Positions 1 to 64,000 of a DNA stretch of 64,000 nucleotides are shown piece after piece; within the stretch, counting starts at the first letter, position 1; each line of letters begins with the position of its first letter. The stretch comes from Bradyrhizobium japonicum USDA 6 (GTDB taxonomy: Bacteria > Pseudomonadota > Alphaproteobacteria > Rhizobiales > Xanthobacteraceae). The notes under the pieces are model-generated. The model saw nothing but the letters and a program-made list of their open reading frames with translations, was not told the origin of the DNA and did not search any database. The translations under genes and the position numbers were made by a program. The stretch spans positions 3,078,001-3,142,000 of the forward strand of contig NC_017249.1 of NCBI RefSeq assembly GCF_000284375.1, in the 5' to 3' direction.

Positions 1-492
1 CGGCATTTCGAGGCAGCCGACCGTGACGTCGGCGCCGCTGTCGACATGCTGGCGCAGCATCACCTCGTAGTCCATCTTGTAGATGTGGTCGCCGGCGAGC
101 ACGACGATGAAGCGTGCGTTGTGCGACTCGATGATGTCGATGTTCTGATAGATCGCATCCGCCGTGCCGACATACCACATGTTCTCCGAGACGCGCTGAC
201 TGGCCGGGAGGATGTCAAAGCTCTCGTTGCGTTCGGGGCGGAAGAAGTTCCAGCCCATCTGAAGGTGCCGGATCAGGCTGTGCGCCTTGTACTGGGTCGC
301 GACCGCGATCCGGCGGATGCCGGAGTTCACCGCATTGGACAGCGCGAAATCGATGATGCGGGACTTGCCGCCGAAATAGACCGCGGGCTTGGCGCGCCGG
401 TCGGTCAGTTCCAGGAGCCGGCTGCCGCGTCCGCCGGCCAGGACGAACGCCAGCGCCTGACGGGCAAGCGGCTCGGATCTCGCGGCACTCAT
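1..492 (-). CDS. glgC: Glucose-1-phosphate adenylyltransferase, N-terminal part (runs off window)
   Basis: ADP-glucose pyrophosphorylase makes ADP-glucose from glucose-1-phosphate and ATP, the committed step of glycogen synthesis. The 164 visible codons read from an ATG at 492 and show the nucleotide-binding start [13 protein letters not shown], then [11 protein letters not shown] and [17 protein letters not shown], then [11 protein letters not shown] and the [11 protein letters not shown] segment with the catalytic aspartate region. These are diagnostic of GlgC. The remaining two thirds, including the beta-helix, lies beyond the window start. Position 4 of the usual GGxGTRL motif is serine here (GSRL). 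Identification is very secure; only the C-terminus is unseen. Confidence 0.96.
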
Positions 493-830
493 GTCATCCT
501 CCCACAACTCTGGCGCTTTGCGAGAAGCCTCCCGGCCGCGCACATTGGAACCGATAGTAACGGTACGAATAGTAAATCGGGAAGGTGCTTGTTGGTTGCG
601 AACGCCCAGGAAGCTTAATGCTTTGCTGTGGCCTCCGGCTCCGTCGCACCGGTGTCATTTTTGCGCGGGCGCCGGCATTGGCCGGACCACAATCGAGGCA
701 TGCGCGGGTATTCTTGTGCGGTGCACGCAATGCAGGCTGTGACTTTCGGAGGCTTTGACTTGGGGCAAGGATGCCCGATCATGGCCTTGCGATCCTTTTC
801 CAAACGAAACGTCAGACAGGGAGCAAGACG
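493..830. other. Intergenic region between glgC and the Gly/Tyr-rich gene
   Basis: This 338-bp gap separates two divergently transcribed genes, so it should hold both promoters. I see no convincing sigma-70 box pair and no stable hairpin. The only clear signal is the purine-rich ribosome-binding stretch CAGGGAGCAAG just before the ATG at 831. Short reading frames here are shadows without coding character. Confidence 0.5.
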
Positions 831-1301
831 ATGAGTATCTGGAAAACGGCAATTGCCTGTTCGCTGGCGGGCGCGGTGATGGCCGGCCAAATCGAGCAGG
901 CGGCAGCGGCTCCGCTGCCGACCAACGTCGCGACCATGAAGGCCGCCGTTGGTGACGATGTCACCCCGGTGTATTGGCGCGGCCGTGGCTGGGGATGGGG
1001 ATTGGGCGCAGGAGGCCTCCTCGCCGGAGCAATCATCGGCGGTGCCATCGCAAGCAGCGCGCCCTATGGTTACTATGGCGGCGGTCCGTATTACGGCGGT
1101 TATGGTTATGGGCCGGGCTACGGCTATGGCTACGGTCCGTCCTATGGCTATGCGCCGGCCTATTACGGCGGCTACGGGCCGAGCTATGGGTACGGCGGCT
1201 ACTACGCGGGTCCCCGCTACTACGGCTATCGCGCCTATCGTCCATATTACGGCCCTCGCTACGGCTACTACCGGCCATACCGGGCCTATGGATATTGGTA
1301 A
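831..1301 (+). CDS. Secreted/membrane glycine-tyrosine-rich protein
   Basis: The 156-residue product starts with a signal peptide (MSIWKTAIACSLAGAVMAG, cleavage probably after AAAA). A short charged stretch follows, then a glycine-rich hydrophobic segment around residues 55-75 (GAGGLLAGAIIGGAIASS), then about 85 residues of repeated GYGYG/YYGG units. The start at 831 is preferred over an upstream ATG at 771 because it has a ribosome-binding site and opens the signal peptide. The family is common in Bradyrhizobium and its function is unknown. The GYxYG repeats resemble surface-exposed low-complexity domains. No operon partner is evident. Confidence 0.75.
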   Translation: MSIWKTAIACSLAGAVMAGQIEQAAAAPLPTNVATMKAAVGDDVTPVYWRGRGWGWGLGAGGLLAGAIIGGAIASSAPYGYYGGGPYYGGYGYGPGYGYGYGPSYGYAPAYYGGYGPSYGYGGYYAGPRYYGYRAYRPYYGPRYGYYRPYRAYGYW

Positions 1302-1431
1302 GGACCCTGCGCGGCTAGAGCGAGAGCCACACGATCAGGCTCATGCAGGCGAGATGCGCGAGCACGATCGCGGCGAGATGCAACGGGCCGGCCTTGAGGC
1401 TGGACTTGCGCATCCCGCCGCGCGCCCTGCG

Positions 1432-2412
1432 CTAGTTTGACCCCGCGGCCGCGGCCGTAAAGCTGCGGTCCACGGCTTTGCTCACGTCGAGCGTCTTCGG
1501 CAGGATGCCGTAGCGCGTCGAGCGGTCGGACGCTTCCTGCACCTCCTTCACCACGTTCTGGTCGATCACGATCGGGCTGGTGCGCTGCGCGGTGTAGGCC
1601 GACAGCAGCACGTCCTCCGGCAGTTTGGTCAACTCGGCCGTGCTCTTTGCGTATTCGGCAACATGATCGAGCGACCACAGCCGTGCCTTGTTCAGCCGCT
1701 GCACGAGGTCCTGCACCGCCGCGCGCTTGGTGGCGATGGCGTTGTCGGAGGCCACGATGAAGGTGATTGTCGGCGTCAGGCCTTCGCCGTCGGCGATCAC
1801 GCGGGCCTTGTCCTTCAGCGTCGCGAACGAGACATAGGGCTCCCACACGGCCCAGGCATCGATCGAGCCGGCCACGAGTGCGATCTTGGCGTCGACCGGG
1901 CCGAGCGGTGCGAAGGTCGCGTCCTCCAGCTTGATCTGCGCTTTCTCCAGCGTCGCGTCGATCAGGAACTGGCCCCAGCCGCCGCGCGTGCCGGCGAGGC
2001 GTTTTCCCTTGAGGTCGGCCGCCGACTTGATCGGCGAATCCTGGCGCACGAGGATCGCTTGCGTCTTCGCATCCGACCTGGTGCCGCCGATCGCCTTGAT
2101 CGGCGCGCCGGCTGCATAGACCGAGAGGAAGGAGAGATCGCCGGTGTAGCCGACGTCGAGCGCGCCGGCGTTCAGCGCTTCCAGGATCGGAGCGGCGGCA
2201 GGGAATTCTGACCATTCGATTCTGTAGGGCAGATCCTTCGCATAGCCGGAGATTTCGAGCAGCGAACGGTTGCCGCCCTTCTGGTCGCCGACGCGCAGCA
2301 CGACGGTGTCGGCCGCGAACGAGGCGGCCGCGGTCGACAGGGTGATGGCTGCGGCGAGCAGCGATGCTGCGAGCCGGCGTGTGATGGAATGGTCGTCGGA
2401 GTTGATGCTCAT
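1432..2412 (-). CDS. Aliphatic-sulfonate-type ABC transporter substrate-binding protein
   Basis: This is a 326-residue periplasmic binding protein of the SsuA/TauA/NrtA type. An Ala-rich signal peptide ends near SFAAD, then the family start VVLRVGDQKGG, the SEFPAAAPILEALNAG ligand-site region, GTRGGWGQFL and WAVWEPYVS. The ATG at 2412 is chosen because it opens the signal peptide; the frame stays open upstream but without a plausible start. It is transcribed away from the organosulfur operon starting at 2888 and is clearly related to the binding protein at 8078, which shares VGDQKG and EFPAAAP. The ligand is inferred to be a sulfonate or similar organosulfur compound. It has no permease on its own strand, so it probably shares the transporter encoded across the divergent promoter. 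Confidence 0.88.
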   Translation of the reverse strand: MSINSDDHSITRRLAASLLAAAITLSTAAASFAADTVVLRVGDQKGGNRSLLEISGYAKDLPYRIEWSEFPAAAPILEALNAGALDVGYTGDLSFLSVYAAGAPIKAIGGTRSDAKTQAILVRQDSPIKSAADLKGKRLAGTRGGWGQFLIDATLEKAQIKLEDATFAPLGPVDAKIALVAGSIDAWAVWEPYVSFATLKDKARVIADGEGLTPTITFIVASDNAIATKRAAVQDLVQRLNKARLWSLDHVAEYAKSTAELTKLPEDVLLSAYTAQRTSPIVIDQNVVKEVQEASDRSTRYGILPKTLDVSKAVDRSFTAAAAGSN

Positions 2413-2494
2413 GTGGCCTGTCTTGTTGCTTTGCCCACGACGCGTGAGCGAGCGATGCAGCGAGACGATCAAGTCTATGACGGCGCGATGTGCA

Positions 2495-2732
2495 GTCAAT
2501 GAAATGGCTATCCGTATTGCAGATGCGCCGAGCAATGACGTTTCAGCGTAGCGCCGCTTTCGAGAACGCACCTCGTGCGCGGCGGGAGCTGCGCAAGAAT
2601 GATGCAGGCTGCGGAGTCGCGGCGCATCCTTGCAAGACGATGCAGCAACGAAAATCGTTTCATCGCTGTCCCATGCGCTGATGGAGAGAATGACCTCGCT
2701 TCGCGCCACATTCGAAATTCCATTTCATTGAC
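2495..2732. promoter_or_regulatory. Perfect 13-bp inverted pair in the divergent sulfonate promoter region
   Basis: GTCAATGAAATGG at 2495-2507 recurs exactly in inverse orientation (CCATTTCATTGAC) at 2720-2732. One copy is close to each of the diverging genes (starts 2412 and 2888). Similarity continues loosely on the gene-distal side of each copy. The symmetric placement suggests binding sites for one regulator controlling both units; no regulator gene lies next to them in this window. Confidence 0.5.
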
Positions 2733-2829
2733 GATGCGGCGGACGCGCCGCATGATTTGCGCATCGCATCAAAGCGGCGCCGGAAGTGTCGGCGAAATTA
2801 TTCTCTCAACGCGGCTCCACACGGAACAT

Positions 2830-2850
2830 GCGCAACGCGAGACGTTGCGC
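2830..2850. promoter_or_regulatory. Short perfect palindrome upstream of the organosulfur operon
   Basis: GCGCAACG at 2830-2837 pairs with CGTTGCGC at 2843-2850 across five bases. It ends 37 bases before the ATG at 2888. It could be an operator or an mRNA leader hairpin. A GGAAC at 2823 lies 15 bases before CGTT, one short of the EcfG spacing, so I do not call a promoter here. Confidence 0.35.
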
Positions 2851-2887
2851 GCATGGCGGAGCTGTGCCAGCGCAGGAGTGGGGATTG

Positions 2888-3991
2888 ATGGGCAACGACA
2901 ACAAGCGCAGCGGATCGGGCCTCGACCGGCGTCATTTGCTGCAGGCGGGGCTTGCGGCGGCATTTGCAGCTCCGCTTGGTGCCTTCGGTGCAGCGCAGGC
3001 CTTCGCGCCACAGGCGATCGCGCCCGGTGTCGATCTCTCGGAGTTTCCGCTGTGCCGGACGGCCGCGGATGGCCCCGTCCTCACCGGCGCGCCGCGCAAG
3101 CTGAAGCTGTCGTGGAATGCCGGCGCGGTCTGTCTCGCCCCGGTGCCCGTCGCCATCGAGCACGGCTTCTTCCAGAAGCACAATCTCGACATCGAGCTCA
3201 TCAACTATTCCGGCTCGACCGACCAGCTGCTCGAGGCGATCGCGACGGGAAAGAGCGATGCCGGACTCGGCATGGCGCTGCGTTGGTTGAAGCCGCTGGA
3301 GCAGGGCTTTGACGTCAAGATCGCCGCCGGCACCCATGGCGGCTGCATGCGCGTCCTGACCCGCGCCGACGCCAATGTGAGCAAGCTCGCCGACCTCAAG
3401 GGCAAGATCGTCGCGGTCGGCGATCTCGGTGGTCCCGACAAGAACTTCTTCTCCGTCCAGCTCGCCAAGCTCGGTATCGATCCCAACAAGGATGTCGACT
3501 GGCGCGCCTATCCCGGCAACCTTCTCAACGTCGCCGTGGAGAAGGGCGAGGTGCAGGCCTTCCTGTCGTCGGATCCGCTCGGCTATCTCTGGCTCAAGGA
3601 CAGCCAGTACAAGGAAGTCGCTTCCAACCTCGACGGCGAATATCGCGACAAGAGCTGCTGCATCCTCGGCCTGCGCGGCAGCCTGGTGCGCGAGGAGCCG
3701 CAGGTCGCGCGCGCGCTGACGCAGGCGCTGCTCGATGCCGCGATGTTCACCGCGCAGAATCCGGCCGTGACGGCGAAGTCGTTCCAGCCTTACGCACCGA
3801 AGACGGCATCGCTCGCCGATATCGAGGGCATGGTGCGCTACCACACCCATCATCATCATCCCGTCGGTGAAGTCCTCAAGCGCGAGCTGAAGTCTTATGC
3901 GGACGATCTGAGGAGCGTGCAGGTCTTCAAGCAGAGCACCGATACGGCCAAATTCGCGGAGCGCATCTATGTCGACGTATTCGCTGTCTGA
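2888..3991 (+). CDS. Tat-type ABC transporter substrate-binding protein (NrtA/SsuA/TauA-like)
   Basis: The 367-residue protein has a twin-arginine-type leader (LDRRHLLQAG followed by an Ala-rich stretch). The mature part begins with a cysteine-containing head, then PRKLKLSWNAGAVCLAPVPVA typical of nitrate/sulfonate/taurine binding proteins, GFFQKHNLDIELINYSGS, and DLKGKIVAVGDLGG. A histidine cluster (YHTHHHH) sits near residue 318 and may bind metal. ATG 2888 gives the leader and follows GGAGTGGGGATTG. It is the first gene of a six-gene operon and overlaps the permease by 23 bases. The ligand is not determined by sequence; the neighbours point to an organosulfur compound. Confidence 0.87.
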   Translation: MGNDNKRSGSGLDRRHLLQAGLAAAFAAPLGAFGAAQAFAPQAIAPGVDLSEFPLCRTAADGPVLTGAPRKLKLSWNAGAVCLAPVPVAIEHGFFQKHNLDIELINYSGSTDQLLEAIATGKSDAGLGMALRWLKPLEQGFDVKIAAGTHGGCMRVLTRADANVSKLADLKGKIVAVGDLGGPDKNFFSVQLAKLGIDPNKDVDWRAYPGNLLNVAVEKGEVQAFLSSDPLGYLWLKDSQYKEVASNLDGEYRDKSCCILGLRGSLVREEPQVARALTQALLDAAMFTAQNPAVTAKSFQPYAPKTASLADIEGMVRYHTHHHHPVGEVLKRELKSYADDLRSVQVFKQSTDTAKFAERIYVDVFAV

Positions 3992-4991
3992 CGGCCTCGC
4001 CTCCGGCGCGCCGCGCCTCTCGCGCACGCCGGCCCTTGCGAGCTGGGTCCGGGATTCCGGCGTCGGCATTCTCGCCAGCGTCGCGTGGACCGCGTTCGGC
4101 CTGTCCTGCCTGTGGTGGGAGGATGTCGGCGACTGGTCGCGGACGCATTCGCTCGGCATCGCCGCCTTCATCGTTGCCGCGATCGCCTTGTTCGGCACCG
4201 TCGGCGCCGACTATCTGGGGACCGCGGGTAAGGCCTTGCGGCAGCGCGCGCCCTGGCTCGCGGCGCTCGGCGCATTCCTGACGGTGTGGGAAGTTGCCAC
4301 CGCGAAATTCGCCTGGCTGCCGCTGCCGTTCTTCCCGCCGCCGCAATCGATCATCGAGGTCTATACGGACGATCTGCCAAAGCTGCTCGACAGCGTGTTC
4401 GCCTCGGTCAAGCTCCAGCTCGGCGGCTACCTGATCGGCGCCACGGTCGGCTTCCTGACCGGCGTCTCGATCGGCTGGTCGCGCGCGGTCGGCTATTGGG
4501 TGCATCCGGTGCTGCGCTTCATCGGCCCGCTGCCGGCAACGGCCTGGCTGCCGATTGCCTTCTTCACGTTTCCGTCGAGCTGGAGCGCCTCGACCTTCCT
4601 GATCGCGCTCGCGACCGGTTTCCCGGTCACCGTCTTGACCTGGTCCGGCGTCGCGAGCGTCAGCAACGCCTATTACGACGTCGCACGTACGCTCGGCGCA
4701 AAGCCGTCCTTCCTGGTGCTCAAGGTCGCGATTCCCGCGGCCCTCCCGCACGTCTTCGTCGGCCTGTTCATGGGCCTCGGCTCGTCCTTCGCCGTGCTCG
4801 TCGTGGCCGAGATGATCGGCGTGAAGGCCGGGCTCGGCTGGTACCTGCAATGGGCGCAGGGCTGGGCCGCCTACGCCAACATGTATGCGGCGCTGATCGT
4901 GATGTCGCTGCTCTGCTCCGGCGCCATCACGCTGCTGTTCGCCATCCGCGATCGCCTGCTGGTCTGGCAGAAGGGGACCGTGAAATGGTAG
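3969..4991 (+). CDS. ABC transporter permease (SsuC/TauC type, long N-terminus)
   Basis: This 340-residue integral membrane permease belongs to the binding-protein-dependent family for sulfonate, taurine or nitrate uptake. The C-terminal 210 residues carry the family core with the EAA-like loop (ARTLGAKPSFLVLKVAIPAALP) that docks the ATPase. The first 120 residues add two further hydrophobic segments (around residues 38-50 and 58-75), making it longer than the usual 260-residue SsuC. It overlaps its binding protein by 23 bases and its ATPase by 7, so the three are translationally coupled. Confidence 0.9.
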   Translation: MSTYSLSDGLASGAPRLSRTPALASWVRDSGVGILASVAWTAFGLSCLWWEDVGDWSRTHSLGIAAFIVAAIALFGTVGADYLGTAGKALRQRAPWLAALGAFLTVWEVATAKFAWLPLPFFPPPQSIIEVYTDDLPKLLDSVFASVKLQLGGYLIGATVGFLTGVSIGWSRAVGYWVHPVLRFIGPLPATAWLPIAFFTFPSSWSASTFLIALATGFPVTVLTWSGVASVSNAYYDVARTLGAKPSFLVLKVAIPAALPHVFVGLFMGLGSSFAVLVVAEMIGVKAGLGWYLQWAQGWAAYANMYAALIVMSLLCSGAITLLFAIRDRLLVWQKGTVKW

Positions 4992-5785
4992 CCGCAACCG
5001 CACTGGCCGAGGTCACGACCCCGCCGGCCGCAGGCGCCGCGCTCGACATCGAGCAGGTCAGCCACGCCTTCGACATCGACGGCACTGAGCTGCCTGTTCT
5101 CAGCGACGTCAGCATCTCCGTGGAGCCGGGCGAGTTCGTCGCGCTGCTCGGCCCCTCCGGCTGCGGCAAGTCGACCTTGCTCCGGCTGGTCGCCGGCCTC
5201 GACAAGCCCAAGGCCGGGACGCTGCGTGAGGACGAGGTGCGCATCACCCGCCCGCATCCGTCGCGCGTCGTCGTGTTCCAGGATCCGACCCTGTTTCCCT
5301 GGCGGTCGGTCTGGGACAACGTCGCCCTGGGCCTCGAGGCCCAGGGCATTTTGAAGAGCCAGCGGCAGCGCGTGGATGACGCGCTCGATCTCGTTGGTCT
5401 GTCGTCGTTTCGCAACGCCTATCCCCATCAGCTGTCCGGCGGCATGGCGCAGCGCGTTGCGCTCGCCCGCGCGCTCGTGAATGATCCAAAAATCCTGATC
5501 CTCGACGAGCCGCTCGGCAAGCTCGACTCGCTGACCCGCATCACCATGCAGGCCGAGCTCGTCTCGCTCTGGCAGCGCAAGGGCTTTACCACGCTGCTGG
5601 TGACGCATGACGCCGAGGAGGCGCTGGTGCTCGCCAACCGCGTCATCGTGTTCAGCGACCGCCCGGCGCGGGTGAAGGCCGACATCCGTGTCGACCGGCC
5701 CTATCCGCGCCATCGCGGCGATCCATATCTGGCCGACCTGCGCCGCCAGATTCTCGGCTTGTTGGGATTGGACGCTACATGGTGA
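4985..5785 (+). CDS. ABC transporter ATP-binding protein (SsuB/TauB type)
   Basis: This 266-residue cytoplasmic ATPase energises the permease encoded just upstream. All elements are present: Walker A GPSGCGKST, Q-loop VVFQDPTLFPW, signature LSGGMAQR, Walker B ILILDEPLG, and the H-loop VTHDAEEA. FPW after the Q-loop and the DEPLGKLDSLTR run are typical of nitrate/sulfonate/taurine ATPases. The ATG at 4985 overlaps the permease stop; the downstream gene starts 7 bases inside its end. Confidence 0.93.
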   Translation: MVAATALAEVTTPPAAGAALDIEQVSHAFDIDGTELPVLSDVSISVEPGEFVALLGPSGCGKSTLLRLVAGLDKPKAGTLREDEVRITRPHPSRVVVFQDPTLFPWRSVWDNVALGLEAQGILKSQRQRVDDALDLVGLSSFRNAYPHQLSGGMAQRVALARALVNDPKILILDEPLGKLDSLTRITMQAELVSLWQRKGFTTLLVTHDAEEALVLANRVIVFSDRPARVKADIRVDRPYPRHRGDPYLADLRRQILGLLGLDATW

Positions 5786-6951
5786 CGTCCGTAGCCAAGG
5801 GCCGGGCGGCCCATAGCGAGCCGGACTACATCGCGCGCGCCGAGGCGCTAGCCGAAGGCTTCGCTGTGCGTGCAGCCGAGCATGATCGCACCGGCAGCTT
5901 TCCCTTCGAGAATTTTCGCGAGCTCTCCGAGGCTGGCCTGCTGTCGCTGACGGTGCCGGCCGTTCATGGCGGGGCCGGAGCGGGCGCACGATACGCCGTG
6001 CGGGTCATCGGCATCATCGGCAAGGCCGATCCGTCGACCGCCTTGGTGCTGTCGATGCACTACATCAACCATCTGGTAATGGGGCGCAGTCCGACCTGGC
6101 CGCTGCGGCACTCGCGCAAGCTTGCGCGTGAGAGCGTCGAGGGCCTCGCGCTCGTCAACGCGCTCCGCGTCGAGCCCGAGCTCGGCTCGCCTGCGCGCGG
6201 CGGCCTGCCGGCGACGATCGCCCGGCGCACCGAAACCGGTTGGCGCCTGACCGGTCACAAGATCTATTCGACGGGATCGCCGATCCTGAAATGGTATCTG
6301 GTCTGGGCGCGGACAGACGAAGCCGAACCGCGCGTCGGGCAGTTCCTGGTGCCGGCGGGACTGCCGGGCACCCGCATCGTCGAGACCTGGGATCATCACG
6401 GCCTGCGCGCCAGCGGCAGCCACGACGTCATCTTCGACGACGTCGTGATCCCGCTCGATGCCGAGGTCGATGTCCGCAAGCCCCAGGAGTGGCGTGCGCC
6501 CGACGTCGCGCAGGCGACCGTCCACACGGTGTTCGTCGCGGCGATCTATGACGGCATTGCCCGTGCCGCGCGCGACTGGTTTGTCCAGTTCCTGAAGCAG
6601 CGCGTTCCCGCCAGCCTCGGCGCGCCGCTTGCGACCTTGCCGCGGGCGCAGGAGATTCTCGGTGCCATCGAGGCCAGGCTCGCAGTCAATGCGCGGCTGA
6701 TCGAGACGTTCGCCCGCGACTTCGACGACGGCGTCGCTCTCTCCACCGGCGAATCCAACGTGATCAAGCTGACGGTGACCAACAACGCCGTCGCCGTGGT
6801 CGAGGATGCACTATCGCTGACCGGCAATCACGGCCTGTCCCGCACCAATCCGCTGGAGCGGCACTATCGCGATGTCTTGTGCGGCCGCGTGCACACGCCG
6901 CAGGACGATGCCACCCGCACCGGCCTCGGCCGCGCCGCATTGGGCCTCTAG
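5779..6951 (+). CDS. Acyl-CoA-dehydrogenase-fold flavoprotein (DszC/SfnB-like)
   Basis: The 390-residue enzyme has the three-domain acyl-CoA dehydrogenase layout: an N-terminal helical domain (ENFRELSEAGLLSLTVP), a middle beta domain (GWRLTGHKIYSTGSP, GTRIVETWDHHGLRASGSHDV) and a C-terminal helical domain ending in the LSLTGNHGLSRTNPLERHYRD segment. Within organosulfur operons such proteins act as reduced-flavin monooxygenases resembling DszC and SfnB rather than true CoA dehydrogenases. That is an inference from context here. Its start overlaps the ATPase by 7 bases and an SsuD-like enzyme follows after 29 bases, giving an uptake-plus-oxidation operon. Confidence 0.82.
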   Translation: MVTSVAKGRAAHSEPDYIARAEALAEGFAVRAAEHDRTGSFPFENFRELSEAGLLSLTVPAVHGGAGAGARYAVRVIGIIGKADPSTALVLSMHYINHLVMGRSPTWPLRHSRKLARESVEGLALVNALRVEPELGSPARGGLPATIARRTETGWRLTGHKIYSTGSPILKWYLVWARTDEAEPRVGQFLVPAGLPGTRIVETWDHHGLRASGSHDVIFDDVVIPLDAEVDVRKPQEWRAPDVAQATVHTVFVAAIYDGIARAARDWFVQFLKQRVPASLGAPLATLPRAQEILGAIEARLAVNARLIETFARDFDDGVALSTGESNVIKLTVTNNAVAVVEDALSLTGNHGLSRTNPLERHYRDVLCGRVHTPQDDATRTGLGRAALGL

Positions 6952-6980
6952 CTTTCAGGACAACAAACAGGGAGACGATC

Positions 6981-8081
6981 ATGTCGATCGAGTTCATCGG
7001 CTTCATCAGCAACAACAATTCGTCCGAGACCGTCGTCCGCGAGGGGCCGGTCCTCAATCCCACCCACATCGAGACGGTGGCCAAGGCGCACGAGAATGCC
7101 GGCTTCGACCGCGCGCTGCTGGCGTTTCATTCGACGACCCCGGACGCGCTCCAGATTGCCCAGCACGTGTTGGGCGTCACCGACCGCCTCAATGTGCTGA
7201 TCGCGCAGCGGCCGGGGTTCACCGCGCCGACGCTGCTGGCGCGTCAGTTCGCCGTGCTCGACCAGTTTTCGCGCGGCAGGGTCGCGCTGCATGTCATCAC
7301 CGGCGGCAATGCGACCGAGCTTCGGCAGGACGGCAACACGCTCGACGACAAGGACGAGCGCTACGCCCGCACCTCCGAATTCCTCGACGTCCTCAAGCTG
7401 GAATGGACCAGCGACAAGCCGTTCACCTACAAGGGCAGGTACTATCAGGTCGAGAAAGCGTTCTCGCAGGTGAAGCCGTATCATTCCGAGGGCATCCGGA
7501 TCTATTTCGGCGGTGCTTCGGATGCGGCGATCGAGGTCGCCGGCAAGCATGCCGACACCTTTGCGCTGTGGGGCGAATCCTATGCGCAGGTGCGCGACGT
7601 CACCTCCCGCGTCCACAACGCGGCGGTTCGTCAGGGACGGCCGACGCCGCGTTTCAGCCTCTCGGTGCGGCCGATCATTGCCCCGACCGAGAAGCAGGCC
7701 TGGGAGAAGGCGGAAGAGATCCTGGCGCGCGCCACCGCGCTCCAGGACAAGACCGGCTACCGCAAGCCTGCCGACGGCCACGCCACGGCCGGCGCGCGGC
7801 GCCTGCTCGCGCTCGCCGACCAGGGCAGCCGGATCGACAAGCGGCTCTGGACCGAGATCGCCAAACTCACCGGTGCCAACAGCAACACCACCGCGCTGGT
7901 CGGCACGCCCGAGCAAGTCGCCGAAGTGTTCGGCGACTATTACGATCTCGGTATCAGCCACTTCCTGATCCGCGGCTTCGATCCCCTGATCGACGCCATT
8001 GAGTATGGCCGTGAGCTGATCCCGCTGACGCTCGAGCTGGTTGCCAAGCGCCAGGCCGTTCGCGGCGAGGCGGCGGAATGA
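6981..8081 (+). CDS. FMN-dependent alkanesulfonate monooxygenase family (SsuD-like, LLM class)
   Basis: This is a 366-residue luciferase-like monooxygenase. Members use FMNH2 and oxygen to split a sulfonate into an aldehyde and sulfite. SsuD-type stretches include LIAQRPGFTAPTLLARQ, GRVALHVITGGN (equivalent to the LVTGSDPQE area), DERYARTSEFLDV, IYFGGASDAAIEVAGKHAD, TFALWGE and ALVGTPEQVAEVF. The ATG at 6981 follows AACAGGGAGACGATC. No flavin reductase is present in the window, so reduced flavin must come from elsewhere. It overlaps the next gene by four bases (ATGA). Exact substrate unknown. Confidence 0.9.
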   Translation: MSIEFIGFISNNNSSETVVREGPVLNPTHIETVAKAHENAGFDRALLAFHSTTPDALQIAQHVLGVTDRLNVLIAQRPGFTAPTLLARQFAVLDQFSRGRVALHVITGGNATELRQDGNTLDDKDERYARTSEFLDVLKLEWTSDKPFTYKGRYYQVEKAFSQVKPYHSEGIRIYFGGASDAAIEVAGKHADTFALWGESYAQVRDVTSRVHNAAVRQGRPTPRFSLSVRPIIAPTEKQAWEKAEEILARATALQDKTGYRKPADGHATAGARRLLALADQGSRIDKRLWTEIAKLTGANSNTTALVGTPEQVAEVFGDYYDLGISHFLIRGFDPLIDAIEYGRELIPLTLELVAKRQAVRGEAAE

Positions 8082-9016
8082 TCCGCCTCATGCTGGCCGG
8101 TGCGCTGCTGTTCGGCTCGTTGGAGCTCGCGGCGGCGCAAACCACCTTGCGCGTTGGCGACCAGAAGGGCAACTCGCAGGCCGTGATGGAAGCGGCAGGC
8201 GTGCTCAAGGACGTGCCTTACAAGATCGAATGGAAGGAGTTTCCGGCGGCGGCACCGCTGCTGGAAGCGCTCAGCGCCGGCGCGATCGAGACCGGGCTCG
8301 TGGGCGATGCACCCTTCACCTTCGCCGCCGCTTCCGGCGCGCCGGTGAAGGCGATCGCCGCGATCCGGCAGACCCGTGAGGGACTCGCGATCCTCGTGCC
8401 CGAGAATTCGCCGATCAGGAGCTTCGCCGATCTGCGCGGCAAGAAGATCGCGACCGGTCGCGGCTCGATCGGTCATCAATTGATCCTCGCTGCGCTCGAG
8501 AAGAACGGCTGGAGCGCAAGTGATGTACAGATCGCGTTCCTGGCGCCGTCGGATGCCAAGATCGCCTACACGCAAGGCTCGGTCGATGCCTGGTCGACGT
8601 GGGAGCCCTATGTCAGCCAGGAAGAGGTGCTGTTCAAATCGCGCCGCGTCATCACCTCGGAGGGCCTGACGCCCGGGCTGAGCTTCCAGGTCGCGCGGCC
8701 CGACGCGATCCGCGACAAGCGCGCGGAGCTGACGGACTTCATCCGCCGCCTTACGGCGGCGCGGGCCTGGTCGCTGAGCAACGTCGACAGCTATGCCGCG
8801 ACCTGGGGCAAGCTGATGAACATCCCGACCGCCGTGCCGCAAAACTGGCTGTCGCGCGCAAAGATCCGCATTGCGCCCATCGACGACGGCGTGGTCGCGG
8901 ACGAGCAGGGCACGATCGACCTCTATTTCCGCTGGGGCCTGATCAAGCAGAAGCTCGATGCGGCCGAGATCGTGGATCGCTCTTTTGCCGATGCGATCGC
9001 GAAGGCGGGGCTGTAG
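8078..9016 (+). CDS. Second SsuA-like ABC substrate-binding protein, last gene of the organosulfur operon
   Basis: The 312-residue periplasmic binding protein has a short signal peptide (MIRLMLAGALLFGSLELAAAQ) and then TTLRVGDQKGNSQ. It is a close relative of the protein encoded divergently at 1432-2412 (shared VGDQKG, EFPAAAPLLEAL, GRGSIGHQLILAALEK, DAWSTWEPYVSQ). The start overlaps the SsuD-like stop as ATGA. The operon therefore offers two binding proteins of different subtypes to one permease, with a third across the divergent promoter, which could broaden the range of sulfur compounds imported. Confidence 0.88.
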   Translation: MIRLMLAGALLFGSLELAAAQTTLRVGDQKGNSQAVMEAAGVLKDVPYKIEWKEFPAAAPLLEALSAGAIETGLVGDAPFTFAAASGAPVKAIAAIRQTREGLAILVPENSPIRSFADLRGKKIATGRGSIGHQLILAALEKNGWSASDVQIAFLAPSDAKIAYTQGSVDAWSTWEPYVSQEEVLFKSRRVITSEGLTPGLSFQVARPDAIRDKRAELTDFIRRLTAARAWSLSNVDSYAATWGKLMNIPTAVPQNWLSRAKIRIAPIDDGVVADEQGTIDLYFRWGLIKQKLDAAEIVDRSFADAIAKAGL

Positions 9017-9030
9017 CCACCAGGCACTCG

Positions 9031-9165
9031 CTCTTGTCCCGGACGCGGCGCAGCGTGCAACGCTGCTCCGCAGAGGCGGGACCCATGCCAGAGAGATTGC
9101 TCTCGGAAGATGGGCCCCGGCTCTGCGGCGCGCCACTACGTGATGCGCCGCGTCCGGGGCACGAG
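9031..9165. repeat. Intergenic palindromic repeat (Bradyrhizobium RPE/REP-like)
   Basis: Outer arms at 9031-9052 and 9144-9165 match in inverse orientation at 20 of 22 positions (core CCGGACGCGGCGCA / TGCGCCGCGTCCGG). Inside are further complementary pieces such as GCAGAGGCGGGACCC and GGGCCCCGGCTCTGC. The structure is non-coding and lies just past the end of the organosulfur operon, so as RNA it would fold into a long branched hairpin that could stop transcription or protect the 3' end. Similar blocks are familiar from Bradyrhizobium intergenic regions. Confidence 0.75.
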
Positions 9166-9348
9166 ATCTCACGTGATCTCAAGCGTCCGTGAGATGAGAA
9201 GGACACTTTCCACGCGATGGCTCTTCGCGAAACGTTCTTCTGTATTCTTCGCTCCCGACAACATCCCCATTGCTATTTGCACCGCCTCCCTTGCGGCACG
9301 CTGCGCTCCGTCAAAAATCAGACAGACGACCACATCGGGAGACCGGCC

Positions 9349-10194
9349 ATGGGCCTGCAAGAAACAAAAATCGAATCGCTTCCCTTCGTCACTGCTGAAC
9401 TCAACTACCTCGCGCCGGTTTCCGGCAAGCCGCGCACCTATGCTTTCGATCCGCCGCCGGGCGAGCCCAAGAGCACGTCGTTGCCGGAGCCGCATCAGGT
9501 CCCGATCTTCGATGCGCGCCTGATCGCGGACAATTTCTCGCTCGATCGCGAAGGCTTTGCGCTGGTGCGTCACCCGACGCAGGTGAAGGACTTTTACAAC
9601 GACGAGGAAATCCGCACCGTCTATTATCCCGCCGTCGAGGCGTTCCTGCGCGCGACGCTGAAGGCCGACCGGGTCGTCATCTTCGATCATACCGTGCGCA
9701 GGCGTGTCGAGGGGGCCGCGGATATTCGCGACGGTGGCCCGCGTCAGCCCGCGACGCGTGTCCATGTCGACCAGACCGCCGTCTCCGGCGCTAACCGCGT
9801 GCGCGAGCATCTGCCCGACGAAGCCGATGCGCTTCTGAAAGGTCGTGTGCAGGTGATCAACCTCTGGCGGCCGATCCGCGGACCCCTGCGCGATTCACCG
9901 CTGGCGATGGCCGACGGCACGACCATCGCGCCCGACGATCTCGTCGCCTCCGATCTGATCTATCCCAATCGCCGCGGCGAGACCTATTCGGTGAAATACA
10001 ATCCGAACCACCGCTGGTTCTATTTTCCGGAGATGACGCCGGACGAGGCGCTGCTGCTCAAATGCTATGATTCCGCAACCGACGGCCGGACGCGGTTCGG
10101 GCCGCATACGGCCTTCGTCGATCCGACCACGCCGGCCGATGCGGCGCCGCGCGAAAGCATCGAGGTCCGCACGCTGGTGTTCCATAAACAGTAA
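9349..10194 (+). CDS. CmcJ/NvfI-family oxidoreductase or methyltransferase-like protein
   Basis: This 281-residue protein resembles the CmcJ/NvfI/AsaB family, known from cephamycin biosynthesis and fungal secondary metabolism and widespread as uncharacterised bacterial proteins. Landmarks are ELNYLAPVSGKPRTYAFDPP at the N-terminus, VVIFDHTVRRR, PATRVHVDQT, VINLWRPIRGPLRDSPLAM, and near the end HRWFYFPEMTPDEALLLKCYDS followed by RTRFGPHTAFVDPTTP. The HVD, H-rich and R positions resemble a 2-oxoglutarate/Fe(II)-type site. ATG 9349 follows ATCGGGAGACCGGCC. No biosynthetic neighbours are present, so its substrate is unknown. Confidence 0.8.
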   Translation: MGLQETKIESLPFVTAELNYLAPVSGKPRTYAFDPPPGEPKSTSLPEPHQVPIFDARLIADNFSLDREGFALVRHPTQVKDFYNDEEIRTVYYPAVEAFLRATLKADRVVIFDHTVRRRVEGAADIRDGGPRQPATRVHVDQTAVSGANRVREHLPDEADALLKGRVQVINLWRPIRGPLRDSPLAMADGTTIAPDDLVASDLIYPNRRGETYSVKYNPNHRWFYFPEMTPDEALLLKCYDSATDGRTRFGPHTAFVDPTTPADAAPRESIEVRTLVFHKQ

Positions 10195-10207
10195 CAATGT
10201 GTGATGG

Positions 10208-10231
10208 CACTGCCGGGCGCGCCCGGCAGTG
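10208..10231 (+). terminator. Hairpin terminator after the CmcJ-like gene
   Basis: CACTGCCGGGC and GCCCGGCAGTG form an 11-bp perfect stem with a 2-base centre 14 bases after the stop codon. No long T-run follows, so it may be a rho-dependent or 3'-protecting hairpin. Confidence 0.7.
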
Positions 10232-10236
10232 TTCCT

Positions 10237-10262
10237 GGAACTTACCGGAATAAATCGACGTT
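10237..10262 (+). promoter_or_regulatory. EcfG-type stress promoter upstream of the RlpA-like gene
   Basis: GGAAC at 10237-10241 and CGTT at 10259-10262 are separated by 17 bases, matching the alphaproteobacterial general-stress sigma factor consensus GGAAC-N16/17-CGTT. The GTG start at 10296 lies 33 bases downstream of the -10 box. The preceding terminator isolates this promoter from the gene before it. Confidence 0.6.
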
Positions 10263-10295
10263 TGCAGCGCCGGGCAGGCAACCGGGAGCGGTGCC

Positions 10296-10610
10296 GTGCG
10301 AACGCAGACGACGGTATTTTGCTGTCTAGCCACTTTTTCGCTTTTTGCATTTTCTGCCGCGCAAGCCGAAAGCGGGCTTGCCTCATACTATGGCTACGGA
10401 AAAGCCGGTAAGGGCGGGGAGCTGACCTGCGCTCACCGCACGCGTCCCTTCGGCACCGTGCTGAGGGTGTCCTACAGCGGCCGGTCGATTCAGTGCCGCG
10501 TCAATGACCGCGGCCCCTTCATCCGCGGCCGGATCGTCGATCTCTCGGTGCCGGCGGCCAAAGCGCTCGGCATGATGAGCGCCGGCGTGGTGCGGGTCTC
10601 GGTGGAATAG
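10296..10610 (+). CDS. RlpA-like double-psi beta-barrel secreted protein
   Basis: The 104-residue product has a signal peptide (cleavage near SAAQAE) and a single double-psi beta-barrel domain: SGLASYYGYG, GGELTCAHRTRPFGT, CRVNDRGPFIRGRIVDLS, AAKALGM. RlpA proteins act at the septum as lytic transglycosylases on denuded glycan. This short form lacks the SPOR domain, so septal targeting is not expected. The start is GTG at 10296. An EcfG-like promoter upstream suggests stress-induced expression and a role in envelope maintenance, which is inferred. Confidence 0.85.
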   Translation: MRTQTTVFCCLATFSLFAFSAAQAESGLASYYGYGKAGKGGELTCAHRTRPFGTVLRVSYSGRSIQCRVNDRGPFIRGRIVDLSVPAAKALGMMSAGVVRVSVE

Positions 10611-10660
10611 GCCTGCTGGCGCGCTATAGTGCCGCCCAACGCAAGGGTAAGGGGGGCGCT

Positions 10661-11830
10661 ATGGCCAGGATTCGGGTGGGACTTGTCGGCTGCGGCTTCG
10701 TGTCGGAGCTGCATATGTATGCGTTCCGCCGCGTCTACGGTGTGGATGTCGAGGTCGCGGCGGTCGCGGCGCGCGGCGATCATGTCGTCGAATTCGCCGG
10801 CCGCCACGGGATTCCGCGGGTCTATCGCAGCTTCGCCGAGCTGATCGCGGACCGCGAGCTCGATGTCATCGACATCTGCACCCCGCCCAATCTCCATGCC
10901 GACATGATCGTCGCCAGCATGCAGGCCGGCAAGCACGTGATCTGCGAAAAGCCGTTCGCCGGCTATTTCGGCCGTGCAGGCGACGCGCAGCCGATCGGCA
11001 AGCATGTGCCGAAGGCGCTGATGTATGAGCGGGTGCTGGAGGAGATGGACGCGACCCGCGCCGCGATCGAGCGCACCGGAAAACTCTTCATGTACGCGGA
11101 GGATTGGGTCTACGCGCCCGCGGTGACCAAGACCGCGGAGATCATCAGGGCGACGAAAGACAAGATCCTGTTCATGAAGGGCGAGGAGAGTCATTCCGGC
11201 TCGCACGCCGCGCATGCCGCGCAATGGGCGATGACCGGCGGCGGTTCGCTGATCCGCATGGGCTGCCATCCGCTCTCGGCCGTGCTTTATCTCAAGCAGG
11301 TGGAGGCCAAGGCGCGCGGCGAAACCATCCGCGTCGCCAGCGTCACAGGCGATGTCGGCAACGTTACGGCCGTCCTGAAGCCCGAGGAGCGCTCCTACAT
11401 CAAGGCCAATCCGGTCGATGTCGAAGATTGGGGCACGCTGACGGCGACCTTCTCCGACGGCACCAAGGCGACCGTGTTTTCCGGCGACATGATCATGGGC
11501 GGCGTGCGCAATCTGATCGAAACCTACACCTCCGGCGGTTCGCTGTTCGCCAACATCACCCCGAACACGCATCTGATGAGCTACCAGACCAGCGAGGAGA
11601 AGCTCGCCAGCGTCTACATCACCGAGAAGGTCGACCGCAAAACCGGCTGGCAATATGTCTGCCTCGAGGAGGAGTGGACGCGCGGCTATCTCCAGGAGAT
11701 CCAGGATTTCATGGAATGCGCCACAAGCGGACGGCAGCCGCTGTCGGACCTGGCGCTGGCGTATGAGACGATCAAGGTGAACTACGCGGGCTACTGGGCC
11801 GCGGAGGAGGGACGGCGGGTGGTGTTGTAG
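10661..11830 (+). CDS. Gfo/Idh/MocA family NAD(P)-dependent oxidoreductase
   Basis: This 389-residue dehydrogenase has an N-terminal Rossmann fold (VGLVGCGFVSELH), the IDICTPPNLHADM strand, and the family EKP motif in ICEKPFAGYFG. The C-terminal sheet domain carries a histidine pair (GCHPLSAVLYL). Relatives oxidise sugars, inositols or related alcohols. The EKP motif is followed by about 18 extra residues (GRAGDAQPIGKHVPK) absent from typical members. ATG 10661 follows GGGGGGCGCT. The gene stands alone between the RlpA-like gene and an insertion sequence, so its substrate cannot be deduced. Confidence 0.9.
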   Translation: MARIRVGLVGCGFVSELHMYAFRRVYGVDVEVAAVAARGDHVVEFAGRHGIPRVYRSFAELIADRELDVIDICTPPNLHADMIVASMQAGKHVICEKPFAGYFGRAGDAQPIGKHVPKALMYERVLEEMDATRAAIERTGKLFMYAEDWVYAPAVTKTAEIIRATKDKILFMKGEESHSGSHAAHAAQWAMTGGGSLIRMGCHPLSAVLYLKQVEAKARGETIRVASVTGDVGNVTAVLKPEERSYIKANPVDVEDWGTLTATFSDGTKATVFSGDMIMGGVRNLIETYTSGGSLFANITPNTHLMSYQTSEEKLASVYITEKVDRKTGWQYVCLEEEWTRGYLQEIQDFMECATSGRQPLSDLALAYETIKVNYAGYWAAEEGRRVVL

Positions 11831-11878
11831 GGCCGCTGAAGAGACCGCAGGCGCGCTGCCATCCCTTCTCCCCTTGTG

Positions 11879-13000
11879 GGCCTGTTGCGTTATCAGCTCT
11901 TGAGGCTGAAGACGTCAGGAACGAAGGCCTTGGTCCCGGCAATTGCCTGCCAAGATCTGTAGTTGTCGCCCTCGGAGGGTGGCTCACGCGGCGATTGTGG
12001 CCCACCGCCTCATGTTGAAGGCGATCGCGGCGAGCACGACTTGCCCGGTCGCCTTGATCAGACCGACGTAGCGGATGCAGGTCAGCCGCATGCGGCGTTT
12101 GAGAGTAGCGAAGGTGGTCTCGACCTGGGCTCGGCGGCGCGCGATGAGGAGGTTGTAGCGTTTGAGCCTGGGCGGCAGTTCCGGATGATGTCTGTTGGGC
12201 CGACGAGCGATGCGGGGTTTCTTGCCCTCCGCCTTCAGCCGGGCCCGTCGGGCATGGGTGTCGTAAGCCGCATCGGCCCACACCGCAGCTTCATCGCCCC
12301 GGATCAAAGCGTCCGCAGGTGTCGTATCGTTGACGTTAGCGGGTGTGGTCAGCACCGCGCGGATCAAGCCGGATCCTTCGTCCACACCCACATGGGCCTT
12401 GTAACCGAAGGTCGAGCCGCTTTTGCCCTGCCGTTTGGCAAACCGGGCATCAGGGTCGTTTGAGGGGCGATCCTCCTTGGGCGGAGCCGAGACTGCCTGG
12501 ATCAAGGTCGCATCCAGCATCGTGCCGCGCTTGAGGATCACGCCAGCATTCTCAAGCTGACGATCCAATTCGCCAAACAGCTTCTCCAGCAGGCCCTGTT
12601 CAACGAGCTGGTTCCGGAAGCGGTTCAGGACCGTGTGGTCGGGCGTCGCATCCTCAAGGCTCAAACCGACGAAGCGCTTGAACGACAACCGGTCGCCCAG
12701 CGCTTCCTCGAGTTCGCGCTCCGAAAGACCATACAGCGACTGCAACAGCACAGCACGAAACAGCACCAACACCGGATAGCCTGGTCGACCGGGGCTCCCT
12801 TCATCCCGCAAATGGCCGATCAGCTTCTCGAACCGGTACCACTTGACCAGGCCAGCCAGCCGATCCAGCGCCGCATTGGCGCCGGCCCCCTTCGGCATCA
12901 GCGCTTCCACAAAGCTCGGCTGTCCCGTCCGCTTGACCGCCATCGCTACCCTCCAAGGCTTTGCCCTAGGGAATCACAATTGACGAATTACGCAACAGCC
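11879..13000 (-). mobile_element. IS5-family insertion sequence, about 1.1 kb
   Basis: The element carries one intact transposase gene and has matching ends: GGCCTGTTGCGTTAT inward from the left and GGGCTGTTGCGTAAT inward from the right (on the opposite strand). The exact boundary is uncertain by a few bases because the flanking host hairpin is itself an inverted repeat that merges with the terminal repeats. A target duplication cannot be separated from that palindrome by eye. The intact gene and ends suggest recent insertion. Confidence 0.82.
11984..12943 (-). CDS. IS5-family transposase, apparently intact
   Basis: The 319-residue DDE transposase starts at MAVKRTGQPSF and carries a DUF772-type N-terminal domain (PVLVLFRAVLLQSLYGLSERELEEAL). 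The catalytic triad is D144 (TMLDATL), D224 (WADAAYD) and E275 in the YREK-like block RRRAQVETTFATLKRRM. There is no interruption, so the enzyme is probably functional. It is the only cargo of the element. Confidence 0.93.
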   Translation of the reverse strand: MAVKRTGQPSFVEALMPKGAGANAALDRLAGLVKWYRFEKLIGHLRDEGSPGRPGYPVLVLFRAVLLQSLYGLSERELEEALGDRLSFKRFVGLSLEDATPDHTVLNRFRNQLVEQGLLEKLFGELDRQLENAGVILKRGTMLDATLIQAVSAPPKEDRPSNDPDARFAKRQGKSGSTFGYKAHVGVDEGSGLIRAVLTTPANVNDTTPADALIRGDEAAVWADAAYDTHARRARLKAEGKKPRIARRPNRHHPELPPRLKRYNLLIARRRAQVETTFATLKRRMRLTCIRYVGLIKATGQVVLAAIAFNMRRWATIAA

Positions 13001-13037
13001 CCACAAGGGGAGAGGGGAAGAGACCGTCCGCATCACC

Positions 13038-14348
13038 TCACGCCCCGTAGGTCGAACCCTTTGGCAGCGGAAACACCGGGTCCTGCGTGCGGATGTTCGT
13101 CGGCCACACCACCGAGATGTGCTCGCCGGCGTTCTGCATCACCACCGGTGTCGAGCGCTCGTTCTGGCCTGACATCGGCGTGCCCGGCGGGAAGAACTTG
13201 ACGCCGTAGCCCTGGATGGTGCCGCCGGCGGGAATGTCGACGTCGAGCGCGGCCTTGCGGATGGCCTCGGGATCGAAGCTGCCGTATTTCTCCTTGGCGA
13301 CCGGCAGCACGTTGTTGAGCAGCAGCCAGGTCTGGTTGAAGCCCATCGAGCAGTGTGGCGGCACTTCGGTCGCGCCGGTCTTGGCCTTGTAGCGCGTGAC
13401 CATGGCGTTGGTCAGATCGCCGATGCCCGGTGCGAGCTTTGCGGGATCGAGCAATTGCGCCGGCACCGGATCGATGTTGCAGAAATTGTCGATGTCGGCG
13501 CCGAAGGTCGCGCGCAGCTTGTCGAGCTGGCTGTAGCCGGCGCCGGCGCCGAACAGCATCTTGAAGCGCAATCCGCTCTCGCGCGCCTGGCGCAGGAACA
13601 GGGTGATGTCGGGGTTGTAACCGGCATGCGAGATCACGTCGGCCTTGGCGCGCTTGATTTTCGTGACGAGCACCGAGAGGTCGGGCGCCGAGGCGGAGTA
13701 GCCTTCGCGCAGCACCACCTGGATGCCGGCCTGCTTGGCGTAGGCCTCGTCGGCCGCCGCGACGCCGACGCCATATGGGCCGTCCTCGTGGATCAGCGCG
13801 ACCTTGACGTCCTTCGGATCCATGCCGAGCTTGCCTTGCGCATGCTCGGCGAGGAAGCTCGCGAAGGCCTGGCCATACTGGTCGGAATGGATCTGCGCGC
13901 GAAACACGTATTGCAGGTTCTTGTCCTTGAACACGGCGGTCGAGACCGCGGTCGTGATCCAGAGGATCTTCTTCTGCTGCTCGACCTTGGCCGCGAGTGG
14001 CACCGCATGCGAGCTCGCATAGACGCCGTTGAGGATGTCGATCTTTTCCTGACTGATCAGGCGTTCGGCCTCGTTGATCGCAACGTCGGGTTTGCTCTGG
14101 GAATCCGCGGCGACCGGAACAATCTTGGTCTTGCCGCCGACACCGCCCTTTTCGTTGACGAGATCGATCGCGATCTGCGCGCCGATTGACGAGGCGACCG
14201 AGCCGCCGGCGGCGAAGGGGCCGGTGAGGTCGTAGATCAGGCCGATGCGCAAATTCTCGGCCTGCGCCTGGGCCCGGGTCCAATCAAGGCTGAGTGCGGC
14301 GGCGGCAGCCGCCGAGCTCTTCAGCAACTGCCTGCGTGAAGTCGGCAT
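13038..14348 (-). CDS. ABC transporter substrate-binding protein, branched-chain-amino-acid (LivK/Peripla_BP_6) type
   Basis: The 436-residue protein has a Tat-like leader (TSRRQLLKSSAAAAAALSL) and a type-I periplasmic fold: NLRIGLIYDLTGPFAAGG, then AERLISQEKIDILNGVYASS and DVKVALIHEDGPYGVG. The ligand could be an amino acid, amide or other small polar compound. ATG 14348 is preceded by GGGAGGAAAGG, a strong ribosome-binding site. No permease or ATPase adjoins it; the Liv-type genes at 24.5-27.8 kb are the nearest of this class. It is convergent with the oxidoreductase gene across the insertion sequence. Confidence 0.88.
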   Translation of the reverse strand: MPTSRRQLLKSSAAAAAALSLDWTRAQAQAENLRIGLIYDLTGPFAAGGSVASSIGAQIAIDLVNEKGGVGGKTKIVPVAADSQSKPDVAINEAERLISQEKIDILNGVYASSHAVPLAAKVEQQKKILWITTAVSTAVFKDKNLQYVFRAQIHSDQYGQAFASFLAEHAQGKLGMDPKDVKVALIHEDGPYGVGVAAADEAYAKQAGIQVVLREGYSASAPDLSVLVTKIKRAKADVISHAGYNPDITLFLRQARESGLRFKMLFGAGAGYSQLDKLRATFGADIDNFCNIDPVPAQLLDPAKLAPGIGDLTNAMVTRYKAKTGATEVPPHCSMGFNQTWLLLNNVLPVAKEKYGSFDPEAIRKAALDVDIPAGGTIQGYGVKFFPPGTPMSGQNERSTPVVMQNAGEHISVVWPTNIRTQDPVFPLPKGSTYGA

Positions 14349-14511
14349 CCTTTCCTCCCTCAAAACCCGTCGGTTGATTGGTCTTGTTATTTTTTGCGAA
14401 GTATTTGGAGGGTGCGTGTGAAAGTCAACATGCAGCGCACCAGACAATTCGCAGCCGGCCGCGCGGCGAGGATGGCACGAGCCGGCACTGCACCATCGTA
14501 CGCCTGACGGA

Positions 14512-15900
14512 TCAGAGAAACGGCGATGCCAGGGCCGGAGTTTCGACCAGCGCGTGAGCGGCATACTCGAGCGCAGATCTAATCTGTGCTCGAGTGGAAG
14601 GGCCGCAGATGCATACTCTGATGGCCTCGGGGGGCGGATCACTCACGACAAAGGCGTCACTTGCGACCACGCCGATGCCGGTCTGCCGCATATGCTCCAC
14701 GAAAGCCGAGCGCCTCCAGGGCGTGGGCAGCGCGACCCACAGGTTGAAGCTGAGAGGATCGCCACGGTAGGACCCCTTGGGCAGGATTTCGGCCGCGAGC
14801 TTCTGCCGCGCCGAGGTCTCGGCGCGGATGAACCGCAACATCGTGTCCGCGGTGCCGTCTTCGATCCAGCGCGTCGCGATCGCCACGGTGAGGGGGGATG
14901 CCATCACCGTCGCCGAGCGGAGCGCCGAGGCAAACGGCCAGGCCGAGCGCGTATCGGGCACGACGACATAGGCCGTGCGCAAGCCTGCTCCGATGCATTT
15001 CGCCAGTCCCGCGACGTGCCAGGTCAGATCGGGCGCGATGGCAGCGAAGGGCGCGTGGCCGTGGCCGTGCTCGGGAATGAAGCCATAGGCATCGTCCTCG
15101 ATGATCGGCAGCTTGAAGCGTCGTGCGATCGCAACGATCTCTCGCCGTCGAGAGTCCGGAATCGTCAGGGTCGTCGGATTCTGCAGCGTCGGATTGAGGT
15201 AGATGGCCTTGGGCTTCAGCTTCTTGCAGGAATCGGTCAGCGCCTGCGGCTCAATGCCGTCGTCATCCATCGGCAAGCCGACGAGGGTGATGCCGAGCTG
15301 CGCGGCGATGGACCTGATCCCGGGATAGGTGATGGCCTCGCACAGCACCACCTCGCCTGCCTTCGCAAGGATAGAGAGGATGCCGAGCAGCGCCGGATGG
15401 GCCCCCGGCGAGACAAAGATGCGGCTTTGTGCCGGCACCAGCGCACGGCGGCCGAGCCAGCTCGACGCAGCATCCTTGTCGGCCTGCGTGCCGCCAAAGC
15501 CCTGGTAGCGCAGCAGTGGAACAATGTCGCGCATCACAAGCTCGGCGCCTGCCTGCATGCGCTCGATCAACTCGGGATCATCAGGCTCGGGCGGCAGGTT
15601 CATCGACAGGTCGACGGGGCGAGGCGGAAAGATCGCTGCTGAGCGCCGCGGCCGCGGCTTGTCGCGAACGAAGGTTCCCTGTCCGACCTTGGATTCAATC
15701 AGGCCGCGCTTCCGGGCTTCGACATAGCCGCGCGCGACGGTGGTGAAATCGACATCGAGCCGCTTGGCCAGCTTCCGCTGTGGCGGCAGGCGGTCGCCGA
15801 TCACAAGCCGTCCCGCGGCGATATCGTCGGCAATTGCGTCTGCGATGGCGAGATAGCGCGGCTTGTCGCTGTTCGAGAGATCGGGTCGCCAGTCGGCCAT
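14512..15900 (-). CDS. MocR-family transcriptional regulator (GntR HTH fused to aminotransferase fold)
   Basis: The 462-residue protein starts with a winged-helix domain of the GntR family (residues 14-78, RYLAIADAIADDIAAGRLV and FTTVARGYVEARKRGLI). A fold-type-I PLP domain follows, with the substrate-loop asparagines (YLNPTLQNPTT), D269/D270 (IIEDDAYG) and the Schiff-base lysine K301 (HVAGLAKCIGAGLRTAY). MocR proteins use PLP or an adduct as effector and usually control a neighbouring gene set. It is transcribed divergently from the Nit1C-type cluster, with a repeated 20-bp element in between, so it is the obvious candidate regulator. Confidence 0.92.
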   Translation of the reverse strand: MADWRPDLSNSDKPRYLAIADAIADDIAAGRLVIGDRLPPQRKLAKRLDVDFTTVARGYVEARKRGLIESKVGQGTFVRDKPRPRRSAAIFPPRPVDLSMNLPPEPDDPELIERMQAGAELVMRDIVPLLRYQGFGGTQADKDAASSWLGRRALVPAQSRIFVSPGAHPALLGILSILAKAGEVVLCEAITYPGIRSIAAQLGITLVGLPMDDDGIEPQALTDSCKKLKPKAIYLNPTLQNPTTLTIPDSRRREIVAIARRFKLPIIEDDAYGFIPEHGHGHAPFAAIAPDLTWHVAGLAKCIGAGLRTAYVVVPDTRSAWPFASALRSATVMASPLTVAIATRWIEDGTADTMLRFIRAETSARQKLAAEILPKGSYRGDPLSFNLWVALPTPWRRSAFVEHMRQTGIGVVASDAFVVSDPPPEAIRVCICGPSTRAQIRSALEYAAHALVETPALASPFL

Positions 15901-15926
15901 AGCTCAGTTCCGGTAAGTTACGTCAG

Positions 15927-16136
15927 CATAATTGACTGTATATTGTTGCAAACGTCGAAGCAATTGTATCGCGTATTTTTGGCTGCTTGAGGAGGCGGTT
16001 CGTCTGAGCGCATTGCACACCGATCGGGCGCGCTGCCCAGCATTTTTCAGGCACTATTTTTCAGGCACAACGCAAGCATATCCAAATCCAGTCAGGTCTC
16101 CATTCAACATTGAATGCATAATTGAATGTAAATTGT
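15927..16136. promoter_or_regulatory. Two direct copies of a 20-bp element between the MocR gene and the nit cluster
   Basis: CATAATTGACTGTATATTGT (15927-15946) and CATAATTGAATGTAAATTGT (16117-16136) agree at 18 of 20 positions and are in the same orientation. The first is 27 bp upstream of the MocR start, the second about 95 bp upstream of the first nit gene. The second copy is preceded by another ATTGAATG (16109-16116), giving a 12-bp-spaced tandem, and by ATTCAA-CA-TTGAAT (16102-16115). Direct repeats are the usual recognition form for MocR dimers. The AT-rich composition contrasts with the surrounding coding DNA. Confidence 0.6.
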
Positions 16137-16231
16137 ATGGTTTGATGATTTGTCGTGCAGAAGGCTGCTTGGCACATTGATTGCAAAACCTGATCCCGAT
16201 CCGGGAGGCCGGACGTGAACAGGAGGTGTCT

Positions 16232-16714
16232 ATGCCAGCAGTGAACATTCCCGCGCGTCAGAAGGGCGACTTTCTTGTCGACTACGAAGAGAAGGTTTTC
16301 GAGGACGTCAAAGCAAAGCCGGGTGAGAAGGCGCTGGTCACCTTCCACACCGTCGCGTTCGAGGGCTCCATCGGCCTCGTCAACATTCTCCAGGCGCTGC
16401 GCCTGAAGCGTAAGGGCTTTGAGACGTCGGTTCTGCTTTACGGTCCCGGTGTCACGCTCGGCATTCAGCGCGGCTTCCCGAAGATCGGCGACGAAGCCTT
16501 CCCCGGCGCGCAGAACTTCAACAACCAGCTCGCAAAATTCATGGATGAGGGCGGCAAGGTCTATGCCTGCCGGTTCGCGCTGCAGGCGCTTTACGGCCAT
16601 GGCGAGCCTTCGCTCATTCCCGGCATCCGGCCGATCAATCCGCTCGATGTGCTCGACCTCATCCTGCTTCACCGCAGGGACGACGCGTTCATGATCCACA
16701 CCTGGACCGTCTGA
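16232..16714 (+). CDS. nitB: MSMEG_0572/Sll0783 family nitrogen-starvation response protein (first gene of Nit1C cluster)
   Basis: The 160-residue cytoplasmic protein has no signal peptide. Features of the Sll0783 family are [47 protein letters not shown] and [20 protein letters not shown]. The family marks Nit1-type nitrilase clusters and is linked to nitrogen starvation in cyanobacteria. ATG 16232 is preceded by AACAGGAGGTGTCT, so I reject the longer upstream reading. It leads the eight-gene operon. The biochemical role is unknown; the fold resembles DsrE-like small proteins, which is only a guess. Confidence 0.9.
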
Positions 16715-16751
16715 CTTCGGTTGTCTCGCGCGACGGACGAGGGAGAATACA

Positions 16752-17807
16752 GTGACAGCGAAACGCACGATCAGGGCCGGCGCGATTCAGATCGCGCCGG
16801 ATCTGGATACGCCGACCGGAACGGTCGACCGGATCCTGGCGGCCATCGCAGAGGCGGCGGGCAAGGGAGTTCAGTTCGCCGTTTTTCCAGAGACGTTCGT
16901 TCCCTGGTATCCCTATTTCTCCTTTGTCCGTCCGCCGGTCCTCAGCGGCGCTGAACACATCCAGCTCTATGACAACGCCGTCGTCGTGCCTGGTCCCGTC
17001 ACAGATGCCGTTGCGCAAGCGGCGAAGCGCCACGGCATGGTGGTGGTGCTCGGCGTCAACGAGCGCGATCACGGCTCGCTTTACAACACCCAGCTCGTGT
17101 TCGACGCGAACGGCGCGCTCGTCCTGACGCGACGCAAGATCACGCCGACCTTTCACGAGCGAATGATCTGGGGGCAGGGCGATGGCGCCGGCCTGAAGGT
17201 GGTCGAGACTGCGGTCGGCCGTGTCGGCGCGCTGGCCTGCTGGGAGCATTACAACCCGCTCGCCCGCTACGCGCTGATGGCCCAGCACGAGGAAATCCAT
17301 GCGGCCCAGTTTCCGGGTTCGCTGGTCGGACAGGTCTTTGCCGACCAGATCGAGGTGACGATCCGGCATCATGCGCTGGAAAGCGGATGCTTCGTCGTCA
17401 ATGCCACCGGCTGGCTGACCGAGGAGCAGATTGCGAAAATCTCGCCGGAGGAAGGCCTGCGCAAAGGCCTGCGCGGCGGCTGCATGACGGCGATCGTCTC
17501 ACCGGAAGGCAATCATCTGGTGCCGCCGCTGACCAGCGGCGAGGGCATCCTTGTCGCCGATCTCGATCTCGCACTGATCACCAAACGCAAGCGGATGATG
17601 GATTCTGTCGGCCACTACGCCCGGCCCGAGCTGCTTTCGCTGGTGCTGAACGACCGACCCGCGCGTCCGATGCACGGCTTTCACCCGAACCGCCTCATGC
17701 CCATTCCGGGAGACCAATCAGATGAGACCGCAGATGCCGCAACCCAAGGCGATCCCGACCGAGCAGCTGATCAACGAGTTGCAGTCCTTCGGAGTCCGGC
17801 TCGCTGA
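16752..17807 (+). CDS. nitC: Nit1-subfamily nitrilase
   Basis: This 351-residue carbon-nitrogen hydrolase converts a nitrile to acid plus ammonia. The catalytic residues are visible: E47 (FPETF), K129 ([11 protein letters not shown]) and C163 ([12 protein letters not shown]), with the second glutamate E136. [18 protein letters not shown] is typical of true nitrilases. It starts with GTG at 16752 after GAGGGAGAATACA. Its 3' end overlaps the radical SAM gene by 86 bases, which adds a low-complexity tail of about 30 residues. In the Pseudomonas Nit1C cluster the orthologue is linked to cyanide assimilation; the physiological substrate here is not shown by sequence. Confidence 0.93.
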
Positions 17808-18852
17808 TCCCAAGACCGGGGGAACGAGCCGCCGTGGCGGCGCCGGCCCGTCGGATCACACGCCGTTCACGATCGACGGCGCGACCGTGATGATTCCGGT
17901 CCACAACGCGCCTGCCTTCGAGAGCCCTTATCTCGTCGAGCGTCCCGACGAGGCCGGGCGAAGCCGCATCTCGCGCGACGGCGTGGTGCTCGCGGACGTC
18001 TCGTTTCCGTTACGACCCAAATTCTACGACCGCGCCACCGAGGACGGCATCCCCTATTGGAAGATCGCGACCCTGCATGGGCGCGACGTTCTCGCCACCA
18101 CCGTACTCCAAACCTGCATTCGCTACCAGAGTCGCACCAAGACCTGCCGGTTCTGCGCCATCGGCCAGTCACTCGCAGCCGGGCGTACGGTCGAGCGCAA
18201 GACGCCGGCACAGCTCGCCGAAGTGGCCAAGGCGGCCGTCGAGCTCGACGGCATCAGGCATATGGTGATGACCACGGGCACGCCGCACACGTCCGATCGC
18301 GGCGCCGGCATCCTTGCGGAGAGCGCGCAGGCCGTCAAAGCCGCTGTCGACCTGCCGATCCAGGCGCAATGCGAGCCACCGGACGATTTTGCCTGGTTCC
18401 AGCGCATGAAGAGTTCAGGGGTCGACGCGCTCGGCATGCATCTGGAGGTCATCGGTCCTGCCGTGCGGCAAAGGATCATGCCAGGCAAGGCGCAGGTCTC
18501 GATCGAGCACTACATGGAAGCGTTCGCCGCGGCCGTGCCGGTCTTTGGCCGCGGTCAGGTCTCGACCTATATTTTGGCTGGCCTTGGCGACGAGCCTTCC
18601 GAGATTCTCGCGCTGTCGCGTCGGCTCATCGATATCGGCGTCTATCCCTTCGTCGTGCCGTTCGTGCCGATCGCCGGCACGCCGCTGGAGAGCCATCCGA
18701 CGCCGTCTCCAGGGTTCATGCATCAGATCCTGCGTCCGCTCGCCGAGATGCTGCGCGCCGGCGGCCTGCGCGCCACCGATATCAAGGCAGGCTGCGGCAA
18801 ATGCGGCGCCTGCTCGGCCCTGTCCACTTACGAACGCGGAGCACGTGCATGA
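17722..18852 (+). CDS. nitD: MSMEG_0568-family radical SAM protein
   Basis: The 376-residue enzyme belongs to the radical SAM group that always accompanies Nit1 nitrilases. Cluster cysteines are C132, C142 and C145 ([15 protein letters not shown]), a CX9CX2C spacing wider than the common CX3CX2C. Further features are [31 protein letters not shown] and a C-terminal [10 protein letters not shown] motif that could hold a second cluster. The start lies inside the nitrilase gene with GGGAGACCAATCAG before ATG 17722. It overlaps the next gene as ATGA. The reaction is unknown. Confidence 0.92.
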
Positions 18853-19397
18853 TCTTTGAGCCATTCAAGCCGTTCGTCGCGCCGGAATTCCAGGTGAAGT
18901 TCGCAACCGAAGCCTGGGAGCGTGCCGCCGCCGCAGCCCTGCGTCGCAAGGTCTTCTGCGAAGAGCAGGGCGTGTTTGCGGGTGATGATCGCGACGCGGT
19001 CGACGACGTCGCCATCCCGCTCGTAGCCGTGTCGCTGCTCGGCGTCGCCGAGGATGACGTCGTCGGCACCGTGCGCATTCACGCCGATGACCACGAGGCG
19101 GATGTGTGGTGGGGCTCCCGCCTTGCCGTTGAAAAAGGTTATCGCCGGCTCAGCGCGGTTGGCGCCGGCCTGATCCGGCTCGCCGTCTCCTCAGCCCATG
19201 CGCGCGGTTGCCGGCGCTTTCTTGCCAATGTGCAAAGTCAGAACGCGCTTCTGTTCCAGCACATGCATTGGCGTTCGCTCGGCGAATTCGAGCTCCATGG
19301 CCGGCCGCACCATCGCATGGAGGCCGATCTCGACCACTACCCGCCGTTCCGGACGCCTGAAACCGGCTTCCTGTCACTCGCAAAGCTGGCGGCCTGA
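18849..19397 (+). CDS. nitE: MSMEG_0567/Sll0786 family GNAT N-acetyltransferase
   Basis: The 182-residue GNAT-fold protein has RRKVFCEEQGVFAGDDRD at the N-terminal strand-helix, VVGTVRIHADDHEADVWWGS, the acetyl-CoA loop region RLAVEKGYRRLSAVGAGLI, and FLANVQSQNALLFQHMHW near the end. Members of this family are found only in Nit1 clusters, often as part of a fusion with the AIR-synthase-like protein encoded next. The ATG overlaps the radical SAM stop. The acceptor is unknown; acylation of an amine made by the nitrilase pathway is a reasonable idea. Confidence 0.9.
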   Translation: MIFEPFKPFVAPEFQVKFATEAWERAAAAALRRKVFCEEQGVFAGDDRDAVDDVAIPLVAVSLLGVAEDDVVGTVRIHADDHEADVWWGSRLAVEKGYRRLSAVGAGLIRLAVSSAHARGCRRFLANVQSQNALLFQHMHWRSLGEFELHGRPHHRMEADLDHYPPFRTPETGFLSLAKLAA

Positions 19398-19399
19398 TC

Positions 19400-20395
19400 A
19401 TGCTGACGGACGCCGCTCTCACAAACCTCGCCGAGACGCTCCGCAAAAGCCGCGGCATCGCCGCCAAGGCCGACATTGCGGCTGTCGCGGCCACGCTCGA
19501 CCTCTCGAGCGGCGATGCCATCGCGGTGGGGGACGATTGCGCGGCGATCCCGGAGGGCGATGGCTATACCCTGTTCGCCATCGAAGGCTTCATGAACGAA
19601 TTCGTCGCCGCCGACCCCTGGTTTGCAGGCTGGTGCGGCGCCATGGTCAACATCTCGGACGTCGCGGCAATGGGCGGACGGCCGACGGCCATTGTCAATG
19701 CGATCTGGTCCAATGGTGCGGATAAGGCCGCGCCCATTCTCGAAGGATTGAAAGCTGCTGCGAAGACTTTCGGTGTGCCCGTCATCGGCGGCCACACCAA
19801 TGTGCGCAGCAACCAGAGCCAGTTTGCCGTCGCGATCCTGGGTCGTGCGAGGCGGCTTCTCACGAGCTTCGACGCCAGGCCCGGCGACAAGCTCATTGCG
19901 GCGATCGATCTGCGCGGCCGCTACCGCGAGCCGTTCGCGAACTGGGAGGCAGCAACCGACGCGCCCGCGGAGCGGCTGCGCGACGATCTGGAGATCCTGC
20001 CGTCGATCGCCGAGGCGGGGCTCGCACTCGCAGCCAAGGACATCAGCCAGGGCGGCATCGTCGGGACCGCGGCGATGCTGGCCGAGTGCTCGCAGGTCGC
20101 CATCACGCTGGACGTCGAGGCGGTTCCGATTCCTGCCGGCGCGCCGCTCGAACGCTGGCTCCTGACATTCCCGAGCTTCGGCTATCTCCTGTCGGCGAAG
20201 TCCGAAGACGTCGACGAGATACTGTCGCGCTTCCAGCGGCGCGGCATTGCGGCAGCCGCGATCGGAGACGTCGCTGCGGGGACAAGCGTCGACATTCGCG
20301 CCGCTTCCGGTCGCGCAACGGTCTGGGACTTCGCGGCGCAGCCCCTGATCGGATGTACGCCAGGGCAGGGTTATCGGCAGCGGAGCGTGGCATGA
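19400..20395 (+). CDS. nitF: Sll0787-family AIR-synthase-like protein
   Basis: The 331-residue protein has the two-domain PurM/SelD/ThiL ATP-binding fold: AVGDDCAAI (the G-D-D-A-A-type N-terminal strand), MVNISDVAAMGGRPTAIVNAIW, and PVIGGHTNVRSNQSQFAVAILG in the first half, and AAKDISQGGIVGTAAMLAE in the second. Relatives phosphorylate or activate substrates with ATP. It begins 2 bases after the GNAT stop and overlaps the glycosyltransferase by 4. Its place in every Nit1 cluster implies an ATP-dependent step in processing the nitrogen compound. Confidence 0.9.
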   Translation: MLTDAALTNLAETLRKSRGIAAKADIAAVAATLDLSSGDAIAVGDDCAAIPEGDGYTLFAIEGFMNEFVAADPWFAGWCGAMVNISDVAAMGGRPTAIVNAIWSNGADKAAPILEGLKAAAKTFGVPVIGGHTNVRSNQSQFAVAILGRARRLLTSFDARPGDKLIAAIDLRGRYREPFANWEAATDAPAERLRDDLEILPSIAEAGLALAAKDISQGGIVGTAAMLAECSQVAITLDVEAVPIPAGAPLERWLLTFPSFGYLLSAKSEDVDEILSRFQRRGIAAAAIGDVAAGTSVDIRAASGRATVWDFAAQPLIGCTPGQGYRQRSVA

Positions 20396-21558
20396 GCGGC
20401 GGCTCGTCAAGGCTTCGCATCGCGATCCTCACGCACTCGACAAATCCACGAGGCGGCGTGGTGCACGCGCTCGCGCTCGCGGACGCCCTGGCACATCTCG
20501 GACTTCGGCCGGTCGTGCACGCGCCCGACCCAGCAGGCAAAGGCTTCTTCCGCCGCGGCGTCGCGGCGACGCGCTCCGTGCCTGCATCGCCCGTCTCGGG
20601 CGACGTCGTCGCGATGGTCGAAGCGCGCATCGCCGACTATGTCCGGCATTTCGAGGATGTGGCCAATCGGCAGTACGACGTCTTCCACGCCCAGGACGGC
20701 ATCTCCGGTAATGCGCTCGCGACGCTGAAGCAGCGCGGCCTGATCCAACGCTATGTCCGCACCGTTCATCACATCGATGCATTCAAGGACGAGCGGCTCT
20801 GCGAACTCGACCGTCGCTCGATCGTCCACGCTGACAGCCTGTTCGTCGTCAGCCGGTTCTGGCAGGAGCACTTGAAGGCGGAGATGTCCCGCTCTGCAAT
20901 GTTGGTCGGCAATGGCGTCGACGCGGGGCGATATTCGCCCATCGCGGGTGCCGACGACCAGGCGCTGCGCGCCCGGCTCGGCCTTCGCACAGGCCCGATC
21001 CTGTTGTCGATCGGCGGCGTCGAGCAGCGCAAGAATGCGCTCGGCATTCTCGAGGCGTTCCGGCAGGTGTACGCCGTACATCGATCCGCGCAGCTCGTCA
21101 TCGCCGGCGGGGCTTCTCTGCTGGACCATGGTCTCTATCGGCAACAGTTCGAGGCACGGCTGCGCGATGCGGGACTGCCTGTTGGTGCGGTGATCGAGAC
21201 GGGTCCGCTGATCGATGCCGACATGCCATCGCTCTTTCGCCTCGCGGATGTATTGTTGTTCCCGTCCTTGCGCGAAGGTTTTGGCCTGGCTGTGCTCGAA
21301 GCGATGGCCAGTGGCGTGCCGGCCGTGGTCTCGCATATCGCACCGTTCACGGAATATCTCGGCCCGGACGATGCTGCCTGGTGCGATCCGCATCACGCAG
21401 GCTCGATCGCGGATGCCGCCCTCAGTGCCCTCGCCGAGCCCCTGCGTTCGCGCCTGATTGCGAATGGCGCGAGAGTCGCCCGGCATCATGACTGGAGCCG
21501 CACCGCCACGGCACACATGGCGACCTATCAGGATATGCGCGAGGTGCACTATGCCTGA
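20392..21558 (+). CDS. MSMEG_0565-family glycosyltransferase (GT4 type)
   Basis: This 388-residue GT-B fold enzyme has an N-terminal acceptor half (RIAILTHSTNPRGGVVHALALADAL, DVFHAQDGISGNAL) and a C-terminal nucleotide-sugar half (ILLSIGGVEQRKNALGILEAF, DVLLFPSLREGFGLAVLEAMASG). The last contains the E-X7-E motif of retaining GT4 enzymes. ATG 20392 overlaps the AIR-like stop. A glycosyltransferase in this cluster suggests that a glycosylated, perhaps sugar-protected or exported, metabolite is formed or handled; the acceptor is unknown. Confidence 0.9.
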   Translation: MSGGSSRLRIAILTHSTNPRGGVVHALALADALAHLGLRPVVHAPDPAGKGFFRRGVAATRSVPASPVSGDVVAMVEARIADYVRHFEDVANRQYDVFHAQDGISGNALATLKQRGLIQRYVRTVHHIDAFKDERLCELDRRSIVHADSLFVVSRFWQEHLKAEMSRSAMLVGNGVDAGRYSPIAGADDQALRARLGLRTGPILLSIGGVEQRKNALGILEAFRQVYAVHRSAQLVIAGGASLLDHGLYRQQFEARLRDAGLPVGAVIETGPLIDADMPSLFRLADVLLFPSLREGFGLAVLEAMASGVPAVVSHIAPFTEYLGPDDAAWCDPHHAGSIADAALSALAEPLRSRLIANGARVARHHDWSRTATAHMATYQDMREVHYA

Positions 21559-21838
21559 GATGCACTTCCACGTGCGCTGGCCCGATGAGCGGATCGAGGT
21601 CTGCTATTCGCCCTCGCTCGTCATCAAGGATCATTTCGCCGCCGGCACGACCTACGCGCTCGACGACTTTCGCGAGCGCAGCCGCGTTGCGCTGACGATT
21701 GCGGCCGAGCGAGTCCGAGAGAAGTACGGCTTTCTCTGCTCGCGCGCGCTCGGGCAACTCGCACGGATCGAGGCGACAGCCGTGCAGTTCGAGGCCACGC
21801 CTGGCGCTTCCGTCACTATCGTCTCATTCGAAGAATAG
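21551..21838 (+). CDS. MSMEG_0570-family small nitrogen-starvation response protein
   Basis: The 95-residue protein (PEMHFHVRWPDERIEVCYSP, IKDHFAAGTTYALDDFRERSR) is typical of the MSMEG_0570 family restricted to Nit1 clusters. It is soluble with no recognisable catalytic motif. ATG 21551 lies 8 bases inside the glycosyltransferase end, so the two are coupled. In the Pseudomonas nomenclature it would sit at the position of the small hypothetical member of the cluster. Function unknown. Confidence 0.87.
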   Translation: MPEMHFHVRWPDERIEVCYSPSLVIKDHFAAGTTYALDDFRERSRVALTIAAERVREKYGFLCSRALGQLARIEATAVQFEATPGASVTIVSFEE

Positions 21839-21850
21839 CAGGAGCTGATC

Positions 21851-23155
21851 ATGTCTGACCTTCACACTCACTATCCGGTCGTCGTGATCGGCGGCGGCCA
21901 GGCCGGTCTTGCCATGAGCGCGCAACTCAAGGCGCACGGCATCGAGCATGTCGTGCTGGAGAAAAATACGATCGCGCATTCCTGGAAGACGCAGCGTTGG
22001 GACGCGTTTTGCCTCGTGACGCCGAACTGGCAATGCCGGCTTCCCGGCTTTCCTTACGCCGGCAGCGATCCGCATGGCTTCATGCTGCGTGACGAGATCG
22101 TCACTTACATCGAGGATTTCGCCAGGCACATCGATGCGCCGGTCCGCGAGGGCGTCGCCGTCACACGCCTCAGGCAATCCGGTCATGGCTTCATGCTCGA
22201 GACGACGATCGGCGAGATCGCTGCTGGCAGCATCGTGCTGGCCGTCAGCGGATATCACGTCCCGAAAGTGCTGCCGTTTGCAGACCGGCTCGATCCGTCG
22301 ATCACGCAGATCCACTCTTCAGCCTACCGCAATCCGGATCAGTTGCCGCCGGGCGAAATCCTCGTGGTTGGAAGCGGACAATCGGGCTGCCAGATCGCCG
22401 AAGACCTGCATCTGGCCGGCCGCAAGGTGCATCTCGCCGTCGGCAGCGCGCCGCGGTGCCCGCGCTTCTATCGCGGCCGGGACGCCGTCGACTGGCTCGA
22501 CGATCTCGGGCAGTACGACTTGCCCGTCGACAAGCATTCGCTAAAGGAAGGCGTTCGCAAGAACGCCAACCATTACCTGACCGGACGGGACGGCGGCCGC
22601 GACATCGACCTGCGCAGGTTCGCGCTTGAGGGCATGAAGCTCTACGGTCGTCTCAAGGACGGCCGCGGGACGTCCTTGCAGCTTGGCGATGATCTCCAGG
22701 TCAATCTCGACAATGCCGATCGGGTCTACAACGGCATCTGCCGAATGATCGACGAGCACATCGCAAGGAATAGAATCGCCGCGCCCGTGACGCCTCACTA
22801 TGCGCCCGTGTGGTCCCCCACTGCGGTGCCCACGGAGCTCGATCTCGCAACGAGCGGCATCAGCAGCATCGTCTGGACGACCGGCTTCCGGTCCGACTGG
22901 TCCTGGGTCGACCTGCCGATGTTCGATGGCACGGGCTATCCAACCCACAAGCGGGGCATCACGTCGATCGACGGTGCCTATGTGGTCGGCCTGCCGTGGC
23001 TCTACACCTGGGGCTCTGGTCGGTTCGTCGGCATCGGGCGTGATGCAGAGTTTGTTGCAGACCACATCATGGAGCGATCGAGCGCATCGCATGCCGACGC
23101 GTATCGAGCCGACCGACGCGAGCTCTCGCAAGATACCGCGCGAGAGGCTGTTTAG
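21851..23155 (+). CDS. nitH: MSMEG_0569-family flavin-dependent oxidoreductase (flavin monooxygenase-like)
   Basis: The 434-residue flavoprotein has an N-terminal FAD site (VVIGGGQAGLAMSAQL), the FMO-like CLVTPNWQCRLPGFPY segment, and an internal NADPH site (ILVVGSGQSGCQIAEDL), with a late IVWTTGFRSDWSW. Two Rossmann motifs indicate a class B-type monooxygenase. It is the last gene of the Nit1C-type operon, 12 bases after the preceding stop. It probably oxidises the substrate or an intermediate; in cyanotrophic bacteria the whole cluster is required, but the order of reactions is not established. Confidence 0.92.
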   Translation: MSDLHTHYPVVVIGGGQAGLAMSAQLKAHGIEHVVLEKNTIAHSWKTQRWDAFCLVTPNWQCRLPGFPYAGSDPHGFMLRDEIVTYIEDFARHIDAPVREGVAVTRLRQSGHGFMLETTIGEIAAGSIVLAVSGYHVPKVLPFADRLDPSITQIHSSAYRNPDQLPPGEILVVGSGQSGCQIAEDLHLAGRKVHLAVGSAPRCPRFYRGRDAVDWLDDLGQYDLPVDKHSLKEGVRKNANHYLTGRDGGRDIDLRRFALEGMKLYGRLKDGRGTSLQLGDDLQVNLDNADRVYNGICRMIDEHIARNRIAAPVTPHYAPVWSPTAVPTELDLATSGISSIVWTTGFRSDWSWVDLPMFDGTGYPTHKRGITSIDGAYVVGLPWLYTWGSGRFVGIGRDAEFVADHIMERSSASHADAYRADRRELSQDTAREAV

Positions 23156-23201
23156 CCTTGCTCGCGCGACTACGCGCCCTCTCCAGGGGAGGCGAAACGA
23201 C

Positions 23202-23225
23202 GATGCCCGGGACAGGCCCGGGCAT
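23202..23225. terminator. Convergent hairpin between the nit operon and the amino-acid ABC locus
   Basis: ATGCCCGGG and CCCGGGCAT form a perfect 9-bp stem with a short loop, 48 bases after the nit operon stop and 27 bases before the end of the oppositely transcribed binding-protein gene. There is no clear T-run on either strand. Confidence 0.65.
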
Positions 23226-23251
23226 CATGCGTTCAAGGTGTCTTCCGGCGG

Positions 23252-24493
23252 TTACTGCGACAGCTTCACGAAGCTCGGAAACTTCAGCTTGCCTTCGGCG
23301 ATCTTCTCGGGCCAGACCACGACCTGCTTGCCGTCCTGCCACTGGAAGACGAGACCGGAGACTGTGGTGGGACCGGACTTGATGCCGTGGGTGAACTCGT
23401 CGTCCTTGCCGTAGAACTGGATGCGGCCGATCGTGCCCTCGTAGTCGGTCTTCTCCAGTTCAGCGACCATCTTGTCGGGATCGGTCGAGCCCGCGCGCTT
23501 GATCGCGTCGGTGATGAAGTAGACCTCGTCATAGGCGGTGTAGCCGGTATAGGCCGGCGGCGCGCCGAACTTGGCCTTGAACGCGGCCGCGAACGGCTTC
23601 GTCTTGGAGGTCACGGCGACGTCGGGCGTCGCAACCGCGAGCGACGGCACGCCGTCGGCGGCGCCATTGGTGTCCTTCCAGAAGGTCGGGCTCAGCGCCT
23701 GCGCGCTGATGCCGAACATCGGGATCGGCACCTGCTGGTTCTTCCACTGCACCGTCGGCTGCACGCCGACATGCGAGATGCCGGTCACGATCACGTCGGG
23801 CTTCTTGCCCTCGATGTTGTTGAAGATCGGCGTGAAGTCGGTGGTGTCGGGCGAGAAGCGCACATGCTCCACGACCTTCAGGCCCGCCTTGGGCAGGCAG
23901 GCCTCGTAGCCGACGTCGAGCGGCTTGGTCCAGGCCGCGTCCTCGCTCATGATCGCAACGGTCTTGAACTTGAGCTTGTCGACCAGGAGATCCTTGGCGG
24001 CATCACAGACGAGCTGGGCCTGGGCCGCCGAGGTCAGGTAGCCGTGGAAGGTGTACTTGTTCTTCTCATAGTCGTTGTGGATCGCCTTGGTGATCTCGTT
24101 GGAGGCCGCGCCCGGCGTGATCAGCGGCATCTTCAGCCGCGCCGCCCAGGGTTCGAGCGCCAGCACGACCTCGCTGATATAGCTCGCGATCACGGCGGAC
24201 ACCTTGTCCTCGCTCACCGCGCGCTGGAACGCTCGCACCGAGTCGGCCGACGAGCTCTTGTTGTCATAGGTGACGATCTCGACCTTGCGGCCGAGAATGC
24301 CGCCCTTGGCATTGATCTCGTCGGCGGCGATCTGCGCGCCACCGGGGGTGGCGGCACCGGCGATCGACTGCACTTCGGCGATGACACCGATCTTGATCGG
24401 ATCGTTCGACTGCGCGTAGGCGGGCGCGGCGAGGCACAGGGCCAGCGCCGAGGCGAGAAGGAGGCTGCTGCTTGGATTCGTCGATGGTCGCAT
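23252..24493 (-). CDS. Branched-chain-amino-acid-type ABC substrate-binding protein (paralogue A)
   Basis: The 413-residue protein has a signal peptide ending at APAYAQ and the Peripla_BP_6 fold: IKIGVIAEVQSIAGAA, GAQIAADEINAKGGILGRKVE, then VIASYISEVVLALEPWAARLK and GYTAYDEVYFITDAIKRAGS. The first-lobe ligand sites are strongly conserved with the paralogue at 27919-29163, suggesting similar ligands. It ends the five-gene transport unit read from 29163 to 23252. The ligand may be an amino acid or amide; position next to the nit cluster allows a nitrogen compound related to that pathway. Confidence 0.9.
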   Translation of the reverse strand: MRPSTNPSSSLLLASALALCLAAPAYAQSNDPIKIGVIAEVQSIAGAATPGGAQIAADEINAKGGILGRKVEIVTYDNKSSSADSVRAFQRAVSEDKVSAVIASYISEVVLALEPWAARLKMPLITPGAASNEITKAIHNDYEKNKYTFHGYLTSAAQAQLVCDAAKDLLVDKLKFKTVAIMSEDAAWTKPLDVGYEACLPKAGLKVVEHVRFSPDTTDFTPIFNNIEGKKPDVIVTGISHVGVQPTVQWKNQQVPIPMFGISAQALSPTFWKDTNGAADGVPSLAVATPDVAVTSKTKPFAAAFKAKFGAPPAYTGYTAYDEVYFITDAIKRAGSTDPDKMVAELEKTDYEGTIGRIQFYGKDDEFTHGIKSGPTTVSGLVFQWQDGKQVVVWPEKIAEGKLKFPSFVKLSQ

Positions 24494-24534
24494 GGTCGTT
24501 TCCCTTTGCTTGTTTTGTTATTGATACGCGCGAA

Positions 24535-26016
24535 TTAAAGAAAATCGGCGCCGGCTTCGCTCGCGAAGCGGCCGGGATCGCCCTCCCAGACGATGCGGGC
24601 GTGCTCCAGCACATAGACGCGGTCGGCATGCGGCAGCGCGAAGGTGACGTTCTGCTCGCCGAGCAGCACCGTGATCGCGGTGGTCTGCCGCAGTTTCGTG
24701 AGCGCCTTGGACAATTGCTCGAGGATGACGGGAGCGAGGCCCAGCGTCGGCTCGTCCAGGATCAGGATCTGCGGCTGCATCATCAACGCGCGGCCGATCG
24801 CGAGCATCTGCTGCTCGCCGCCGGAGAGCGTTTGCGCCATCTGGCCCTGGCGCTCCTTCAGGATCGGGAACAGCTCGAACAGCCAGGCGAGCTGCGCCGC
24901 GCGCTTGTCGTCGGAGAGATGCTGGCCGCCGAGATCGAGGTTTTCGCGCACGCTCATCTCGCCGAACAGCTCGCGCGATTCCGGGCATTGCACAAGGCCG
25001 CTGCGCGCGATCTTCGCAGGGCTAGTGCCGCGCAGTCTGTCGCCGCCTCGCACGATCTCGCCGCTGTAGGGGAGGAAGCCGGAGATGGTGTTGAACAGCG
25101 TGGTCTTGCCGGCGCCGTTGAGGCCGACGACGGAGACGAATTCGCCCTCGTGGACGTGGATCGAGACGTTCTCCAGTGCCTGCGCCTTGCCATAGAACAC
25201 GCTGACATTCTCGACCTGGAGCAGCGGCACCTTGTCCTTGAAGCTGGTCTCGGGCCGCGCATGGGTCTCGATGGCGCCGCCGAGATAGACCCGCCGCACC
25301 GTCTCGTTCTTCATGACGTCGTCGGCCTTGCCCGTGACGATCTCCTCGCCGAGATACATCGCGAGCACGCGGTCGACCAGCGCGGCGACGCTCTTGACGT
25401 TGTGGTCGACCAGCATCACGGCGCGGCCCTCGTCGCGAAAGCTGCGGATCAGGTCGGAAAAGACGTCGACCTCCGCACGCGTCAGCCCGGCAAAGGGCTC
25501 GTCCACCAGCACGACCTTTGGGTCACGCGCGATCGCTTTCGCAAGCTCCAGCCGGCGCAGATCGGCGAATGGCAGCGTCGGCGGCCGGCGGTTCATCACG
25601 CTGCCCAACCCGACGCGGTCGGCGATCCATTTGGCGCGCTCGACCAGCGCCTTGTCCGGGAACAGCATGAACAGGCTGTCCGGCAGCAGCGCAACCATGA
25701 TGTTCTCCAGCACCGTCTGCCGGTTCAGCGGCCGCGAGTGCTGGAACACCATGCCAAAGCCTTTGCGCGCGATCTTGTGCGCTGGCAGGCCGGCGACGTT
25801 CTCGCCCTCGAAGATGACTTCGCCCGATGTCGGGCGCTCGATGCCCATCACGCTCTTCATCGCGGTCGACTTGCCGGAGCCGTTCGGCCCGATCAGGCCG
25901 AAGATCTCGCCGGCGTTCACCTCGAAGCCGAGGTTCTTCACCGCCGTCAATCCACCAAAGCGTTTTGTCAGGCCGCGGACGTCGAGCACGGGCCGGTTTG
26001 CGATCATATCCATCAC
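24535..26016 (-). CDS. Fused LivG-LivF ABC transporter ATPase
   Basis: This 493-residue polypeptide joins two ATPase domains that are normally separate LivG and LivF subunits. Domain 1 (residues 8-250) has Walker A GPNGSGKST (43-51), Walker B VVLVDEP (168-174) and H205, but its signature is LPFADLR (148-154) instead of LSGGQ. Domain 2 (265-493) has Walker A GLNGAGKTT (298-306), a canonical LSGGEQQ signature (397-403), Walker B ILILDEP and Q455 where the H-loop His would be. Each composite site would thus be unequal. ATG overlaps the LivM stop by 4 bases. Confidence 0.92.
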   Translation of the reverse strand: MMDMIANRPVLDVRGLTKRFGGLTAVKNLGFEVNAGEIFGLIGPNGSGKSTAMKSVMGIERPTSGEVIFEGENVAGLPAHKIARKGFGMVFQHSRPLNRQTVLENIMVALLPDSLFMLFPDKALVERAKWIADRVGLGSVMNRRPPTLPFADLRRLELAKAIARDPKVVLVDEPFAGLTRAEVDVFSDLIRSFRDEGRAVMLVDHNVKSVAALVDRVLAMYLGEEIVTGKADDVMKNETVRRVYLGGAIETHARPETSFKDKVPLLQVENVSVFYGKAQALENVSIHVHEGEFVSVVGLNGAGKTTLFNTISGFLPYSGEIVRGGDRLRGTSPAKIARSGLVQCPESRELFGEMSVRENLDLGGQHLSDDKRAAQLAWLFELFPILKERQGQMAQTLSGGEQQMLAIGRALMMQPQILILDEPTLGLAPVILEQLSKALTKLRQTTAITVLLGEQNVTFALPHADRVYVLEHARIVWEGDPGRFASEAGADFL

Positions 26017-26939
26017 GAGCGCGCCTCACGCGAGAGGGCCGCTCCGAGGAAGCCGCCGGGGAAGAACAGCACGACGAGGAGCGCAACCGCCGAGACGATG
26101 AAGGTCGCGAGCTCGCCGGTGGGACGCAGGAATTCACCGGCAACGATCAGGAAGATCGCGCCGAGTGCCGCGCCAAGCACGGTGCGCCGGCCGCCGAGCA
26201 CGGCCGAGACGATCACGTTCACGCCGACCGCGACGTCGACGACGGTTCCGACCGAGGCGGTGCCGAAATAGAACACCAGCAGCGCTCCGGATAAACCAGA
26301 GAAGAACGCGCTGACGATGAAGGCAGCAAGCTTGTGCTTGACGATGTTGAAGCCGAGCGCGCCGGCCTGCACCGGATCCTGGCCGCTGGCCTGGAGCACG
26401 AGGCCAATCGGCGATTGCGACAGGCCGTAGAGGATCGCCGCCGAGATCGTCATGAAGCCGAGTGCGATCCAGTAGTTTGCGCCGGCGTTGATGGTGATGA
26501 CGTCGGGGATGGTCAGGCCGATCTCGCCGCCGGTGAGATCGGCGAACACCACGATGAAATTCTGCAACATCAACACCGCGACCAGGGTGGTCAGGCCGAA
26601 ATACGGTCCGCGCACGCGCAAAGCCGGCAGTGCCAGCACGAGGCCCGCGATCACGGAGGCGAGCGCCCCCAGCACGATGCAGAGATAGACCGACCAGCCG
26701 AACTGGGCGTTGAGAATGCCGGCGGTGTAGGCGCCGACACCGATCAGGAAAGTGGGCCCGAAATTGACCTCGCCCGCGAAGCCGAACAGCAGGTCCCAGG
26801 CCATCGCGAACACGCCGAAATAGAATGCGACGGTGAGCAGGCCGAGCACGTAGCCGGAGACGTAGAGCGGCAGCGTTGCCGCGATGATGACGAGCGCGAC
26901 CGAGATGAAGAACAGGCGGGAGGTGAAGAAGGTGGACAT
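26013..26939 (-). CDS. livM: Branched-chain-amino-acid-type ABC permease LivM
   Basis: This 308-residue inner-membrane permease has about eight to nine hydrophobic segments. Family features are AMAWDLLFGFAGEVNFGPTFLIGVGAYTAG, the ALRVRGPYFGLTTLVAVLMLQN segment and GGRRTVLGAALGAIFL late in the chain. It pairs with LivH encoded one base upstream in the same operon and with the fused ATPase downstream. Identification of the permease class is secure; the substrate depends on the binding proteins. Confidence 0.93.
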   Translation of the reverse strand: MSTFFTSRLFFISVALVIIAATLPLYVSGYVLGLLTVAFYFGVFAMAWDLLFGFAGEVNFGPTFLIGVGAYTAGILNAQFGWSVYLCIVLGALASVIAGLVLALPALRVRGPYFGLTTLVAVLMLQNFIVVFADLTGGEIGLTIPDVITINAGANYWIALGFMTISAAILYGLSQSPIGLVLQASGQDPVQAGALGFNIVKHKLAAFIVSAFFSGLSGALLVFYFGTASVGTVVDVAVGVNVIVSAVLGGRRTVLGAALGAIFLIVAGEFLRPTGELATFIVSAVALLVVLFFPGGFLGAALSREARS

Positions 26940-26940
26940 C

Positions 26941-27816
26941 TCAGCGTCTCCCCAGAAGGCCCTGGGGCCGGATATACATCACGAACACGAGCAGCAGCAG
27001 CGCCGGAATGGTGCGGTAGGCCGGCGAGACCAAATAAGCCGTCAGCGTCTCGAGATAGCCGACCACGAAGGCCGCGATCAGCGAGCCGGAGACGCTGCCG
27101 AGGCCACCGAGCACCACGATCGAGAACGCGCTCGCCGTCAGCGGTCCGACGCTGTAGGAGCTGACCCCTAAGAACATGCCGAGCAGCACGCCGGCGATGC
27201 CGGCGAGGATGCCGTAGATCGCCCAGACCACGACGTAGATGTTGGTGAGCTCGAGCCCGAGCAGGGTGACGCCGCGCGGGTTCATCGACGCCGCCAGCAC
27301 CGCCTTGCCGGTGCGGGTGCGGTTCACGAGCAGCCACAGCAGCGCGATGACGAGACAGCACACGATCGCTGTGAAGATCTCGTTCTTCGGCGTGCGGACG
27401 CCGAGGATCTCGACCACGCCCTCGACGATCGGCAGCACGGTCTTGGCGTTGTTGGTGAAGAAATAGGCGATCAGCTCCTGGATCATGATGCCCCAGAGCA
27501 GCGTTCCCGTGAGGACGAAGATCTCCTTCTCCTCGTTGGGAATGCGCCGGGAGTCCTGAATGGGCTTCACCACCGCGAAATAGGTCGCAAAGGCGGTGAG
27601 GAGGGCGACGGCGACCCCGATCAGCGCGCCGGCATAGGTGCCGACGTTGAGGATGCTGGCAGCGGCCCAGGCCGCCACCGCTGCGGCCACCATGATGGCA
27701 CCGTGGGAGAGGTTGAGCACGCCGGAGACGCCGAAGATCAGGGTGAAGCCGGTGGCACCGAGAGCGTAGAGAGCGCTGATGGCAAAGCCATCGATCAATA
27801 TCTGGAAAGCTCGCAT
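26941..27816 (-). CDS. livH: Branched-chain-amino-acid-type ABC permease LivH
   Basis: The 291-residue membrane protein has the LivH core: IDGFAISALYALGATGFTLIFGVSGVLNLSHGAI (the conserved LNLSHG), a middle loop with RTRTGKAVLAASMNPRGVTLLG, and GLGSVSGSLIAAFVVGYLET. It opens the block LivH-LivM-LivGF-binding protein, read on the minus strand, and follows the paralogous binding protein gene across a hairpin. Confidence 0.93.
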   Translation of the reverse strand: MRAFQILIDGFAISALYALGATGFTLIFGVSGVLNLSHGAIMVAAAVAAWAAASILNVGTYAGALIGVAVALLTAFATYFAVVKPIQDSRRIPNEEKEIFVLTGTLLWGIMIQELIAYFFTNNAKTVLPIVEGVVEILGVRTPKNEIFTAIVCCLVIALLWLLVNRTRTGKAVLAASMNPRGVTLLGLELTNIYVVVWAIYGILAGIAGVLLGMFLGVSSYSVGPLTASAFSIVVLGGLGSVSGSLIAAFVVGYLETLTAYLVSPAYRTIPALLLLVFVMYIRPQGLLGRR

Positions 27817-27885
27817 CTATGATTGGCCGGGTGGCAGCCGAGCTGCCGCTTTGAGGAAAGGTGCTGCGGAGAGCCGCATGTGGAA

Positions 27886-27910
27886 GCTCCCGGGAGGTGG
27901 TCCCGGGAGC
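27886..27910 (-). terminator. Hairpin between binding protein B and livH
   Basis: GCTCCCGGGA and TCCCGGGAGC form a perfect 10-bp stem with a 5-base loop 9 bases past the stop of the binding-protein gene. Highly expressed binding proteins are often followed by such partial terminators that lower expression of the membrane subunits. Confidence 0.75.
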
Positions 27911-27918
27911 ATGTCCTG

Positions 27919-29163
27919 CTAGTTGCTGAGCTTGATGAAGCTCGGGAACTTGACGTCGACCTTGGCGACGTCCTTGGGCCAGACCGCGCTCTGCTTGCCG
28001 TCCTGCCATTGCAGCATCAGCCCGGTGATCAGGCCCTTGCCGTATTTGATCGAGTGGGTGAACGGATCGTCCTTGCCGTAGAACTGGACGCGGCCGATCG
28101 TGCCTTCCCAGTCGGTCTTCTCCAGCGCGGCGACGAGCTTGTCGGCGTCGCTCGAGCCGGCGCGTTTCACCGCGTCGGCGATGTAGTAGACCTCGTCATA
28201 GGCGGTGTAGCCTGCATAGGAGGGATAATTGCCGAACTTCTTCTTGAAATTCTCCGCGAACGGCACCGATTTCGGCGTCACCGCGACGCCGGGCCCGGAG
28301 ACGCCCTGATAGAGCACGCCTTCGGCCGCCTGGTTGGTGTCCTTGCCGAAGGTCTCGTTGGTGGCCTGCGAGGAGATGCCGAACATCGGGATCGGCACCT
28401 GCTGGTTCTTCCATTGCACCGTCGGCTGCACGCCGACATGGGAGATGCCGGTGATGATCACATCGGGCTTGGAGCCCTCGATCTTGTTGAAGATCGGCGT
28501 GAAGTCGGTGGTATCGGGCGAGAAGCGGATGTGGTCGAGCACCTTCAGCCCGATCTTGGGCAGGCATTCCTCGTAGCCGATGTCGAGCGGCTTGGTCCAG
28601 GCGGCGTCCTCGCTCATGATGACCGCGGTCTTCATGTGCATCCTGTCGACGAGCAGGTCCTTGGCGCCGTCGCAGACCGAGAGCGCCAGCGCGGCCGAGG
28701 TCAGATAGCCGTGGAAGGTGTACTTGTTCTTCTCGTAATCCGCGTGGACGCTCTTGCTGATCTCGTTTGAGGCGGCGCCCGGCGTGACGAACGGCGTCTT
28801 CAACCGTGAGGCCCAGGGCTCCAGCGCCAGCACGACCTCGCTGATATAGCTGGCGATGACTGCGTTGACCTTGTCCTCGTTCACCGCGCGCTGGAACGCA
28901 CGCACTGAATCCGCCGACGAGGAGTGATTGTCGTAGGAGATGATCTCGATCTTGCGGCCGTCGACGCCGCCATTGGCGTTGATCTCGTCGGCGGCAAGCT
29001 GCGCCGCCTGCGGAATGGAGGCGCCGGCGATCGCCTGCGCTTCCGCGATCACGCCGATCTTGATCGGATCGGCTGCAAGTGCTGCGCCTGACGCTGCCAT
29101 CATGGCACCTGTCGCGGCCGCACCGAGCGCCATTTGCAATGCAACAGAGAGTCGTTTTTTCAT
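27919..29163 (-). CDS. Branched-chain-amino-acid-type ABC substrate-binding protein (paralogue B)
   Basis: The 414-residue protein starts at ATG 29163 (RBS AAGGGAGAGAACAAC) with a signal peptide ending at AALAAD. The mature sequence is close to paralogue A throughout, including FHGYLTSAALALSVCDGAKD, SEDAAWTKPLDIGYEECLP and the identical ISHVGVQPTVQWKNQQVPIP. The frame extends upstream of 29163 but without a better start. It is the first gene of the transport operon. Two near-identical binding proteins serving one membrane complex suggests gene duplication with ligand divergence or dosage benefit. Confidence 0.9.
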   Translation of the reverse strand: MKKRLSVALQMALGAAATGAMMAASGAALAADPIKIGVIAEAQAIAGASIPQAAQLAADEINANGGVDGRKIEIISYDNHSSSADSVRAFQRAVNEDKVNAVIASYISEVVLALEPWASRLKTPFVTPGAASNEISKSVHADYEKNKYTFHGYLTSAALALSVCDGAKDLLVDRMHMKTAVIMSEDAAWTKPLDIGYEECLPKIGLKVLDHIRFSPDTTDFTPIFNKIEGSKPDVIITGISHVGVQPTVQWKNQQVPIPMFGISSQATNETFGKDTNQAAEGVLYQGVSGPGVAVTPKSVPFAENFKKKFGNYPSYAGYTAYDEVYYIADAVKRAGSSDADKLVAALEKTDWEGTIGRVQFYGKDDPFTHSIKYGKGLITGLMLQWQDGKQSAVWPKDVAKVDVKFPSFIKLSN

Positions 29164-29367
29164 GTTGTTCTCTCCCTTTGAACAGGCCTCTTGTGAGCCA
29201 TTATGTCGCAACTATAACGGCGAGGACATTCTCGGCAAGTGAAACCGCGTTCAGGATTGGGAGAGACGGACTAAAGTCTAGCGCTGCGCAAATTGCGGGC
29301 AGGATAGGTGCGAGACACTCATGACGCGCGCAGGCATGCAGATTCTGTCGGCGGGCATGCGTGAGCG

Positions 29368-29409
29368 TCGAAGCCTTTGAGTCGAAGCCTTGGAATCGAA
29401 GCCTTGGAG
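29368..29409. repeat. Three tandem copies of a 14-bp unit
   Basis: TCGAAGCCTTKGAR repeats three times (29368-29381, 29382-29395, 29396-29409) with two substitutions overall. It lies in the gap between the ABC locus and the oxidoreductase stop. It may be a slippage product or operator array; its distance from any start codon argues against a regulatory role. Confidence 0.7.
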
Positions 29410-29445
29410 CGGGCGGTTGCCTACAAGACGAGCAGCGATACCGGT

Positions 29446-30546
29446 TCAACGCGCTTGCAGCAACGATGGATCGAGCGGCCTCAACCGGGCCGGATCGAAG
29501 GGCGACAAGTCTACACGCGCCGCATCCTTGGCGATCAGCTGCGCCAGCGCTTCGCCGGTCGCAGGCGCATTGAGGATGCCCCAGACATTGTGCCCGGTCG
29601 CAACATAGAGGCCTTCGCTCTGCGGCACCTTGCCGATCAACGGCAGACCATCCTCAGTCACCGGTCGGAAGCAGGCCTGCTGCGCGATGATCTTTTCGGG
29701 ACGAAACAGTGGCGACAGCCGTTCGCACATGATTTGCAGGCGCGCGATCGCACCGACGTCCGGCGTCACGGCCGCCGGATCGAGCGGCAGCGGTGCGATG
29801 TCCGAGAGTGCGGTGATATGCGTGCTGCCGTCGGCGCGTGGAAAGACCTCGATCGACACGGCGCTGCCGTCCTCGTCATACTCCAGGAACAACGCATCGG
29901 CCGGCACGTTAGGGCCGAGATCGTACACGATGCTCGGGCTGCGCTGGCCATAGACAGCGGGCAGGCGCATCCATTGCGCGGCGAGCAGCGACCACGGCCC
30001 CATCGCGATCACGACAGCGTCCGCCTCAACGAGGCTGCCATCCACCTCGACGCCCTTCGCGATCGTGCCATTCGCGTCGCGCACGATGCCCGTGATGCGG
30101 CCAACGCGAAGCTCGGCGCCTTGCGCGACTGCCGCGTTCATCACGGCCGAGGTAAATTTGCGAGGATGAACGATCGCAGTCGTCTGCGTCGTACCGATGC
30201 GCTGCGCGATGACGACGCCGTTGGCGAGCCAGCCGAGCGCAGATGGTGCATTCCGGCGCGGATCGCCGTCGGACGCAACAAAGCCGCCATACGCGGTCAT
30301 CGGGCGATAGCCCCAATCGCCGGCGATCTCCTCCGCCAGCTGCGCATGAAGCACAAAACTCCGCCGCGCGAGTGCGTCGAGCGGCGAGCCGGTGCACCAG
30401 TCACGCGCCAGAAAGCCGCCGGCCTTGCCGGAGGCGGCGGCCGCGACCTCGGTCCGTTCGACCACGATGACCTCGATGCCGCGGCGCCGGAGAAACAAGG
30501 CGGTGCAGGCCCCGATCACGCCGCCGCCGCAGATGATGACGCGCAT
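29446..30546 (-). CDS. DAO-family FAD-dependent oxidoreductase
   Basis: This 366-residue enzyme belongs to the D-amino-acid oxidase/DadA/sarcosine-oxidase group. The FAD-binding start RVIICGGGVIGACTALFLRRRG and VVERTEVAAAASGKAGGFL are followed by the C-terminal ACFRPVTEDGLPLIGKVPQ and GHNVWGILNAPATGEALA. The GKAGGFLARDW segment resembles eukaryotic FOXRED1-like and yeast TDA3-like members more than DadA. It oxidises an amine or amino-acid substrate, not determined. The gene is on the same strand as the Liv-type operon and 282 bases upstream, so co-transcription is possible. Confidence 0.87.
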   Translation of the reverse strand: MRVIICGGGVIGACTALFLRRRGIEVIVVERTEVAAAASGKAGGFLARDWCTGSPLDALARRSFVLHAQLAEEIAGDWGYRPMTAYGGFVASDGDPRRNAPSALGWLANGVVIAQRIGTTQTTAIVHPRKFTSAVMNAAVAQGAELRVGRITGIVRDANGTIAKGVEVDGSLVEADAVVIAMGPWSLLAAQWMRLPAVYGQRSPSIVYDLGPNVPADALFLEYDEDGSAVSIEVFPRADGSTHITALSDIAPLPLDPAAVTPDVGAIARLQIMCERLSPLFRPEKIIAQQACFRPVTEDGLPLIGKVPQSEGLYVATGHNVWGILNAPATGEALAQLIAKDAARVDLSPFDPARLRPLDPSLLQAR

Positions 30547-30770
30547 GGCTTGTTCCTTGGATAGTGCTGCGCTGACGTGCGCAACATCGCCTGTTCGGAC
30601 GATCGTTCAGGCGAAGATTGCCGCTTCGCCGCTAGAGGTGCAATTCTGTCGTATATCGAATGTCGTCACTCAACGATCATGCGAGCGTCATAAAGAATCA
30701 CAAAAGCGTCATGCCGCAAGCTGCCAATGGAACAGGCGCTGGGGCGAACACTCTACGGGGAGGGTAAACC

Positions 30771-32654
30771 ATGGCGCTCAAATTCCGCAGCATCGACGGC
30801 TCCAACAACAATCGTGCGGATCCCACCTTGAACCAGGCCGACACCGACTTTGCGCGGCTGGGGCCGGCAAATTTCGTCGATGGGGTCAATGAAATGACGC
30901 CAGGTCCGAATCCGCGCGAGATCAGCAACATTGTCGTGGCGCAGACGGATATTGGCGAGGAAGGCCCGCATCTGGTGGATGACGCCGGCGTCGCGCTGTC
31001 AGGCATGATGTATGCGTGGGGCCAGTTCATTGATCACGATCTGGATCTGCAGAAGGAGGGAACGGGCACGGATGATATCTCGATCAAGGTCCCGGCTGAT
31101 GACGAGTTTCTGCCGCCCGGCAGCATGATCGCGTTGACGCGGGTGGCGATCGATCCTGCGACGGGGGGCACCGGGCATCCGGCAGCCGCGATCAATACGG
31201 TGACGGGTTGGCTGGACGGATCGCAGATCTACGGTTCCGACGCGGCCACCGCGGCGAGCCTGCGAACGGCCGACGGCCATATGAAGGTGTCGGCGGGAGA
31301 CAATCTCCCGATCGTCGAGACCGAGAACGGCAACGTCTTTGCGGCCGGTGACGTACGGGCGCAGGAGAATCCCGACCTGACCGCCTTGCAAGTCTTGTTT
31401 GTGCGCGAGCACAACTACCAGGTCGATCGACTGCACGAGGACCATCCGAACTGGAGCGGCGACAAGCTATACGAGACGGCCAAGGCCATCACCACGGCCG
31501 AGATGGTCAACATCACCTACAACGAGTTCCTGCCGCATCTGTTGGGCGAGGACGCCATCAAGCCGTACCAAGGCTATGACCGCACGGCGGACGCGCGGAT
31601 CACCGAAGAGTTTGCCGGTGCGGCCTTTCGCTTCGGTCACTCCATCGTCTCCGACGAGATCAGTGCGATCAGCAATCTGGGTGCCTTCACGTCGGAGCAG
31701 ACGCTGGCGCAATCGTTCTTCGAAGACACGGCGACTTTCAAGGCGACTGGTGCGGATGGCCTGCTGCGGCATCTGTCGGGGGACCTGGCCAACCCGCTGG
31801 ACGCTCACATTGTCGATGGCTTGCGAAACCTCCTGTTCGATCCTCCGGACGGCATGGATCTGGCAGCGATCAATATCCAACGCGGCCATGATCTTGGGCT
31901 GGGTACACTGAACCAAACCCGGGAGGCGCTGGGGCTTGCGCCTTACACCAGCTTCGATCAGTTCAGCTCTGATCCGGCGACGGCAGCAGCGTTCGAGAAA
32001 GCCTATGGTTCGATCGATGCCGTCGATTTGTGGGCCGGTGGATTGGCTGAGGATCATGCGCCAGGAGCGGTCATCGGGCCCACCTTCGGCATAATCATCG
32101 CCGACCAGTTCACCGCTTTGCGCGACGGCGATCGCTACTACTTCGAGAACCAGGGCTTCGATAAGCAGACCCTGAATGAGATAAAGAACACCACGCTGTC
32201 GGACCTCATTCTGCGCGACACCGATACCACTGCGATGCAGAGCGATGCCTTCGTCGCCACCGAGCGGCACAGCGGCACGCTGGGCGGCGTAGACCCGACC
32301 GGAGAACAGGCTGCAGCAGGCATGGCGCAGCTTGTGGTCGGATCTCCCGGCGGGGATACCCTGACTGGCGGAGATCTGGACGACACGCTGGTCGCCGCGG
32401 GCGGCCGCATGACCATGACCGGAGGTGCCGGTGCCGACACATTCGTATTCGACCTTGGTGTTCTCGCAGGTAAGCACAACACCGCGGTCATCACCGACTT
32501 CGATCCCAAACGGGACAAGCTGCAATTTTCGAACGACGTTGAGGTCACGAAGTCATCTGACCATCATGGCGGAACGCTGTTGCAGGTCGGCTCCGAGACC
32601 ATCGACCTGCTGGGCGTAAAGCCGCATGAGATGCATCTTCACGAATGGGGATAA
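30771..32654 (+). CDS. Animal-type haem peroxidase with RTX-like C-terminal tail
   Basis: This 627-residue peroxidase belongs to the peroxidase-cyclooxygenase superfamily. The distal site is WGQFIDHDLDL (D88-H89), the calcium loop region WLDGSQIYGSD is intact, the distal arginine is probably R196 (VRAQENPD), and the proximal histidine is H290 (FRFGHSIVSDE). INIQRGHDLGLGT is the signature near residue 370. From about residue 525 the sequence shows glycine/aspartate-rich RTX-like motifs (GGDTLTGGDLDD, GGAGADTFVFD) typical of type I secretion substrates. No N-terminal signal peptide is present. No secretion apparatus genes are adjacent. Confidence 0.93.
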   Translation: MALKFRSIDGSNNNRADPTLNQADTDFARLGPANFVDGVNEMTPGPNPREISNIVVAQTDIGEEGPHLVDDAGVALSGMMYAWGQFIDHDLDLQKEGTGTDDISIKVPADDEFLPPGSMIALTRVAIDPATGGTGHPAAAINTVTGWLDGSQIYGSDAATAASLRTADGHMKVSAGDNLPIVETENGNVFAAGDVRAQENPDLTALQVLFVREHNYQVDRLHEDHPNWSGDKLYETAKAITTAEMVNITYNEFLPHLLGEDAIKPYQGYDRTADARITEEFAGAAFRFGHSIVSDEISAISNLGAFTSEQTLAQSFFEDTATFKATGADGLLRHLSGDLANPLDAHIVDGLRNLLFDPPDGMDLAAINIQRGHDLGLGTLNQTREALGLAPYTSFDQFSSDPATAAAFEKAYGSIDAVDLWAGGLAEDHAPGAVIGPTFGIIIADQFTALRDGDRYYFENQGFDKQTLNEIKNTTLSDLILRDTDTTAMQSDAFVATERHSGTLGGVDPTGEQAAAGMAQLVVGSPGGDTLTGGDLDDTLVAAGGRMTMTGGAGADTFVFDLGVLAGKHNTAVITDFDPKRDKLQFSNDVEVTKSSDHHGGTLLQVGSETIDLLGVKPHEMHLHEWG

Positions 32655-32690
32655 TGCTGGGTCGCTTCAAACGAGCGATACAGCATCGTT

Positions 32691-32717
32691 CGGCGCCGGC
32701 GGGGCACGCCGGCGCCG
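32691..32717. terminator. Strong bidirectional hairpin between peroxidase and SMP-30 genes
   Basis: CGGCGCCGGCG and CGCCGGCGCCG form an 11-bp perfect GC stem with a 5-base loop, 36 bases after the peroxidase stop and 22 before the end of the convergent gene. It can serve both transcripts. Confidence 0.75.
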
Positions 32718-32739
32718 TGGTGCAATCCGCGCTTGCCCC

Positions 32740-33957
32740 TCAGCCCGGTCCGGCGCCCTGCGTCGCCGTATACACCGCGTAGAGCGACTGGCTCGCGGCC
32801 ATGAACAGGCGATTGCGCTTGGGGCCGCCGAAGCAGACGTTGCCGCACACTTCCGGCAGGCGGATGCGGCCGAGCAGCTTGCCCGCCGGCGACCACACCG
32901 TCACACCGCTATAGCCGACGGCACGCCCAGCGTTGCTGGAGGCCCAGACATTGCCGTTGACGTCGCAGCGCACGCCGTCGGGCCCGCACTTCACGCCGTC
33001 GATCACGCAGTCGCTGAACTTCTTCACGTTGGAGAGCTTGTTGTCGGCGCCGACGTCGAACACGAAGATCTCGCCCTTGCCGCCGGGCCCGGTGTCGCCC
33101 GGTCCCTTGCCGGTCGAGGCGACGTAGAGCTTCTTGTAGTCCGGTGAGAAGCACAGGCCGTTGGGATCGGGCACCTGGTCCTCGGTGACGACGAGGTCGA
33201 TGCGGCCACTTGGATCGATGCGATAGCAGTTGGTCGGCAGCTCGCGCTTGCCCGGTGCGAAGCCGGCCGGCTGTCCGATCCGCGGATTGAGCTTGCCGCC
33301 TGCATTGCTCGGGCCGCCCGCCACGTCGGGCTCACCTTCATAGAGCTGGCCGCCATAGGGCGGGTCGGTGAACCAGTAGCTGCCGTCGGGATGCGCGGCG
33401 ATGTCGTTCGGCGAGTTCAGGCGTTTGCCCTGATAGGAGTCCGCGAGCACCGTGGAGGTGCCGTCATGCTCGTAGCGCGTCACCCGCCGGGTCAGGTGTT
33501 CGCAGGAGAGCTGACGGCCCTGGAAGTCGAACGAGTTGCCATTGGAGTTGTTGGAGGGCGCGCGGAACACGCTCACGCGGCCGTCGTCCTCGGTCCAGCG
33601 CATCTGCCGGTTGTTGGGGATGTCGCTCCAGAGGAGATAACGGCCCTGCGCGCTCCAGGCCGGGCCCTCGGCCCACAACAGGCCGGTGTAGAGGCGCTTG
33701 ATTGCGGTGTTGGGCTGCGCCAGGTCGTCGAAGGACGGATCGACGGCGATGATGTCGGGGTCCCAGAAATAAGTCGTCGGCGCGCCGTTGGGGCCGAAAT
33801 CGCGCGGCGGGGTGGTGATCGTCGTTGGCGGTGCGGCGGGTCCGGTCTGGGCCAGCGCAGGGCCGGCCACGGTCGCCGCGGCGCCGAGCGCAAGTCCCCG
33901 CACAAGTGTTCGTCGTGAAAGCGCAGCATCCTGGTCGCGCTGCTCTGAGCGTTCCAT
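32740..33957 (-). CDS. SMP-30/gluconolactonase-family protein, Tat exported
   Basis: The 405-residue protein starts at ATG 33957 with a Tat leader (LSRRTLVRGLALGAAATVAG). It then shows the six-bladed propeller features: LLWAEGPAWSAQGRYLLWSDI (metal-binding Glu), NSPNDIAAHPDGSYWFTDPPYG, VPDPNGLCFSPDYKKLYVAST and GPDGVRCDVNGNVWAS. These hold the catalytic E, N and D residues of sugar lactonases. It hydrolyses a sugar or aromatic lactone in the periplasm. It is convergent with the peroxidase gene, and no further operon partner is visible. Confidence 0.92.
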   Translation of the reverse strand: MERSEQRDQDAALSRRTLVRGLALGAAATVAGPALAQTGPAAPPTTITTPPRDFGPNGAPTTYFWDPDIIAVDPSFDDLAQPNTAIKRLYTGLLWAEGPAWSAQGRYLLWSDIPNNRQMRWTEDDGRVSVFRAPSNNSNGNSFDFQGRQLSCEHLTRRVTRYEHDGTSTVLADSYQGKRLNSPNDIAAHPDGSYWFTDPPYGGQLYEGEPDVAGGPSNAGGKLNPRIGQPAGFAPGKRELPTNCYRIDPSGRIDLVVTEDQVPDPNGLCFSPDYKKLYVASTGKGPGDTGPGGKGEIFVFDVGADNKLSNVKKFSDCVIDGVKCGPDGVRCDVNGNVWASSNAGRAVGYSGVTVWSPAGKLLGRIRLPEVCGNVCFGGPKRNRLFMAASQSLYAVYTATQGAGPG

Positions 33958-34262
33958 CGCGTCCTCCCGGTTATGTTCGGCTGGCCGGTTGATCCGGCCG
34001 AGCGGACGAAGGTTAGTCCGGTCCGCGGCCGGTTGCGAGGGGCAGGTTCGCATCCCCTGCGCGATGGTAGGCTTGCGAAGGCTGGAACGCGGCGGCATTG
34101 CGGCGAGGCAAGGGCGGAAGCGGCAATTCGTCCCGGTCTCGTCGTTCGGGGCCTGTCGTCGGGCTTTGTGCGGTTAACCGGAGCGGCTTTTAGGACGTGT
34201 CAAGCCTTGACCTCGCGCGCGATGATGGCAGAACGTTTCCGGGGTATCAGCCGGAGTTCATT

Positions 34263-34508
34263 GTGTTAGCCGTTGTTGCACTGGTCATTGCGCTCGCCAT
34301 CGCGTTCGCCGCCGGCTATTTCACCCGCGATCTCGCCTCCCGCAAACGACGCGCGGAGGCGCGCCGCTGGCGCGAATATACCGAGCCGGGCTGGCTCCGT
34401 GCCGCCGCACCTGCCAACACCAACGAGGCTGTCCCCGTCGCCACCGGTGAGCTTGGCCAGATGCTCGACCGCTGGGAGAGCAGGGCCCGCGCCCGCCGCG
34501 CAGGATAG
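34263..34508 (+). CDS. Small single-pass membrane protein, conserved hypothetical
   Basis: The 81-residue form starting at GTG 34263 opens directly into a transmembrane helix (LAVVALVIALAIAFAAGYF). It then has a basic cytoplasmic stretch (TRDLASRKRRAEARRWREY) and a C-terminal GELGQMLDRWESRARARR. An alternative GTG at 34197 would add 22 residues; the later start has a CGGAG ribosome-binding site. Function unknown. Confidence 0.65.
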   Translation: MLAVVALVIALAIAFAAGYFTRDLASRKRRAEARRWREYTEPGWLRAAAPANTNEAVPVATGELGQMLDRWESRARARRAG

Positions 34509-34828
34509 CCTGACCGCAACGCGGGTGAGGGGAGCGGCATCCGGGCGACCTTCCCGCATATCGCTCCGGTCTCGTGGGCTCCTCGCGCTGCCCGGCGACA
34601 CCGTCATAATTTCCAGCTTACGTAATTCGGATTTGCCGGATGATCCGTGCGATGACGGACCGGTCGTCGCGCCGTACATTGCAGATCTGGTGGCAGGTCA
34701 GCCCTCCTGACCATCTTTTGGCGTTGCGGTTGCAGCCATTTCTCGTCTAGAAACGGCGCATCGAGCCTCCCGGCAACCAACCGTCAACGGTTTTGACCGA
34801 GGATTTGAGGGCTCAAAAGGGTCTGGCA
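34509..34828. other. Leader upstream of leuA; no gene seen in its first 300 bp
   Basis: This stretch separates the membrane protein gene from the leucine leader peptide. It should hold the leuA promoter. No hairpin or -35/-10 pair could be assigned with confidence. Confidence 0.4.
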
Positions 34829-34948
34829 ATGCTGATTCGTGGCCAAATCGATGGGATTTCGGGGGAGGTGGCTCTGGCCGCCGCCACGATCCCGGCCGCG
34901 CTGCTGCCCACCCTCCTGATTGGCGGCCTTCTTCTTACTTGCCCCTGA
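34829..34948 (+). promoter_or_regulatory. leuL: Leucine-rich leader peptide of leuA (attenuator)
   Basis: A 39-codon reading frame ends at TGA 34946-34948, 109 bases before leuA. Its last 15 codons are packed with leucine: ALLPTLLIGGLLLTCP. Seven of the 17 residues before the stop are Leu, including CTT-CTT-CTT. This is the pattern of an amino-acid attenuator in which ribosome stalling at leucine codons decides between alternative RNA hairpins. It overlaps the start of the hairpin that follows. Confidence 0.75.
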
Positions 34949-34985
34949 GGGCCGGCTGGGCGCCACGCGCCTGGGCGCTCAGGGG
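34942..34985 (+). terminator. Attenuator hairpin after the leucine leader
   Basis: CCCCTGAG (34942-34949) pairs with CTCAGGGG (34978-34985), and the inner GCGCCA and TGGGCGC extend the stem. The 5' arm overlaps the leader stop codon, so ribosome position would decide whether it forms. No T-run follows, so whether it is terminator or antiterminator is not certain. Confidence 0.55.
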
Positions 34986-35057
34986 TTGGTCGAGATCACC
35001 GGACACCTCAAGCGCCCAGCAGACTGACGGCGCACAAGCTCATAAAGGAATTTTGCA

Positions 35058-36620
<1,563 letters not shown>

Positions 36621-36646
36621 CGCTTCATCATCTCCAGTTCATCGGC

Positions 36647-36675
36647 AAACGCGGCGTCTTCGGCGCCGCGTTTTT
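36647..36675 (+). terminator. Rho-independent terminator of leuA
   Basis: AAACGCGGCG and CGCCGCGTTT pair across a 7-base loop and are followed by further Ts (TTTTTCG), 26 bases after the leuA stop. Confidence 0.88.
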
Positions 36676-36705
36676 CGTTTGGCACACGACGGCTCGGCCA
36701 ATGGA

Positions 36706-37926
36706 ATGGTGGTTGCCGCGGGCGCCGCGCAACTGGTGTTCGGCCTGGCCTCGAACTCGGTGATCTCCGGCAATCAGTACATCCAGATCGGCGGCTCGGC
36801 CGACGGCACGACGATCAAGGTCGGCGGCGACCAGGATATCCTCGGCGGCGGTATCGCGACCAACACCACCGTGGACGGCGGCACCCAGAACGTCTTCGGC
36901 GTTGCGATCCAGACCACGGTCGCGAATGGCGGCTTCCAGCACGTTCACAACAATGCCTTCAACACCATCGTCAATGCCGGGGGTAAGCAGAACGTCTACA
37001 TCGACGGCAGTGCGACCGGATCCACCATCAATGCCGGCGGCATCCAGATCGATTGGGGCTTCACGATCATCACGACGATCAGCGGCGGCGGTCAGTACGT
37101 TTTCGGGCCGGCGAGCCTCACGACGATCAATTCGGGCCTGCAGGCCGTCGAGAGCGGCGGCACGGCCTCGGACACGACGATCCATGGCGGCGGGCAGGAC
37201 GTCTATTTGGGTGGAACCGCGATCAACACCACCATGGATGGCGGCGTCCAGTCGGTCTATGGCGGCACCGTGGTCCAGACCACGATCAGCAATGGCGCCC
37301 TCCAGTATCTCCACGGCAACGCGTCGATGACGACGGTCAACGCCGGCGGCCAGCAGAGCGTCTACGCCGACGGCACGGCGACCGGCACCACGATCAATTT
37401 CGGCGGAGTCCAGGTCGATTGGGGCGCCGCCAACGCCACCATCGTCAACGGCGGCGTGCGATATGTGTATGGCAGCGCAACCGGCACGACGGTCCTGTCC
37501 GGCACGCAGCACGTGCAGGCCGGCGGCAGCGCCGATGACACCACGATCGGCTCGGGCGCGCTCGCCTTTGTCCACGCGGGCGGCACGATCGACGATGTGA
37601 TCTTCGCCGGTCCCAATGCCTCGCTGGTGCTGGCCCAGGCGTCGGCCTTCACGGGAATGATCTCCGGCTGGCAGGACCATGACAGTCTCGATCTCGGCGA
37701 CATCCTGTTCAGCGACGGTCTGACCTCGATGGCCTATGCGCAGAACAACGACAACACCGGCGGCACGCTGACAGTCTCCGACGGCACCCACGTCGCGACG
37801 CTGCACTTGCTCGGTCAGTACAGCGCGGCCGACTTCGCGCTGTCCTCGGACGGGCACGGCGGCACCCTGATCACCGATCCGGCGGTCGCGCAGCAGGCCC
37901 AGCTCGCGCCGGCGCTGCACGGCTGA
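36706..37926 (+). CDS. Autotransporter-like strand-loop-strand repeat protein without beta-barrel
   Basis: The roughly 406-residue protein consists of about 14 glycine/threonine-rich repeats of 20-25 residues with the pattern TTINxGGxQxVYxGGTAxxT (AIDA-type passenger strand-loop-strand). A C-terminal module follows (LVLAQASAFTGMISGWQDHDSLDLGDI, then TLHLLGQYSAADFAL) often seen in type I-secreted rhizobial proteins. There is no autotransporter barrel. The start is uncertain: ATG 36706 has a poor ribosome-binding site and the frame opens inside the leuA terminator, so the N-terminus may be truncated. Confidence 0.75.
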   Translation: MVVAAGAAQLVFGLASNSVISGNQYIQIGGSADGTTIKVGGDQDILGGGIATNTTVDGGTQNVFGVAIQTTVANGGFQHVHNNAFNTIVNAGGKQNVYIDGSATGSTINAGGIQIDWGFTIITTISGGGQYVFGPASLTTINSGLQAVESGGTASDTTIHGGGQDVYLGGTAINTTMDGGVQSVYGGTVVQTTISNGALQYLHGNASMTTVNAGGQQSVYADGTATGTTINFGGVQVDWGAANATIVNGGVRYVYGSATGTTVLSGTQHVQAGGSADDTTIGSGALAFVHAGGTIDDVIFAGPNASLVLAQASAFTGMISGWQDHDSLDLGDILFSDGLTSMAYAQNNDNTGGTLTVSDGTHVATLHLLGQYSAADFALSSDGHGGTLITDPAVAQQAQLAPALHG

Positions 37927-37945
37927 GGTTGCGAGAGGCGGCAGC

Positions 37946-37974
37946 GGCGATGGCAGGGTTTCCCTGCCATCGCC
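37946..37974 (+). terminator. Hairpin after the repeat protein gene
   Basis: GGCGATGGCAGGG and CCCTGCCATCGCC pair perfectly over 13 bp with a 3-base loop, 20 bases after the stop. No T-run follows. Confidence 0.8.
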
Positions 37975-38148
37975 ATGCCTGTGCCAGTCCGGCAGATTTC
38001 CCCTCCGGATACCGCATTTTTGCAAGCCGCCCCTGCTAAGGGGCAATGGCGCCTGTGTCCGCTTCCCTATAATCCTGCCTTCAAGTCTTGAATCTAAGGC
38101 TTGGGGGCGACGGTTCGTGCCCTACCCAAAAAACGTGCGGGAGGAAGC

Positions 38149-39162
38149 ATGCGGAGACTCATTTGGGCTGCGGCATCGGTTGCGGTCTTGACCGGGGCGT
38201 TGGCCCTGACCGGGCCGGCGTCGGCCCAATCGCCGATCATCATCAAGTTCAGTCACGTCGTCGCCACCGACACGCCGAAGGGCAAGGCGTCGGAGAAGTT
38301 CAAGGAGCTCGCCGAGAAGTACACCGGCGGCAAGGTCAAGATCGAGGTTTACCCGAACTCGACGCTCTACAAGGACAAGGAAGAGCTCGAGGCGCTTCAG
38401 CTCGGCAGTGTGCAGATGCTGGCGCCGTCCAACTCCAAGTTCGGCCCGCTCGGCATCCGCGAGTTCGAGGTGTTCGATCTGCCTTACATCCTTCCGGACC
38501 TGAAGACGCTGCGGAAGGTGACGGAAGGCCCGCTCGGCCTCCGGCTGCTCAAGCTCTTGGACTCAAAGGGCATCACCGGCCTTGCCTATTGGGACAACGG
38601 CTTCAAGCAGATGAGCGCCAACAAGAAGCTGGTCACGCCCGCCGACTACCAGGGCGTCAAGTTCCGCATCCAGTCCTCGCGCGTGCTGCAGGCGCAGTTC
38701 AAGGCGCTCAGTTCGCTGCCGCAGGTGATGGCGTTCTCGGAAGTCTATCAGGCGCTGCAGACCGGCGTCGTCGACGGTCAGGAGAACACCTGGTCGAACA
38801 TCTATACGCAGAAGATGCACGAGGTGCAGAAGTACATCACCGAGACCAATCACGGCTACATCGGCTACGTCGTGATCGTGAACAAGAAGTTCTGGGACGA
38901 TCTGCCGGCCGACATCCGCGACCAACTGTCGAAGGCGATGAAGGAGGCGACCGACTTCAACAACGCTCAGTCGCAGAAGGAGAACGACGACGCGCTGGCC
39001 GAGATCAAGAAGAGCGGCAAGAGCGAGATCATCAAGCTCACGCCGCAGCAGGACGAGGCGATGCGCAAGGCGATGGAGCCGGTCTACAAGGACGCCGCAG
39101 GTCGCGTCGGCCAGCCTCTGATCGACGAGTTCCTCAAGGAATCGAAGAGCACGACGAACTGA
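38149..39162 (+). CDS. dctP: TRAP transporter substrate-binding protein (DctP family)
   Basis: The 337-residue periplasmic protein has a signal peptide ending at GPASAQ. TRAP-type features are IIIKFSHVVATDTPKGKASEKF, GGKVKIEVYPNSTLYKD, and the substrate-binding PADYQGVKFRIQSSRV region whose arginine clamps a carboxylate. VMAFSEVYQALQTGVVDGQENTWSNI is the typical late motif. Ligands are C4-dicarboxylates or similar organic acids. ATG 38149 has a GCGGGAGGAAGC ribosome-binding site. The dctQ and dctM membrane genes do not follow, so this is an orphan binding protein. Confidence 0.93.
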   Translation: MRRLIWAAASVAVLTGALALTGPASAQSPIIIKFSHVVATDTPKGKASEKFKELAEKYTGGKVKIEVYPNSTLYKDKEELEALQLGSVQMLAPSNSKFGPLGIREFEVFDLPYILPDLKTLRKVTEGPLGLRLLKLLDSKGITGLAYWDNGFKQMSANKKLVTPADYQGVKFRIQSSRVLQAQFKALSSLPQVMAFSEVYQALQTGVVDGQENTWSNIYTQKMHEVQKYITETNHGYIGYVVIVNKKFWDDLPADIRDQLSKAMKEATDFNNAQSQKENDDALAEIKKSGKSEIIKLTPQQDEAMRKAMEPVYKDAAGRVGQPLIDEFLKESKSTTN

Positions 39163-39180
39163 TCCGGATCGACCATGAAT

Positions 39181-39219
39181 GAAGGGGCTTCCATGCAGCC
39201 TGCGCGGAGGCCCTTTTTG
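39181..39219 (+). terminator. Terminator of dctP
   Basis: AAGGGGCTTCC pairs with GGAGGCCCTTTTT across a 13-base loop with imperfect inner pairing, followed by a T-run, 19 bases after the stop. Confidence 0.7.
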
Positions 39220-39361
39220 TTGCAAATCGTTTCAGTCTGCATCTGAATGGACATTCAGGGGAGTTACATCTTCGTAAGAACGCTCTCTCTGTCCAAGTTG
39301 TAAGTTGCGCGTCAGCCGTCCGGCGCTCATCCTCACCGGCATCCTTCCAGAGGAGGTCCGT

Positions 39362-39970
39362 ATGAGGAAGTTCACCATCGCCGCCATCGCCGTGCTCAGC
39401 ATCGCCGGCTCGGGCGCGGTCTATGCCCAATTTCATCGCCCGTGGATGGAGCACTTCCGCCACGTCCGCATGAACCCGGAGGACCGTGCCGCCTTCGTCG
39501 ACGCGCGGATCGCCGCCGTCCATGCCGGGCTGAAGCTCAACGCCGACCAGGAGAAGCTATGGCCGCCGGTCGAGGCTGCCGTGCGCGACTTCGCCAAGCT
39601 GCGCATCGACCGCGCCAACGCGCGGATGAATACGCGCCCGGGTGACGCCGGCAAGAACGCCGACACGCCCGAGGATCCGGTCGCCCGCCTGCGTCAGCGC
39701 GCCGAGGACATGGGCGCGACCTCCGCCGCCCTGAAGAAGATCGCCGATGCCGCCGATCCGCTCTACAAGACGCTCGACGAGGGCCAGAAGCGGCGCCTTG
39801 CCGTGCTGACCCGCCACCGTGGCCCGTTCGGCGGGGGTGGGGACGGCCCGTCCCGACACTTCATGGAACGGGGCATGGACCGCATGATGGAGCGCGGCAT
39901 GGACCGCTTCCACGGCGACCGTTTCGACCGTGACGGCGGCCCGGACCGGGATCGCGAGGGCCGGCTCTGA
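39362..39970 (+). CDS. LTxxQ-motif periplasmic protein (Spy/CpxP-like)
   Basis: The 202-residue protein has a signal peptide (IAAIAVLSIAGSGAVYAQ) and two LTxxQ-like helices: LKLNADQEKLWPPVEAAVRD and YKTLDEGQKRRLAVLT. The C-terminal tail is Gly/Arg/Asp-rich with GMDRMMERGMDRFHGDRFDRD repeats. Such proteins act as periplasmic chaperones or stress sensors; in alphaproteobacteria the role is uncertain. ATG 39362 follows AGAGGAGGTCCGT. Two TTxxTT-like terminators follow. Confidence 0.82.
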   Translation: MRKFTIAAIAVLSIAGSGAVYAQFHRPWMEHFRHVRMNPEDRAAFVDARIAAVHAGLKLNADQEKLWPPVEAAVRDFAKLRIDRANARMNTRPGDAGKNADTPEDPVARLRQRAEDMGATSAALKKIADAADPLYKTLDEGQKRRLAVLTRHRGPFGGGGDGPSRHFMERGMDRMMERGMDRFHGDRFDRDGGPDRDREGRL

Positions 39971-40017
39971 GCCACCCCGTATTTCCCGAGGAATTAACCC
40001 TGGGATTGGCCTTGGCG

Positions 40018-40043
40018 AAGCCGCTGGAATCCAGCGGCTTTTC
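40018..40043 (+). terminator. Rho-independent terminator of the LTxxQ gene
   Basis: AAGCCGCTGG and CCAGCGGCTT form a perfect 10-bp stem with a 3-base loop followed by TTCG-Ts. Confidence 0.88.
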
Positions 40044-40150
40044 GCATTTTCGGGCCTGTGGAAGAACCTTGGAAAACATGCGCCACATCGCTTGCCATAC
40101 CCGGATCGCTTTGCTAAACGACCGGCCTCGCAAGGCATTGACCGCCTTTC

Positions 40151-40226
<76 letters not shown>

Positions 40227-40252
40227 TATAAATCAGGACCTTAGCGAGAGAG

Positions 40253-40299
40253 ACCGTTTGAGAAGGCCGAACTAAAACGGTTTTTCAAACGGTGTTTTT
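40253..40299 (+). terminator. Terminator-like hairpin after tRNA-Lys
   Basis: ACCGTTTGA (40253-40261) pairs with TCAAACGGT (40285-40293), then GTTTTTT follows. The loop is long (23 bases). It probably ends the tRNA transcript. Confidence 0.6.
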
Positions 40300-40703
40300 T
40301 CGAGTTTTCGCTCGGCTGGCTCTCGATAATGTGAAGCGCCGGCAATCTTTTTCGGGAAGCGAATGAGCCTCGCCAAGCTGTTACAGGCACGACCGCGCCG
40401 CAACTGTCGGCCCTCTTGATCGTCGGCTCCGTGAACCATGCACATTTGCCCAGCCACCTTGGGGTGGTTTCCATCTGAATGTTTGACCACCTTGTCTATT
40501 CGCGAGGATCGAATATCAACCTTCGCTCCCCCAAGGTTGTCGTTGAGAACGAGATGGATTGGCTAAGTTTTCTGAAGTTTTTGCTGTCGGTCGGTACGGT
40601 AGCCTGCACGTGTCTTGCATTCGATCGCGTTCGTCGAGTTTTACGGAGGTCGGTCCTGGAGCGAACCTGGTATGGTTGCGACCGCGCCCGAGAAGAAATC
40701 ATC
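40300..40703. other. Start of island DNA with no gene recognised
   Basis: The 400 bases after the tRNA terminator have stop codons in all long frames or only weak frames without family features. No integrase gene is present in this window. The sequence may be debris between the tRNA-Lys and the tRNA-Gln fragment. Confidence 0.4.
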
Positions 40704-40776
40704 GTTTCGCGCCGAGGCCCGCCGCAGCCGATTTTGATTCCACCAGACGTAGGTTCGAATCCTGCCGCCCCAACCA
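40704..40776 (+). pseudogene. tRNA-Gln (UUG) remnant
   Basis: The 3' half reads like a tRNA-Gln: GCCGATTTTGATTCC (anticodon loop with TTG), GTAGG-TTCGAAT-CCTGC as T arm, and CGCCCCA-ACCA as acceptor end. The 5' acceptor TGGGGCG is missing and the anticodon stem is mismatched, so it cannot fold as a working tRNA. A 3' tRNA fragment inside an island beside a real tRNA is often a leftover attachment site. Confidence 0.6.
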
Positions 40777-40957
40777 CCAAACCCTCTGAAATTCTCTTAT
40801 TTCATCGCAAAAATTGCGATTCCGTCCCACGAATTCCGACGCGGCATCGTTCGCAAAAATTCCCGTTCAATTTCAATGACTACCAACTTGTATCGGCGGC
40901 TCCACGCAGCAAGGACGCAGCATGGACTCGCTTGATCGCTAACGCATCACGCCGACT

Positions 40958-41286
40958 TATAGCTTCGCGGGTATCCGAACGTCTTCCTGGAGGAAGCCAT
41001 TGTAGAGCTCTTCAGCTCTCTTTTTGATGATCTTTGCCTCGGCTTCTGAGCGTGCGCACAACTGATCGTTGACCTTGATCGTCGCGATGCTCAATTCATC
41101 GACGGCGCATTGCAGTACCAATGGTCATCGGGAATCCCAGTGGGGCCCAGGAAGGCGATTTTCGCGGCGCATCGGGATTTTGAAGGTGAATGATCTTAGA
41201 AGGGCCTCGGCTTGCTCTTGAAGCTTAGCGCGCACCGGCTCGTCTTCCGGGTCATTGCCGAAGAGGACGCGTTTCGAATAGCTCAC
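40958..41286 (-). pseudogene. Small partner gene of the S8 peptidase, frameshifted
   Basis: The frame opens at GTG 41286 (VSYSKRVLFGNDPEDEPVRAK, QEQAEALLRSFTFKIP) only 5 bases after the S8 peptidase stop. It shifts near 41150 (stop in the first frame) into a second frame (LGPTGIPDDHWYCN, then DELSIATIKVNDQLCARSEA and IIKKRAEELYNGFLQEDVRIP) ending at TAA. The joined product would be about 107 residues and has no recognised family. It lies downstream of and translationally next to the peptidase, so it may have been its partner. Confidence 0.6.
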
Positions 41287-41290
41287 GAGG

Positions 41291-42062
41291 TTATTCCTCC
41301 TGGCTTTCGACACGCACAGGGATTTCAATCACAGGCATGAGCGCTTCCAACGTTCCGCGGTAACGGCGCACGATGCGATTGTAGAGGTCGGTCACGCGGC
41401 GCGCCGTAACAGACACGATGAGCGCGTATTTCAGCTCCTGCTTTTTCTTGCTGTTGTGTCCTTCCGCGCGCGCATTGTAGTGAATTGAATGCGGGAGCAT
41501 CGAGCGAGCGTCCCCGATATGTATTCTCGGCATGGAGGCAATTCTCCCATTCCAGGCGTCGCGGCGCAACTCGTCTTCGGCGACCGTGGGCCGATCCTTG
41601 CCGAAGAAGCTCTTCGATACAGCATGCGTTGCCTTGTCACGTACCTTGCCCGCTGTTCGGTCGAAAGATCACATCCAGACCCGCGCGCGTGTAGTTGCCT
41701 GGATGGTGGGGGTCGACTTCGGTCGCGTAAACAAGCGTCTCCTTGATCTTGACCAGCCCTTCAAGAGGTTCGTCAGGAACGGGGATTGGCGCCCTTATGT
41801 ACTTGGATGCGGTGATCGTTCCCTCGAACACGACGCGGACGGTATCGTCATTGCAGATCGCAATTTCGGCAAGATGTTGAGAGGCGCGACCCCGGACCTC
41901 GACATGCGGGATGTCTATGGGTTCGGCGCAATGTACGAGCAACGCGCGAATGGCAAGCGGACTTAGGGATGAGCCGAGGTGCGCGCGAATTCCGACACCC
42001 ATACGCAGGGTGCTGGGAGCCGCAAAGCTCCTGCCACCCGTGGGCCACCAGGCGTGGCTTCA
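41291..42062 (-). pseudogene. S8 (subtilisin-like) peptidase, N-terminally truncated and frameshifted
   Basis: Pieces in different frames line up in order with the C-terminal half of large bacterial S8 peptidases: RSFAAPSTLRMGVGIRAHLG (the GTSFAAP catalytic-serine block, Ser kept), LAIRALLVHCAEP, DTVRVVFEGTITASKYIRAP, VYATEVDPHHPGNYTRAGLD, then KSFFGKDRPTVAEDELRRDA, LEWENCLHAENTYRGRSLDA and the terminal YALIVSVTARRVTDLYNRI. At least three frameshifts separate these blocks and the Asp and His parts are missing. Such peptidases often accompany AAA ATPases in mobile islands. Confidence 0.78.
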
Positions 42063-42080
42063 CCGGCAGAGGATCATGCG

Positions 42081-42593
42081 ATGATCGGCAGGTTCAAGAC
42101 GCTGACCGCGATGCTCGGCGGTGCCGCGGCTCTTATCGCGCCTATCGTTCTCGAGATCACGCCGCTCTACGTCTGGAATGCATCCGAGAGCGTACCGTTC
42201 GGCCTCTATCGTTTGCGACCGGTTGACAGCCTGTTCGTCACGGAACTCCTCGCCGTACAGCCACCGGAGCCGCTTGCAAGCTTCCTCGACCTGAACGGCT
42301 ATCTGCCGGCCAGAGTGCCGATGCTTAAGCGCGTGCTGGCGCTTCCGGGGCAGACCGTCTGCCGAAACGGGCTCACAGTTTCTGTCGACGCGATCGAAAT
42401 GGGGCAAGCGCGGGAGCGCGATGACCGCGGCCGACCGCTCCCGAAATGGCAGGGCTGCCGCGTCGTCGGCGAGGGCGAATTCTTCGTCATGAACCGGCAG
42501 TCCGCCAACTCGCTGGATGGCCGCTATTTCGGGTTCTTGCCGACATCGGCCGTGATTGGCCGAGCGTTCCCTGTGTGGACTTGGGAGGACTGA
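42081..42593 (+). CDS. traF: S26-family signal peptidase of conjugation type (TraF)
   Basis: The 170-residue protein has an N-terminal membrane anchor (residues 10-24) and the S26 catalytic dyad: Ser37 in NASESVPFGLYRL and Lys83 in PMLKRVLALPG. The late box GEFFVMNRQSANSLDGRYFG is also kept. TraF of conjugative systems matures the pilin or cleaves and cyclises it. ATG 42081 follows CAGAGGATCATGCG; the upstream part of the frame is non-coding. It appears intact, unlike most neighbours, and is coupled to the lytic transglycosylase that starts 2 bases after its stop. Confidence 0.9.
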   Translation: MIGRFKTLTAMLGGAAALIAPIVLEITPLYVWNASESVPFGLYRLRPVDSLFVTELLAVQPPEPLASFLDLNGYLPARVPMLKRVLALPGQTVCRNGLTVSVDAIEMGQARERDDRGRPLPKWQGCRVVGEGEFFVMNRQSANSLDGRYFGFLPTSAVIGRAFPVWTWED

Positions 42594-42595
42594 TC

Positions 42596-43489
42596 GTGCG
42601 CGTGTTGAGAGTCCGATCTGCCATTCCTCTGTTCGACCGAGTGCGGCACCATTCCTCCGTCCCGACCAACAAACGCACAGCCGTCGCGCGCAGCGGCGGT
42701 CCAGGGCGGCCGGAAGGCCGGCGCGAAGCGACTTTACCCTGGACGGGCGCGCGCACGGCGGCATGCTTGTGCTTGTTCGAGAGAAGCCTGCGCGTTGTCG
42801 TGCCGCTGTTCCTCGTCCTGGCCGTCAATAACGCTACTGCTGTCGCCCGGATGCGACCTGCGGTGGCTACGGCGAGTTATCGAACTGGCGATCCATTTGC
42901 GGCTTTCGTCGAGGAGGCCTCGCGTCGCTTCGGCGTCCCGGTGCACTGGATACGCGCAGTCATAGACGTCGAAAGCGTTGGAGACGTGCGCGCCAAGTCA
43001 CCGAAAGGCGACATGGGGCTGATGCAGATCATGCCGGAGACTTGGGCAGATCTGCACCTGCGGTACCATCTCGGCAGCGATCCGTACGATCCCAGCGACA
43101 ATATTCTTGCGGGTACTGCGTATCTTCGCGAAATGCACGATCGGTATGGTTCACCGGGCTTCCTTGCAGCCTACAACGCCGGACCTGCTCGCTACGAGAC
43201 GCATCTGGCCGGCCGTCCATTGCCAGCTGAGACCCAGGCCAATTTGGACAAGCTTGGACCAGTGGTCGGCGACGACATCACAGGTTCGGAGGCAGTTGCG
43301 AACCTGCAGCGATCGGCAGCGGTGCTCTTCGTTGTGCGGTCTGGAAGCTCGAAGACCGATGCACGGCTGCAGCCTGGGCGCCCGCCGAACCGGGCTCCGA
43401 CGGCCGCTGCCGTTCACAACATCTCGGCCATCGTGCCACAGGCAACAGGGTTGTTCGTCGCGAGATCTGATGCAGGACGCCCGCGATGA
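42596..43489 (+). CDS. Conjugation-type lytic transglycosylase
   Basis: The 297-residue product starts at GTG 42596, with a basic N-terminus and a membrane segment around residues 66-80. The Slt domain follows: WIRAVIDVESVGDVRAKSPK with catalytic Glu126, MGLMQIMPETWADL, ILAGTAYLREMHDRYG and FLAAYNAGPARY. It opens gaps in peptidoglycan for the transfer apparatus. The pairing traF-transglycosylase is usual in rhizobial ICEs. The start could be later, at ATG 42851, but GGAGGACTGATC precedes the GTG. Confidence 0.88.
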   Translation: MRVLRVRSAIPLFDRVRHHSSVPTNKRTAVARSGGPGRPEGRREATLPWTGARTAACLCLFERSLRVVVPLFLVLAVNNATAVARMRPAVATASYRTGDPFAAFVEEASRRFGVPVHWIRAVIDVESVGDVRAKSPKGDMGLMQIMPETWADLHLRYHLGSDPYDPSDNILAGTAYLREMHDRYGSPGFLAAYNAGPARYETHLAGRPLPAETQANLDKLGPVVGDDITGSEAVANLQRSAAVLFVVRSGSSKTDARLQPGRPPNRAPTAAAVHNISAIVPQATGLFVARSDAGRPR

Positions 43490-43688
43490 CCGAATGCGCA
43501 ACCTCGCAAGCATTGGCGTGCGCTGGAGAAGAATGTGCGGAAAGGCGATGGAGGTGGGGACGCACGACAGCAGGACAGCTCTTCAAATCGGGCTTCGAGA
43601 TACCGATGTACGGGGATAAGACGGTCGTGGCCGAATCTGGAGCCTGGTGCAACGACTTGCAAGGTCGTTGCCACAAGGGAGAGCTCCG

Positions 43689-44752
43689 ATGAAACTGTAC
43701 GTTGGACTGGACGTCGGCCTTGAAGAAACCAGCGTTTGCATCGTTGATGGCGAGGGTCTCACGGTTCGCGAAGTCAAGGTCAGCACGGAGCCAGAGGCGA
43801 TCCGCTCCGCTGTAGAGGGCTGTGCGGATCGCCTCGATAGAGTGGGGGTCGAGGCGTCATCGCTAGGCTTCTGGCTGTATCGCGAATTGCAACCAGCTGG
43901 ACTTCCGATGATTGTCGTAGAAGCGCGCCATATGCGCGTTTCGCTTTCGACAATGCGCAATAAGACCGACCGCAACGATGCGCGCGGCATCGCGCAGATG
44001 ATGCGGCTGGGCTGGTATCGCGCCGTCCATGTCAAGAACATCGAGATGCAGAAAATGCGCTCGCTGCTGGCGAACAGGAAGCTGCTCAAGCGCAAGCTGA
44101 TCGACCTCGAGAACCACATTCGTGGCACGCTGAGGGCTTACGGTCTGATGGTTGGAGCGGTCGGCCGCGGAGGATACGAAGCGCAGGTCCGCGAGCTCAT
44201 CGAGCACAGCGATCCGGTATTCTCCGTGATGATCGAGGCCATGTTGGACGTACGGCGAGCGATCTTCGAGGGTTACGAACGATTGCATAAGGTACTCCTG
44301 CAGGTGGTCCAACATGATACGATTTGTCGTCGGCTGATGACCGTACCCGGCGTCGGTCCCGTTGCGGCTCTTTCGTTCAAGGTTGGTGTCGATGACCCTC
44401 TCCGGTTTGCGCGATCTCGGACAGTCGGCGCGCATTTTGGTCTGACGCCAAGGCGACACCAGTCTGGAACGTCCATCGACTTCGAAGGCCGAATTACCAA
44501 ACAGGGCGACGTCGCAGTTCGCTAAGCGCTCTGCGAGGCGGCCGCTAGCTTGTTGCTGCGGGTCAGGAAATGGTCGGCGTTGCGGGCTTGGGGCCTGCGG
44601 ATCGCCAAGCGGTCGAGCATGTTGTGCGCGGCGTCGCGGCTGCACGCAAGCTTGCGAGCATTCTGCACAGGATGTGGGTCAATGAGACCGACTTCCACGT
44701 CGGCTTCGGTGCCAAGGTCACGCAACGATTGCGCTTAAAGCCTGCGCAGTAA
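43689..44752 (+). pseudogene. IS110-family transposase, broken by nonsense and frameshift
   Basis: The first 278 codons give the DEDD domain (MKLYVGLDVGLEETSVCIVDGE, NKTDRNDARGIAQMMRLGW) and most of the Tnp-20 domain (MTVPGVGPVAALSFKVG, FARSRTVGAHFGLTPRRHQSG). At 44523-44525 a TAA stands where the family has a Glu codon. The frame then reads on (ALCEAAASLLLRVRKWSALR) and shifts near 44640 to end in ASILHRMWVNETDFHVGF. The element is therefore dead in cis. Its ends were not identified; IS110 elements lack clear inverted repeats. Confidence 0.88.
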
Positions 44753-45299
44753 CTTCTGTTGGATCACGGAGGATGAGCGCTGGTGCTGCAGCCGGCATGC
44801 TGAGAAGGAGCAACAATTAGAGATCCGCGCGCGCGGTGAGCGTCCCCTGGCGGGCCGCGAAACGGGGAATGTCCCCTATTTCTTGCCTGCTTCCGTCCTA
44901 CGTGATGAGAGCGCCAGACTGCTTGGACAGCCCTGTTTACGAACCTGATGAAGAGCATGCGACGGCCATAGTGCTGAACGCGAAGGAACGCATGGACCCC
45001 GCCTGGAGAATGCAAACCGCGGTCGCGGCTTTGGTGAGGTGTGTGCGTTGTTGTTGCAAGGAGTGCGTGATGTTTGAAGTGCAGAAAGTCGCAGAAAAGC
45101 GTAGACGTGGATTGACTTTGCATGCCCGATTAGGAAGGCGAGATAAAAGGGGCTCGCCGGTCGAACCGCAAGCCATTGGCATGGCTTGGGTTCTGGCGTG
45201 CCGGTCAGTCGGGGCGCGTGCCGCGCTTTGCATTTTGACCAATGGAATCAAAGGCGTCTTCGGCACCATGTGCGATTTTGATCGTTGGCAGGCCTTGCC
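44753..45299. other. No gene recognised between IS110 and the relaxase remnant
   Basis: One reading frame crosses this region on the plus strand, with no family resemblance and low-quality codon use. I treat it as non-coding debris. No oriT-like inverted repeat stood out, though it would be expected close to the relaxase gene. Confidence 0.4.
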
Positions 45300-47050
45300 G
45301 TGAGCGTGGGCGACAGCGATCTGCGTATTCGGCCTGGACGCATCCGCAGTACCCGCGCGCCGAAGCCGAAGAGCTTCATCAACCAGGTGCTGCGGGCCGC
45401 GAAGAAAGCAGGACACACCTCGGGGCAGGCCGCAGCTGGCAGGCGTGCTGCAGCCTATGGGCGCTCGACGTTTGGCCGCGGCAGGCTGTCCTTTAGCCGC
45501 GCCAGATTGTTCAGCCCGACACGCCGCGTTGTGGTGAAGGCACGCGTGGTTCGTCACACAGGGCGAGCCTTTCGCTCAGCGCCGCTGACGACCCACATTT
45601 TATATCTGAAGCGTGACGGCGTGACCCGGAGCGGCGAGCGGAGAGATGTTCGATGCCGCCGGTGGCCGCACCGATAGCGCAGCTTTCGCAGAACGCTGCA
45701 AGGACGACCGGCATCATTCAGGTTCATCGTCTCACCCGAGGACGCCGGCGACATGACCGACCTGAAGGCCTTTACCCGCGATCTCGCCAGACAGATGGAA
45801 ATCGACCTTGGTACGCGCCTCGATTGGGTGGCTGTCGATCATTGGAACACCGACAACCCTCACGTTCGTCTTCTCGTTCGGGAAGTAGATGAGGAAGGAG
45901 CGGATCTCGTGATCTCCCGCGACTACATCAGCCAAGGCCTGCGCTGACGCGCCGAGGAACTGGTCGCCATCGAACTCGGTCCAAAGCCGGAGCACGAGAT
46001 CCGCAATTCGCTCGAGAGGGAAGTCACGGCGGAACGATGGACGCGGCTCGACCGAGAGATCCGGCTGATGGCCGATGAGACAGGCTCGATCGATCTTCGC
46101 CCGGAGAATCCCGGTAAGTCCGATCCCGAGATCCGGCGCCTGATGGTCGGTCGTCTTCAACACCTGGAGAAGATGGGCCTCGCCGCACCCGCCGCGCCAG
46201 AGGAATGGATGGTCGGACTCGAGGCCGAGCGCAGCTTGCGCGACCTCGGTATGCGCGGCGACATCATCGAGACAGTGCACCGCGCCTTTGCCGAGCGCGG
46301 AGAAGCTCGCGGCGTTGCCGACTTCATTATCGAGGGCGGCCAGCCGACATTCCAGATTGTCGGACGACTTGTCGACCGTGGACTGCATGACGAACTGACC
46401 GGCGAGGCCTATGCTCTGATCGACGGAACAGACGGACGGGCGCACCATGTGTGCTTTTGAGGGCTCGAGGCTTTCGAACATGCACCGCCGGTCGGCGGTA
46501 TCGTCGAGGTCCGACGCTTGGGTCAAGCCGGCGATCCGCGACCGACCGTGGTGCTAGCGACCCGTTCCGACCTCGATCTCGGTGGGCAGGTGACGGCTAA
46601 AGGAGCAACCTGGCTCGACTACAGGCTCGTCGAACGCGACCCGATACCGCTCGCCATGGGTGGATTTGGCCGCGAGACCCGCGACGCCATGGAGGCCCGT
46701 ACCGAGCATCTGATCCAGCAGGGCCTGGCCCGGCGGCAGGGCCAACGCATCATCCTGCAGCACGATCTCCTGGACACGTTGCGTCGACGCGAACTGGACG
46801 AGGTGGCAGCAAAGGTCTCGGTCGGCACCGGCCTGCCTCGCGTGAATGCCGCCTCCGGGGAGCATGTGGCGGGAACGTATCGCCAGCGGCTGACGCTCAT
46901 CGGGACGCTTCGCCATATCGATAATGGGCTCGGTTTCCAGCTCGTGCCTTGGTCCCGCGAACTCGAAAAGAGGCTCGGCCAACACGTCACCGGTGTCGTG
47001 AAGGACGGCGGTGGAATCGAATGTGGCTTTAGTCGCAAGCGCGACCTCGC
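45300..47050 (+). pseudogene. DUF3363-type VirD2-like relaxase, multiply inactivated
   Basis: The pieces join into one relaxase: DLRIRPGRIRSTRAPKPKSF, AARRVVVKARVVRH-type start, a short piece FDAAGGRTDSAAFAERCKDD in a second frame, then FTRDLARQMEIDLGTRLDW through GLGFQLVPWSRELEKRLGQH in a third. The third frame carries two nonsense codons (TGA at 45945 and at 46458). The HxH-type motif reads DHWNTDNPHVRLLVRE, so the second histidine of the usual HVHLLVRG block is arginine. With two frameshifts, two stops and a lost metal ligand, mobilisation by this gene is impossible. Confidence 0.85.
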
Positions 47051-47059
47051 TGCCCATCG

Positions 47060-47225
47060 TCCCAGCTTTGGCCGCGGCTGCACCTGCCGCTCGTACTCGA
47101 AGGAGGTCTCTCCCGACCTCAGCACCTTCCGAACCGTGTTCCGCGACACCTTCAGGTCACGGGCGTCTCGCCCTTCCCCTGAGAACTCGGCGCAGTCCGA
47201 TCCGTCGCGGGTGCCGTAGCGCACG
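47060..47225 (-). pseudogene. IstA (IS21-family transposase) fragment
   Basis: On the minus strand GRDARDLKVSRNTVRKVLRS followed by FEYERQVQPRPKLGRW is the N-terminal helix-turn-helix region of an IS21-family IstA. It is cut off at both ends: upstream it is joined to unrelated sequence and downstream it runs into the relaxase tail. No IstB remains. Confidence 0.75.
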
Positions 47226-47367
47226 TCCAGGAGGCCCCTGAGAGCCTTGGCGGGGGCCCATAGTTCGGCTTGCCGGGAAACTTAATTCCCGGTCAAGGCT
47301 GCTTACCGACCGTGGCCCATCCCAGCTAGTTGTTGCAACTTGCAGCACGTCGTCGGATTACCCATCG

Positions 47368-47593
47368 ATGGCAGAGTCGTTCGGCAATTCGTTCACGATT
47401 GTGGAGGTGGCCTCAGACGATGCGCCGCCAGCGAAGCGGCAAGCCAAGTCAGGCGTTGACACTCGTCCTCGCGGCTGTCCCCGAAGGCTGGACGGCGGAA
47501 ATTGTACCAGCGCTTGTTACGGAAAAGCAGCAAGGGCTGTTTCAGGAACTCAACCTACAACCCGGTGACGTTTACAAGCTCACTCCCGAGCGA
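47368..47593 (+). pseudogene. Decayed copy of the small 'PEGWTA' protein gene
   Basis: MAESFGNSFTIVEVASDDAP in one frame continues after a frameshift near 47440 as QALTLVLAAVPEGWTAEIV and LNLQPGDVYKLT. This matches the intact protein encoded at 53874-54110 (AVQLVLDAIPEGWTAKLI, LGLTVGLAPGEAREV) position by position. The copy is out of frame and lacks the normal stop. Confidence 0.65.
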
Positions 47594-47693
47594 GACAGCT
47601 TCATTTGGCGTCCTTTTATGCTAGACAATTTTCTTGCCGGGATGACATCGGGCCTGCGTTTGGGAACTGTCCAACTCTGTTCTAGGTTGCCTC

Positions 47694-47909
47694 GTGGACC
47701 GCGCAATGCAGCTTCGCCATTTGGAACAGGCCGAACGGCACGTCGCGCAAGGCGAGCGGAATATTGCCAAGCAAGAGGAGCGTATTGCGGACTTGGCTCG
47801 CCGAGGAGCGAACACAACCGAGGCTCAGAAGCTTCTAAACACCTTCTTCGCCATTCAGATGCAGCATATCCAGCACCGCAACCGCATCCTCACGGAGCTG
47901 GAAGAATAG
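47694..47909 (+). CDS. Small coiled-coil protein, conserved hypothetical
   Basis: The 71-residue product (AMQLRHLEQAERHVAQGERN, TEAQKLLNTFFAIQMQHIQH) is predicted to be almost fully helical with heptad-like spacing. Similar short proteins are frequent in Bradyrhizobium. The start is GTG 47694, or ATG 47706 without the first four residues. It sits between two decayed copies of other small genes and seems intact. Function unknown. Confidence 0.62.
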   Translation: MDRAMQLRHLEQAERHVAQGERNIAKQEERIADLARRGANTTEAQKLLNTFFAIQMQHIQHRNRILTELEE

Positions 47910-48410
47910 GAGTTTGTATAGCGGCAACGCTTGCCTGAGATGGTTCGGTATTTGAACGACCCTTGCCGACCGACCGATGACAGACTCCTGCAAAGCAGCC
48001 CTCCCGAGCCGCAGGATCCCGGCCCCATCCGTGAGCCTTGTTCCCTTCGTTTTCGGCATTCGACGCGGGCAAGAAAAAGCTGTTGGGTCTTTTGAATGTC
48101 GGAGATGCCAACAGCCGTGTTTGGGATGACGAAATAGCGTGACCGAAAAGCAGCCCGTCCAAAGCCTTCGCCGGGGGGCGGCATGGAGGAAGCTCGACAG
48201 GCCGCGCAAGAGTGTGCCGACGATCCCGGGCTACATGACGAGCTTCGGCGAAGATGAACTAAAAGCCGATCCAGTTGGCGGCTCTATTTGCTAGCCCGAT
48301 GTTGTCCCAGCTCGGACCTGGCGAGAGCGGCTAGTGCTAGTGCGCCACTATCAGGATCATAGCGGACCTCATACAAGGGAGTTATTAGTACGCGCCCTAG
48401 CTTGGGGCGA
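47910..48410. other. No gene recognised
   Basis: About 500 bases without a frame that has family features. Short frames on both strands have no ribosome-binding site. Confidence 0.4.
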
Positions 48411-48650
48411 TTAGGAGGAAATATTCAGACCGGCGAGAACTATATCGCAGTCCAAATGGCGACGCTTGGTTCATCGGGGCGCGAGCCGACTAGCGGTCAT
48501 GCTTTTATTATTCATCAGCCCAATGCCCCTTCTGGTGGCCGCCTTTCTCACATTGAATTGGGCGAGCTCTTGCGTGACGGAAATGGAGTCGAACAGCAAG
48601 CGTTGCCGCGACTGATCGGAACACTGGTCGAGGTACCGCTGTTTGCCCAG
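48411..48650 (+). pseudogene. Decayed copy of the small 'HAFIIHQPNAP' protein gene
   Basis: RRELYRSPNGDAWFIG in one frame is followed, after a one-base insertion near 48480, by REPTSGHAFIIHQPNAPSGG, RLSHIELGELLRD and QALPRLIGTLVEVPLFAQ. The intact relative is at 53556-53786. An AGGAGGAA ribosome-binding site survives at 48413 but no start codon is recognisable behind it. Confidence 0.72.
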
Positions 48651-48739
48651 GTCCGGAAGTGCTCCCCAAGGCTAGCAACAGACCCGCCGTTACTCAGTTC
48701 GCTAAGCTTGAACGCAGCTAGTCCCGGGACTCGGCGTTC

Positions 48740-48872
48740 TGAATAATCTCACCATTCAGCCATTCTTGCTCATCGGCCAAAGTCCTTCATGCGGTTTCTA
48801 TGCGCTTGTACCGGTGGAAAGTTGGATCTCGGCAGCGCGCTCGGCAGTTCTCTGCATTTTGGAATGCTGCGA
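48740..48872 (-). pseudogene. Decayed copy of the small 'AENC' protein gene
   Basis: Reading NAENCRARCRDPTFHRYKRI-ETA-stop-RTLADEQEWLNGEI on the minus strand. It matches the intact protein at 49608-49808 (CAENCAHLAEQ, RYQRMEAAWRALAEEQQWLDGEI). The conserved tryptophan codon TGG has become TGA. Confidence 0.65.
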
Positions 48873-48996
48873 TTGCTTCAAGCTGTCCTCCGTTAGGATG
48901 GACATGGGATTGGCCCGGCTCGCGATCAATGCAGTCCGGTCTGACAATTCTCCACCTAACGGGCTGTAAATCGGCCTAGCTAAAAGCAACGCGACG

Positions 48997-49148
48997 CTAG
49001 GTACGGAAGAAAACGAACCAGACAACGGCCATAGCGAGCACAGCGACACTTACGCTGATGAGAAGCAGCAAGAGGATCGAGGGCCCGGGTTCGGCTTGAC
49101 GCGCTTCCAGGGTGTTTCGATAATGATGCCGTGCTTTTTCTTCACCAT
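48997..49148 (-). pseudogene. Small single-pass membrane protein, frameshifted
   Basis: The start MVKKKHGIII is out of frame with the continuation NTLEARQAEPGPS and the transmembrane helix ILLLLLISVSVAVLAMAVVWF, followed by VFFRT and the stop. A single base change near an A-run at 49130-49138 explains it. No family known. Confidence 0.5.
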
Positions 49149-49156
49149 GGTTGCAC

Positions 49157-49375
49157 CTAAATTTTGGGTGCTAAGTCGGCGCGGTCAAATACCGGGACAA
49201 TCTCTACATCCTCGGTCAAGGCACCCGATGGCGTGTCTTCCGCAGCATGGCGCAACGCTTCGGTGCTTGCATCCAATCCATCGGTAGTTTCGTTCGCGCC
49301 GCTACCAGCGTCGTGACGACGTGACGGGACTTGATGGCCCGCATCGGCTTCTGTGTTGGGTATCTTTGTGGACAT
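49157..49375 (-). CDS. Small acidic hypothetical protein
   Basis: A 72-residue protein from ATG 49375 (RBS AAAGGATATCTT): MSTKIPNTEADAGHQVPS, an Asn/Asp/Glu-rich middle, and a C-terminal LTEDVEIVPVFDRADLAPKI. No hydrophobic segment. It is likely disordered. Codon use and ribosome-binding site favour a real gene. Function unknown. Confidence 0.5.
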   Translation of the reverse strand: MSTKIPNTEADAGHQVPSRRHDAGSGANETTDGLDASTEALRHAAEDTPSGALTEDVEIVPVFDRADLAPKI

Positions 49376-49607
49376 AAGATATCCTTTCGTTCTGGATACC
49401 AAGCTGTCCCAACGACTATGGTTACTACCCTGGCTGAGCGCCGAGCAAGCGCAGGCGTCTTTGTGCACACGGGAGGTTACGCACAAAGTTGGGTTCAATT
49501 ATGTCTCATGTCACTGTGTTGTGCGCTGCCAGCGCACGATGAAAGTCAGGTTGGGCTACCGCCGACGGAAGCAATTCCTTATTGGCAGCAAGCGCGGATT
49601 GTGCGCG

Positions 49608-49808
49608 TCATGAGTGCGAGTGTAGCGCGGATGAATTTGGTCTGCCTACCGGCGGAATCTCCCCGTCCAGCCACTGCTGCTCCTCGGCGAGCGCGCGCCA
49701 AGCCGCCTCCATGCGTTGATAGCGGCGCGCGGCGGGGGCCGTCCGAGCCTGCTCCGCGAGGTGCGCGCAGTTCTCGGCGCACTCAAGATATTCGCGGGTA
49801 CGATACAT
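49608..49808 (-). CDS. Small 'AENC' protein, intact member
   Basis: The 66-residue product starts MYRTREYLECAENCAHLAEQ and continues RYQRMEAAWRALAEEQQWLD, a helical family seen widely in Bradyrhizobium, often in several copies. A decayed copy lies 0.8 kb upstream in this window. The C-terminal SSALHSHS is specific to this copy. Function unknown; the conserved ECAENC cysteines could bind metal. Confidence 0.7.
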   Translation of the reverse strand: MYRTREYLECAENCAHLAEQARTAPAARRYQRMEAAWRALAEEQQWLDGEIPPVGRPNSSALHSHS

Positions 49809-49815
49809 GATACTG

Positions 49816-50034
49816 CTACTCTCGACTGATGGGTGTTGCTCTCCTGCCATTCTCCAGATCGATGTCCGGCCGGTCAGGAGGGAGTTGATCCTTCTCAGGA
49901 TTGCCCTTCCACGGTTCATTTGTCTGCTTGTGATGGGGGGCGTCAGTCTGCTGCCGCGGATCATCCAGCGGCGTCTCGCGCGGGTCTTCGTCTTGTGGGC
50001 GTATATTTTCGTCTTGTGGGCGTATATTTTCCAT
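49816..50034 (-). CDS. Small hydrophilic protein with an internal 7-residue duplication
   Basis: A 72-residue protein beginning MENIRPQDENIRPQDEDPRE, in which ENIRPQD is doubled by an exact 21-bp tandem duplication. It is rich in Pro, Asp, Gln and Arg and likely disordered. The ATG at 50034 lies 7 bases after a possible EcfG -10 box, so the mRNA might be leaderless. Function unknown. Confidence 0.5.
   Translation of the reverse strand: MENIRPQDENIRPQDEDPRETPLDDPRQQTDAPHHKQTNEPWKGNPEKDQLPPDRPDIDLENGRRATPISRE
49989..50030. repeat. Two perfect tandem copies of a 21-bp unit
   Basis: Positions 49989-50009 and 50010-50030 are identical. The unit is a multiple of three and lies at the start of the small gene read on the minus strand, so it duplicates seven residues without shifting the frame. 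Confidence 0.9.
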
Positions 50035-50041
50035 GATGGGT

Positions 50042-50067
50042 AACGGAAGCGGCTGGCGATCCGTTCC
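50042..50067 (-). promoter_or_regulatory. Candidate EcfG-type promoter of the 50034 gene
   Basis: On the minus strand GGAAC (50067-50063) and CGTT (50045-50042) are 17 bases apart. The start codon is only 7 bases further, so the transcript would have almost no leader. This close spacing makes the call tentative. Confidence 0.4.
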
Positions 50068-50317
50068 TACGGTGCATAGCAACAAAAAGCTCCCAAAATG
50101 CGTTTAGGGGGCATGCAGCGCATAGCCCTATCGCCTTCATTCTTGCCAGCGTGGTTCTCGCCCTCCCCTTGTCGGGAAGGGTGGCGCGAATGCGAAGCAC
50201 CATAGCGCCGAGCAGTCCACCACAGTGGGAGGGCGAAGTAGTCCGCCATCCACACTTAGCCCGGCACTTCATCGGTGCTACGTTTAATGAGTATGTGTTC
50301 AATCTGGGCACAGATCC

Positions 50318-50491
50318 ATGTCGGTGCGTGGGCTGGTCACCGAAGAGCCAATCTGCACTCAGGCATCGAAAGCTGCGGCGGAGCTATGCCAGACCATCTG
50401 GCGCGCCGTTAAGCGGCGGGTTCTCAATGGCATCGATCCGGAGCATCCCCAGAACCGTGAACCTAATGGTGTTATCGAGTTAGCCTGTTGA
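50318..50491 (+). CDS. 57-residue hypothetical protein
   Basis: A short frame from ATG 50318 (SVRGLVTEEPICTQASKAAA then ELCQTIWRAVKRRVLNGIDP and EHPQNREPNGVIELAC). The composition is protein-like and uniform, without a recognisable domain. No strong ribosome-binding site. It lies between a repeat-rich gap and the frameshifted gene at 50555. Confidence 0.42.
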   Translation: MSVRGLVTEEPICTQASKAAAELCQTIWRAVKRRVLNGIDPEHPQNREPNGVIELAC

Positions 50492-50554
50492 GAGTTGCCT
50501 GAGCCGCACCGCGTAACTTGCCTTGCTGTTGCATTAAAATGACGAGAGCTCCGC

Positions 50555-51290
50555 ATGAACGCTGATCGTCACTACGCCGTCGCCTCTATCTTGTTTGATT
50601 ACGTAAAAAGCCCATCCTTGAAGCACCTGCGTGAGCCGCATAGCGTTCACAAGGTATCGCGCGAGATTATGAAAGCGCTGGGTGGAGCAAGCTCCGTGTG
50701 GAAGAAGTGGGGAGAGTCGGCGAGAAGAGGCCGCACAGGCAGCGGCTCCATCTGGATACCCGTCGAGGACCTCCAGGCGTTTCTGAATACGTTACCCGGC
50801 CTGCCGTTGACGAAAACGGATGTGGAGCAGAGTCTGCGCGCTATTTGGGAAGAACCACATACAAGTTATCCCAAGGACGAACTCAGAAATGGCTGTGTCG
50901 CATTGTGTCAGTCAGACAAGGGAAACGGCACCGAGATGCGCGCGATCATTGGAGCGTTGCAGGAGCGCATCGAGCGCGAGGAAGACAGGCTTAGAAACGG
51001 AGCAGGAGCAAAGCTATCGGCGCTGGAGAGAGGAAGAGCGAATAAGGCTGGAACAGCGGTTTCTGTTGGGCGCGGATTGTGCGTGGACCAGAATCGAGAG
51101 ATCCGAAGCATTCTATTGTCGCCGCAACGGTCGTGCGTTCCGCATCGCGCAGGGCAAAGACAAGCGCTGGACCCTGTGCCGGGTTGAAGAAATTGACGAC
51201 GAGGGCGAGTTGCTCGGCACTTATCAAGGTCGCGGTGATGCGAACAAGGCACTGAAGAAGATTGCTTACGCTCCCCAGCCGCAAAGGTAA
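50555..51290 (+). pseudogene. Frameshifted hypothetical gene with RIAQG C-terminal domain
   Basis: The first frame from ATG 50555 reads HYAVASILFDYVKSPSLKHL and LGGASSVWKKWGESARRGRT up to ERIEREEDRL (about 50995). The natural continuation is in another frame: ETEQEQSYRRWREEERIRLE, RFLLGADCAWTRIERSEAFY, CRRNGRAFRIAQGKDKRWTL and GTYQGRGDANKALKKIAY, ending at TAA 51290. A one-base shift near 50990 splits the gene. The C-terminal part resembles a recurring Bradyrhizobium hypothetical domain with a helical preceding region. No function known. Confidence 0.65.
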
Positions 51291-51785
51291 GCCCCCCTGA
51301 AGAGAGTTCACCAAAGCGGAGTCGGTCGAGATTTGCTAAAGAAAGTATGAAAAGCTTATCGTTTTCTGCCGACGTTGATCGAGGGCGCGTTCTGCAGTCG
51401 GATGAACTGGACGAACTCGAACCGCAACAGGAGATTGACGGCATGGCGAAGGGATAGCAACGCGGCAATCGCGAAGCCAAGAAGCCGAAGAAAGAAAGAC
51501 TAAGGTGGTAGAAGACTAAGCGCATGAGAACGGACCTGCATCAGCGGCCCGATTTCATTTCGGGCTCGATTTCCAAAGCGCATGAGAGCGGCGCAGCGCG
51601 TCCCGGGTGATGTCCCGCCAGGGACGTCGCATCGGCACATAGATGGAAGTAACAGATCGTCGTCGCACATGGCTACCGACCGTAGGCTGGGACCCGTCTG
51701 TCAACCACCGGCGCCTATGACTGGGCCTTGGCCGGTGGTGGGGCAACCGCAGGAGATGAGGTCGTTTGGCCCCTGAGAACAAAAA
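51291..51785. other. Mostly non-coding stretch with a possible 36-codon frame
   Basis: ATG 51347 opens a short frame ending at 51457 (FSADVDRGRVLQSDELDELE), acidic and helical in character, which may be a fragment. Otherwise no gene is seen up to the terminator at 51786. Confidence 0.35.
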
Positions 51786-51818
51786 CGCCGCCCGCTTAAA
51801 TAAAGCGCAGGCGGCGGC
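51786..51818 (-). terminator. Rho-independent terminator (minus strand)
   Basis: CGCCGCCCGCTT and AAGCGCAGGCGGCGG form a long stem with a 5-base loop. On the minus strand it is followed by TTTTT (51785-51781). It would end the transcript of the 51850-52095 locus. Confidence 0.8.
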
Positions 51819-51849
51819 TTACCAGCCCGGGAGGGAGACTGTAAAATCC

Positions 51850-52095
51850 CGGTATAGGTTGGTCTCTTCGTGGAGTGCAGAAGTTCATCACGCGAACGAG
51901 AGCCAAGCTTAAGGTGGCGCCTGTAGTCCGGCGAGGTCAACCACCTGTTGATCTCTCCTGCGACATCGATGTGCCTGGCCTTTCGCAAGAGCTCTGCGCG
52001 GCGAACGCCAACGGGCAACTCCTTGACCTGTAGACTAGGCGGAGATTGATCGCCTCCTGTGCGAGGCGATATTCGAGTGTCGATGATTAGTGTGA
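51850..52095 (-). pseudogene. Decayed copy of the small 'RRxELLRxA...WLxSPG' protein gene
   Basis: LEYRLAQEAINLR in one frame is followed after a one-base shift near 52020 by KELPVGVRRAELLRKARHID and AGEINRWLTSPDYRR, then a readthrough tail. Intact relatives are at 52386-52571 and 63705-63902. Its upstream block at 52137-52168 is shared with theirs. Confidence 0.68.
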
Positions 52096-52136
52096 GGGCC
52101 GTCGAGCCGCCATGTTTGATGCTCCGCTGCGGGTCA

Positions 52137-52168
52137 AGCGGGAGCGGAACTTGCGTTCACATCACCGT
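52137..52168 (-). promoter_or_regulatory. Shared upstream block, copy C
   Basis: On the minus strand ACGGTGATGTGAACGC followed after a few bases by CGCTCCCGC. Copies with the same order stand before the related genes at 52591, 59096 and 63651. It lies about 40 bases before the decayed small gene. Confidence 0.55.
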
Positions 52169-52349
52169 AATTGCTAAGGGCCGCGCGATGGCGGACAGTG
52201 CGCCTTTCGGTGCTGGATAGCGAGCACTTGTTTCGGCTCCCGCTAGTGAACTATTCGAGTTTCTGCCGCAGGCCGACTGCCGTCATGCGGTAATCGCTTC
52301 CGCGCGCGGGCTGGTGTTCGCCACCTATGTCAGGCTCGTAAGGCCAAAC

Positions 52350-52367
52350 GCCGCCAACTGAGGCGGC
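52350..52367 (-). terminator. Hairpin terminator of the 52386 gene
   Basis: GCCGCC (52350-52355) and GGCGGC (52362-52367) pair across a 6-base loop, then GTTTGG follows on the minus strand, 19 bases after the stop. Confidence 0.6.
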
Positions 52368-52385
52368 CTCTCTGCGCTGGTAGGT

Positions 52386-52571
52386 TTACGTCGGAGCGCG
52401 CAGACCTGGTGAATCCAGCCACTTATTGACGATAACCGAGTTATCGATCCGGTTGGCCATCCGTAGAAGCTCGTCGCGTCGAACGCCATGAGGCATACCC
52501 TCAGCCTGCTTGCGCAAGTCAATTGCCTCGTCCTCTAAGCGGTATTGAAATATCGATGATTGCTTGAACAT
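52386..52571 (-). CDS. Small 'RRxELLRxA...WLxSPG' protein, intact copy
   Basis: The 61-residue protein reads FKQSSIFQYRLEDEAIDLRK, GVRRDELLRMANRIDNSVIV and NKWLDSPGLRAPT. The pattern F/Y-x-RL-x-E...R-x-ELLR-x-A-x-x-x-x...WL-x-SPGL is a Bradyrhizobium-specific multi-copy family. Three copies occur in this window (this one, a decayed one 0.3 kb downstream on the strand, and one at 63705). Function unknown; two amphipathic helices are likely. Confidence 0.7.
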   Translation of the reverse strand: MFKQSSIFQYRLEDEAIDLRKQAEGMPHGVRRDELLRMANRIDNSVIVNKWLDSPGLRAPT

Positions 52572-52590
52572 GGTGCTCGCTGTTCGGTTA

Positions 52591-52622
52591 GGCGGGAGCG
52601 CAATTGGCGTTCTCAGCACCGA
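52591..52622 (-). promoter_or_regulatory. Shared upstream block, copy B
   Basis: TCGGTGCTGAGAACGC followed by GCGCTCCCGCC on the minus strand, ending 20 bases before the ATG at 52571. Similarity to copy D continues for about another 80 bases upstream (GTTAACA, CTGAGCAATTTTGACCAT). Confidence 0.6.
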
Positions 52623-52847
52623 TAGAAGCCATGAGCCGGACGGTGATGGGCGTTGTTAACACTTGTGGCAGACCAGGTCTGAGCAATTTTGACCATCCGC
52701 TTGCGCGCACTCGGCGACCGGCCGGCGCGCCCCATAAGAGCACGAGTCGGTTAGAACGGCCCGCCAGGCGACGAGAATTTAGTGGTGGCTTGCCTTCAAT
52801 ATGCCGAGGCGTCCGACGCCGGCGGCCTTAAGCGGGCCTCCGCAGGA

Positions 52848-52872
52848 GGAACCACTGCGCAACGCTTTCGTT
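52848..52872 (+). promoter_or_regulatory. EcfG-type stress promoter of csbD
   Basis: GGAAC (52848-52852) and CGTT (52869-52872) are separated by exactly 16 bases. The ATG of the CsbD gene is 31 bases further. This matches the alphaproteobacterial general stress response consensus, and CsbD genes are typical targets. Confidence 0.75.
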
Positions 52873-52903
52873 GTGTGCTCTCCCAACAGCAAAGGACACG
52901 ATC

Positions 52904-53314
52904 ATGGACCGCGAACATGTGAAGGGCGCTGCCGACAAGGCAAAAGGCGCCATCAAAGAAGGTGCCGGTAAGCTCACTGGCGACAAGGACATGGAAGCCG
53001 AAGGCAAGATCGACAAGGCCAAGGGATCTGCCCACAATGCGGCGGGAGATGTGAAGGATGCAGCGCGGGACGCCGCTGACGCCCTCAAAAATAAGCAGAA
53101 GAGAAGACAAAAACTAGCCGCCTCCGGGCGGCCCTCTCTTTCTGGTGGGCAGACGGCTTCTTGGATCTTTGTTCCGAAATGGCGCGAGGCTTGGAAAGGC
53201 CCGTCTCGCCCCGACCCTCAATTTTCGTGTGCGCCGGCCATTCGCTGCTCTTCCTTACTGAGGTTTTCAGCCACCAAGCGTGAGGGAGCGTTTGCATCCT
53301 ATAGGAACAGCTAG
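52904..53314 (+). CDS. CsbD-family stress protein with an aberrant C-terminal extension
   Basis: The first 66 residues are a standard CsbD protein (MDREHVKGAADKAKGAIKEG, GKLTGDKDMEAEGKIDKAKG, SAHNAAGDVKDAARDAADAL). CsbD proteins usually stop a few residues later. Here an A-run (CTCAAAAATAAG) lacks the base that would place TAA in frame, so translation runs on for about 70 residues of unrelated sequence to 53314. The start follows AGCAAAGGACACGATC. Expression is likely under EcfG. The extension is probably a recent frameshift and may destabilise the protein. Confidence 0.88.
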   Translation: MDREHVKGAADKAKGAIKEGAGKLTGDKDMEAEGKIDKAKGSAHNAAGDVKDAARDAADALKNKQKRRQKLAASGRPSLSGGQTASWIFVPKWREAWKGPSRPDPQFSCAPAIRCSSLLRFSATKREGAFASYRNS

Positions 53315-53555
53315 TCAATGCTTGCGTTGGCCGCCACGAACTCTGCTCAGGAAGATTCGAATGCGGAGAGAGCGTTGGATTGGTGATCGACGCTTTGGCG
53401 TCAATTACTTTGATGGCACGTATCTGCACGCAGATCCTTTCAAACGCCTCGATTGACCTGCAAGGTGTGCCGATATCCGATCCGTCTCTGCTTATGGTCT
53501 CGGAGAACAGCCCGTATATGTGAGTGCTAGGCCGCTCTAACGCTGCTGGTACGCC

Positions 53556-53786
53556 CTAAGCGTACGGTGGCACGTTCACTAGCGTACCTATCAGGCGCAG
53601 AAGGGCCTGGTGCTCGGGTCCTTTCGGCTCACTTCGCAAGAAATCGCCGAGTTCAATGTGTGTCAGTCGGCCGCCAGGAGGCGCATTTGGCTGATGAATG
53701 ATGAAAGCATGTCCATTGGCCGGCTCGCGTCCCAGAAACCAAGCGTCGCCGTTGGTATCACGATATAGCTCACGTCGTTCGCTCAT
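53556..53786 (-). CDS. Small 'HAFIIHQPNAP' protein, intact copy
   Basis: The 76-residue protein (SERRELYRDTNGDAWFLGRE, PANGHAFIIHQPNAPPGGRL, THIELGDFLRSEPKGPEHQA) starts at ATG 53786 after ACAAGGAGCGTCAG. It may form a small alpha-beta domain. A decayed copy is at 48411. The family seems restricted to Bradyrhizobium and relatives. The frame is open upstream without a better start. It is followed on the strand by no other gene. Confidence 0.7.
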   Translation of the reverse strand: MSERRELYRDTNGDAWFLGREPANGHAFIIHQPNAPPGGRLTHIELGDFLRSEPKGPEHQALLRLIGTLVNVPPYA

Positions 53787-53873
53787 CTGACGCTCCTTGT
53801 GGGCTAAACCTTCAAAATTCATCTGGTCAGTTTCCCCGATCGCAGATCGCGGCGGCGGAGAAGTGCCTGCGTA

Positions 53874-54110
53874 TCAGCTAAGCCCGATTCCTCTGCTTAC
53901 CTCGCGGGCTTCTCCTGGCGCGAGCCCAACAGTCAGGCCGAGCGCTGAAGCTTGCTCCCCGGCGGTGCCCCCGCGATCGATTAGTTTGGCGGTCCATCCC
54001 TCAGGGATGGCATCCAAGACGAGCTGAACGGCCTCTTCTTCCGTACCGGCTGCTAACCAAAACCGGCACTCGCCATCGTCAGTAGTGACCTGCAGCAGAT
54101 GCGCTTCCAT
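53874..54110 (-). CDS. Small 'PEGWTA' protein, intact copy
   Basis: The 78-residue protein (EAHLLQVTTDDGECRFWLAA, EEEAVQLVLDAIPEGWTAKL, IDRGGTAGEQASALGLTVGL) is acidic with a likely alpha-beta fold. It shares direction with the 53786 gene 87 bases downstream, so the two may be co-transcribed. A frameshifted copy is at 47368. Function unknown. Confidence 0.68.
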   Translation of the reverse strand: MEAHLLQVTTDDGECRFWLAAGTEEEAVQLVLDAIPEGWTAKLIDRGGTAGEQASALGLTVGLAPGEAREVSRGIGLS

Positions 54111-54284
54111 GCATGTGAACAGCCAAAGCCATACTTTGTTGCTATCCCCCTACTCGCGCCGCACGTCCTAGGGCGGCTCTGCCTACGTGAGCCACGGTGG
54201 CGGCTTCCAGGGATCGAGCCCAGGAAGCACCGCGGCGGCATTAACGAGACGTTCGACAAGGTCCCGCGCCGGCTTCGAGGCGGC

Positions 54285-54479
54285 ATGGCAGAGGTGGCTG
54301 GCAACGCGGTCCGAGATCGATTACGAGGCTTGGCGCAGCTAGCGCGACTGGACCGCCTGGAAGAACTGCATGCACAGGCGGCTCTGCCGTTGCCGACTCA
54401 ACGGCCGGACGGGAACGCCCGCTGCTCTTGCGGTGAGATGGTCACCATCCGCACTCTGGATGGCCTGAGGCCGCGCTGA
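54285..54479 (+). CDS. Possible small protein with CxCGE tail
   Basis: A 64-residue frame from ATG 54285: MAEVAGNAVRDRLRGLAQLA then RLDRLEELHAQAALPLPTQR and RCSCGEMVTIRTLDGLRPR. The final CSCGE could be half of a zinc site. No family recognised, weak ribosome-binding site; may be a fragment. Confidence 0.35.
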   Translation: MAEVAGNAVRDRLRGLAQLARLDRLEELHAQAALPLPTQRPDGNARCSCGEMVTIRTLDGLRPR

Positions 54480-55092
54480 GGAACCGGCAAAAGAGGTTTG
54501 TGATCGATGGCGAGGCCGTGATCCTGAGTTTGCCGCCCTTGGCTCCGGAATGACGCCTAGTTGGTTCTCCAACCGTACAGGTCGGCCCAGAGCGGTTCGG
54601 ACTTGTCGAGGAAATCGGTGAAAGCGGCGCTCTCGAGAACTTCAATCTCGCGGGGCTCGTTGTTGTGAAGTTGTGCTGGTAGCTGAGCCGGCCACTGACC
54701 ACTGCGAAGCGGACAGCGAGCTCGCCGAGAAACGCTTGTTGCCCTGGCGTAAGGCGGGGCCCACGCTGATGCAGCATCAAAGCCGGTCACTTCAGCGAAC
54801 GTGGGCAGCCGGCCATCCGGCGACACGGGAAGCGGAAGGTGAGCGACATTGAGCATGTCACTCAGAAGGTTAAGGTGCTTTCTATTTTGGTTTGCCCGCG
54901 ACGTGGGAGCACGACGAACCTGTTTCTGTTTTTTTAAACGAACTGGGCCATCGGGCTTGCGAAGACAGGGGAGGCGAGTTTCGCCAGAATTTGTCTGACG
55001 CTCCACGAGACGGTCCGCCTGCGCGAGCTCCTGGTTTATTGGATGGCTCCACCCCTTGAAAGGCGCCCGGGAGCATCTAGATACATCCACAC
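54480..55092. other. Region with no recognisable gene
   Basis: On the minus strand a frame with decayed protein-like pieces (LNLLSDMLNVAHLPLPVSPD, REIEVLESAAFTDFLDKSEP) crosses this stretch, probably the relic of a gene with several frameshifts. I cannot assign a family. Confidence 0.4.
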
Positions 55093-55110
55093 ACCATCCA
55101 GACGGATGGT
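55093..55110. promoter_or_regulatory. Palindrome in front of the CopG gene
   Basis: ACCATCC and GGATGGT form a perfect 7-bp inverted repeat spaced by 4 bases, ending 16 bases before ATG 55127. Such placement suits autoregulation by the ribbon-helix-helix protein encoded next. Confidence 0.5.
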
Positions 55111-55126
55111 GCAGGGATGTTTCACT

Positions 55127-55546
55127 ATGGCCGGAAATGCACACGAGCTGCGACCCAAGGCCCCCGACACCGAGAAGATCACGATCAACCTTGGCTATGT
55201 CGACCTCGGTCATGTCGATCTCATGGTGCAGGAAGGGTTCTATTCGAACAGGACCGATTTCATCCGGACAGCAATCCGGAACCAGCTCGAGCGACACGTA
55301 GAGGTCGTCAGACAATCCACGGCCCGGAAGAACTTGGACCTCGGGCTGCGCAACTACACACGCGAGGATCTCGAAGCGGCGCGGCGCGCCGGCGAAATGC
55401 TGCAGATCAATGTTTTGGGCTTAGCCACCATCGCCCAGGACGTCACTCCCGAGTTGGCGCGCGCCACGATCGCGTCGGTTTCGGTGCTGGGGGCCCTACA
55501 CGCCACTCCCGCGGTCAAGGCCGCTCTCGCCGACAGAACGAGGTGA
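55127..55546 (+). CDS. CopG/ribbon-helix-helix regulator of PHB genes
   Basis: The 139-residue protein has a ribbon-helix-helix region at residues 17-55 (EKITINLGYVDLGHVDLMVQ, GFYSNRTDFIRTAIRNQLER) and a C-terminal helical part (YTREDLEAARRAGEMLQINV). It lies 3 bases before the polyhydroxyalkanoate depolymerase gene, a pairing common in rhizobia. Alternative ATG starts upstream (55043, 55106) would read through the palindrome. It probably represses the depolymerase and itself. Confidence 0.82.
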   Translation: MAGNAHELRPKAPDTEKITINLGYVDLGHVDLMVQEGFYSNRTDFIRTAIRNQLERHVEVVRQSTARKNLDLGLRNYTREDLEAARRAGEMLQINVLGLATIAQDVTPELARATIASVSVLGALHATPAVKAALADRTR

Positions 55547-55549
55547 ACG

Positions 55550-56740
55550 ATGCTGAATCAAGACATAGTCCGCGAAGCAACCCGCCTCACGCGTGCCGGC
55601 CAACTGGTCGAAGCCACCGCGCTGCTGCAGCGCATGCTCCAGGGCGATCGCGCTCCAAGACCGGAGTCGCGCAGCGCCTCTCAGGCTCCGCTCTCGCGGC
55701 TCGATCCGCTTACCATCGACGCCATGGCCGACGTCGTCGAGGAGCGAGAAGCTCCGCAGGCCTCGTCGGCCCGCTCTGGTCAGGGACGCAGACGCTCCTT
55801 ACCGCTCGACGGAATGCGGGATTTTTCCGGGCTTGGCCTGCGAAGTCCGATTACGCGCGCTCCTCTGTCGCCATCGGACATCGTGCCCGAGGGCACACGG
55901 TTTATCGCCGGTACCTTCAGTAACGCCGCGGGAAGCCGGACCTACAAGCTGTTCATCCCGAGCCGCTGCCAGGGACAACGGCTTCCCCTGATCGTCATGC
56001 TTCATGGCTGCACCCAGTCGCCCGACGATTTCGCGGCCGGCACCCGGATGAACTTCCTGGCGGAAGAGCAGAATTGCTTCGTGGCCTATCCTGAGCAGCC
56101 GAGCGGAGCCAACCAGTCGAAGTGCTGGAACTGGTTTCGCACCGGTGACCAGCGCCGCGGTGAGGGCGAGCCTTCGATGATCGCCGGCATTACCCGCCAG
56201 ATCATGCGCGACCATCCGATCGATCCGAAGCGCGTATACGTCGCGGGTCTCTCTGCCGGTGGGGCCGCCGCTGCCATCATGGGCGCCACGTATAGCGACC
56301 TATACGCGGCCGTCGGCATTCATTCAGGCCTGGCGTGTGGGGCCGCCAGCGACCTTCCCTCCGCGTTCGTCGCCATGCGGCAGGGAGGCGGCTCCAAGGC
56401 AATTGCGGACGGCAAAACTTCTGTGCCGACCATCGTTTTCCATGGCGATCGCGACACAACGGTGCATCCAAAGAATGGCGATCAGATTATCGAGCAGGCC
56501 GCCAGGGCAACGAGGCCGACGATGAGGGTGCTGCGCGGACGCGTACCCCACGGCCATGCCTATACTCGCACCGTCCTGATCGACGGGGCCGGTCGGGCGA
56601 CTTCCGAACACTGGAACATCGATGGCGCGGGACACGCATGGTCAGGCGGCAGCCCCGCCGGGTCCTACACTGACCCGCAAGGGCCGGATGCCACGAGGGA
56701 AATGCTGCGCTTCTTCCTCGAGCATTCGCTCGGTGGGTAG
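55550..56740 (+). CDS. Extracellular-type polyhydroxyalkanoate depolymerase / LpqC-like esterase
   Basis: The 396-residue alpha/beta hydrolase carries an N-terminal helical extension of about 110 residues and then the PHB depolymerase domain: RLPLIVMLHGCTQSPDDFAAG (oxyanion hole), VYVAGLSAGGAAA with Ser235, IVFHGDRDTTVHP with Asp302 and DGAGHAWSGG with His362. It cuts short-chain polyhydroxyalkanoate or a related ester. No signal peptide is seen at the start, so it may be intracellular. It follows the CopG gene and precedes a phasin gene, forming a small polymer-handling group. Confidence 0.88.
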   Translation: MLNQDIVREATRLTRAGQLVEATALLQRMLQGDRAPRPESRSASQAPLSRLDPLTIDAMADVVEEREAPQASSARSGQGRRRSLPLDGMRDFSGLGLRSPITRAPLSPSDIVPEGTRFIAGTFSNAAGSRTYKLFIPSRCQGQRLPLIVMLHGCTQSPDDFAAGTRMNFLAEEQNCFVAYPEQPSGANQSKCWNWFRTGDQRRGEGEPSMIAGITRQIMRDHPIDPKRVYVAGLSAGGAAAAIMGATYSDLYAAVGIHSGLACGAASDLPSAFVAMRQGGGSKAIADGKTSVPTIVFHGDRDTTVHPKNGDQIIEQAARATRPTMRVLRGRVPHGHAYTRTVLIDGAGRATSEHWNIDGAGHAWSGGSPAGSYTDPQGPDATREMLRFFLEHSLGG

Positions 56741-56889
56741 TCTGGCTTCTCGGGGCGGCTCAGAGAACGTGCGATTTATCTTAGTTCATGCGACCAACAG
56801 TGCACGGGCTTGGAACGCCACGTCACAGAGCCTGTTGTCCTTTCGGAAATGACCGTTGTGGTCGCACCCCCATTTTCTTGGAGCGTCAG

Positions 56890-57402
56890 ATGAGCAAACG
56901 CAAAGCGGCGACAGCGGCAAAGCGCGCCCGCAACCCGAAAATGGCCGCGCGGGCCCAACGGAACAAGCAGGCCATTGTTAGAAGCCCGAAAGACAATTCA
57001 CTTCACTCTGCTGCGGCAGACTCGGTCGAACCGCCTCCTGAGCTTCATGATGATCCTAAACACCAGGTTCCCATCATTGAGCCTGAGGCGGATGCCTTAG
57101 TAGGTGACCGCAGCCAGAGAATGACGGATAGCGATCCAACGAAAGGCTTTGCTCTACCGACAGCAAACATGCAGGCGTATCAAGCGAAGCTTCTTGAGAT
57201 AGCCGGGGCCAACGCGCAATTCGCTTTTGAATTCAGCCTGAGACTTGCGACGATCAGGTCACCAACTGAATTTTTGGGCGTCATTACGGAGTTTACGAGC
57301 AGACGGGTCGATATGTTCGCGCGGCATTCGAAAGAACTGGCCGCATATCCGTTCTTGCGGATCAAGCCGCCCCGAGAAGTCACGGCTCTGCCGGGACGAT
57401 AA
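56890..57402 (+). CDS. Phasin-family protein
   Basis: The 170-residue protein has a basic, Lys/Arg/Ala-rich N-terminus (MSKRKAATAAKRARNPKMAA) and a phasin_2-type helical domain (QAKLLEIAGANAQFAFEFSL, TEFLGVITEFTSRRVDMFAR). Phasins coat polyhydroxyalkanoate granules, and the basic tail may bind DNA. ATG 56890 follows TTGGAGCGTCAG. It supports the view that CopG-depolymerase-phasin form a storage-polymer cassette inside the island. Confidence 0.82.
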   Translation: MSKRKAATAAKRARNPKMAARAQRNKQAIVRSPKDNSLHSAAADSVEPPPELHDDPKHQVPIIEPEADALVGDRSQRMTDSDPTKGFALPTANMQAYQAKLLEIAGANAQFAFEFSLRLATIRSPTEFLGVITEFTSRRVDMFARHSKELAAYPFLRIKPPREVTALPGR

Positions 57403-57997
57403 CTGCAAGCCTTACCCGCTGCGGCAAAGGATGGACGCAAACGCGGATCAAGCACGCGGGTCACGGTTGCTGCTTTCGGCTAGGGAGCGCGACTCACAAC
57501 GAGGGAGCGGAATCAGCGCCGGCCATTTTGGTGCCGATCTTTGTCTTGACCGCAGTTTCTGCGTGAGGGGCCATCAAACCGCAGTCAGGGGCAAGTGCCT
57601 TGCCTTGCGACGCCGCTCTTCAGATGGGCCCATCAAATTGGAACACGCCAAGGATGTCGGGCTCGATTTGCTTCCCTGGCAACCCGCGATTTCTGCGCTG
57701 TACCCCAAGAGTTAGCGGACCGAGGCTGCTGGCGCGAGTTGAGGACCCTGCCATCTCCGGGACGCGGGTTCGGAATCAGGTTTGTTCGGAAGATCGGCGG
57801 AAGCTGGTGCAAGACGGCGCCTGCGGGTTTTTGCCAATACTTAGCAGGCGGTGCACGCCTACATCTGATCGCGTCGGCGCTCTCGCAGCCTCTGAAAAAC
57901 CTTCCCGACATGGCGACGAACGTGTCAATGGTCGTCGGCGACGCATCGCGGCGGCCGTCCGATATTCCGGATAACTCCGCCGGTGTGTTTTCTCGCT
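57403..57997. other. No gene recognised between phasin and the AceE fragment
   Basis: Frames in this 600-bp stretch lack family features and ribosome-binding sites. It may contain debris of the same rearrangement that left the AceE and DctD fragments. Confidence 0.4.
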
Positions 57998-58084
57998 GAG
58001 CCGCCCCTCGAGAAAGGCGCGCGCATAGATGCCGGGCGAACTGTGGCCCTGAACCAGGATCAGATCGCCGCCATGGTTCTCCGA
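57998..58084 (-). pseudogene. AceE (pyruvate dehydrogenase E1) fragment
   Basis: On the minus strand [20 protein letters not shown] followed by LEGRLSE is the highly conserved thiamine-diphosphate-site region of homodimeric E1 enzymes. Only about 28 codons remain before the reading frame turns into unrelated sequence. The rest of aceE is absent. Confidence 0.75.
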
Positions 58085-58088
58085 AGCT

Positions 58089-58505
58089 GCCAGGCGGTTC
58101 GAGCGCGACGCGCCCATCCTTGACGAGCAGACGACGTCTGTTCTGCTGGCTTATGCATGGCCGGGAAATGTGCGCGAGCTTCGCAATGCCGCCGACCGTT
58201 TCGTGTTGGGTGTGCTCGACGGCAAGACGATCAACAAATCCGGCCTTGGCGGCGCGGACGTCTCGTTGCCTCGCCAGCTCGAGAACATCGAACGATTGAT
58301 CATCGAGGATGCATTGCGCCGCAAGCAGGGCGACGTCCAGGCAACAGCTGCGCTGCTCGGCCTCCCCAAGCAGACCTTGTACGACAAGATCAAGCGTCTT
58401 GGGGTGAACGTCGACGGCATCAAGGAAGGTTCGAGTCTCCGCCGGGGATTGTGTTCGAGTACGGATGCCGGGATGACGTGCCGCCGACGTTACCCGCCAT
58501 CTTGA
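58089..58505 (+). pseudogene. DctD-type sigma-54 response regulator, C-terminal fragment
   Basis: The frame gives the end of the AAA+ domain ([20 protein letters not shown]) and the Fis-type helix-turn-helix (NIERLIIEDALRRKQGDVQA, ALLGLPKQTLYDKIKRLGVN). The receiver domain and the ATPase core are missing; the sequence before 58089 is the inverse AceE fragment. After the HTH the frame runs into unrelated sequence. Confidence 0.8.
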
Positions 58506-58544
58506 AGGCCGCGGGACAGACGCGGCGCCGGACCAGGAAACGCA

Positions 58545-58797
58545 CTCCCTGAGATCCCCACGAACTGCCTCAGGCGACAGATCGAATAAGATAAGACGTA
58601 GCCGAGTTCCGGGCACCCCTGACCGAGGTCGCACAGTCCGAAGAGGCGATCGGGCTCGTTTGGGTCGACTTCAGTGATGAGCCACGCGGCTTGAGCCGGT
58701 GTGAAAAATTTCGCAACTGGTACGTGGCACCGCCGTTGATTGCGTTCACCAAGAGTTGGACGCGTTCTGCCACCGTGAGGAGATCGACGTTGGACAT
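58545..58797 (-). pseudogene. DUF2958-family protein, frameshifted
   Basis: The start MSNVDLLTVAERVQLLVNAI is followed, one frame over, by PVAKFFTPAQAAWLITEVDP and DRLFGLCDLGQGCPELGYV, the core of DUF2958 proteins, which accompany relaxase and TraF in rhizobial ICEs. The one-base shift is near 58730, with another near 58610. It marks a lost backbone gene of the element. Confidence 0.78.
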
Positions 58798-58900
58798 CAA
58801 GCCGCTCCCAGTCAGAGCGTTTGAGTAAATCGACGATTGGATATGTCGCACAATTCATTGGTACAAAGGGCAAATTGGTCGGTCTGGTAAGTGACTTTTG

Positions 58901-58993
58901 CTACTCTCGATCGGTCGCTCCCTCGGGGGCACCCCGTCGTCTGATCTCGTCCTCGATTTCTTCAAGAAAATCGAGGATCTCGGGAAAGTCCAT
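58901..58993 (-). CDS. Possible 30-residue peptide or fragment
   Basis: A short frame MDFPEILDFLEEIEDEIRRR then GAPEGATDRE begins 12 bases downstream of a 21-codon frame (58998-59063). Both follow upstream block D, so they may be halves of one frameshifted small gene. Highly charged, helical. Confidence 0.35.
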   Translation of the reverse strand: MDFPEILDFLEEIEDEIRRRGAPEGATDRE

Positions 58994-59095
58994 GTCCTCA
59001 GAGCTTATAACGCTCCACGATCGTCAGCTCAGCCTCTGAAAAAGGTCCGGCCCCATTTTGCATCACCGTCTCCCGTTTTATAGGACGAGCAGGCA

Positions 59096-59129
59096 GGCGA
59101 GAGCGACTGATGGCGTTCTCATCACCGAT
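59096..59129 (-). promoter_or_regulatory. Shared upstream block, copy D
   Basis: TCGGTGATGAGAACGC followed after nine bases by CGCTCTCGCC on the minus strand, 33 bases before the 21-codon frame. The similarity to copy B extends about 80 further bases upstream to 59209. Confidence 0.6.
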
Positions 59130-59573
59130 AAATGCCTAGGGCCTCGCGGTGACAGGTTTTGTTAACATCTACGGCGGTACCGAATCTGAGCAAATTTGAC
59201 CATCTCGCCACAAGGCGATGGGGAGAGCCTAGCACTCGTCCTTGGCTCTGTGATGAAGATTAAAAGCGTGTCGTACTTGTCGCGGGCTTCGGTACCAGCG
59301 CCGTATCGGCCAGGCCGCCATAGTGTGGTGGATTGTAAATTGTCGTTGTCAGCGTCTGCCTTGGCTTGTTCGCTCAGTCTTCTCGGGCGTCCAAACGGAC
59401 ATTGCCTCACTAATGACTTTGCTGCGGCTTATGGCGCCGGCGGCAATTTGAACAAGGTGCCAATCGTCCAACAGCTTCCCGCCAGAATGCCGAATCCATC
59501 CCGCATGGTGTGGTCAAAGACGATCGCCCGATCGAGGGCGACTGGCCCTATCTGTTGTCCTCCCGAATGGGAA
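59130..59573. other. Duplicated upstream sequence then no recognisable gene
   Basis: The first 80 bases continue the similarity to 52623-52703 (GTTAACA, CTGAGCAAATTTGACCAT). The rest holds a plus-strand frame without family features which I do not call. Confidence 0.45.
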
Positions 59574-59945
59574 TCAGGTCTTGGCCGCTGTCTTGGCAAT
59601 CTCCGTCTCGCTGCCGGTGGCGCAAGCCTTGGCGAATGAGTAGTCCATGCTCGTGGACGCCACACTCTTCACGAATTCGCTGACGACGTTTTCTCTGGAA
59701 TAAGGGCCGGTCGCCTTGAACTTCGCGAGAGCGCCGTCCGCGGCTGTAAACTGAGCGACACACCGCGGTACCAGAACGGACATCCGGCCACTGGTCTCCG
59801 CCGAGACCCGCATGACCCTGGCGGACTCCCCGGTGACCCAACCGCCCCAGGCAAATCCAATCGCCATCGTCGCCACCGCGCCGAAAGCAATTCCTTGAAG
59901 GAAACGGGTCCGCGCCTCGCCTTGTAATATTGCAGGAAGCTTCAT
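59574..59945 (-). CDS. Single-pass membrane hypothetical protein
   Basis: The 123-residue protein from ATG 59945 has a membrane segment (GIAFGAVATMAIGFAWGGWV) near residue 17 followed by a periplasmic domain (VPRCVAQFTAADGALAKFKA, SMDYSFAKACATGSETEIAK) with two cysteines. It matches a family that is frequent in Bradyrhizobium genomes. The frame is open upstream but ATG 59945 with GAAAGGCAACC fits. Function unknown. Confidence 0.7.
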   Translation of the reverse strand: MKLPAILQGEARTRFLQGIAFGAVATMAIGFAWGGWVTGESARVMRVSAETSGRMSVLVPRCVAQFTAADGALAKFKATGPYSRENVVSEFVKSVASTSMDYSFAKACATGSETEIAKTAAKT

Positions 59946-60221
59946 GATGGTTGCCTTTCGTGAGCGCATGAGGACGTGCACCGGCGCTGCTGACGCACGT
60001 TGGTAAAATCCAGTTTTATGATTGCGCCTTCCGATGGCACGTGAGCTGCTACTACGACGACGCGCGGCGACTTCGGAGGTCGCTGCTTCCTGGGCAGCTT
60101 CAAGGTGAGCATCTGCCAACCTCTAGCCATACCCTATATCTTCGGATTGACCGTGTAAATGACGTTGCGCTCTGCTTCGACCGCACGTTCAGGCCGCGCG
60201 ACGAGCCTTCTTGGCTTTGCG

Positions 60222-60413
60222 CTAGCCAGACAAACTACTTTGCCAGAGCGTCACGGCTACGACCAGTTGAGTGTAATTGGCGTGTCTGAACTCCTCATCC
60301 CAACGAATAAGATCGTACGCGATCTTGTCCGGCGTATAGGCACGAAAGTTGAAGCCAGCAGAGAGATGCCGCGCAGCGGCACCATCCAGGGCTTCCTTGG
60401 TGACATCCGTCAT
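60222..60413 (-). CDS. Small hypothetical protein
   Basis: A 63-residue protein from ATG 60413 after GAAGGGCGCC: TDVTKEALDGAAARHLSAGF then NFRAYTPDKIAYDLIRWDEE and FRHANYTQLVVAVTLWQSSL. The composition looks genuine. A TTG start 17 codons upstream is possible. No family recognised. Confidence 0.45.
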   Translation of the reverse strand: MTDVTKEALDGAAARHLSAGFNFRAYTPDKIAYDLIRWDEEFRHANYTQLVVAVTLWQSSLSG

Positions 60414-60866
60414 ACGGCGCCCTTCTGCAAAACCGGTTTCGCTGCTGAACGTGTTTCCGTTCAAGGCCAGCCTCTTCGTTCGGATGACGCTGCGCTTCGT
60501 AGCAGGGAATAGCCAGTGAAATCGGGGCTCGCGAGCGTCAAATCGAAGGTCTGTCCGCTCCCTGCCAGGTCGAGATAGTTGTGGCTATTGCAGCTCCGGA
60601 GGTGCACGCTGTCCTTCAGGCAGAGATGATATCAATCGGTCGATCTGTCAGACGCGCTGCCGTCGCAATGGTCCGGAAGGCAATTGCACTTCGTCGCTCC
60701 CTGGTCGTGTTTGAGAACAGCGCAAGGAGCTGTGCGATGAGCGGGCGGTCGTGGCAGGAGTTCACTGGAACCCTAAGCGACCGCGGTCATTAGCTGGAGG
60801 CGGGAGCGAAAATGGCCGGATTCCCGCCTCTCCTCCCGCGGCATCGCCGTTATCGCCCTCCAATCA
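60414..60866. other. No confident gene
   Basis: A 70-codon plus-strand frame at 60581 (AAPEVHAVLQAEMISIGRSV) is the only protein-like item and has no ribosome-binding site. Confidence 0.35.
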
Positions 60867-61256
60867 ATGATGTCAGAGATGTCCAGGTCAAAAGCAGTTC
60901 CGCGGAAGACGTCAGCGGGGACAGCCGAGCAAGGACGGGCGGTTCGGCTGACGCCCGAGCTTCTCGACCAGGTTGACGCATGGGCGCTCAGCCAGAAGCA
61001 GAGGCCTAACCGATCAGAAGCGGTACAACTGCTGGTGAAGACGGCGCTCGAAGGGCTGCGTGATCGGCCTATGCGCGAATCTCCAGAGTCGAATCGTGAG
61101 AGCCCTCGGATCCGCGCAAAGGAGCTTGCCTCTGACGCGCTCGACCGGCTGGCCGATACGGGTGCGACATCCGAAGACAGGGCAAGCCGGAAGAGCAGGC
61201 TGATGAAAGGTCCCGAAGAATTTCGCAAGGTCCGGCGGGACAGATCGAACAGTTGA
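60867..61256 (+). CDS. Ribbon-helix-helix (CopG-like) protein
   Basis: The 129-residue protein has the ribbon-helix-helix signature at residues 25-60 (GRAVRLTPELLDQVDAWALS, RPNRSEAVQLLVKTALEGLR) and a long basic tail (RDRPMRESPESNRESPRIRA, KSRLMKGPEEFRKVRRDRSN). It is a likely DNA-binding protein, perhaps antitoxin-like, though no toxin gene adjoins. ATG 60867 or 60870. Common in Bradyrhizobium islands. Confidence 0.72.
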   Translation: MMSEMSRSKAVPRKTSAGTAEQGRAVRLTPELLDQVDAWALSQKQRPNRSEAVQLLVKTALEGLRDRPMRESPESNRESPRIRAKELASDALDRLADTGATSEDRASRKSRLMKGPEEFRKVRRDRSNS

Positions 61257-61360
61257 GGCTGATCGTGTGACAGGACGACAGCCGCATCGATGTCCGAGTC
61301 TTCAGGCAAGCGACGCACCGATTGGCGGGACTAATATGTGTTCAATTTCTGGAGCGCTCC

Positions 61361-61504
61361 ATGAATCGGTATTTCTTTGACATCCAAAGTGGTCGCGATT
61401 TCTTTGCAGACGAGGAAGGTCTACCCAAGTGCCAAACGACCGTTGTACCGCAGGTTCCGGCCGCAAAGTCGCGCGGTTCTCCCCGCTGGCGGAGCCAGTT
61501 GTGA
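61361..61504 (+). pseudogene. DUF6894-family protein, truncated
   Basis: MNRYFFDIQSGRDFFADEEG is the start of a DUF6894 protein (normally about 75-85 residues). After LP the frame turns into unrelated sequence and stops at 61504. ATG 61361 has a TGGAGCGCTCC ribosome-binding site. Confidence 0.68.
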
Positions 61505-61622
61505 CAGCTCGGGAGCCAGTGGCTATACTCTAGGCTCGGCGCTTCGGAAGGGCACGGCATTCGCGAGCAGCGGGCTTGTGCCTGCTCGATCTAGGGCTCG
61601 CGTCATCTACTTGGGGGCGGCT

Positions 61623-62781
61623 TTGAGCAATTCCACTGAGCGGCCAAAGTACGAACGCCTGGCTGACTTCATTCGATAGAACCAGGCTCCGATCGTGAAG
61701 GAATGGACGGAGTTCGCTCGAACTCTGTCACCGGCAAGCGATCGGATGACGAAGTTGGCTCTGGAAGATCATATCTTCGATCTTCTTAGGTTTGTGGCGG
61801 ACGACCTCGAAACCGCACAAACCCCGCGGGAGCGATTTGATAAATCGCGAGGCGACGGCCCGAAAGATAGCCCCTTTTCTCAAAGCGCGGCTGAGCTCCA
61901 TGCCGCTCTGCGTCTGGCCGACGGCTTTAACATCGACCAGATGATCTCGGAATACCGGGCGCTTCGCGCAAGCGTCGTCAAGCAGTGGGTTGCTCATCAT
62001 CGAAGCCTTGCGGACACCGATATTGAGGACTTGACGCGGTTCAATGAAGCGATCGATCAGGCCGTGACGGAGTCGGTGGCCCACTATACCAAGACGATAA
62101 ATGACTCGTGCAACCTGTTTCTGGGCGTCCTCGGCCACGACCTGCGCAATCCTCTCGGCGCCGTTTCAATGGGCGCTCAGTGGATGGAGCGATCGGGGAC
62201 AACCGACGCGAAGCAGGCCAAGGTTGTTTCGGAGATCAAGCTGGCCGCAGGGCGGGCGACGCGAATTCTGAACGATCTGCTCGATCTCACACGCTTCCAT
62301 CGGCACTCAAATCCCCGTTACAAAGACCGAGAACGACGTTGCGGCTCTGTGCCAGGAAATCGCGGATGAGTTTCGCGCCGTCAACGCAGATAGGAAACTT
62401 CAAGTCGCAACGAAGGGCGATCCGTTGGTTTCCTGCGACCGCGCCCGCCTGGGACAGGTGCTGTCCAACCTGATGGGCAACGCGGTCCATTATGGCGACG
62501 TAGCGACGCCCATCACAGTGACCGTCGCAGGTAACGATCCCGATGCTGTGACCATCAACGTGCACAATCTCGGCTCCTCAATCCCGCTTGAAGCGCAAAA
62601 ATCAATCTTCCAATCCTGGACGCGAGGCCACGATGACGGAAGTCCGCCAGAGCACAGTACCCACCTCGGCCTTGGCCTCTACATCGCAAAATTGATCGTC
62701 GAAGCCCATGGCGGCGAGATCTCTGTGGCATCCAACGAAGAAACAGGCACGTGCTTTTCGATCCGACTGCCTCACAGGTGA
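61623..62781 (+). pseudogene. RsbRD-type sensor histidine kinase, broken by nonsense and frameshift
   Basis: The reading frame from TTG 61623 gives RPKYERLADFIR-stop(TAG 61677)-NQAPIVKEWTEFARTL, the RsbRD-like N-terminal domain (LADGFNIDQMISEYRALRAS), and the H-box FLGVLGHDLRNPLGAVS. A one-base loss near 62300 shifts the frame; the continuation is GTQIPVTKTENDVAALCQEI and the ATPase domain with N-box LSNLMGNAVHYGD and G-box HLGLGLYIAKLIVEAHGGEI, ending TGA 62781. The kinase is not made in full length. An intact response regulator follows 270 bases later. Confidence 0.85.
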
Positions 62782-63050
62782 CGGTCATGCTCTGAGGGGA
62801 AGGGGTGGTGGCGTTCGACGCGCTCACCCTGCGGCGATGGGCGGGCAGGGTCGCCAGACGCACATTGCCGACGGGGCGACTTCCACGCTCATTCGGCGGA
62901 AGTGGCGGCGCCTCATGGTGAACCCTTGGAACCGTCAGCCGCATTGTCGATGCAAAGACTGCTCAGAAACAATCGGCCATTCGGAACGTCGGCTGCTGCC
63001 ATCGCTTGATGTCCGACCGGGTGGCGTCTCCTGCATTAGAAAGAGCTGAT

Positions 63051-63425
63051 ATGCCAGAGCAAAGCTCTCCTCGCGGCAGTTGCAACTTGATCGTCGAGGA
63101 CGAACCGATGCTCCTCTTGATGGCGAACGACATCGTCCAGGATGCGGGGCTGCATCCGCTCCTTGCCGGCAATGCCGATGAGGCCATCAAGATTCTTGAA
63201 ACCCGACAGGATGTCTGCGTGGTCTTTACGGATGTCAGGATGCCTGGCTCGATGGACGGGATTGGGCTCGTGGAAGCCGTTCGCGAAAGATGGCCACCGA
63301 TCCAGCTCCTTGTGGTCTCCGCCCATCTGGTCGAAGGCTCTGAGCTACCCGATGGGGCAAGATTCTTCCGCAAGCCATACCCGTCAGAGGCGATCATCTC
63401 GACGCTCCGAGAGCTTGCTGCCTGA
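63051..63425 (+). CDS. Single-domain response regulator
   Basis: The 124-residue receiver domain has the acidic pair E16-D17 (LIVEDEP), phospho-acceptor D61 (VVFTDVRMPG), Ser90 and K108 (FFRKPYPS). No output domain. ATG 63051 follows AAAGAGCTGAT. It is likely the partner of the histidine kinase upstream, which is now broken, so it may be an orphan or serve another kinase. Confidence 0.9.
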   Translation: MPEQSSPRGSCNLIVEDEPMLLLMANDIVQDAGLHPLLAGNADEAIKILETRQDVCVVFTDVRMPGSMDGIGLVEAVRERWPPIQLLVVSAHLVEGSELPDGARFFRKPYPSEAIISTLRELAA

Positions 63426-63650
63426 TCGTGAGGAGCGTTTGTCCGCACAACGGGTTGCTGAACGCCTTTGGCGCCGGCGTCGCTCCGATGCCCATCTGTG
63501 CTCGCGCGCTTCGCATTTCCTGTGGGGGCGTTGATCCTGCGGGCGCCGAGCGCGGGTCTCACCAGCTTCTACCACCTGATCAATATTGACCAGCGCGTCG
63601 CACCTTAAATTGCTACGCTTGATGCATCGCCGCGCGGCCCTCGGTATCTG

Positions 63651-63680
63651 TCGGTGATGAGAACGCTGTCGCGCTCCCGC
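63651..63680 (+). promoter_or_regulatory. Shared upstream block, copy A
   Basis: TCGGTGATGAGAACGC then after four bases GCGCTCCCGC, ending 24 bases before ATG 63705. It is the plus-strand counterpart of copies B, C and D. Confidence 0.6.
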
Positions 63681-63704
63681 CTTCCCTGGGAAAAGGAGCA
63701 CGCT

Positions 63705-63902
63705 ATGCAGCGACGCCGAATCAACCAAACCACCTCCTTTGAAGAACGCCTAGCCGAGCATGGGCGAGCCCTTCGTCAAAAGGCAAAATCGCTTCCGCCA
63801 GGTGTTGAGCGGGAACAAACCATCCGCAAAGCTCGGCAGGCGGAGACCGGGGCTCAAATCAGCGAATGGCTGTCCACACCCGGATTACCGGCTCCCGAAT
63901 GA
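63705..63902 (+). CDS. Small 'RRxELLRxA...WLxSPG' protein, third copy
   Basis: The 65-residue protein (TTSFEERLAEHGRALRQKAK, GVEREQTIRKARQAETGAQI, SEWLSTPGLPAPE) starts at ATG 63705 after AAAAGGAGCACGCT. It is the more typical family member, with FEERL and RKARQAETxxxIxEWLxxPGL. It resembles 52386 in the same positions. Function unknown. Confidence 0.75.
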   Translation: MQRRRINQTTSFEERLAEHGRALRQKAKSLPPGVEREQTIRKARQAETGAQISEWLSTPGLPAPE

Positions 63903-64000
63903 AGGAACGGGAGGTCGCTGCGTTCGAGCAGCATCAGAAAGCAGCATGATGTTGCGCGCGGATCCTGCTGGCAGGCCCCGCGCGCCGGCTCACGATCATT

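Follow-up and report, generated by a model that had tools for sequence, protein, structure and literature searches.

The Nit1C operon of Bradyrhizobium japonicum USDA 6 is preceded by a sigma-54-type -24/-12 element and by three direct repeats that are predicted to bind the product of the divergent mocR gene, and the accumulated counts support a linkage of MocR to Nit1C that is conserved far beyond the Bradyrhizobiaceae. The sigma-54 element, the tandem repeats and a locus at which a sigma-54 activator stands in for MocR are new observations. The reading that we develop from them is a two-key control, in which the sigma-54 promoter would answer to NtrC for nitrogen shortage and to MocR for a ligand; judged from sequence, we hold it to be evenly balanced between right and wrong. 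All coordinates are positions in the window, the whole 64,000-nt stretch analyzed (NC_017249.1, 3,078,001-3,142,000, forward strand; GCF_000284375.1).

Gene content and layout of the Nit1C cluster

The operon (16232-23155, plus strand) contains all eight NCBIfam families, each over its curated cut-off in a profile search. It opens with nitB of the MSMEG_0572/Sll0783 family (16232-16714; TIGR04044, 282 bits, cut-off 110), which has a Shine-Dalgarno-like CAGGAGG in front of it (16220-16226, plus strand) and is separated by 37 bp from nitC, the GTG-started gene of a Nit6803-family nitrilase (16752-17807; TIGR04048, 570 bits, cut-off 503). An 86-bp overlap joins nitC to nitD, which encodes an MSMEG_0568-family radical SAM protein with the cysteine spacing CX9CX2C (17722-18852; TIGR04043, 600 bits, cut-off 304), and a 4-bp overlap joins nitD to nitE for a GNAT N-acetyltransferase (18849-19397; TIGR04045, 232 bits, cut-off 68). 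After a 2-bp gap follows nitF for an AIR-synthase-like protein (19400-20395; TIGR04049, 462 bits, cut-off 321), overlapping by 4 bp the accessory gene of an MSMEG_0565-family glycosyltransferase (20392-21558; TIGR04047, 481 bits, cut-off 260). The latter overlaps nitG of the MSMEG_0570 family by 8 bp (21551-21838; TIGR04042, 127 bits, cut-off 80), and 12 bp further on lies nitH for a flavin-dependent oxidoreductase, a flavoprotein (21851-23155; TIGR04046, 647 bits, cut-off 498). The seven core families are contiguous in this operon-like run, and the nitrilase is of subfamily 1 (Nit6803-type) with its catalytic triad intact, in agreement with the earlier note: E47, K129 and C163 are present together with E136. 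Among PDB structures 3wuy matches the nitrilase best (E 1.4e-151). For NitB a low-confidence model predicts a DsrE/DsrF-like fold (PDB 3mc3); the NitG model is confident (pLDDT 94), yet has no PDB match at E 0.001.

The full Nit1C-type gene set in one tight operon, as the earlier note had it, is correct in content and coordinates. Its statement that eight families define the cluster is not: the published definition comprises seven genes, with the glycosyltransferase inserted in some lineages (Podar et al., PMC1199592), and we find the glycosyltransferase in 23 of 39 complete non-redundant Nit1C clusters. Downstream, in the interval between nitH and the convergent gene, a hairpin read by eye (GATGCCCGGG-ACAGG-CCCGGGCATC, 23202-23226) has no T run and is a possible terminator. 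Genes for branched-chain-type binding proteins lie on either side of the unit (13038-14342 and 23252-24493), with two matches elsewhere at 23-24%; they were rejected as members of the unit, as they are near the cluster again only in close Bradyrhizobium loci and at varying distance.

Linkage of MocR to Nit1C across genomes

The mocR gene (14512-15900, minus strand) is full-length, divergent from nitB and encodes a GntR winged helix and an aminotransferase fold (Pfam GntR, Aminotran_1_2). A divergent MocR stands beside nitB in all 20 other alphaproteobacterial loci fetched, and MocR is likewise the neighbor in 18 of 19 later loci. A broad scan of genomes gave 80 loci, 60 of them with MocR beside nitB; 18 of the 20 without it are cyanobacterial. 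The arrangement was divergent at nine of ten new loci of a phylum draw and at every one of the eight nitB loci reached from the MocR side (17 of 51 genomes tested). The earlier note would have been refuted by the lack of a MocR neighbor in related genomes, which these counts do not show; the linkage spans alpha-, beta- and gammaproteobacteria and one Verrucomicrobia MAG. The locus set comprises 107 stretches, 85 of them with MocR, and some are one contig from two collections (e.g., L038/L061).

In one genome the position of MocR is taken by a PAS-AAA+-Fis sigma-54 activator, and the promoter that follows resembles the sigma-54 motif with a single mismatch; NitA of Pseudomonas has been described as an activator of this type (PMC11049912). 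The USDA 6 cluster shares with the known Nit1C (Podar 2005; Pseudomonas nitBCDEFGH) the seven core families, the Nit6803-type nitrilase and a divergent regulator, but its regulator is MocR, where Pseudomonas nit has NitA, a Fis-family sigma-54 activator, and it carries an additional glycosyltransferase.

The region between mocR and nitB

On the plus strand before nitB lies TTGGCACATTGATTGCA (16169-16185, with TTGCA at 16181-16185), which matches the strict motif TGGC[AC]-N6-TTGC of the sigma-54 -24/-12 consensus within 150 bp of nitB. The strict element is found in 37 of 47 non-redundant regions, always on the plus strand and 38-95 bp upstream of nitB, whereas about 0.14 would be expected for 47 regions from a background of 33 matches in 1,681 kb (0.0029 per 150 bp). 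None of 18 MocR-less control loci has it (L102, 263 bp upstream, and L088 were left out of the controls), and it recurs in 15 of 19 later loci, L201 among them being a 97% copy of an earlier locus. Ten regions are without the strict motif; in eight of them a near match takes its place, L053 and L131 lack even that, and among the later loci L197 and L202 have no motif and L198 and L204 a near match only. At L053 and at the Acetobacter locus L057 MocR is present with neither sigma-54 motif nor boxes. Two rpoN genes and one ntrC are over cut-off in the USDA 6 genome (profile search). With the element at a plausible distance and rpoN in the genome, the operon is likely transcribed from 16169-16185. 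MocR had been proposed in the earlier note to control the cluster, and the direct-repeat motif at the divergent promoter agrees with this; its role as sole controller is unsupported, because a sigma-54 promoter requires an AAA+ activator and MocR is not one.

As a tentative enhancer we note GCAC-N7-GGGC (16013-16031, plus strand), one mismatch from the NtrC consensus GCAC-N7-GTGC. Sites with at most one mismatch, like the imperfect one of USDA 6, occur in 24 of 47 regions compared to a mean of 9.7 (maximum 15) in shuffles, about 2.5-fold, and exact sites in 4 of 47 compared to 0.5 (maximum 3). NifA was considered as the activator and rejected: TGT-N10-ACA is found in 1 of 47 regions, below the shuffles (3.4), and nowhere in the window.

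Three direct repeats of 11-12 bp, ATTGAATGCATA, ATTGAATGTAA and ATTGTATG (16109-16139, plus strand), have their starts 61, 49 and 38 bp ahead of the -24 element and by their tandem-box pattern form the predicted MocR operator. Ahead of them is an inverted half-site, CCATTCAA (16100-16107, minus strand), conserved together with the repeats in close relatives. On the mocR side, 26-46 bp from the mocR start, GCATAATTGACTGTATATTGT (15926-15946, plus strand) is 90% identical to 16116-16136 and forms a conserved block in an alignment of 19 close relatives. Of the 47 regions, 20 carry strict tandem boxes on the plus strand and none on the minus strand (shuffles 0.10); the other 27 lack them. In 32 of the 37 sigma-54-anchored regions a box is no more than 120 bp away from the -24 element; counted by 5-bp bin, the starts fall at -65 (9), -60 (7), -55 (1), -50 (10), -40 (14) and -30 (7). 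The operator pattern has no second match in the 9.2 Mb genome. MocR likely binds the three direct repeats and likely regulates its own gene from the mocR-side copy, although some other protein could be the one that binds them.

The MocR protein and its relatives

The window protein has the architecture of the MocR subfamily, a GntR winged helix fused to a fold-type-I aminotransferase domain with its PLP lysine (K301), which is kept in all members of an alignment of 84 Nit1C MocRs (near-copies included; the 401-aa MocR of L110 left out). The nearest NCBIfam family is EhuR/EnuR (NF052286), at 427 bits below the cut-off of 480. After removal of near-copies by shared 4-mers, 53 Nit1C-linked MocRs entered a tree, 48 from the set of 107 stretches; 47 of these 48 have a divergent region, and the MocR of L057 has the same orientation as the cluster. 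All but one of the 53 form a single clade, which includes the window MocR and adjoins the ectoine regulator EnuR (SH-aLRT 81 for the joint branch), "EnuR" here and in the pocket counts meaning any protein over the NF052286 cut-off, with no ectoine link in the definition.

Of the docked-ligand residues of EnuR, N241, K301, F417 and R428 are kept in all 84 Nit1C MocRs, as is S or T at position 99, and C430 in 81; R428 is found in only two of six distant MocRs of the USDA 6 genome. All 84 Nit1C MocRs have Met100-Asn101 and none of the 18 EnuRs does, a difference that suggests another ligand than EnuR's; Asn101 is also found in all eight EnuR-like paralogues without a Nit1C link and is therefore not a Nit1C signature. 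EnuR/EhuR/EutR, the repressor of ectoine catabolism, is the nearest MocR group, and the PLP lysine and most docked residues are shared with it. The operators differ, tandem direct repeats as opposed to the palindrome ATTGTN6ACAAT (0 of 47 divergent regions), and so does the context, Nit1C genes and a sigma-54 element as opposed to ectoine genes and a sigma-70 promoter. Ectoine was rejected as the regulated pathway, given the score below the EhuR cut-off, the missing palindrome and the lack of ectoine hydrolase eutD in the genome (best match 23 bits, cut-off 613). The genome has a MocR paralogue of its own (42%; L172/L193), and among the ORFs of at least 200 aa in its neighborhood none was recognized by eye as a nitrile gene.

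A proposed two-key model and its alternatives

Under two-key control, RNA polymerase with sigma-54 would wait at 16169-16185 until an AAA+ activator, most likely NtrC as the key for nitrogen limitation, opens the promoter. MocR on the direct repeats would be the second key: a PLP-reactive ligand in its pocket would change its shape and permit activation, and the mocR-side repeat would let it regulate its own gene. The substrate of the Nit enzymes would be a nitrile or a compound derived from cyanide, and ammonia would be released through NitC. The design resembles that of Borrelia rpoS (BosR-Rrp2-sigma-54), where BosR is a second, non-AAA+ activator on direct repeats at a sigma-54-dependent gene (PMC3037356), although BosR is a Fur/PerR homologue and unrelated to MocR. 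Taken further, Nit1C MocR may be a ligand-gated, PLP-binding, non-AAA+ partner of sigma-54 that licenses activation from repeats between a nitrogen-control enhancer and -24/-12, with either an amino acid formed from a nitrile or an adduct of PLP and cyanide as its ligand; this extension is tentative, and we lean somewhat against it. Among the matches listed for open-licence articles in PMC, so far as their accessible parts go, none joins MocR to Nit1C or to sigma-54 promoters, and the matches for GabR concern, by title and abstract, other proteins of that name. The main text of a MocR regulon survey mentions neither nitrilase nor sigma54, RpoN or NtrC, although its supplementary tables may list Nit1C MocRs (PMC5320631), and nitrilase is absent from the main text of two RpoN/NtrC papers (PMC13207237, PMC5491218).

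That MocR stays at the cluster by shared ancestry without regulating it is very improbable. Vertical descent can preserve gene order, and MocR distances correlate with those of NitD (r 0.79) and NitF (r 0.82), but the phylogenetic breadth of the linkage, the conserved, oriented repeats in a common promoter region and the replacement of MocR by another regulator at the same position all speak against it. Harder to set aside, if still unlikely, is a MocR that acts as a brake and keeps the enhancer-bound activator from touching sigma-54 polymerase as long as no amine or amino-acid ligand frees it. The nearest characterized relative, EnuR, is a repressor with acetyldiaminobutyrates as its ligands (PMC8739950), so that MocR may block instead of help, and both the adjoining position in the tree and the largely retained docked residues fit this; however, EnuR sites overlap the core promoter (PMC8739950) while the Nit1C repeats are placed upstream of it, and the EnuR palindrome is missing.

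The ligand invites a similar weighing. The earlier note had argued that a PLP effector implies an amine and not cyanide, an argument weakened by MpaR of Pseudomonas aeruginosa, which has a MocR-type architecture (GntR and aminotransferase-like) and controls ccoN4 in response to cyanide, its authors proposing a PLP-CN ligand (PMC10790758). MpaR is likened here by its described architecture, and its targets, ccoN4 and neighbors, are unlike the predicted one of Nit1C MocR. By analogy Nit1C MocR might sense cyanide itself through such an adduct, as nit1C is reportedly cyanide-induced and required for growth on cyanide (PMC9716671, citing others) and is tied by experiment to cyanide assimilation in Pseudomonas (PMC11049912), and as the cio cluster of P. 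pseudoalcaligenes, which is linked to cyanide, contains a mocR gene (PMC11049912); we nevertheless consider this unlikely, given the grouping with EnuR and the invariant R428, which a cyanide adduct would not need. That the inducer is an amine or amino-acid-like compound and not cyanide, as the earlier note had it, for instance the nitrile 3-cyanoalanine, falls only a little short of an even chance: the EnuR-type pocket is retained, and in the MocR cases studied the primary amine of the inducer reacts with PLP (PMC8739950), but the MpaR precedent and Met100-Asn101, of which Asn101 is not specific to Nit1C, count against it. Much the same standing, just under even, belongs to the view that Nit1C is biosynthetic, with nitrile hydrolysis as one internal step towards a product that aids nitrogen-starved cells. 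Radical SAM, GNAT, AIR-synthase-like and flavin enzymes are more than nitrile hydrolysis requires, a homologous protein follows nitH in 10 of 48 loci (the one scanned being LnmK/Pnap_2097-type), and an AMP-binding protein is present in Acetobacter; against this stand the genetic tie to cyanide assimilation in Pseudomonas (PMC11049912) and the absence of these extra genes from the window.

Implications

Nit1C has been described since 2005, and we found no agreed pathway for it in the literature; its role with cyanide rests on a few Pseudomonas strains, whose regulator differs. The conserved promoter layout makes two-key control testable, as the cluster should be on at nitrogen shortage and a PLP-reactive ligand should matter, and the ligand of a single purified MocR could point to the substrate or product of the pathway. 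A MocR paired with sigma-54 would be an unusual regulatory design. If MocR is indeed a licensing partner of sigma-54, this would be the first case of a MocR protein acting on sigma-54 promoters, and the Nit1C MocRs would make up an orthologous group, spread across the proteobacteria, that either replaced a dedicated sigma-54 activator or was replaced by one. The layout recurs in many proteobacteria and would confine the pathway to conditions in which nitrogen shortage coincides with the presence of a certain small molecule.

Gene Content and Linkage of MocR

On the + strand at 16232-23155 of the window (3078001-3142000 of a single 9,207,384-bp contig), eight genes each exceed the curated cut-off of their own NCBIfam family in a profile search, and the divergent gene at 14512-15900 (- strand) encodes a full-length MocR protein. 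The nitrilase NitC, whose best match among solved structures is 3wuy (E 1.4e-151), retains E47, K129, and C163. By its published definition Nit1C comprises seven genes, some lineages carrying an inserted glycosyltransferase as well (PMC1199592); the eighth gene of the window's cluster is a glycosyltransferase of this kind, present in 23 of 39 complete non-redundant Nit1C clusters. A transposase-like ORF (11984-12943), recognized by reading of the sequence only, lies beyond the upstream binding-protein gene as seen from the cluster.

The cluster is patchy: the share of genomes in which TIGR04044 (nitB) scores over cut-off is 13/146 for the genus, 10/385 for the class, and 16/398 for the phylum, the own genome counted in each. 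The comparison of MocR linkage suggested in the earlier note was carried out, and in the proteobacterial loci examined MocR nearly always adjoins nitB: in all 20 alphaproteobacterial loci fetched, in 9 of 10 further loci first found in the phylum draw as well as in locus L033, and in 60 of the 80 best loci among at least 540 in a genome-wide NitB scan. The 20 MocR-less loci among these best 80 of at least 540 comprise 18 from cyanobacteria (with no more than 263 bp of upstream sequence in one of them), a Phycisphaerales locus whose contig begins 483 bp before nitB, and a broken Caballeronia cluster. Conversely, nitB was sought in 17 of the 51 Rhizobiales genomes carrying an EnuR-like MocR (EnuR being the MocR-type ectoine regulator); it was found in eight, MocR being its divergent neighbor in 8/8, and this search gave no nitB in the other nine. 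The Acetobacter locus L057 has a distant MocR (37%) in the same orientation as nitB, and the Rhodococcus plasmid cluster has no MocR. In the tenth of the phylum-draw loci (L204/L207), the place and orientation of MocR are taken by a 648-aa protein in which two PAS domains are combined with the AAA+ domain of sigma-54 activators and a Fis helix-turn-helix, the same type as described for Pseudomonas NitA (PMC11049912). In the plasmid collection, 515 records give a nitB match, Klebsiella accounting for 374; Nit1C genes travel on plasmids.

The Promoter Region of nitB

Two strong elements emerged when 47 non-redundant MocR-nitB regions were set against dinucleotide-shuffled sequences. The first, TGGC-N7-TTGC, is the -24/-12 signature of sigma-54. 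The fuller pattern lies less than 150 bp from nitB in 37/47 regions, always on the coding strand; outside these regions there are 33 matches in 1,681 kb, a background rate that predicts about 0.14 matches in 47 stretches of 150 bp. Eight of the ten regions without the strict element (TGGC(A/C)-N6-TTGC) have a near match, L053 and L131 not even that, and the pattern is absent from 18 MocR-less controls (17 cyanobacteria, one Rhodococcus). Among 19 loci outside motif discovery, the element is strict in 15, near in two (L198, L204), and absent in L197 and L202; 18 of these loci share at most 84% DNA identity with the nearest locus used, the exception, L201, being 97% identical to L100. The window carries a strict match, TTGGCACATTGATTGCA, at 16169-16185, and its genome encodes two rpoN and one ntrC over cut-off.

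The second element is the box TTGANYGCAT (31/47 regions; shuffles 0.55, maximum 3), a predicted MocR operator. Boxes paired 11-12 bp apart occur in 20/47 regions on the + strand and in none on the - strand (shuffles 0.10), and a box stands within 120 bp ahead of the sigma-54 element in 32 of the 37 regions that have the element, where box starts fall mostly in the 5-bp bins at -65 (9), -60 (7), -50 (10), -40 (14), and -30 (7). Alignment of the window with 18 close relatives gives the order inverted half-site, three direct repeats, sigma-54 element, with a separate conserved block adjoining the mocR start. Among MocR operators, direct repeats spaced by one or more helix turns are common (PMC5320631). 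A search of the whole 9.2-Mb genome with the tandem pattern gave matches here only (two overlapping matches; reversed control 0), and the EnuR palindrome was found in 0/47 regions. The Caballeronia locus L129, where only nitB, nitE, and nitH were found (9998-12542) and MocR is absent, still has the sigma-54 element and boxes upstream. In L207, three TACGA-N4-TCGT repeats (9733-9954) upstream of the nit promoter are possibly enhancer sites of its AAA+ regulator.

The NtrC-like site GCAC-N7-GTGC, with up to one mismatch allowed, occurs in 24/47 regions, against a mean of 9.7 and a maximum of 15 in shuffles; exact copies are present in four (mean 0.5, maximum 3), the Burkholderiales loci L095, L098, L101, and L104. 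These site counts support NtrC in part of the region set, and the site at 16013-16031, one mismatch from the pattern, is only suggestive of NtrC at the window's own promoter. NifA sites are not enriched in the 47 regions.

Relationship and Ligand of MocR

A quick maximum-likelihood tree places 52 of the 53 Nit1C-linked MocRs in a single clade (SH-aLRT 99) and leaves the Acetobacter protein outside it as a long branch. This clade, together with the Acetobacter protein and a paralogue from the window's genome, joins 17 of the 18 proteins over the EnuR cut-off (NF052286), with a support of 81 that is not decisive. MocR distances correlate with those of NitD (r 0.79) and NitF (0.82), more weakly with NitH (0.64) and NitC (0.42; n = 39), all four exceeding the highest of 999 permutations. 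At genome positions 2893892-2895229 lies a second EnuR-like MocR, 42% identical, which groups beside the Nit1C clade; its neighbors, inspected by eye, gave no clue.

The ligand-binding residues assigned to EnuR by docking (PMC8739950) are largely retained: with near-copies counted, N241, K301, F417, and R428 occur in 84/84 Nit1C MocRs and C430 in 81/84, and position 99 is S or T in 84/84, the equivalence of this column to EnuR Ser104 being placed via an alignment of other EnuRs that does not include R. pomeroyi EnuR. Met100-Asn101 is found in 84/84 Nit1C MocRs (near-copies counted) versus 0/18 EnuRs; Asn101 also occurs in all eight EnuR-like paralogues that lack a link to Nit1C, and one of these eight shares Met100 as well. 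The earlier note had argued from PLP that the inducer would be an amine or amino-acid-like compound rather than free cyanide. The retained EnuR-type pocket would fit an amino-acid-like ligand, but the exclusion of cyanide is weakened by MpaR, a regulator of the same architecture that controls ccoN4 upon cyanide, and for which PLP-CN was proposed as signal by its authors (PMC10790758).

Hints of a Longer Pathway

A DsrE-type fold is predicted for NitB by a model of low confidence (mean pLDDT 61; PDB 3mc3, E 4.4e-05), and the protein has a cysteine invariant in 19/19 rows; a CX9CX2C cluster is present in 104 of 106 NitD sequences (near-copies counted). The gene after nitH encodes a homologous protein in 10 of 48 loci, LnmK/Pnap_2097-type in the one member scanned. 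Together these hint at a pathway longer than nitrile hydrolysis. The CX9CX2C spacing is unusual for radical-SAM proteins, and the window's NitD (17722-18852) also has a C-terminal CX2CX2C. The LnmK/Pnap_2097-type gene follows nitH on Agrobacterium vitis (L055) and Tabrizicola (L060) plasmids, and Acetobacter L057 has an AMP-binding protein.

Several cluster members resemble sulfur- or selenium-handling families with scores below cut-off: the radical SAM protein (17722-18852) LipS2/LipA, the AIR-synthase-like protein (19400-20395) SelD, the glycosyltransferase (20392-21558) BshA/MshA/SenB, and the flavoprotein (21851-23155) YpdA. The DsrE-like NitB (16232-16714) with its invariant cysteine is a further such resemblance, and these likenesses could hint at a thiol-type product. 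NitG (21551-21838) has a confident predicted fold (pLDDT 94, 14 sequences) with no PDB match at E 0.001 and is possibly a new fold.

Proposed Dual Control of the nit Promoter

Sigma-54 polymerase requires an activator with an AAA+ domain (PMC3844500). In Pseudomonas the divergent gene is, by annotation, itself such an activator, as it is in L207, whereas elsewhere its place is held by MocR, which is without an AAA+ domain; we therefore infer that an activator from another locus, NtrC being the likeliest, would supply the energy step and nitrogen control. The sites of EnuR overlap its sigma-70 core promoter (PMC8739950), where they differ from the Nit1C repeats, which stand clear of the core promoter; this difference favors, but does not prove, help by MocR over a block. 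BosR at Borrelia rpoS illustrates that a sigma-54-dependent gene can require a second, non-AAA+ activator bound to direct repeats (PMC3037356). From predicted sites just upstream of the polymerase, MocR would add ligand control to the nitrogen control of the cluster.
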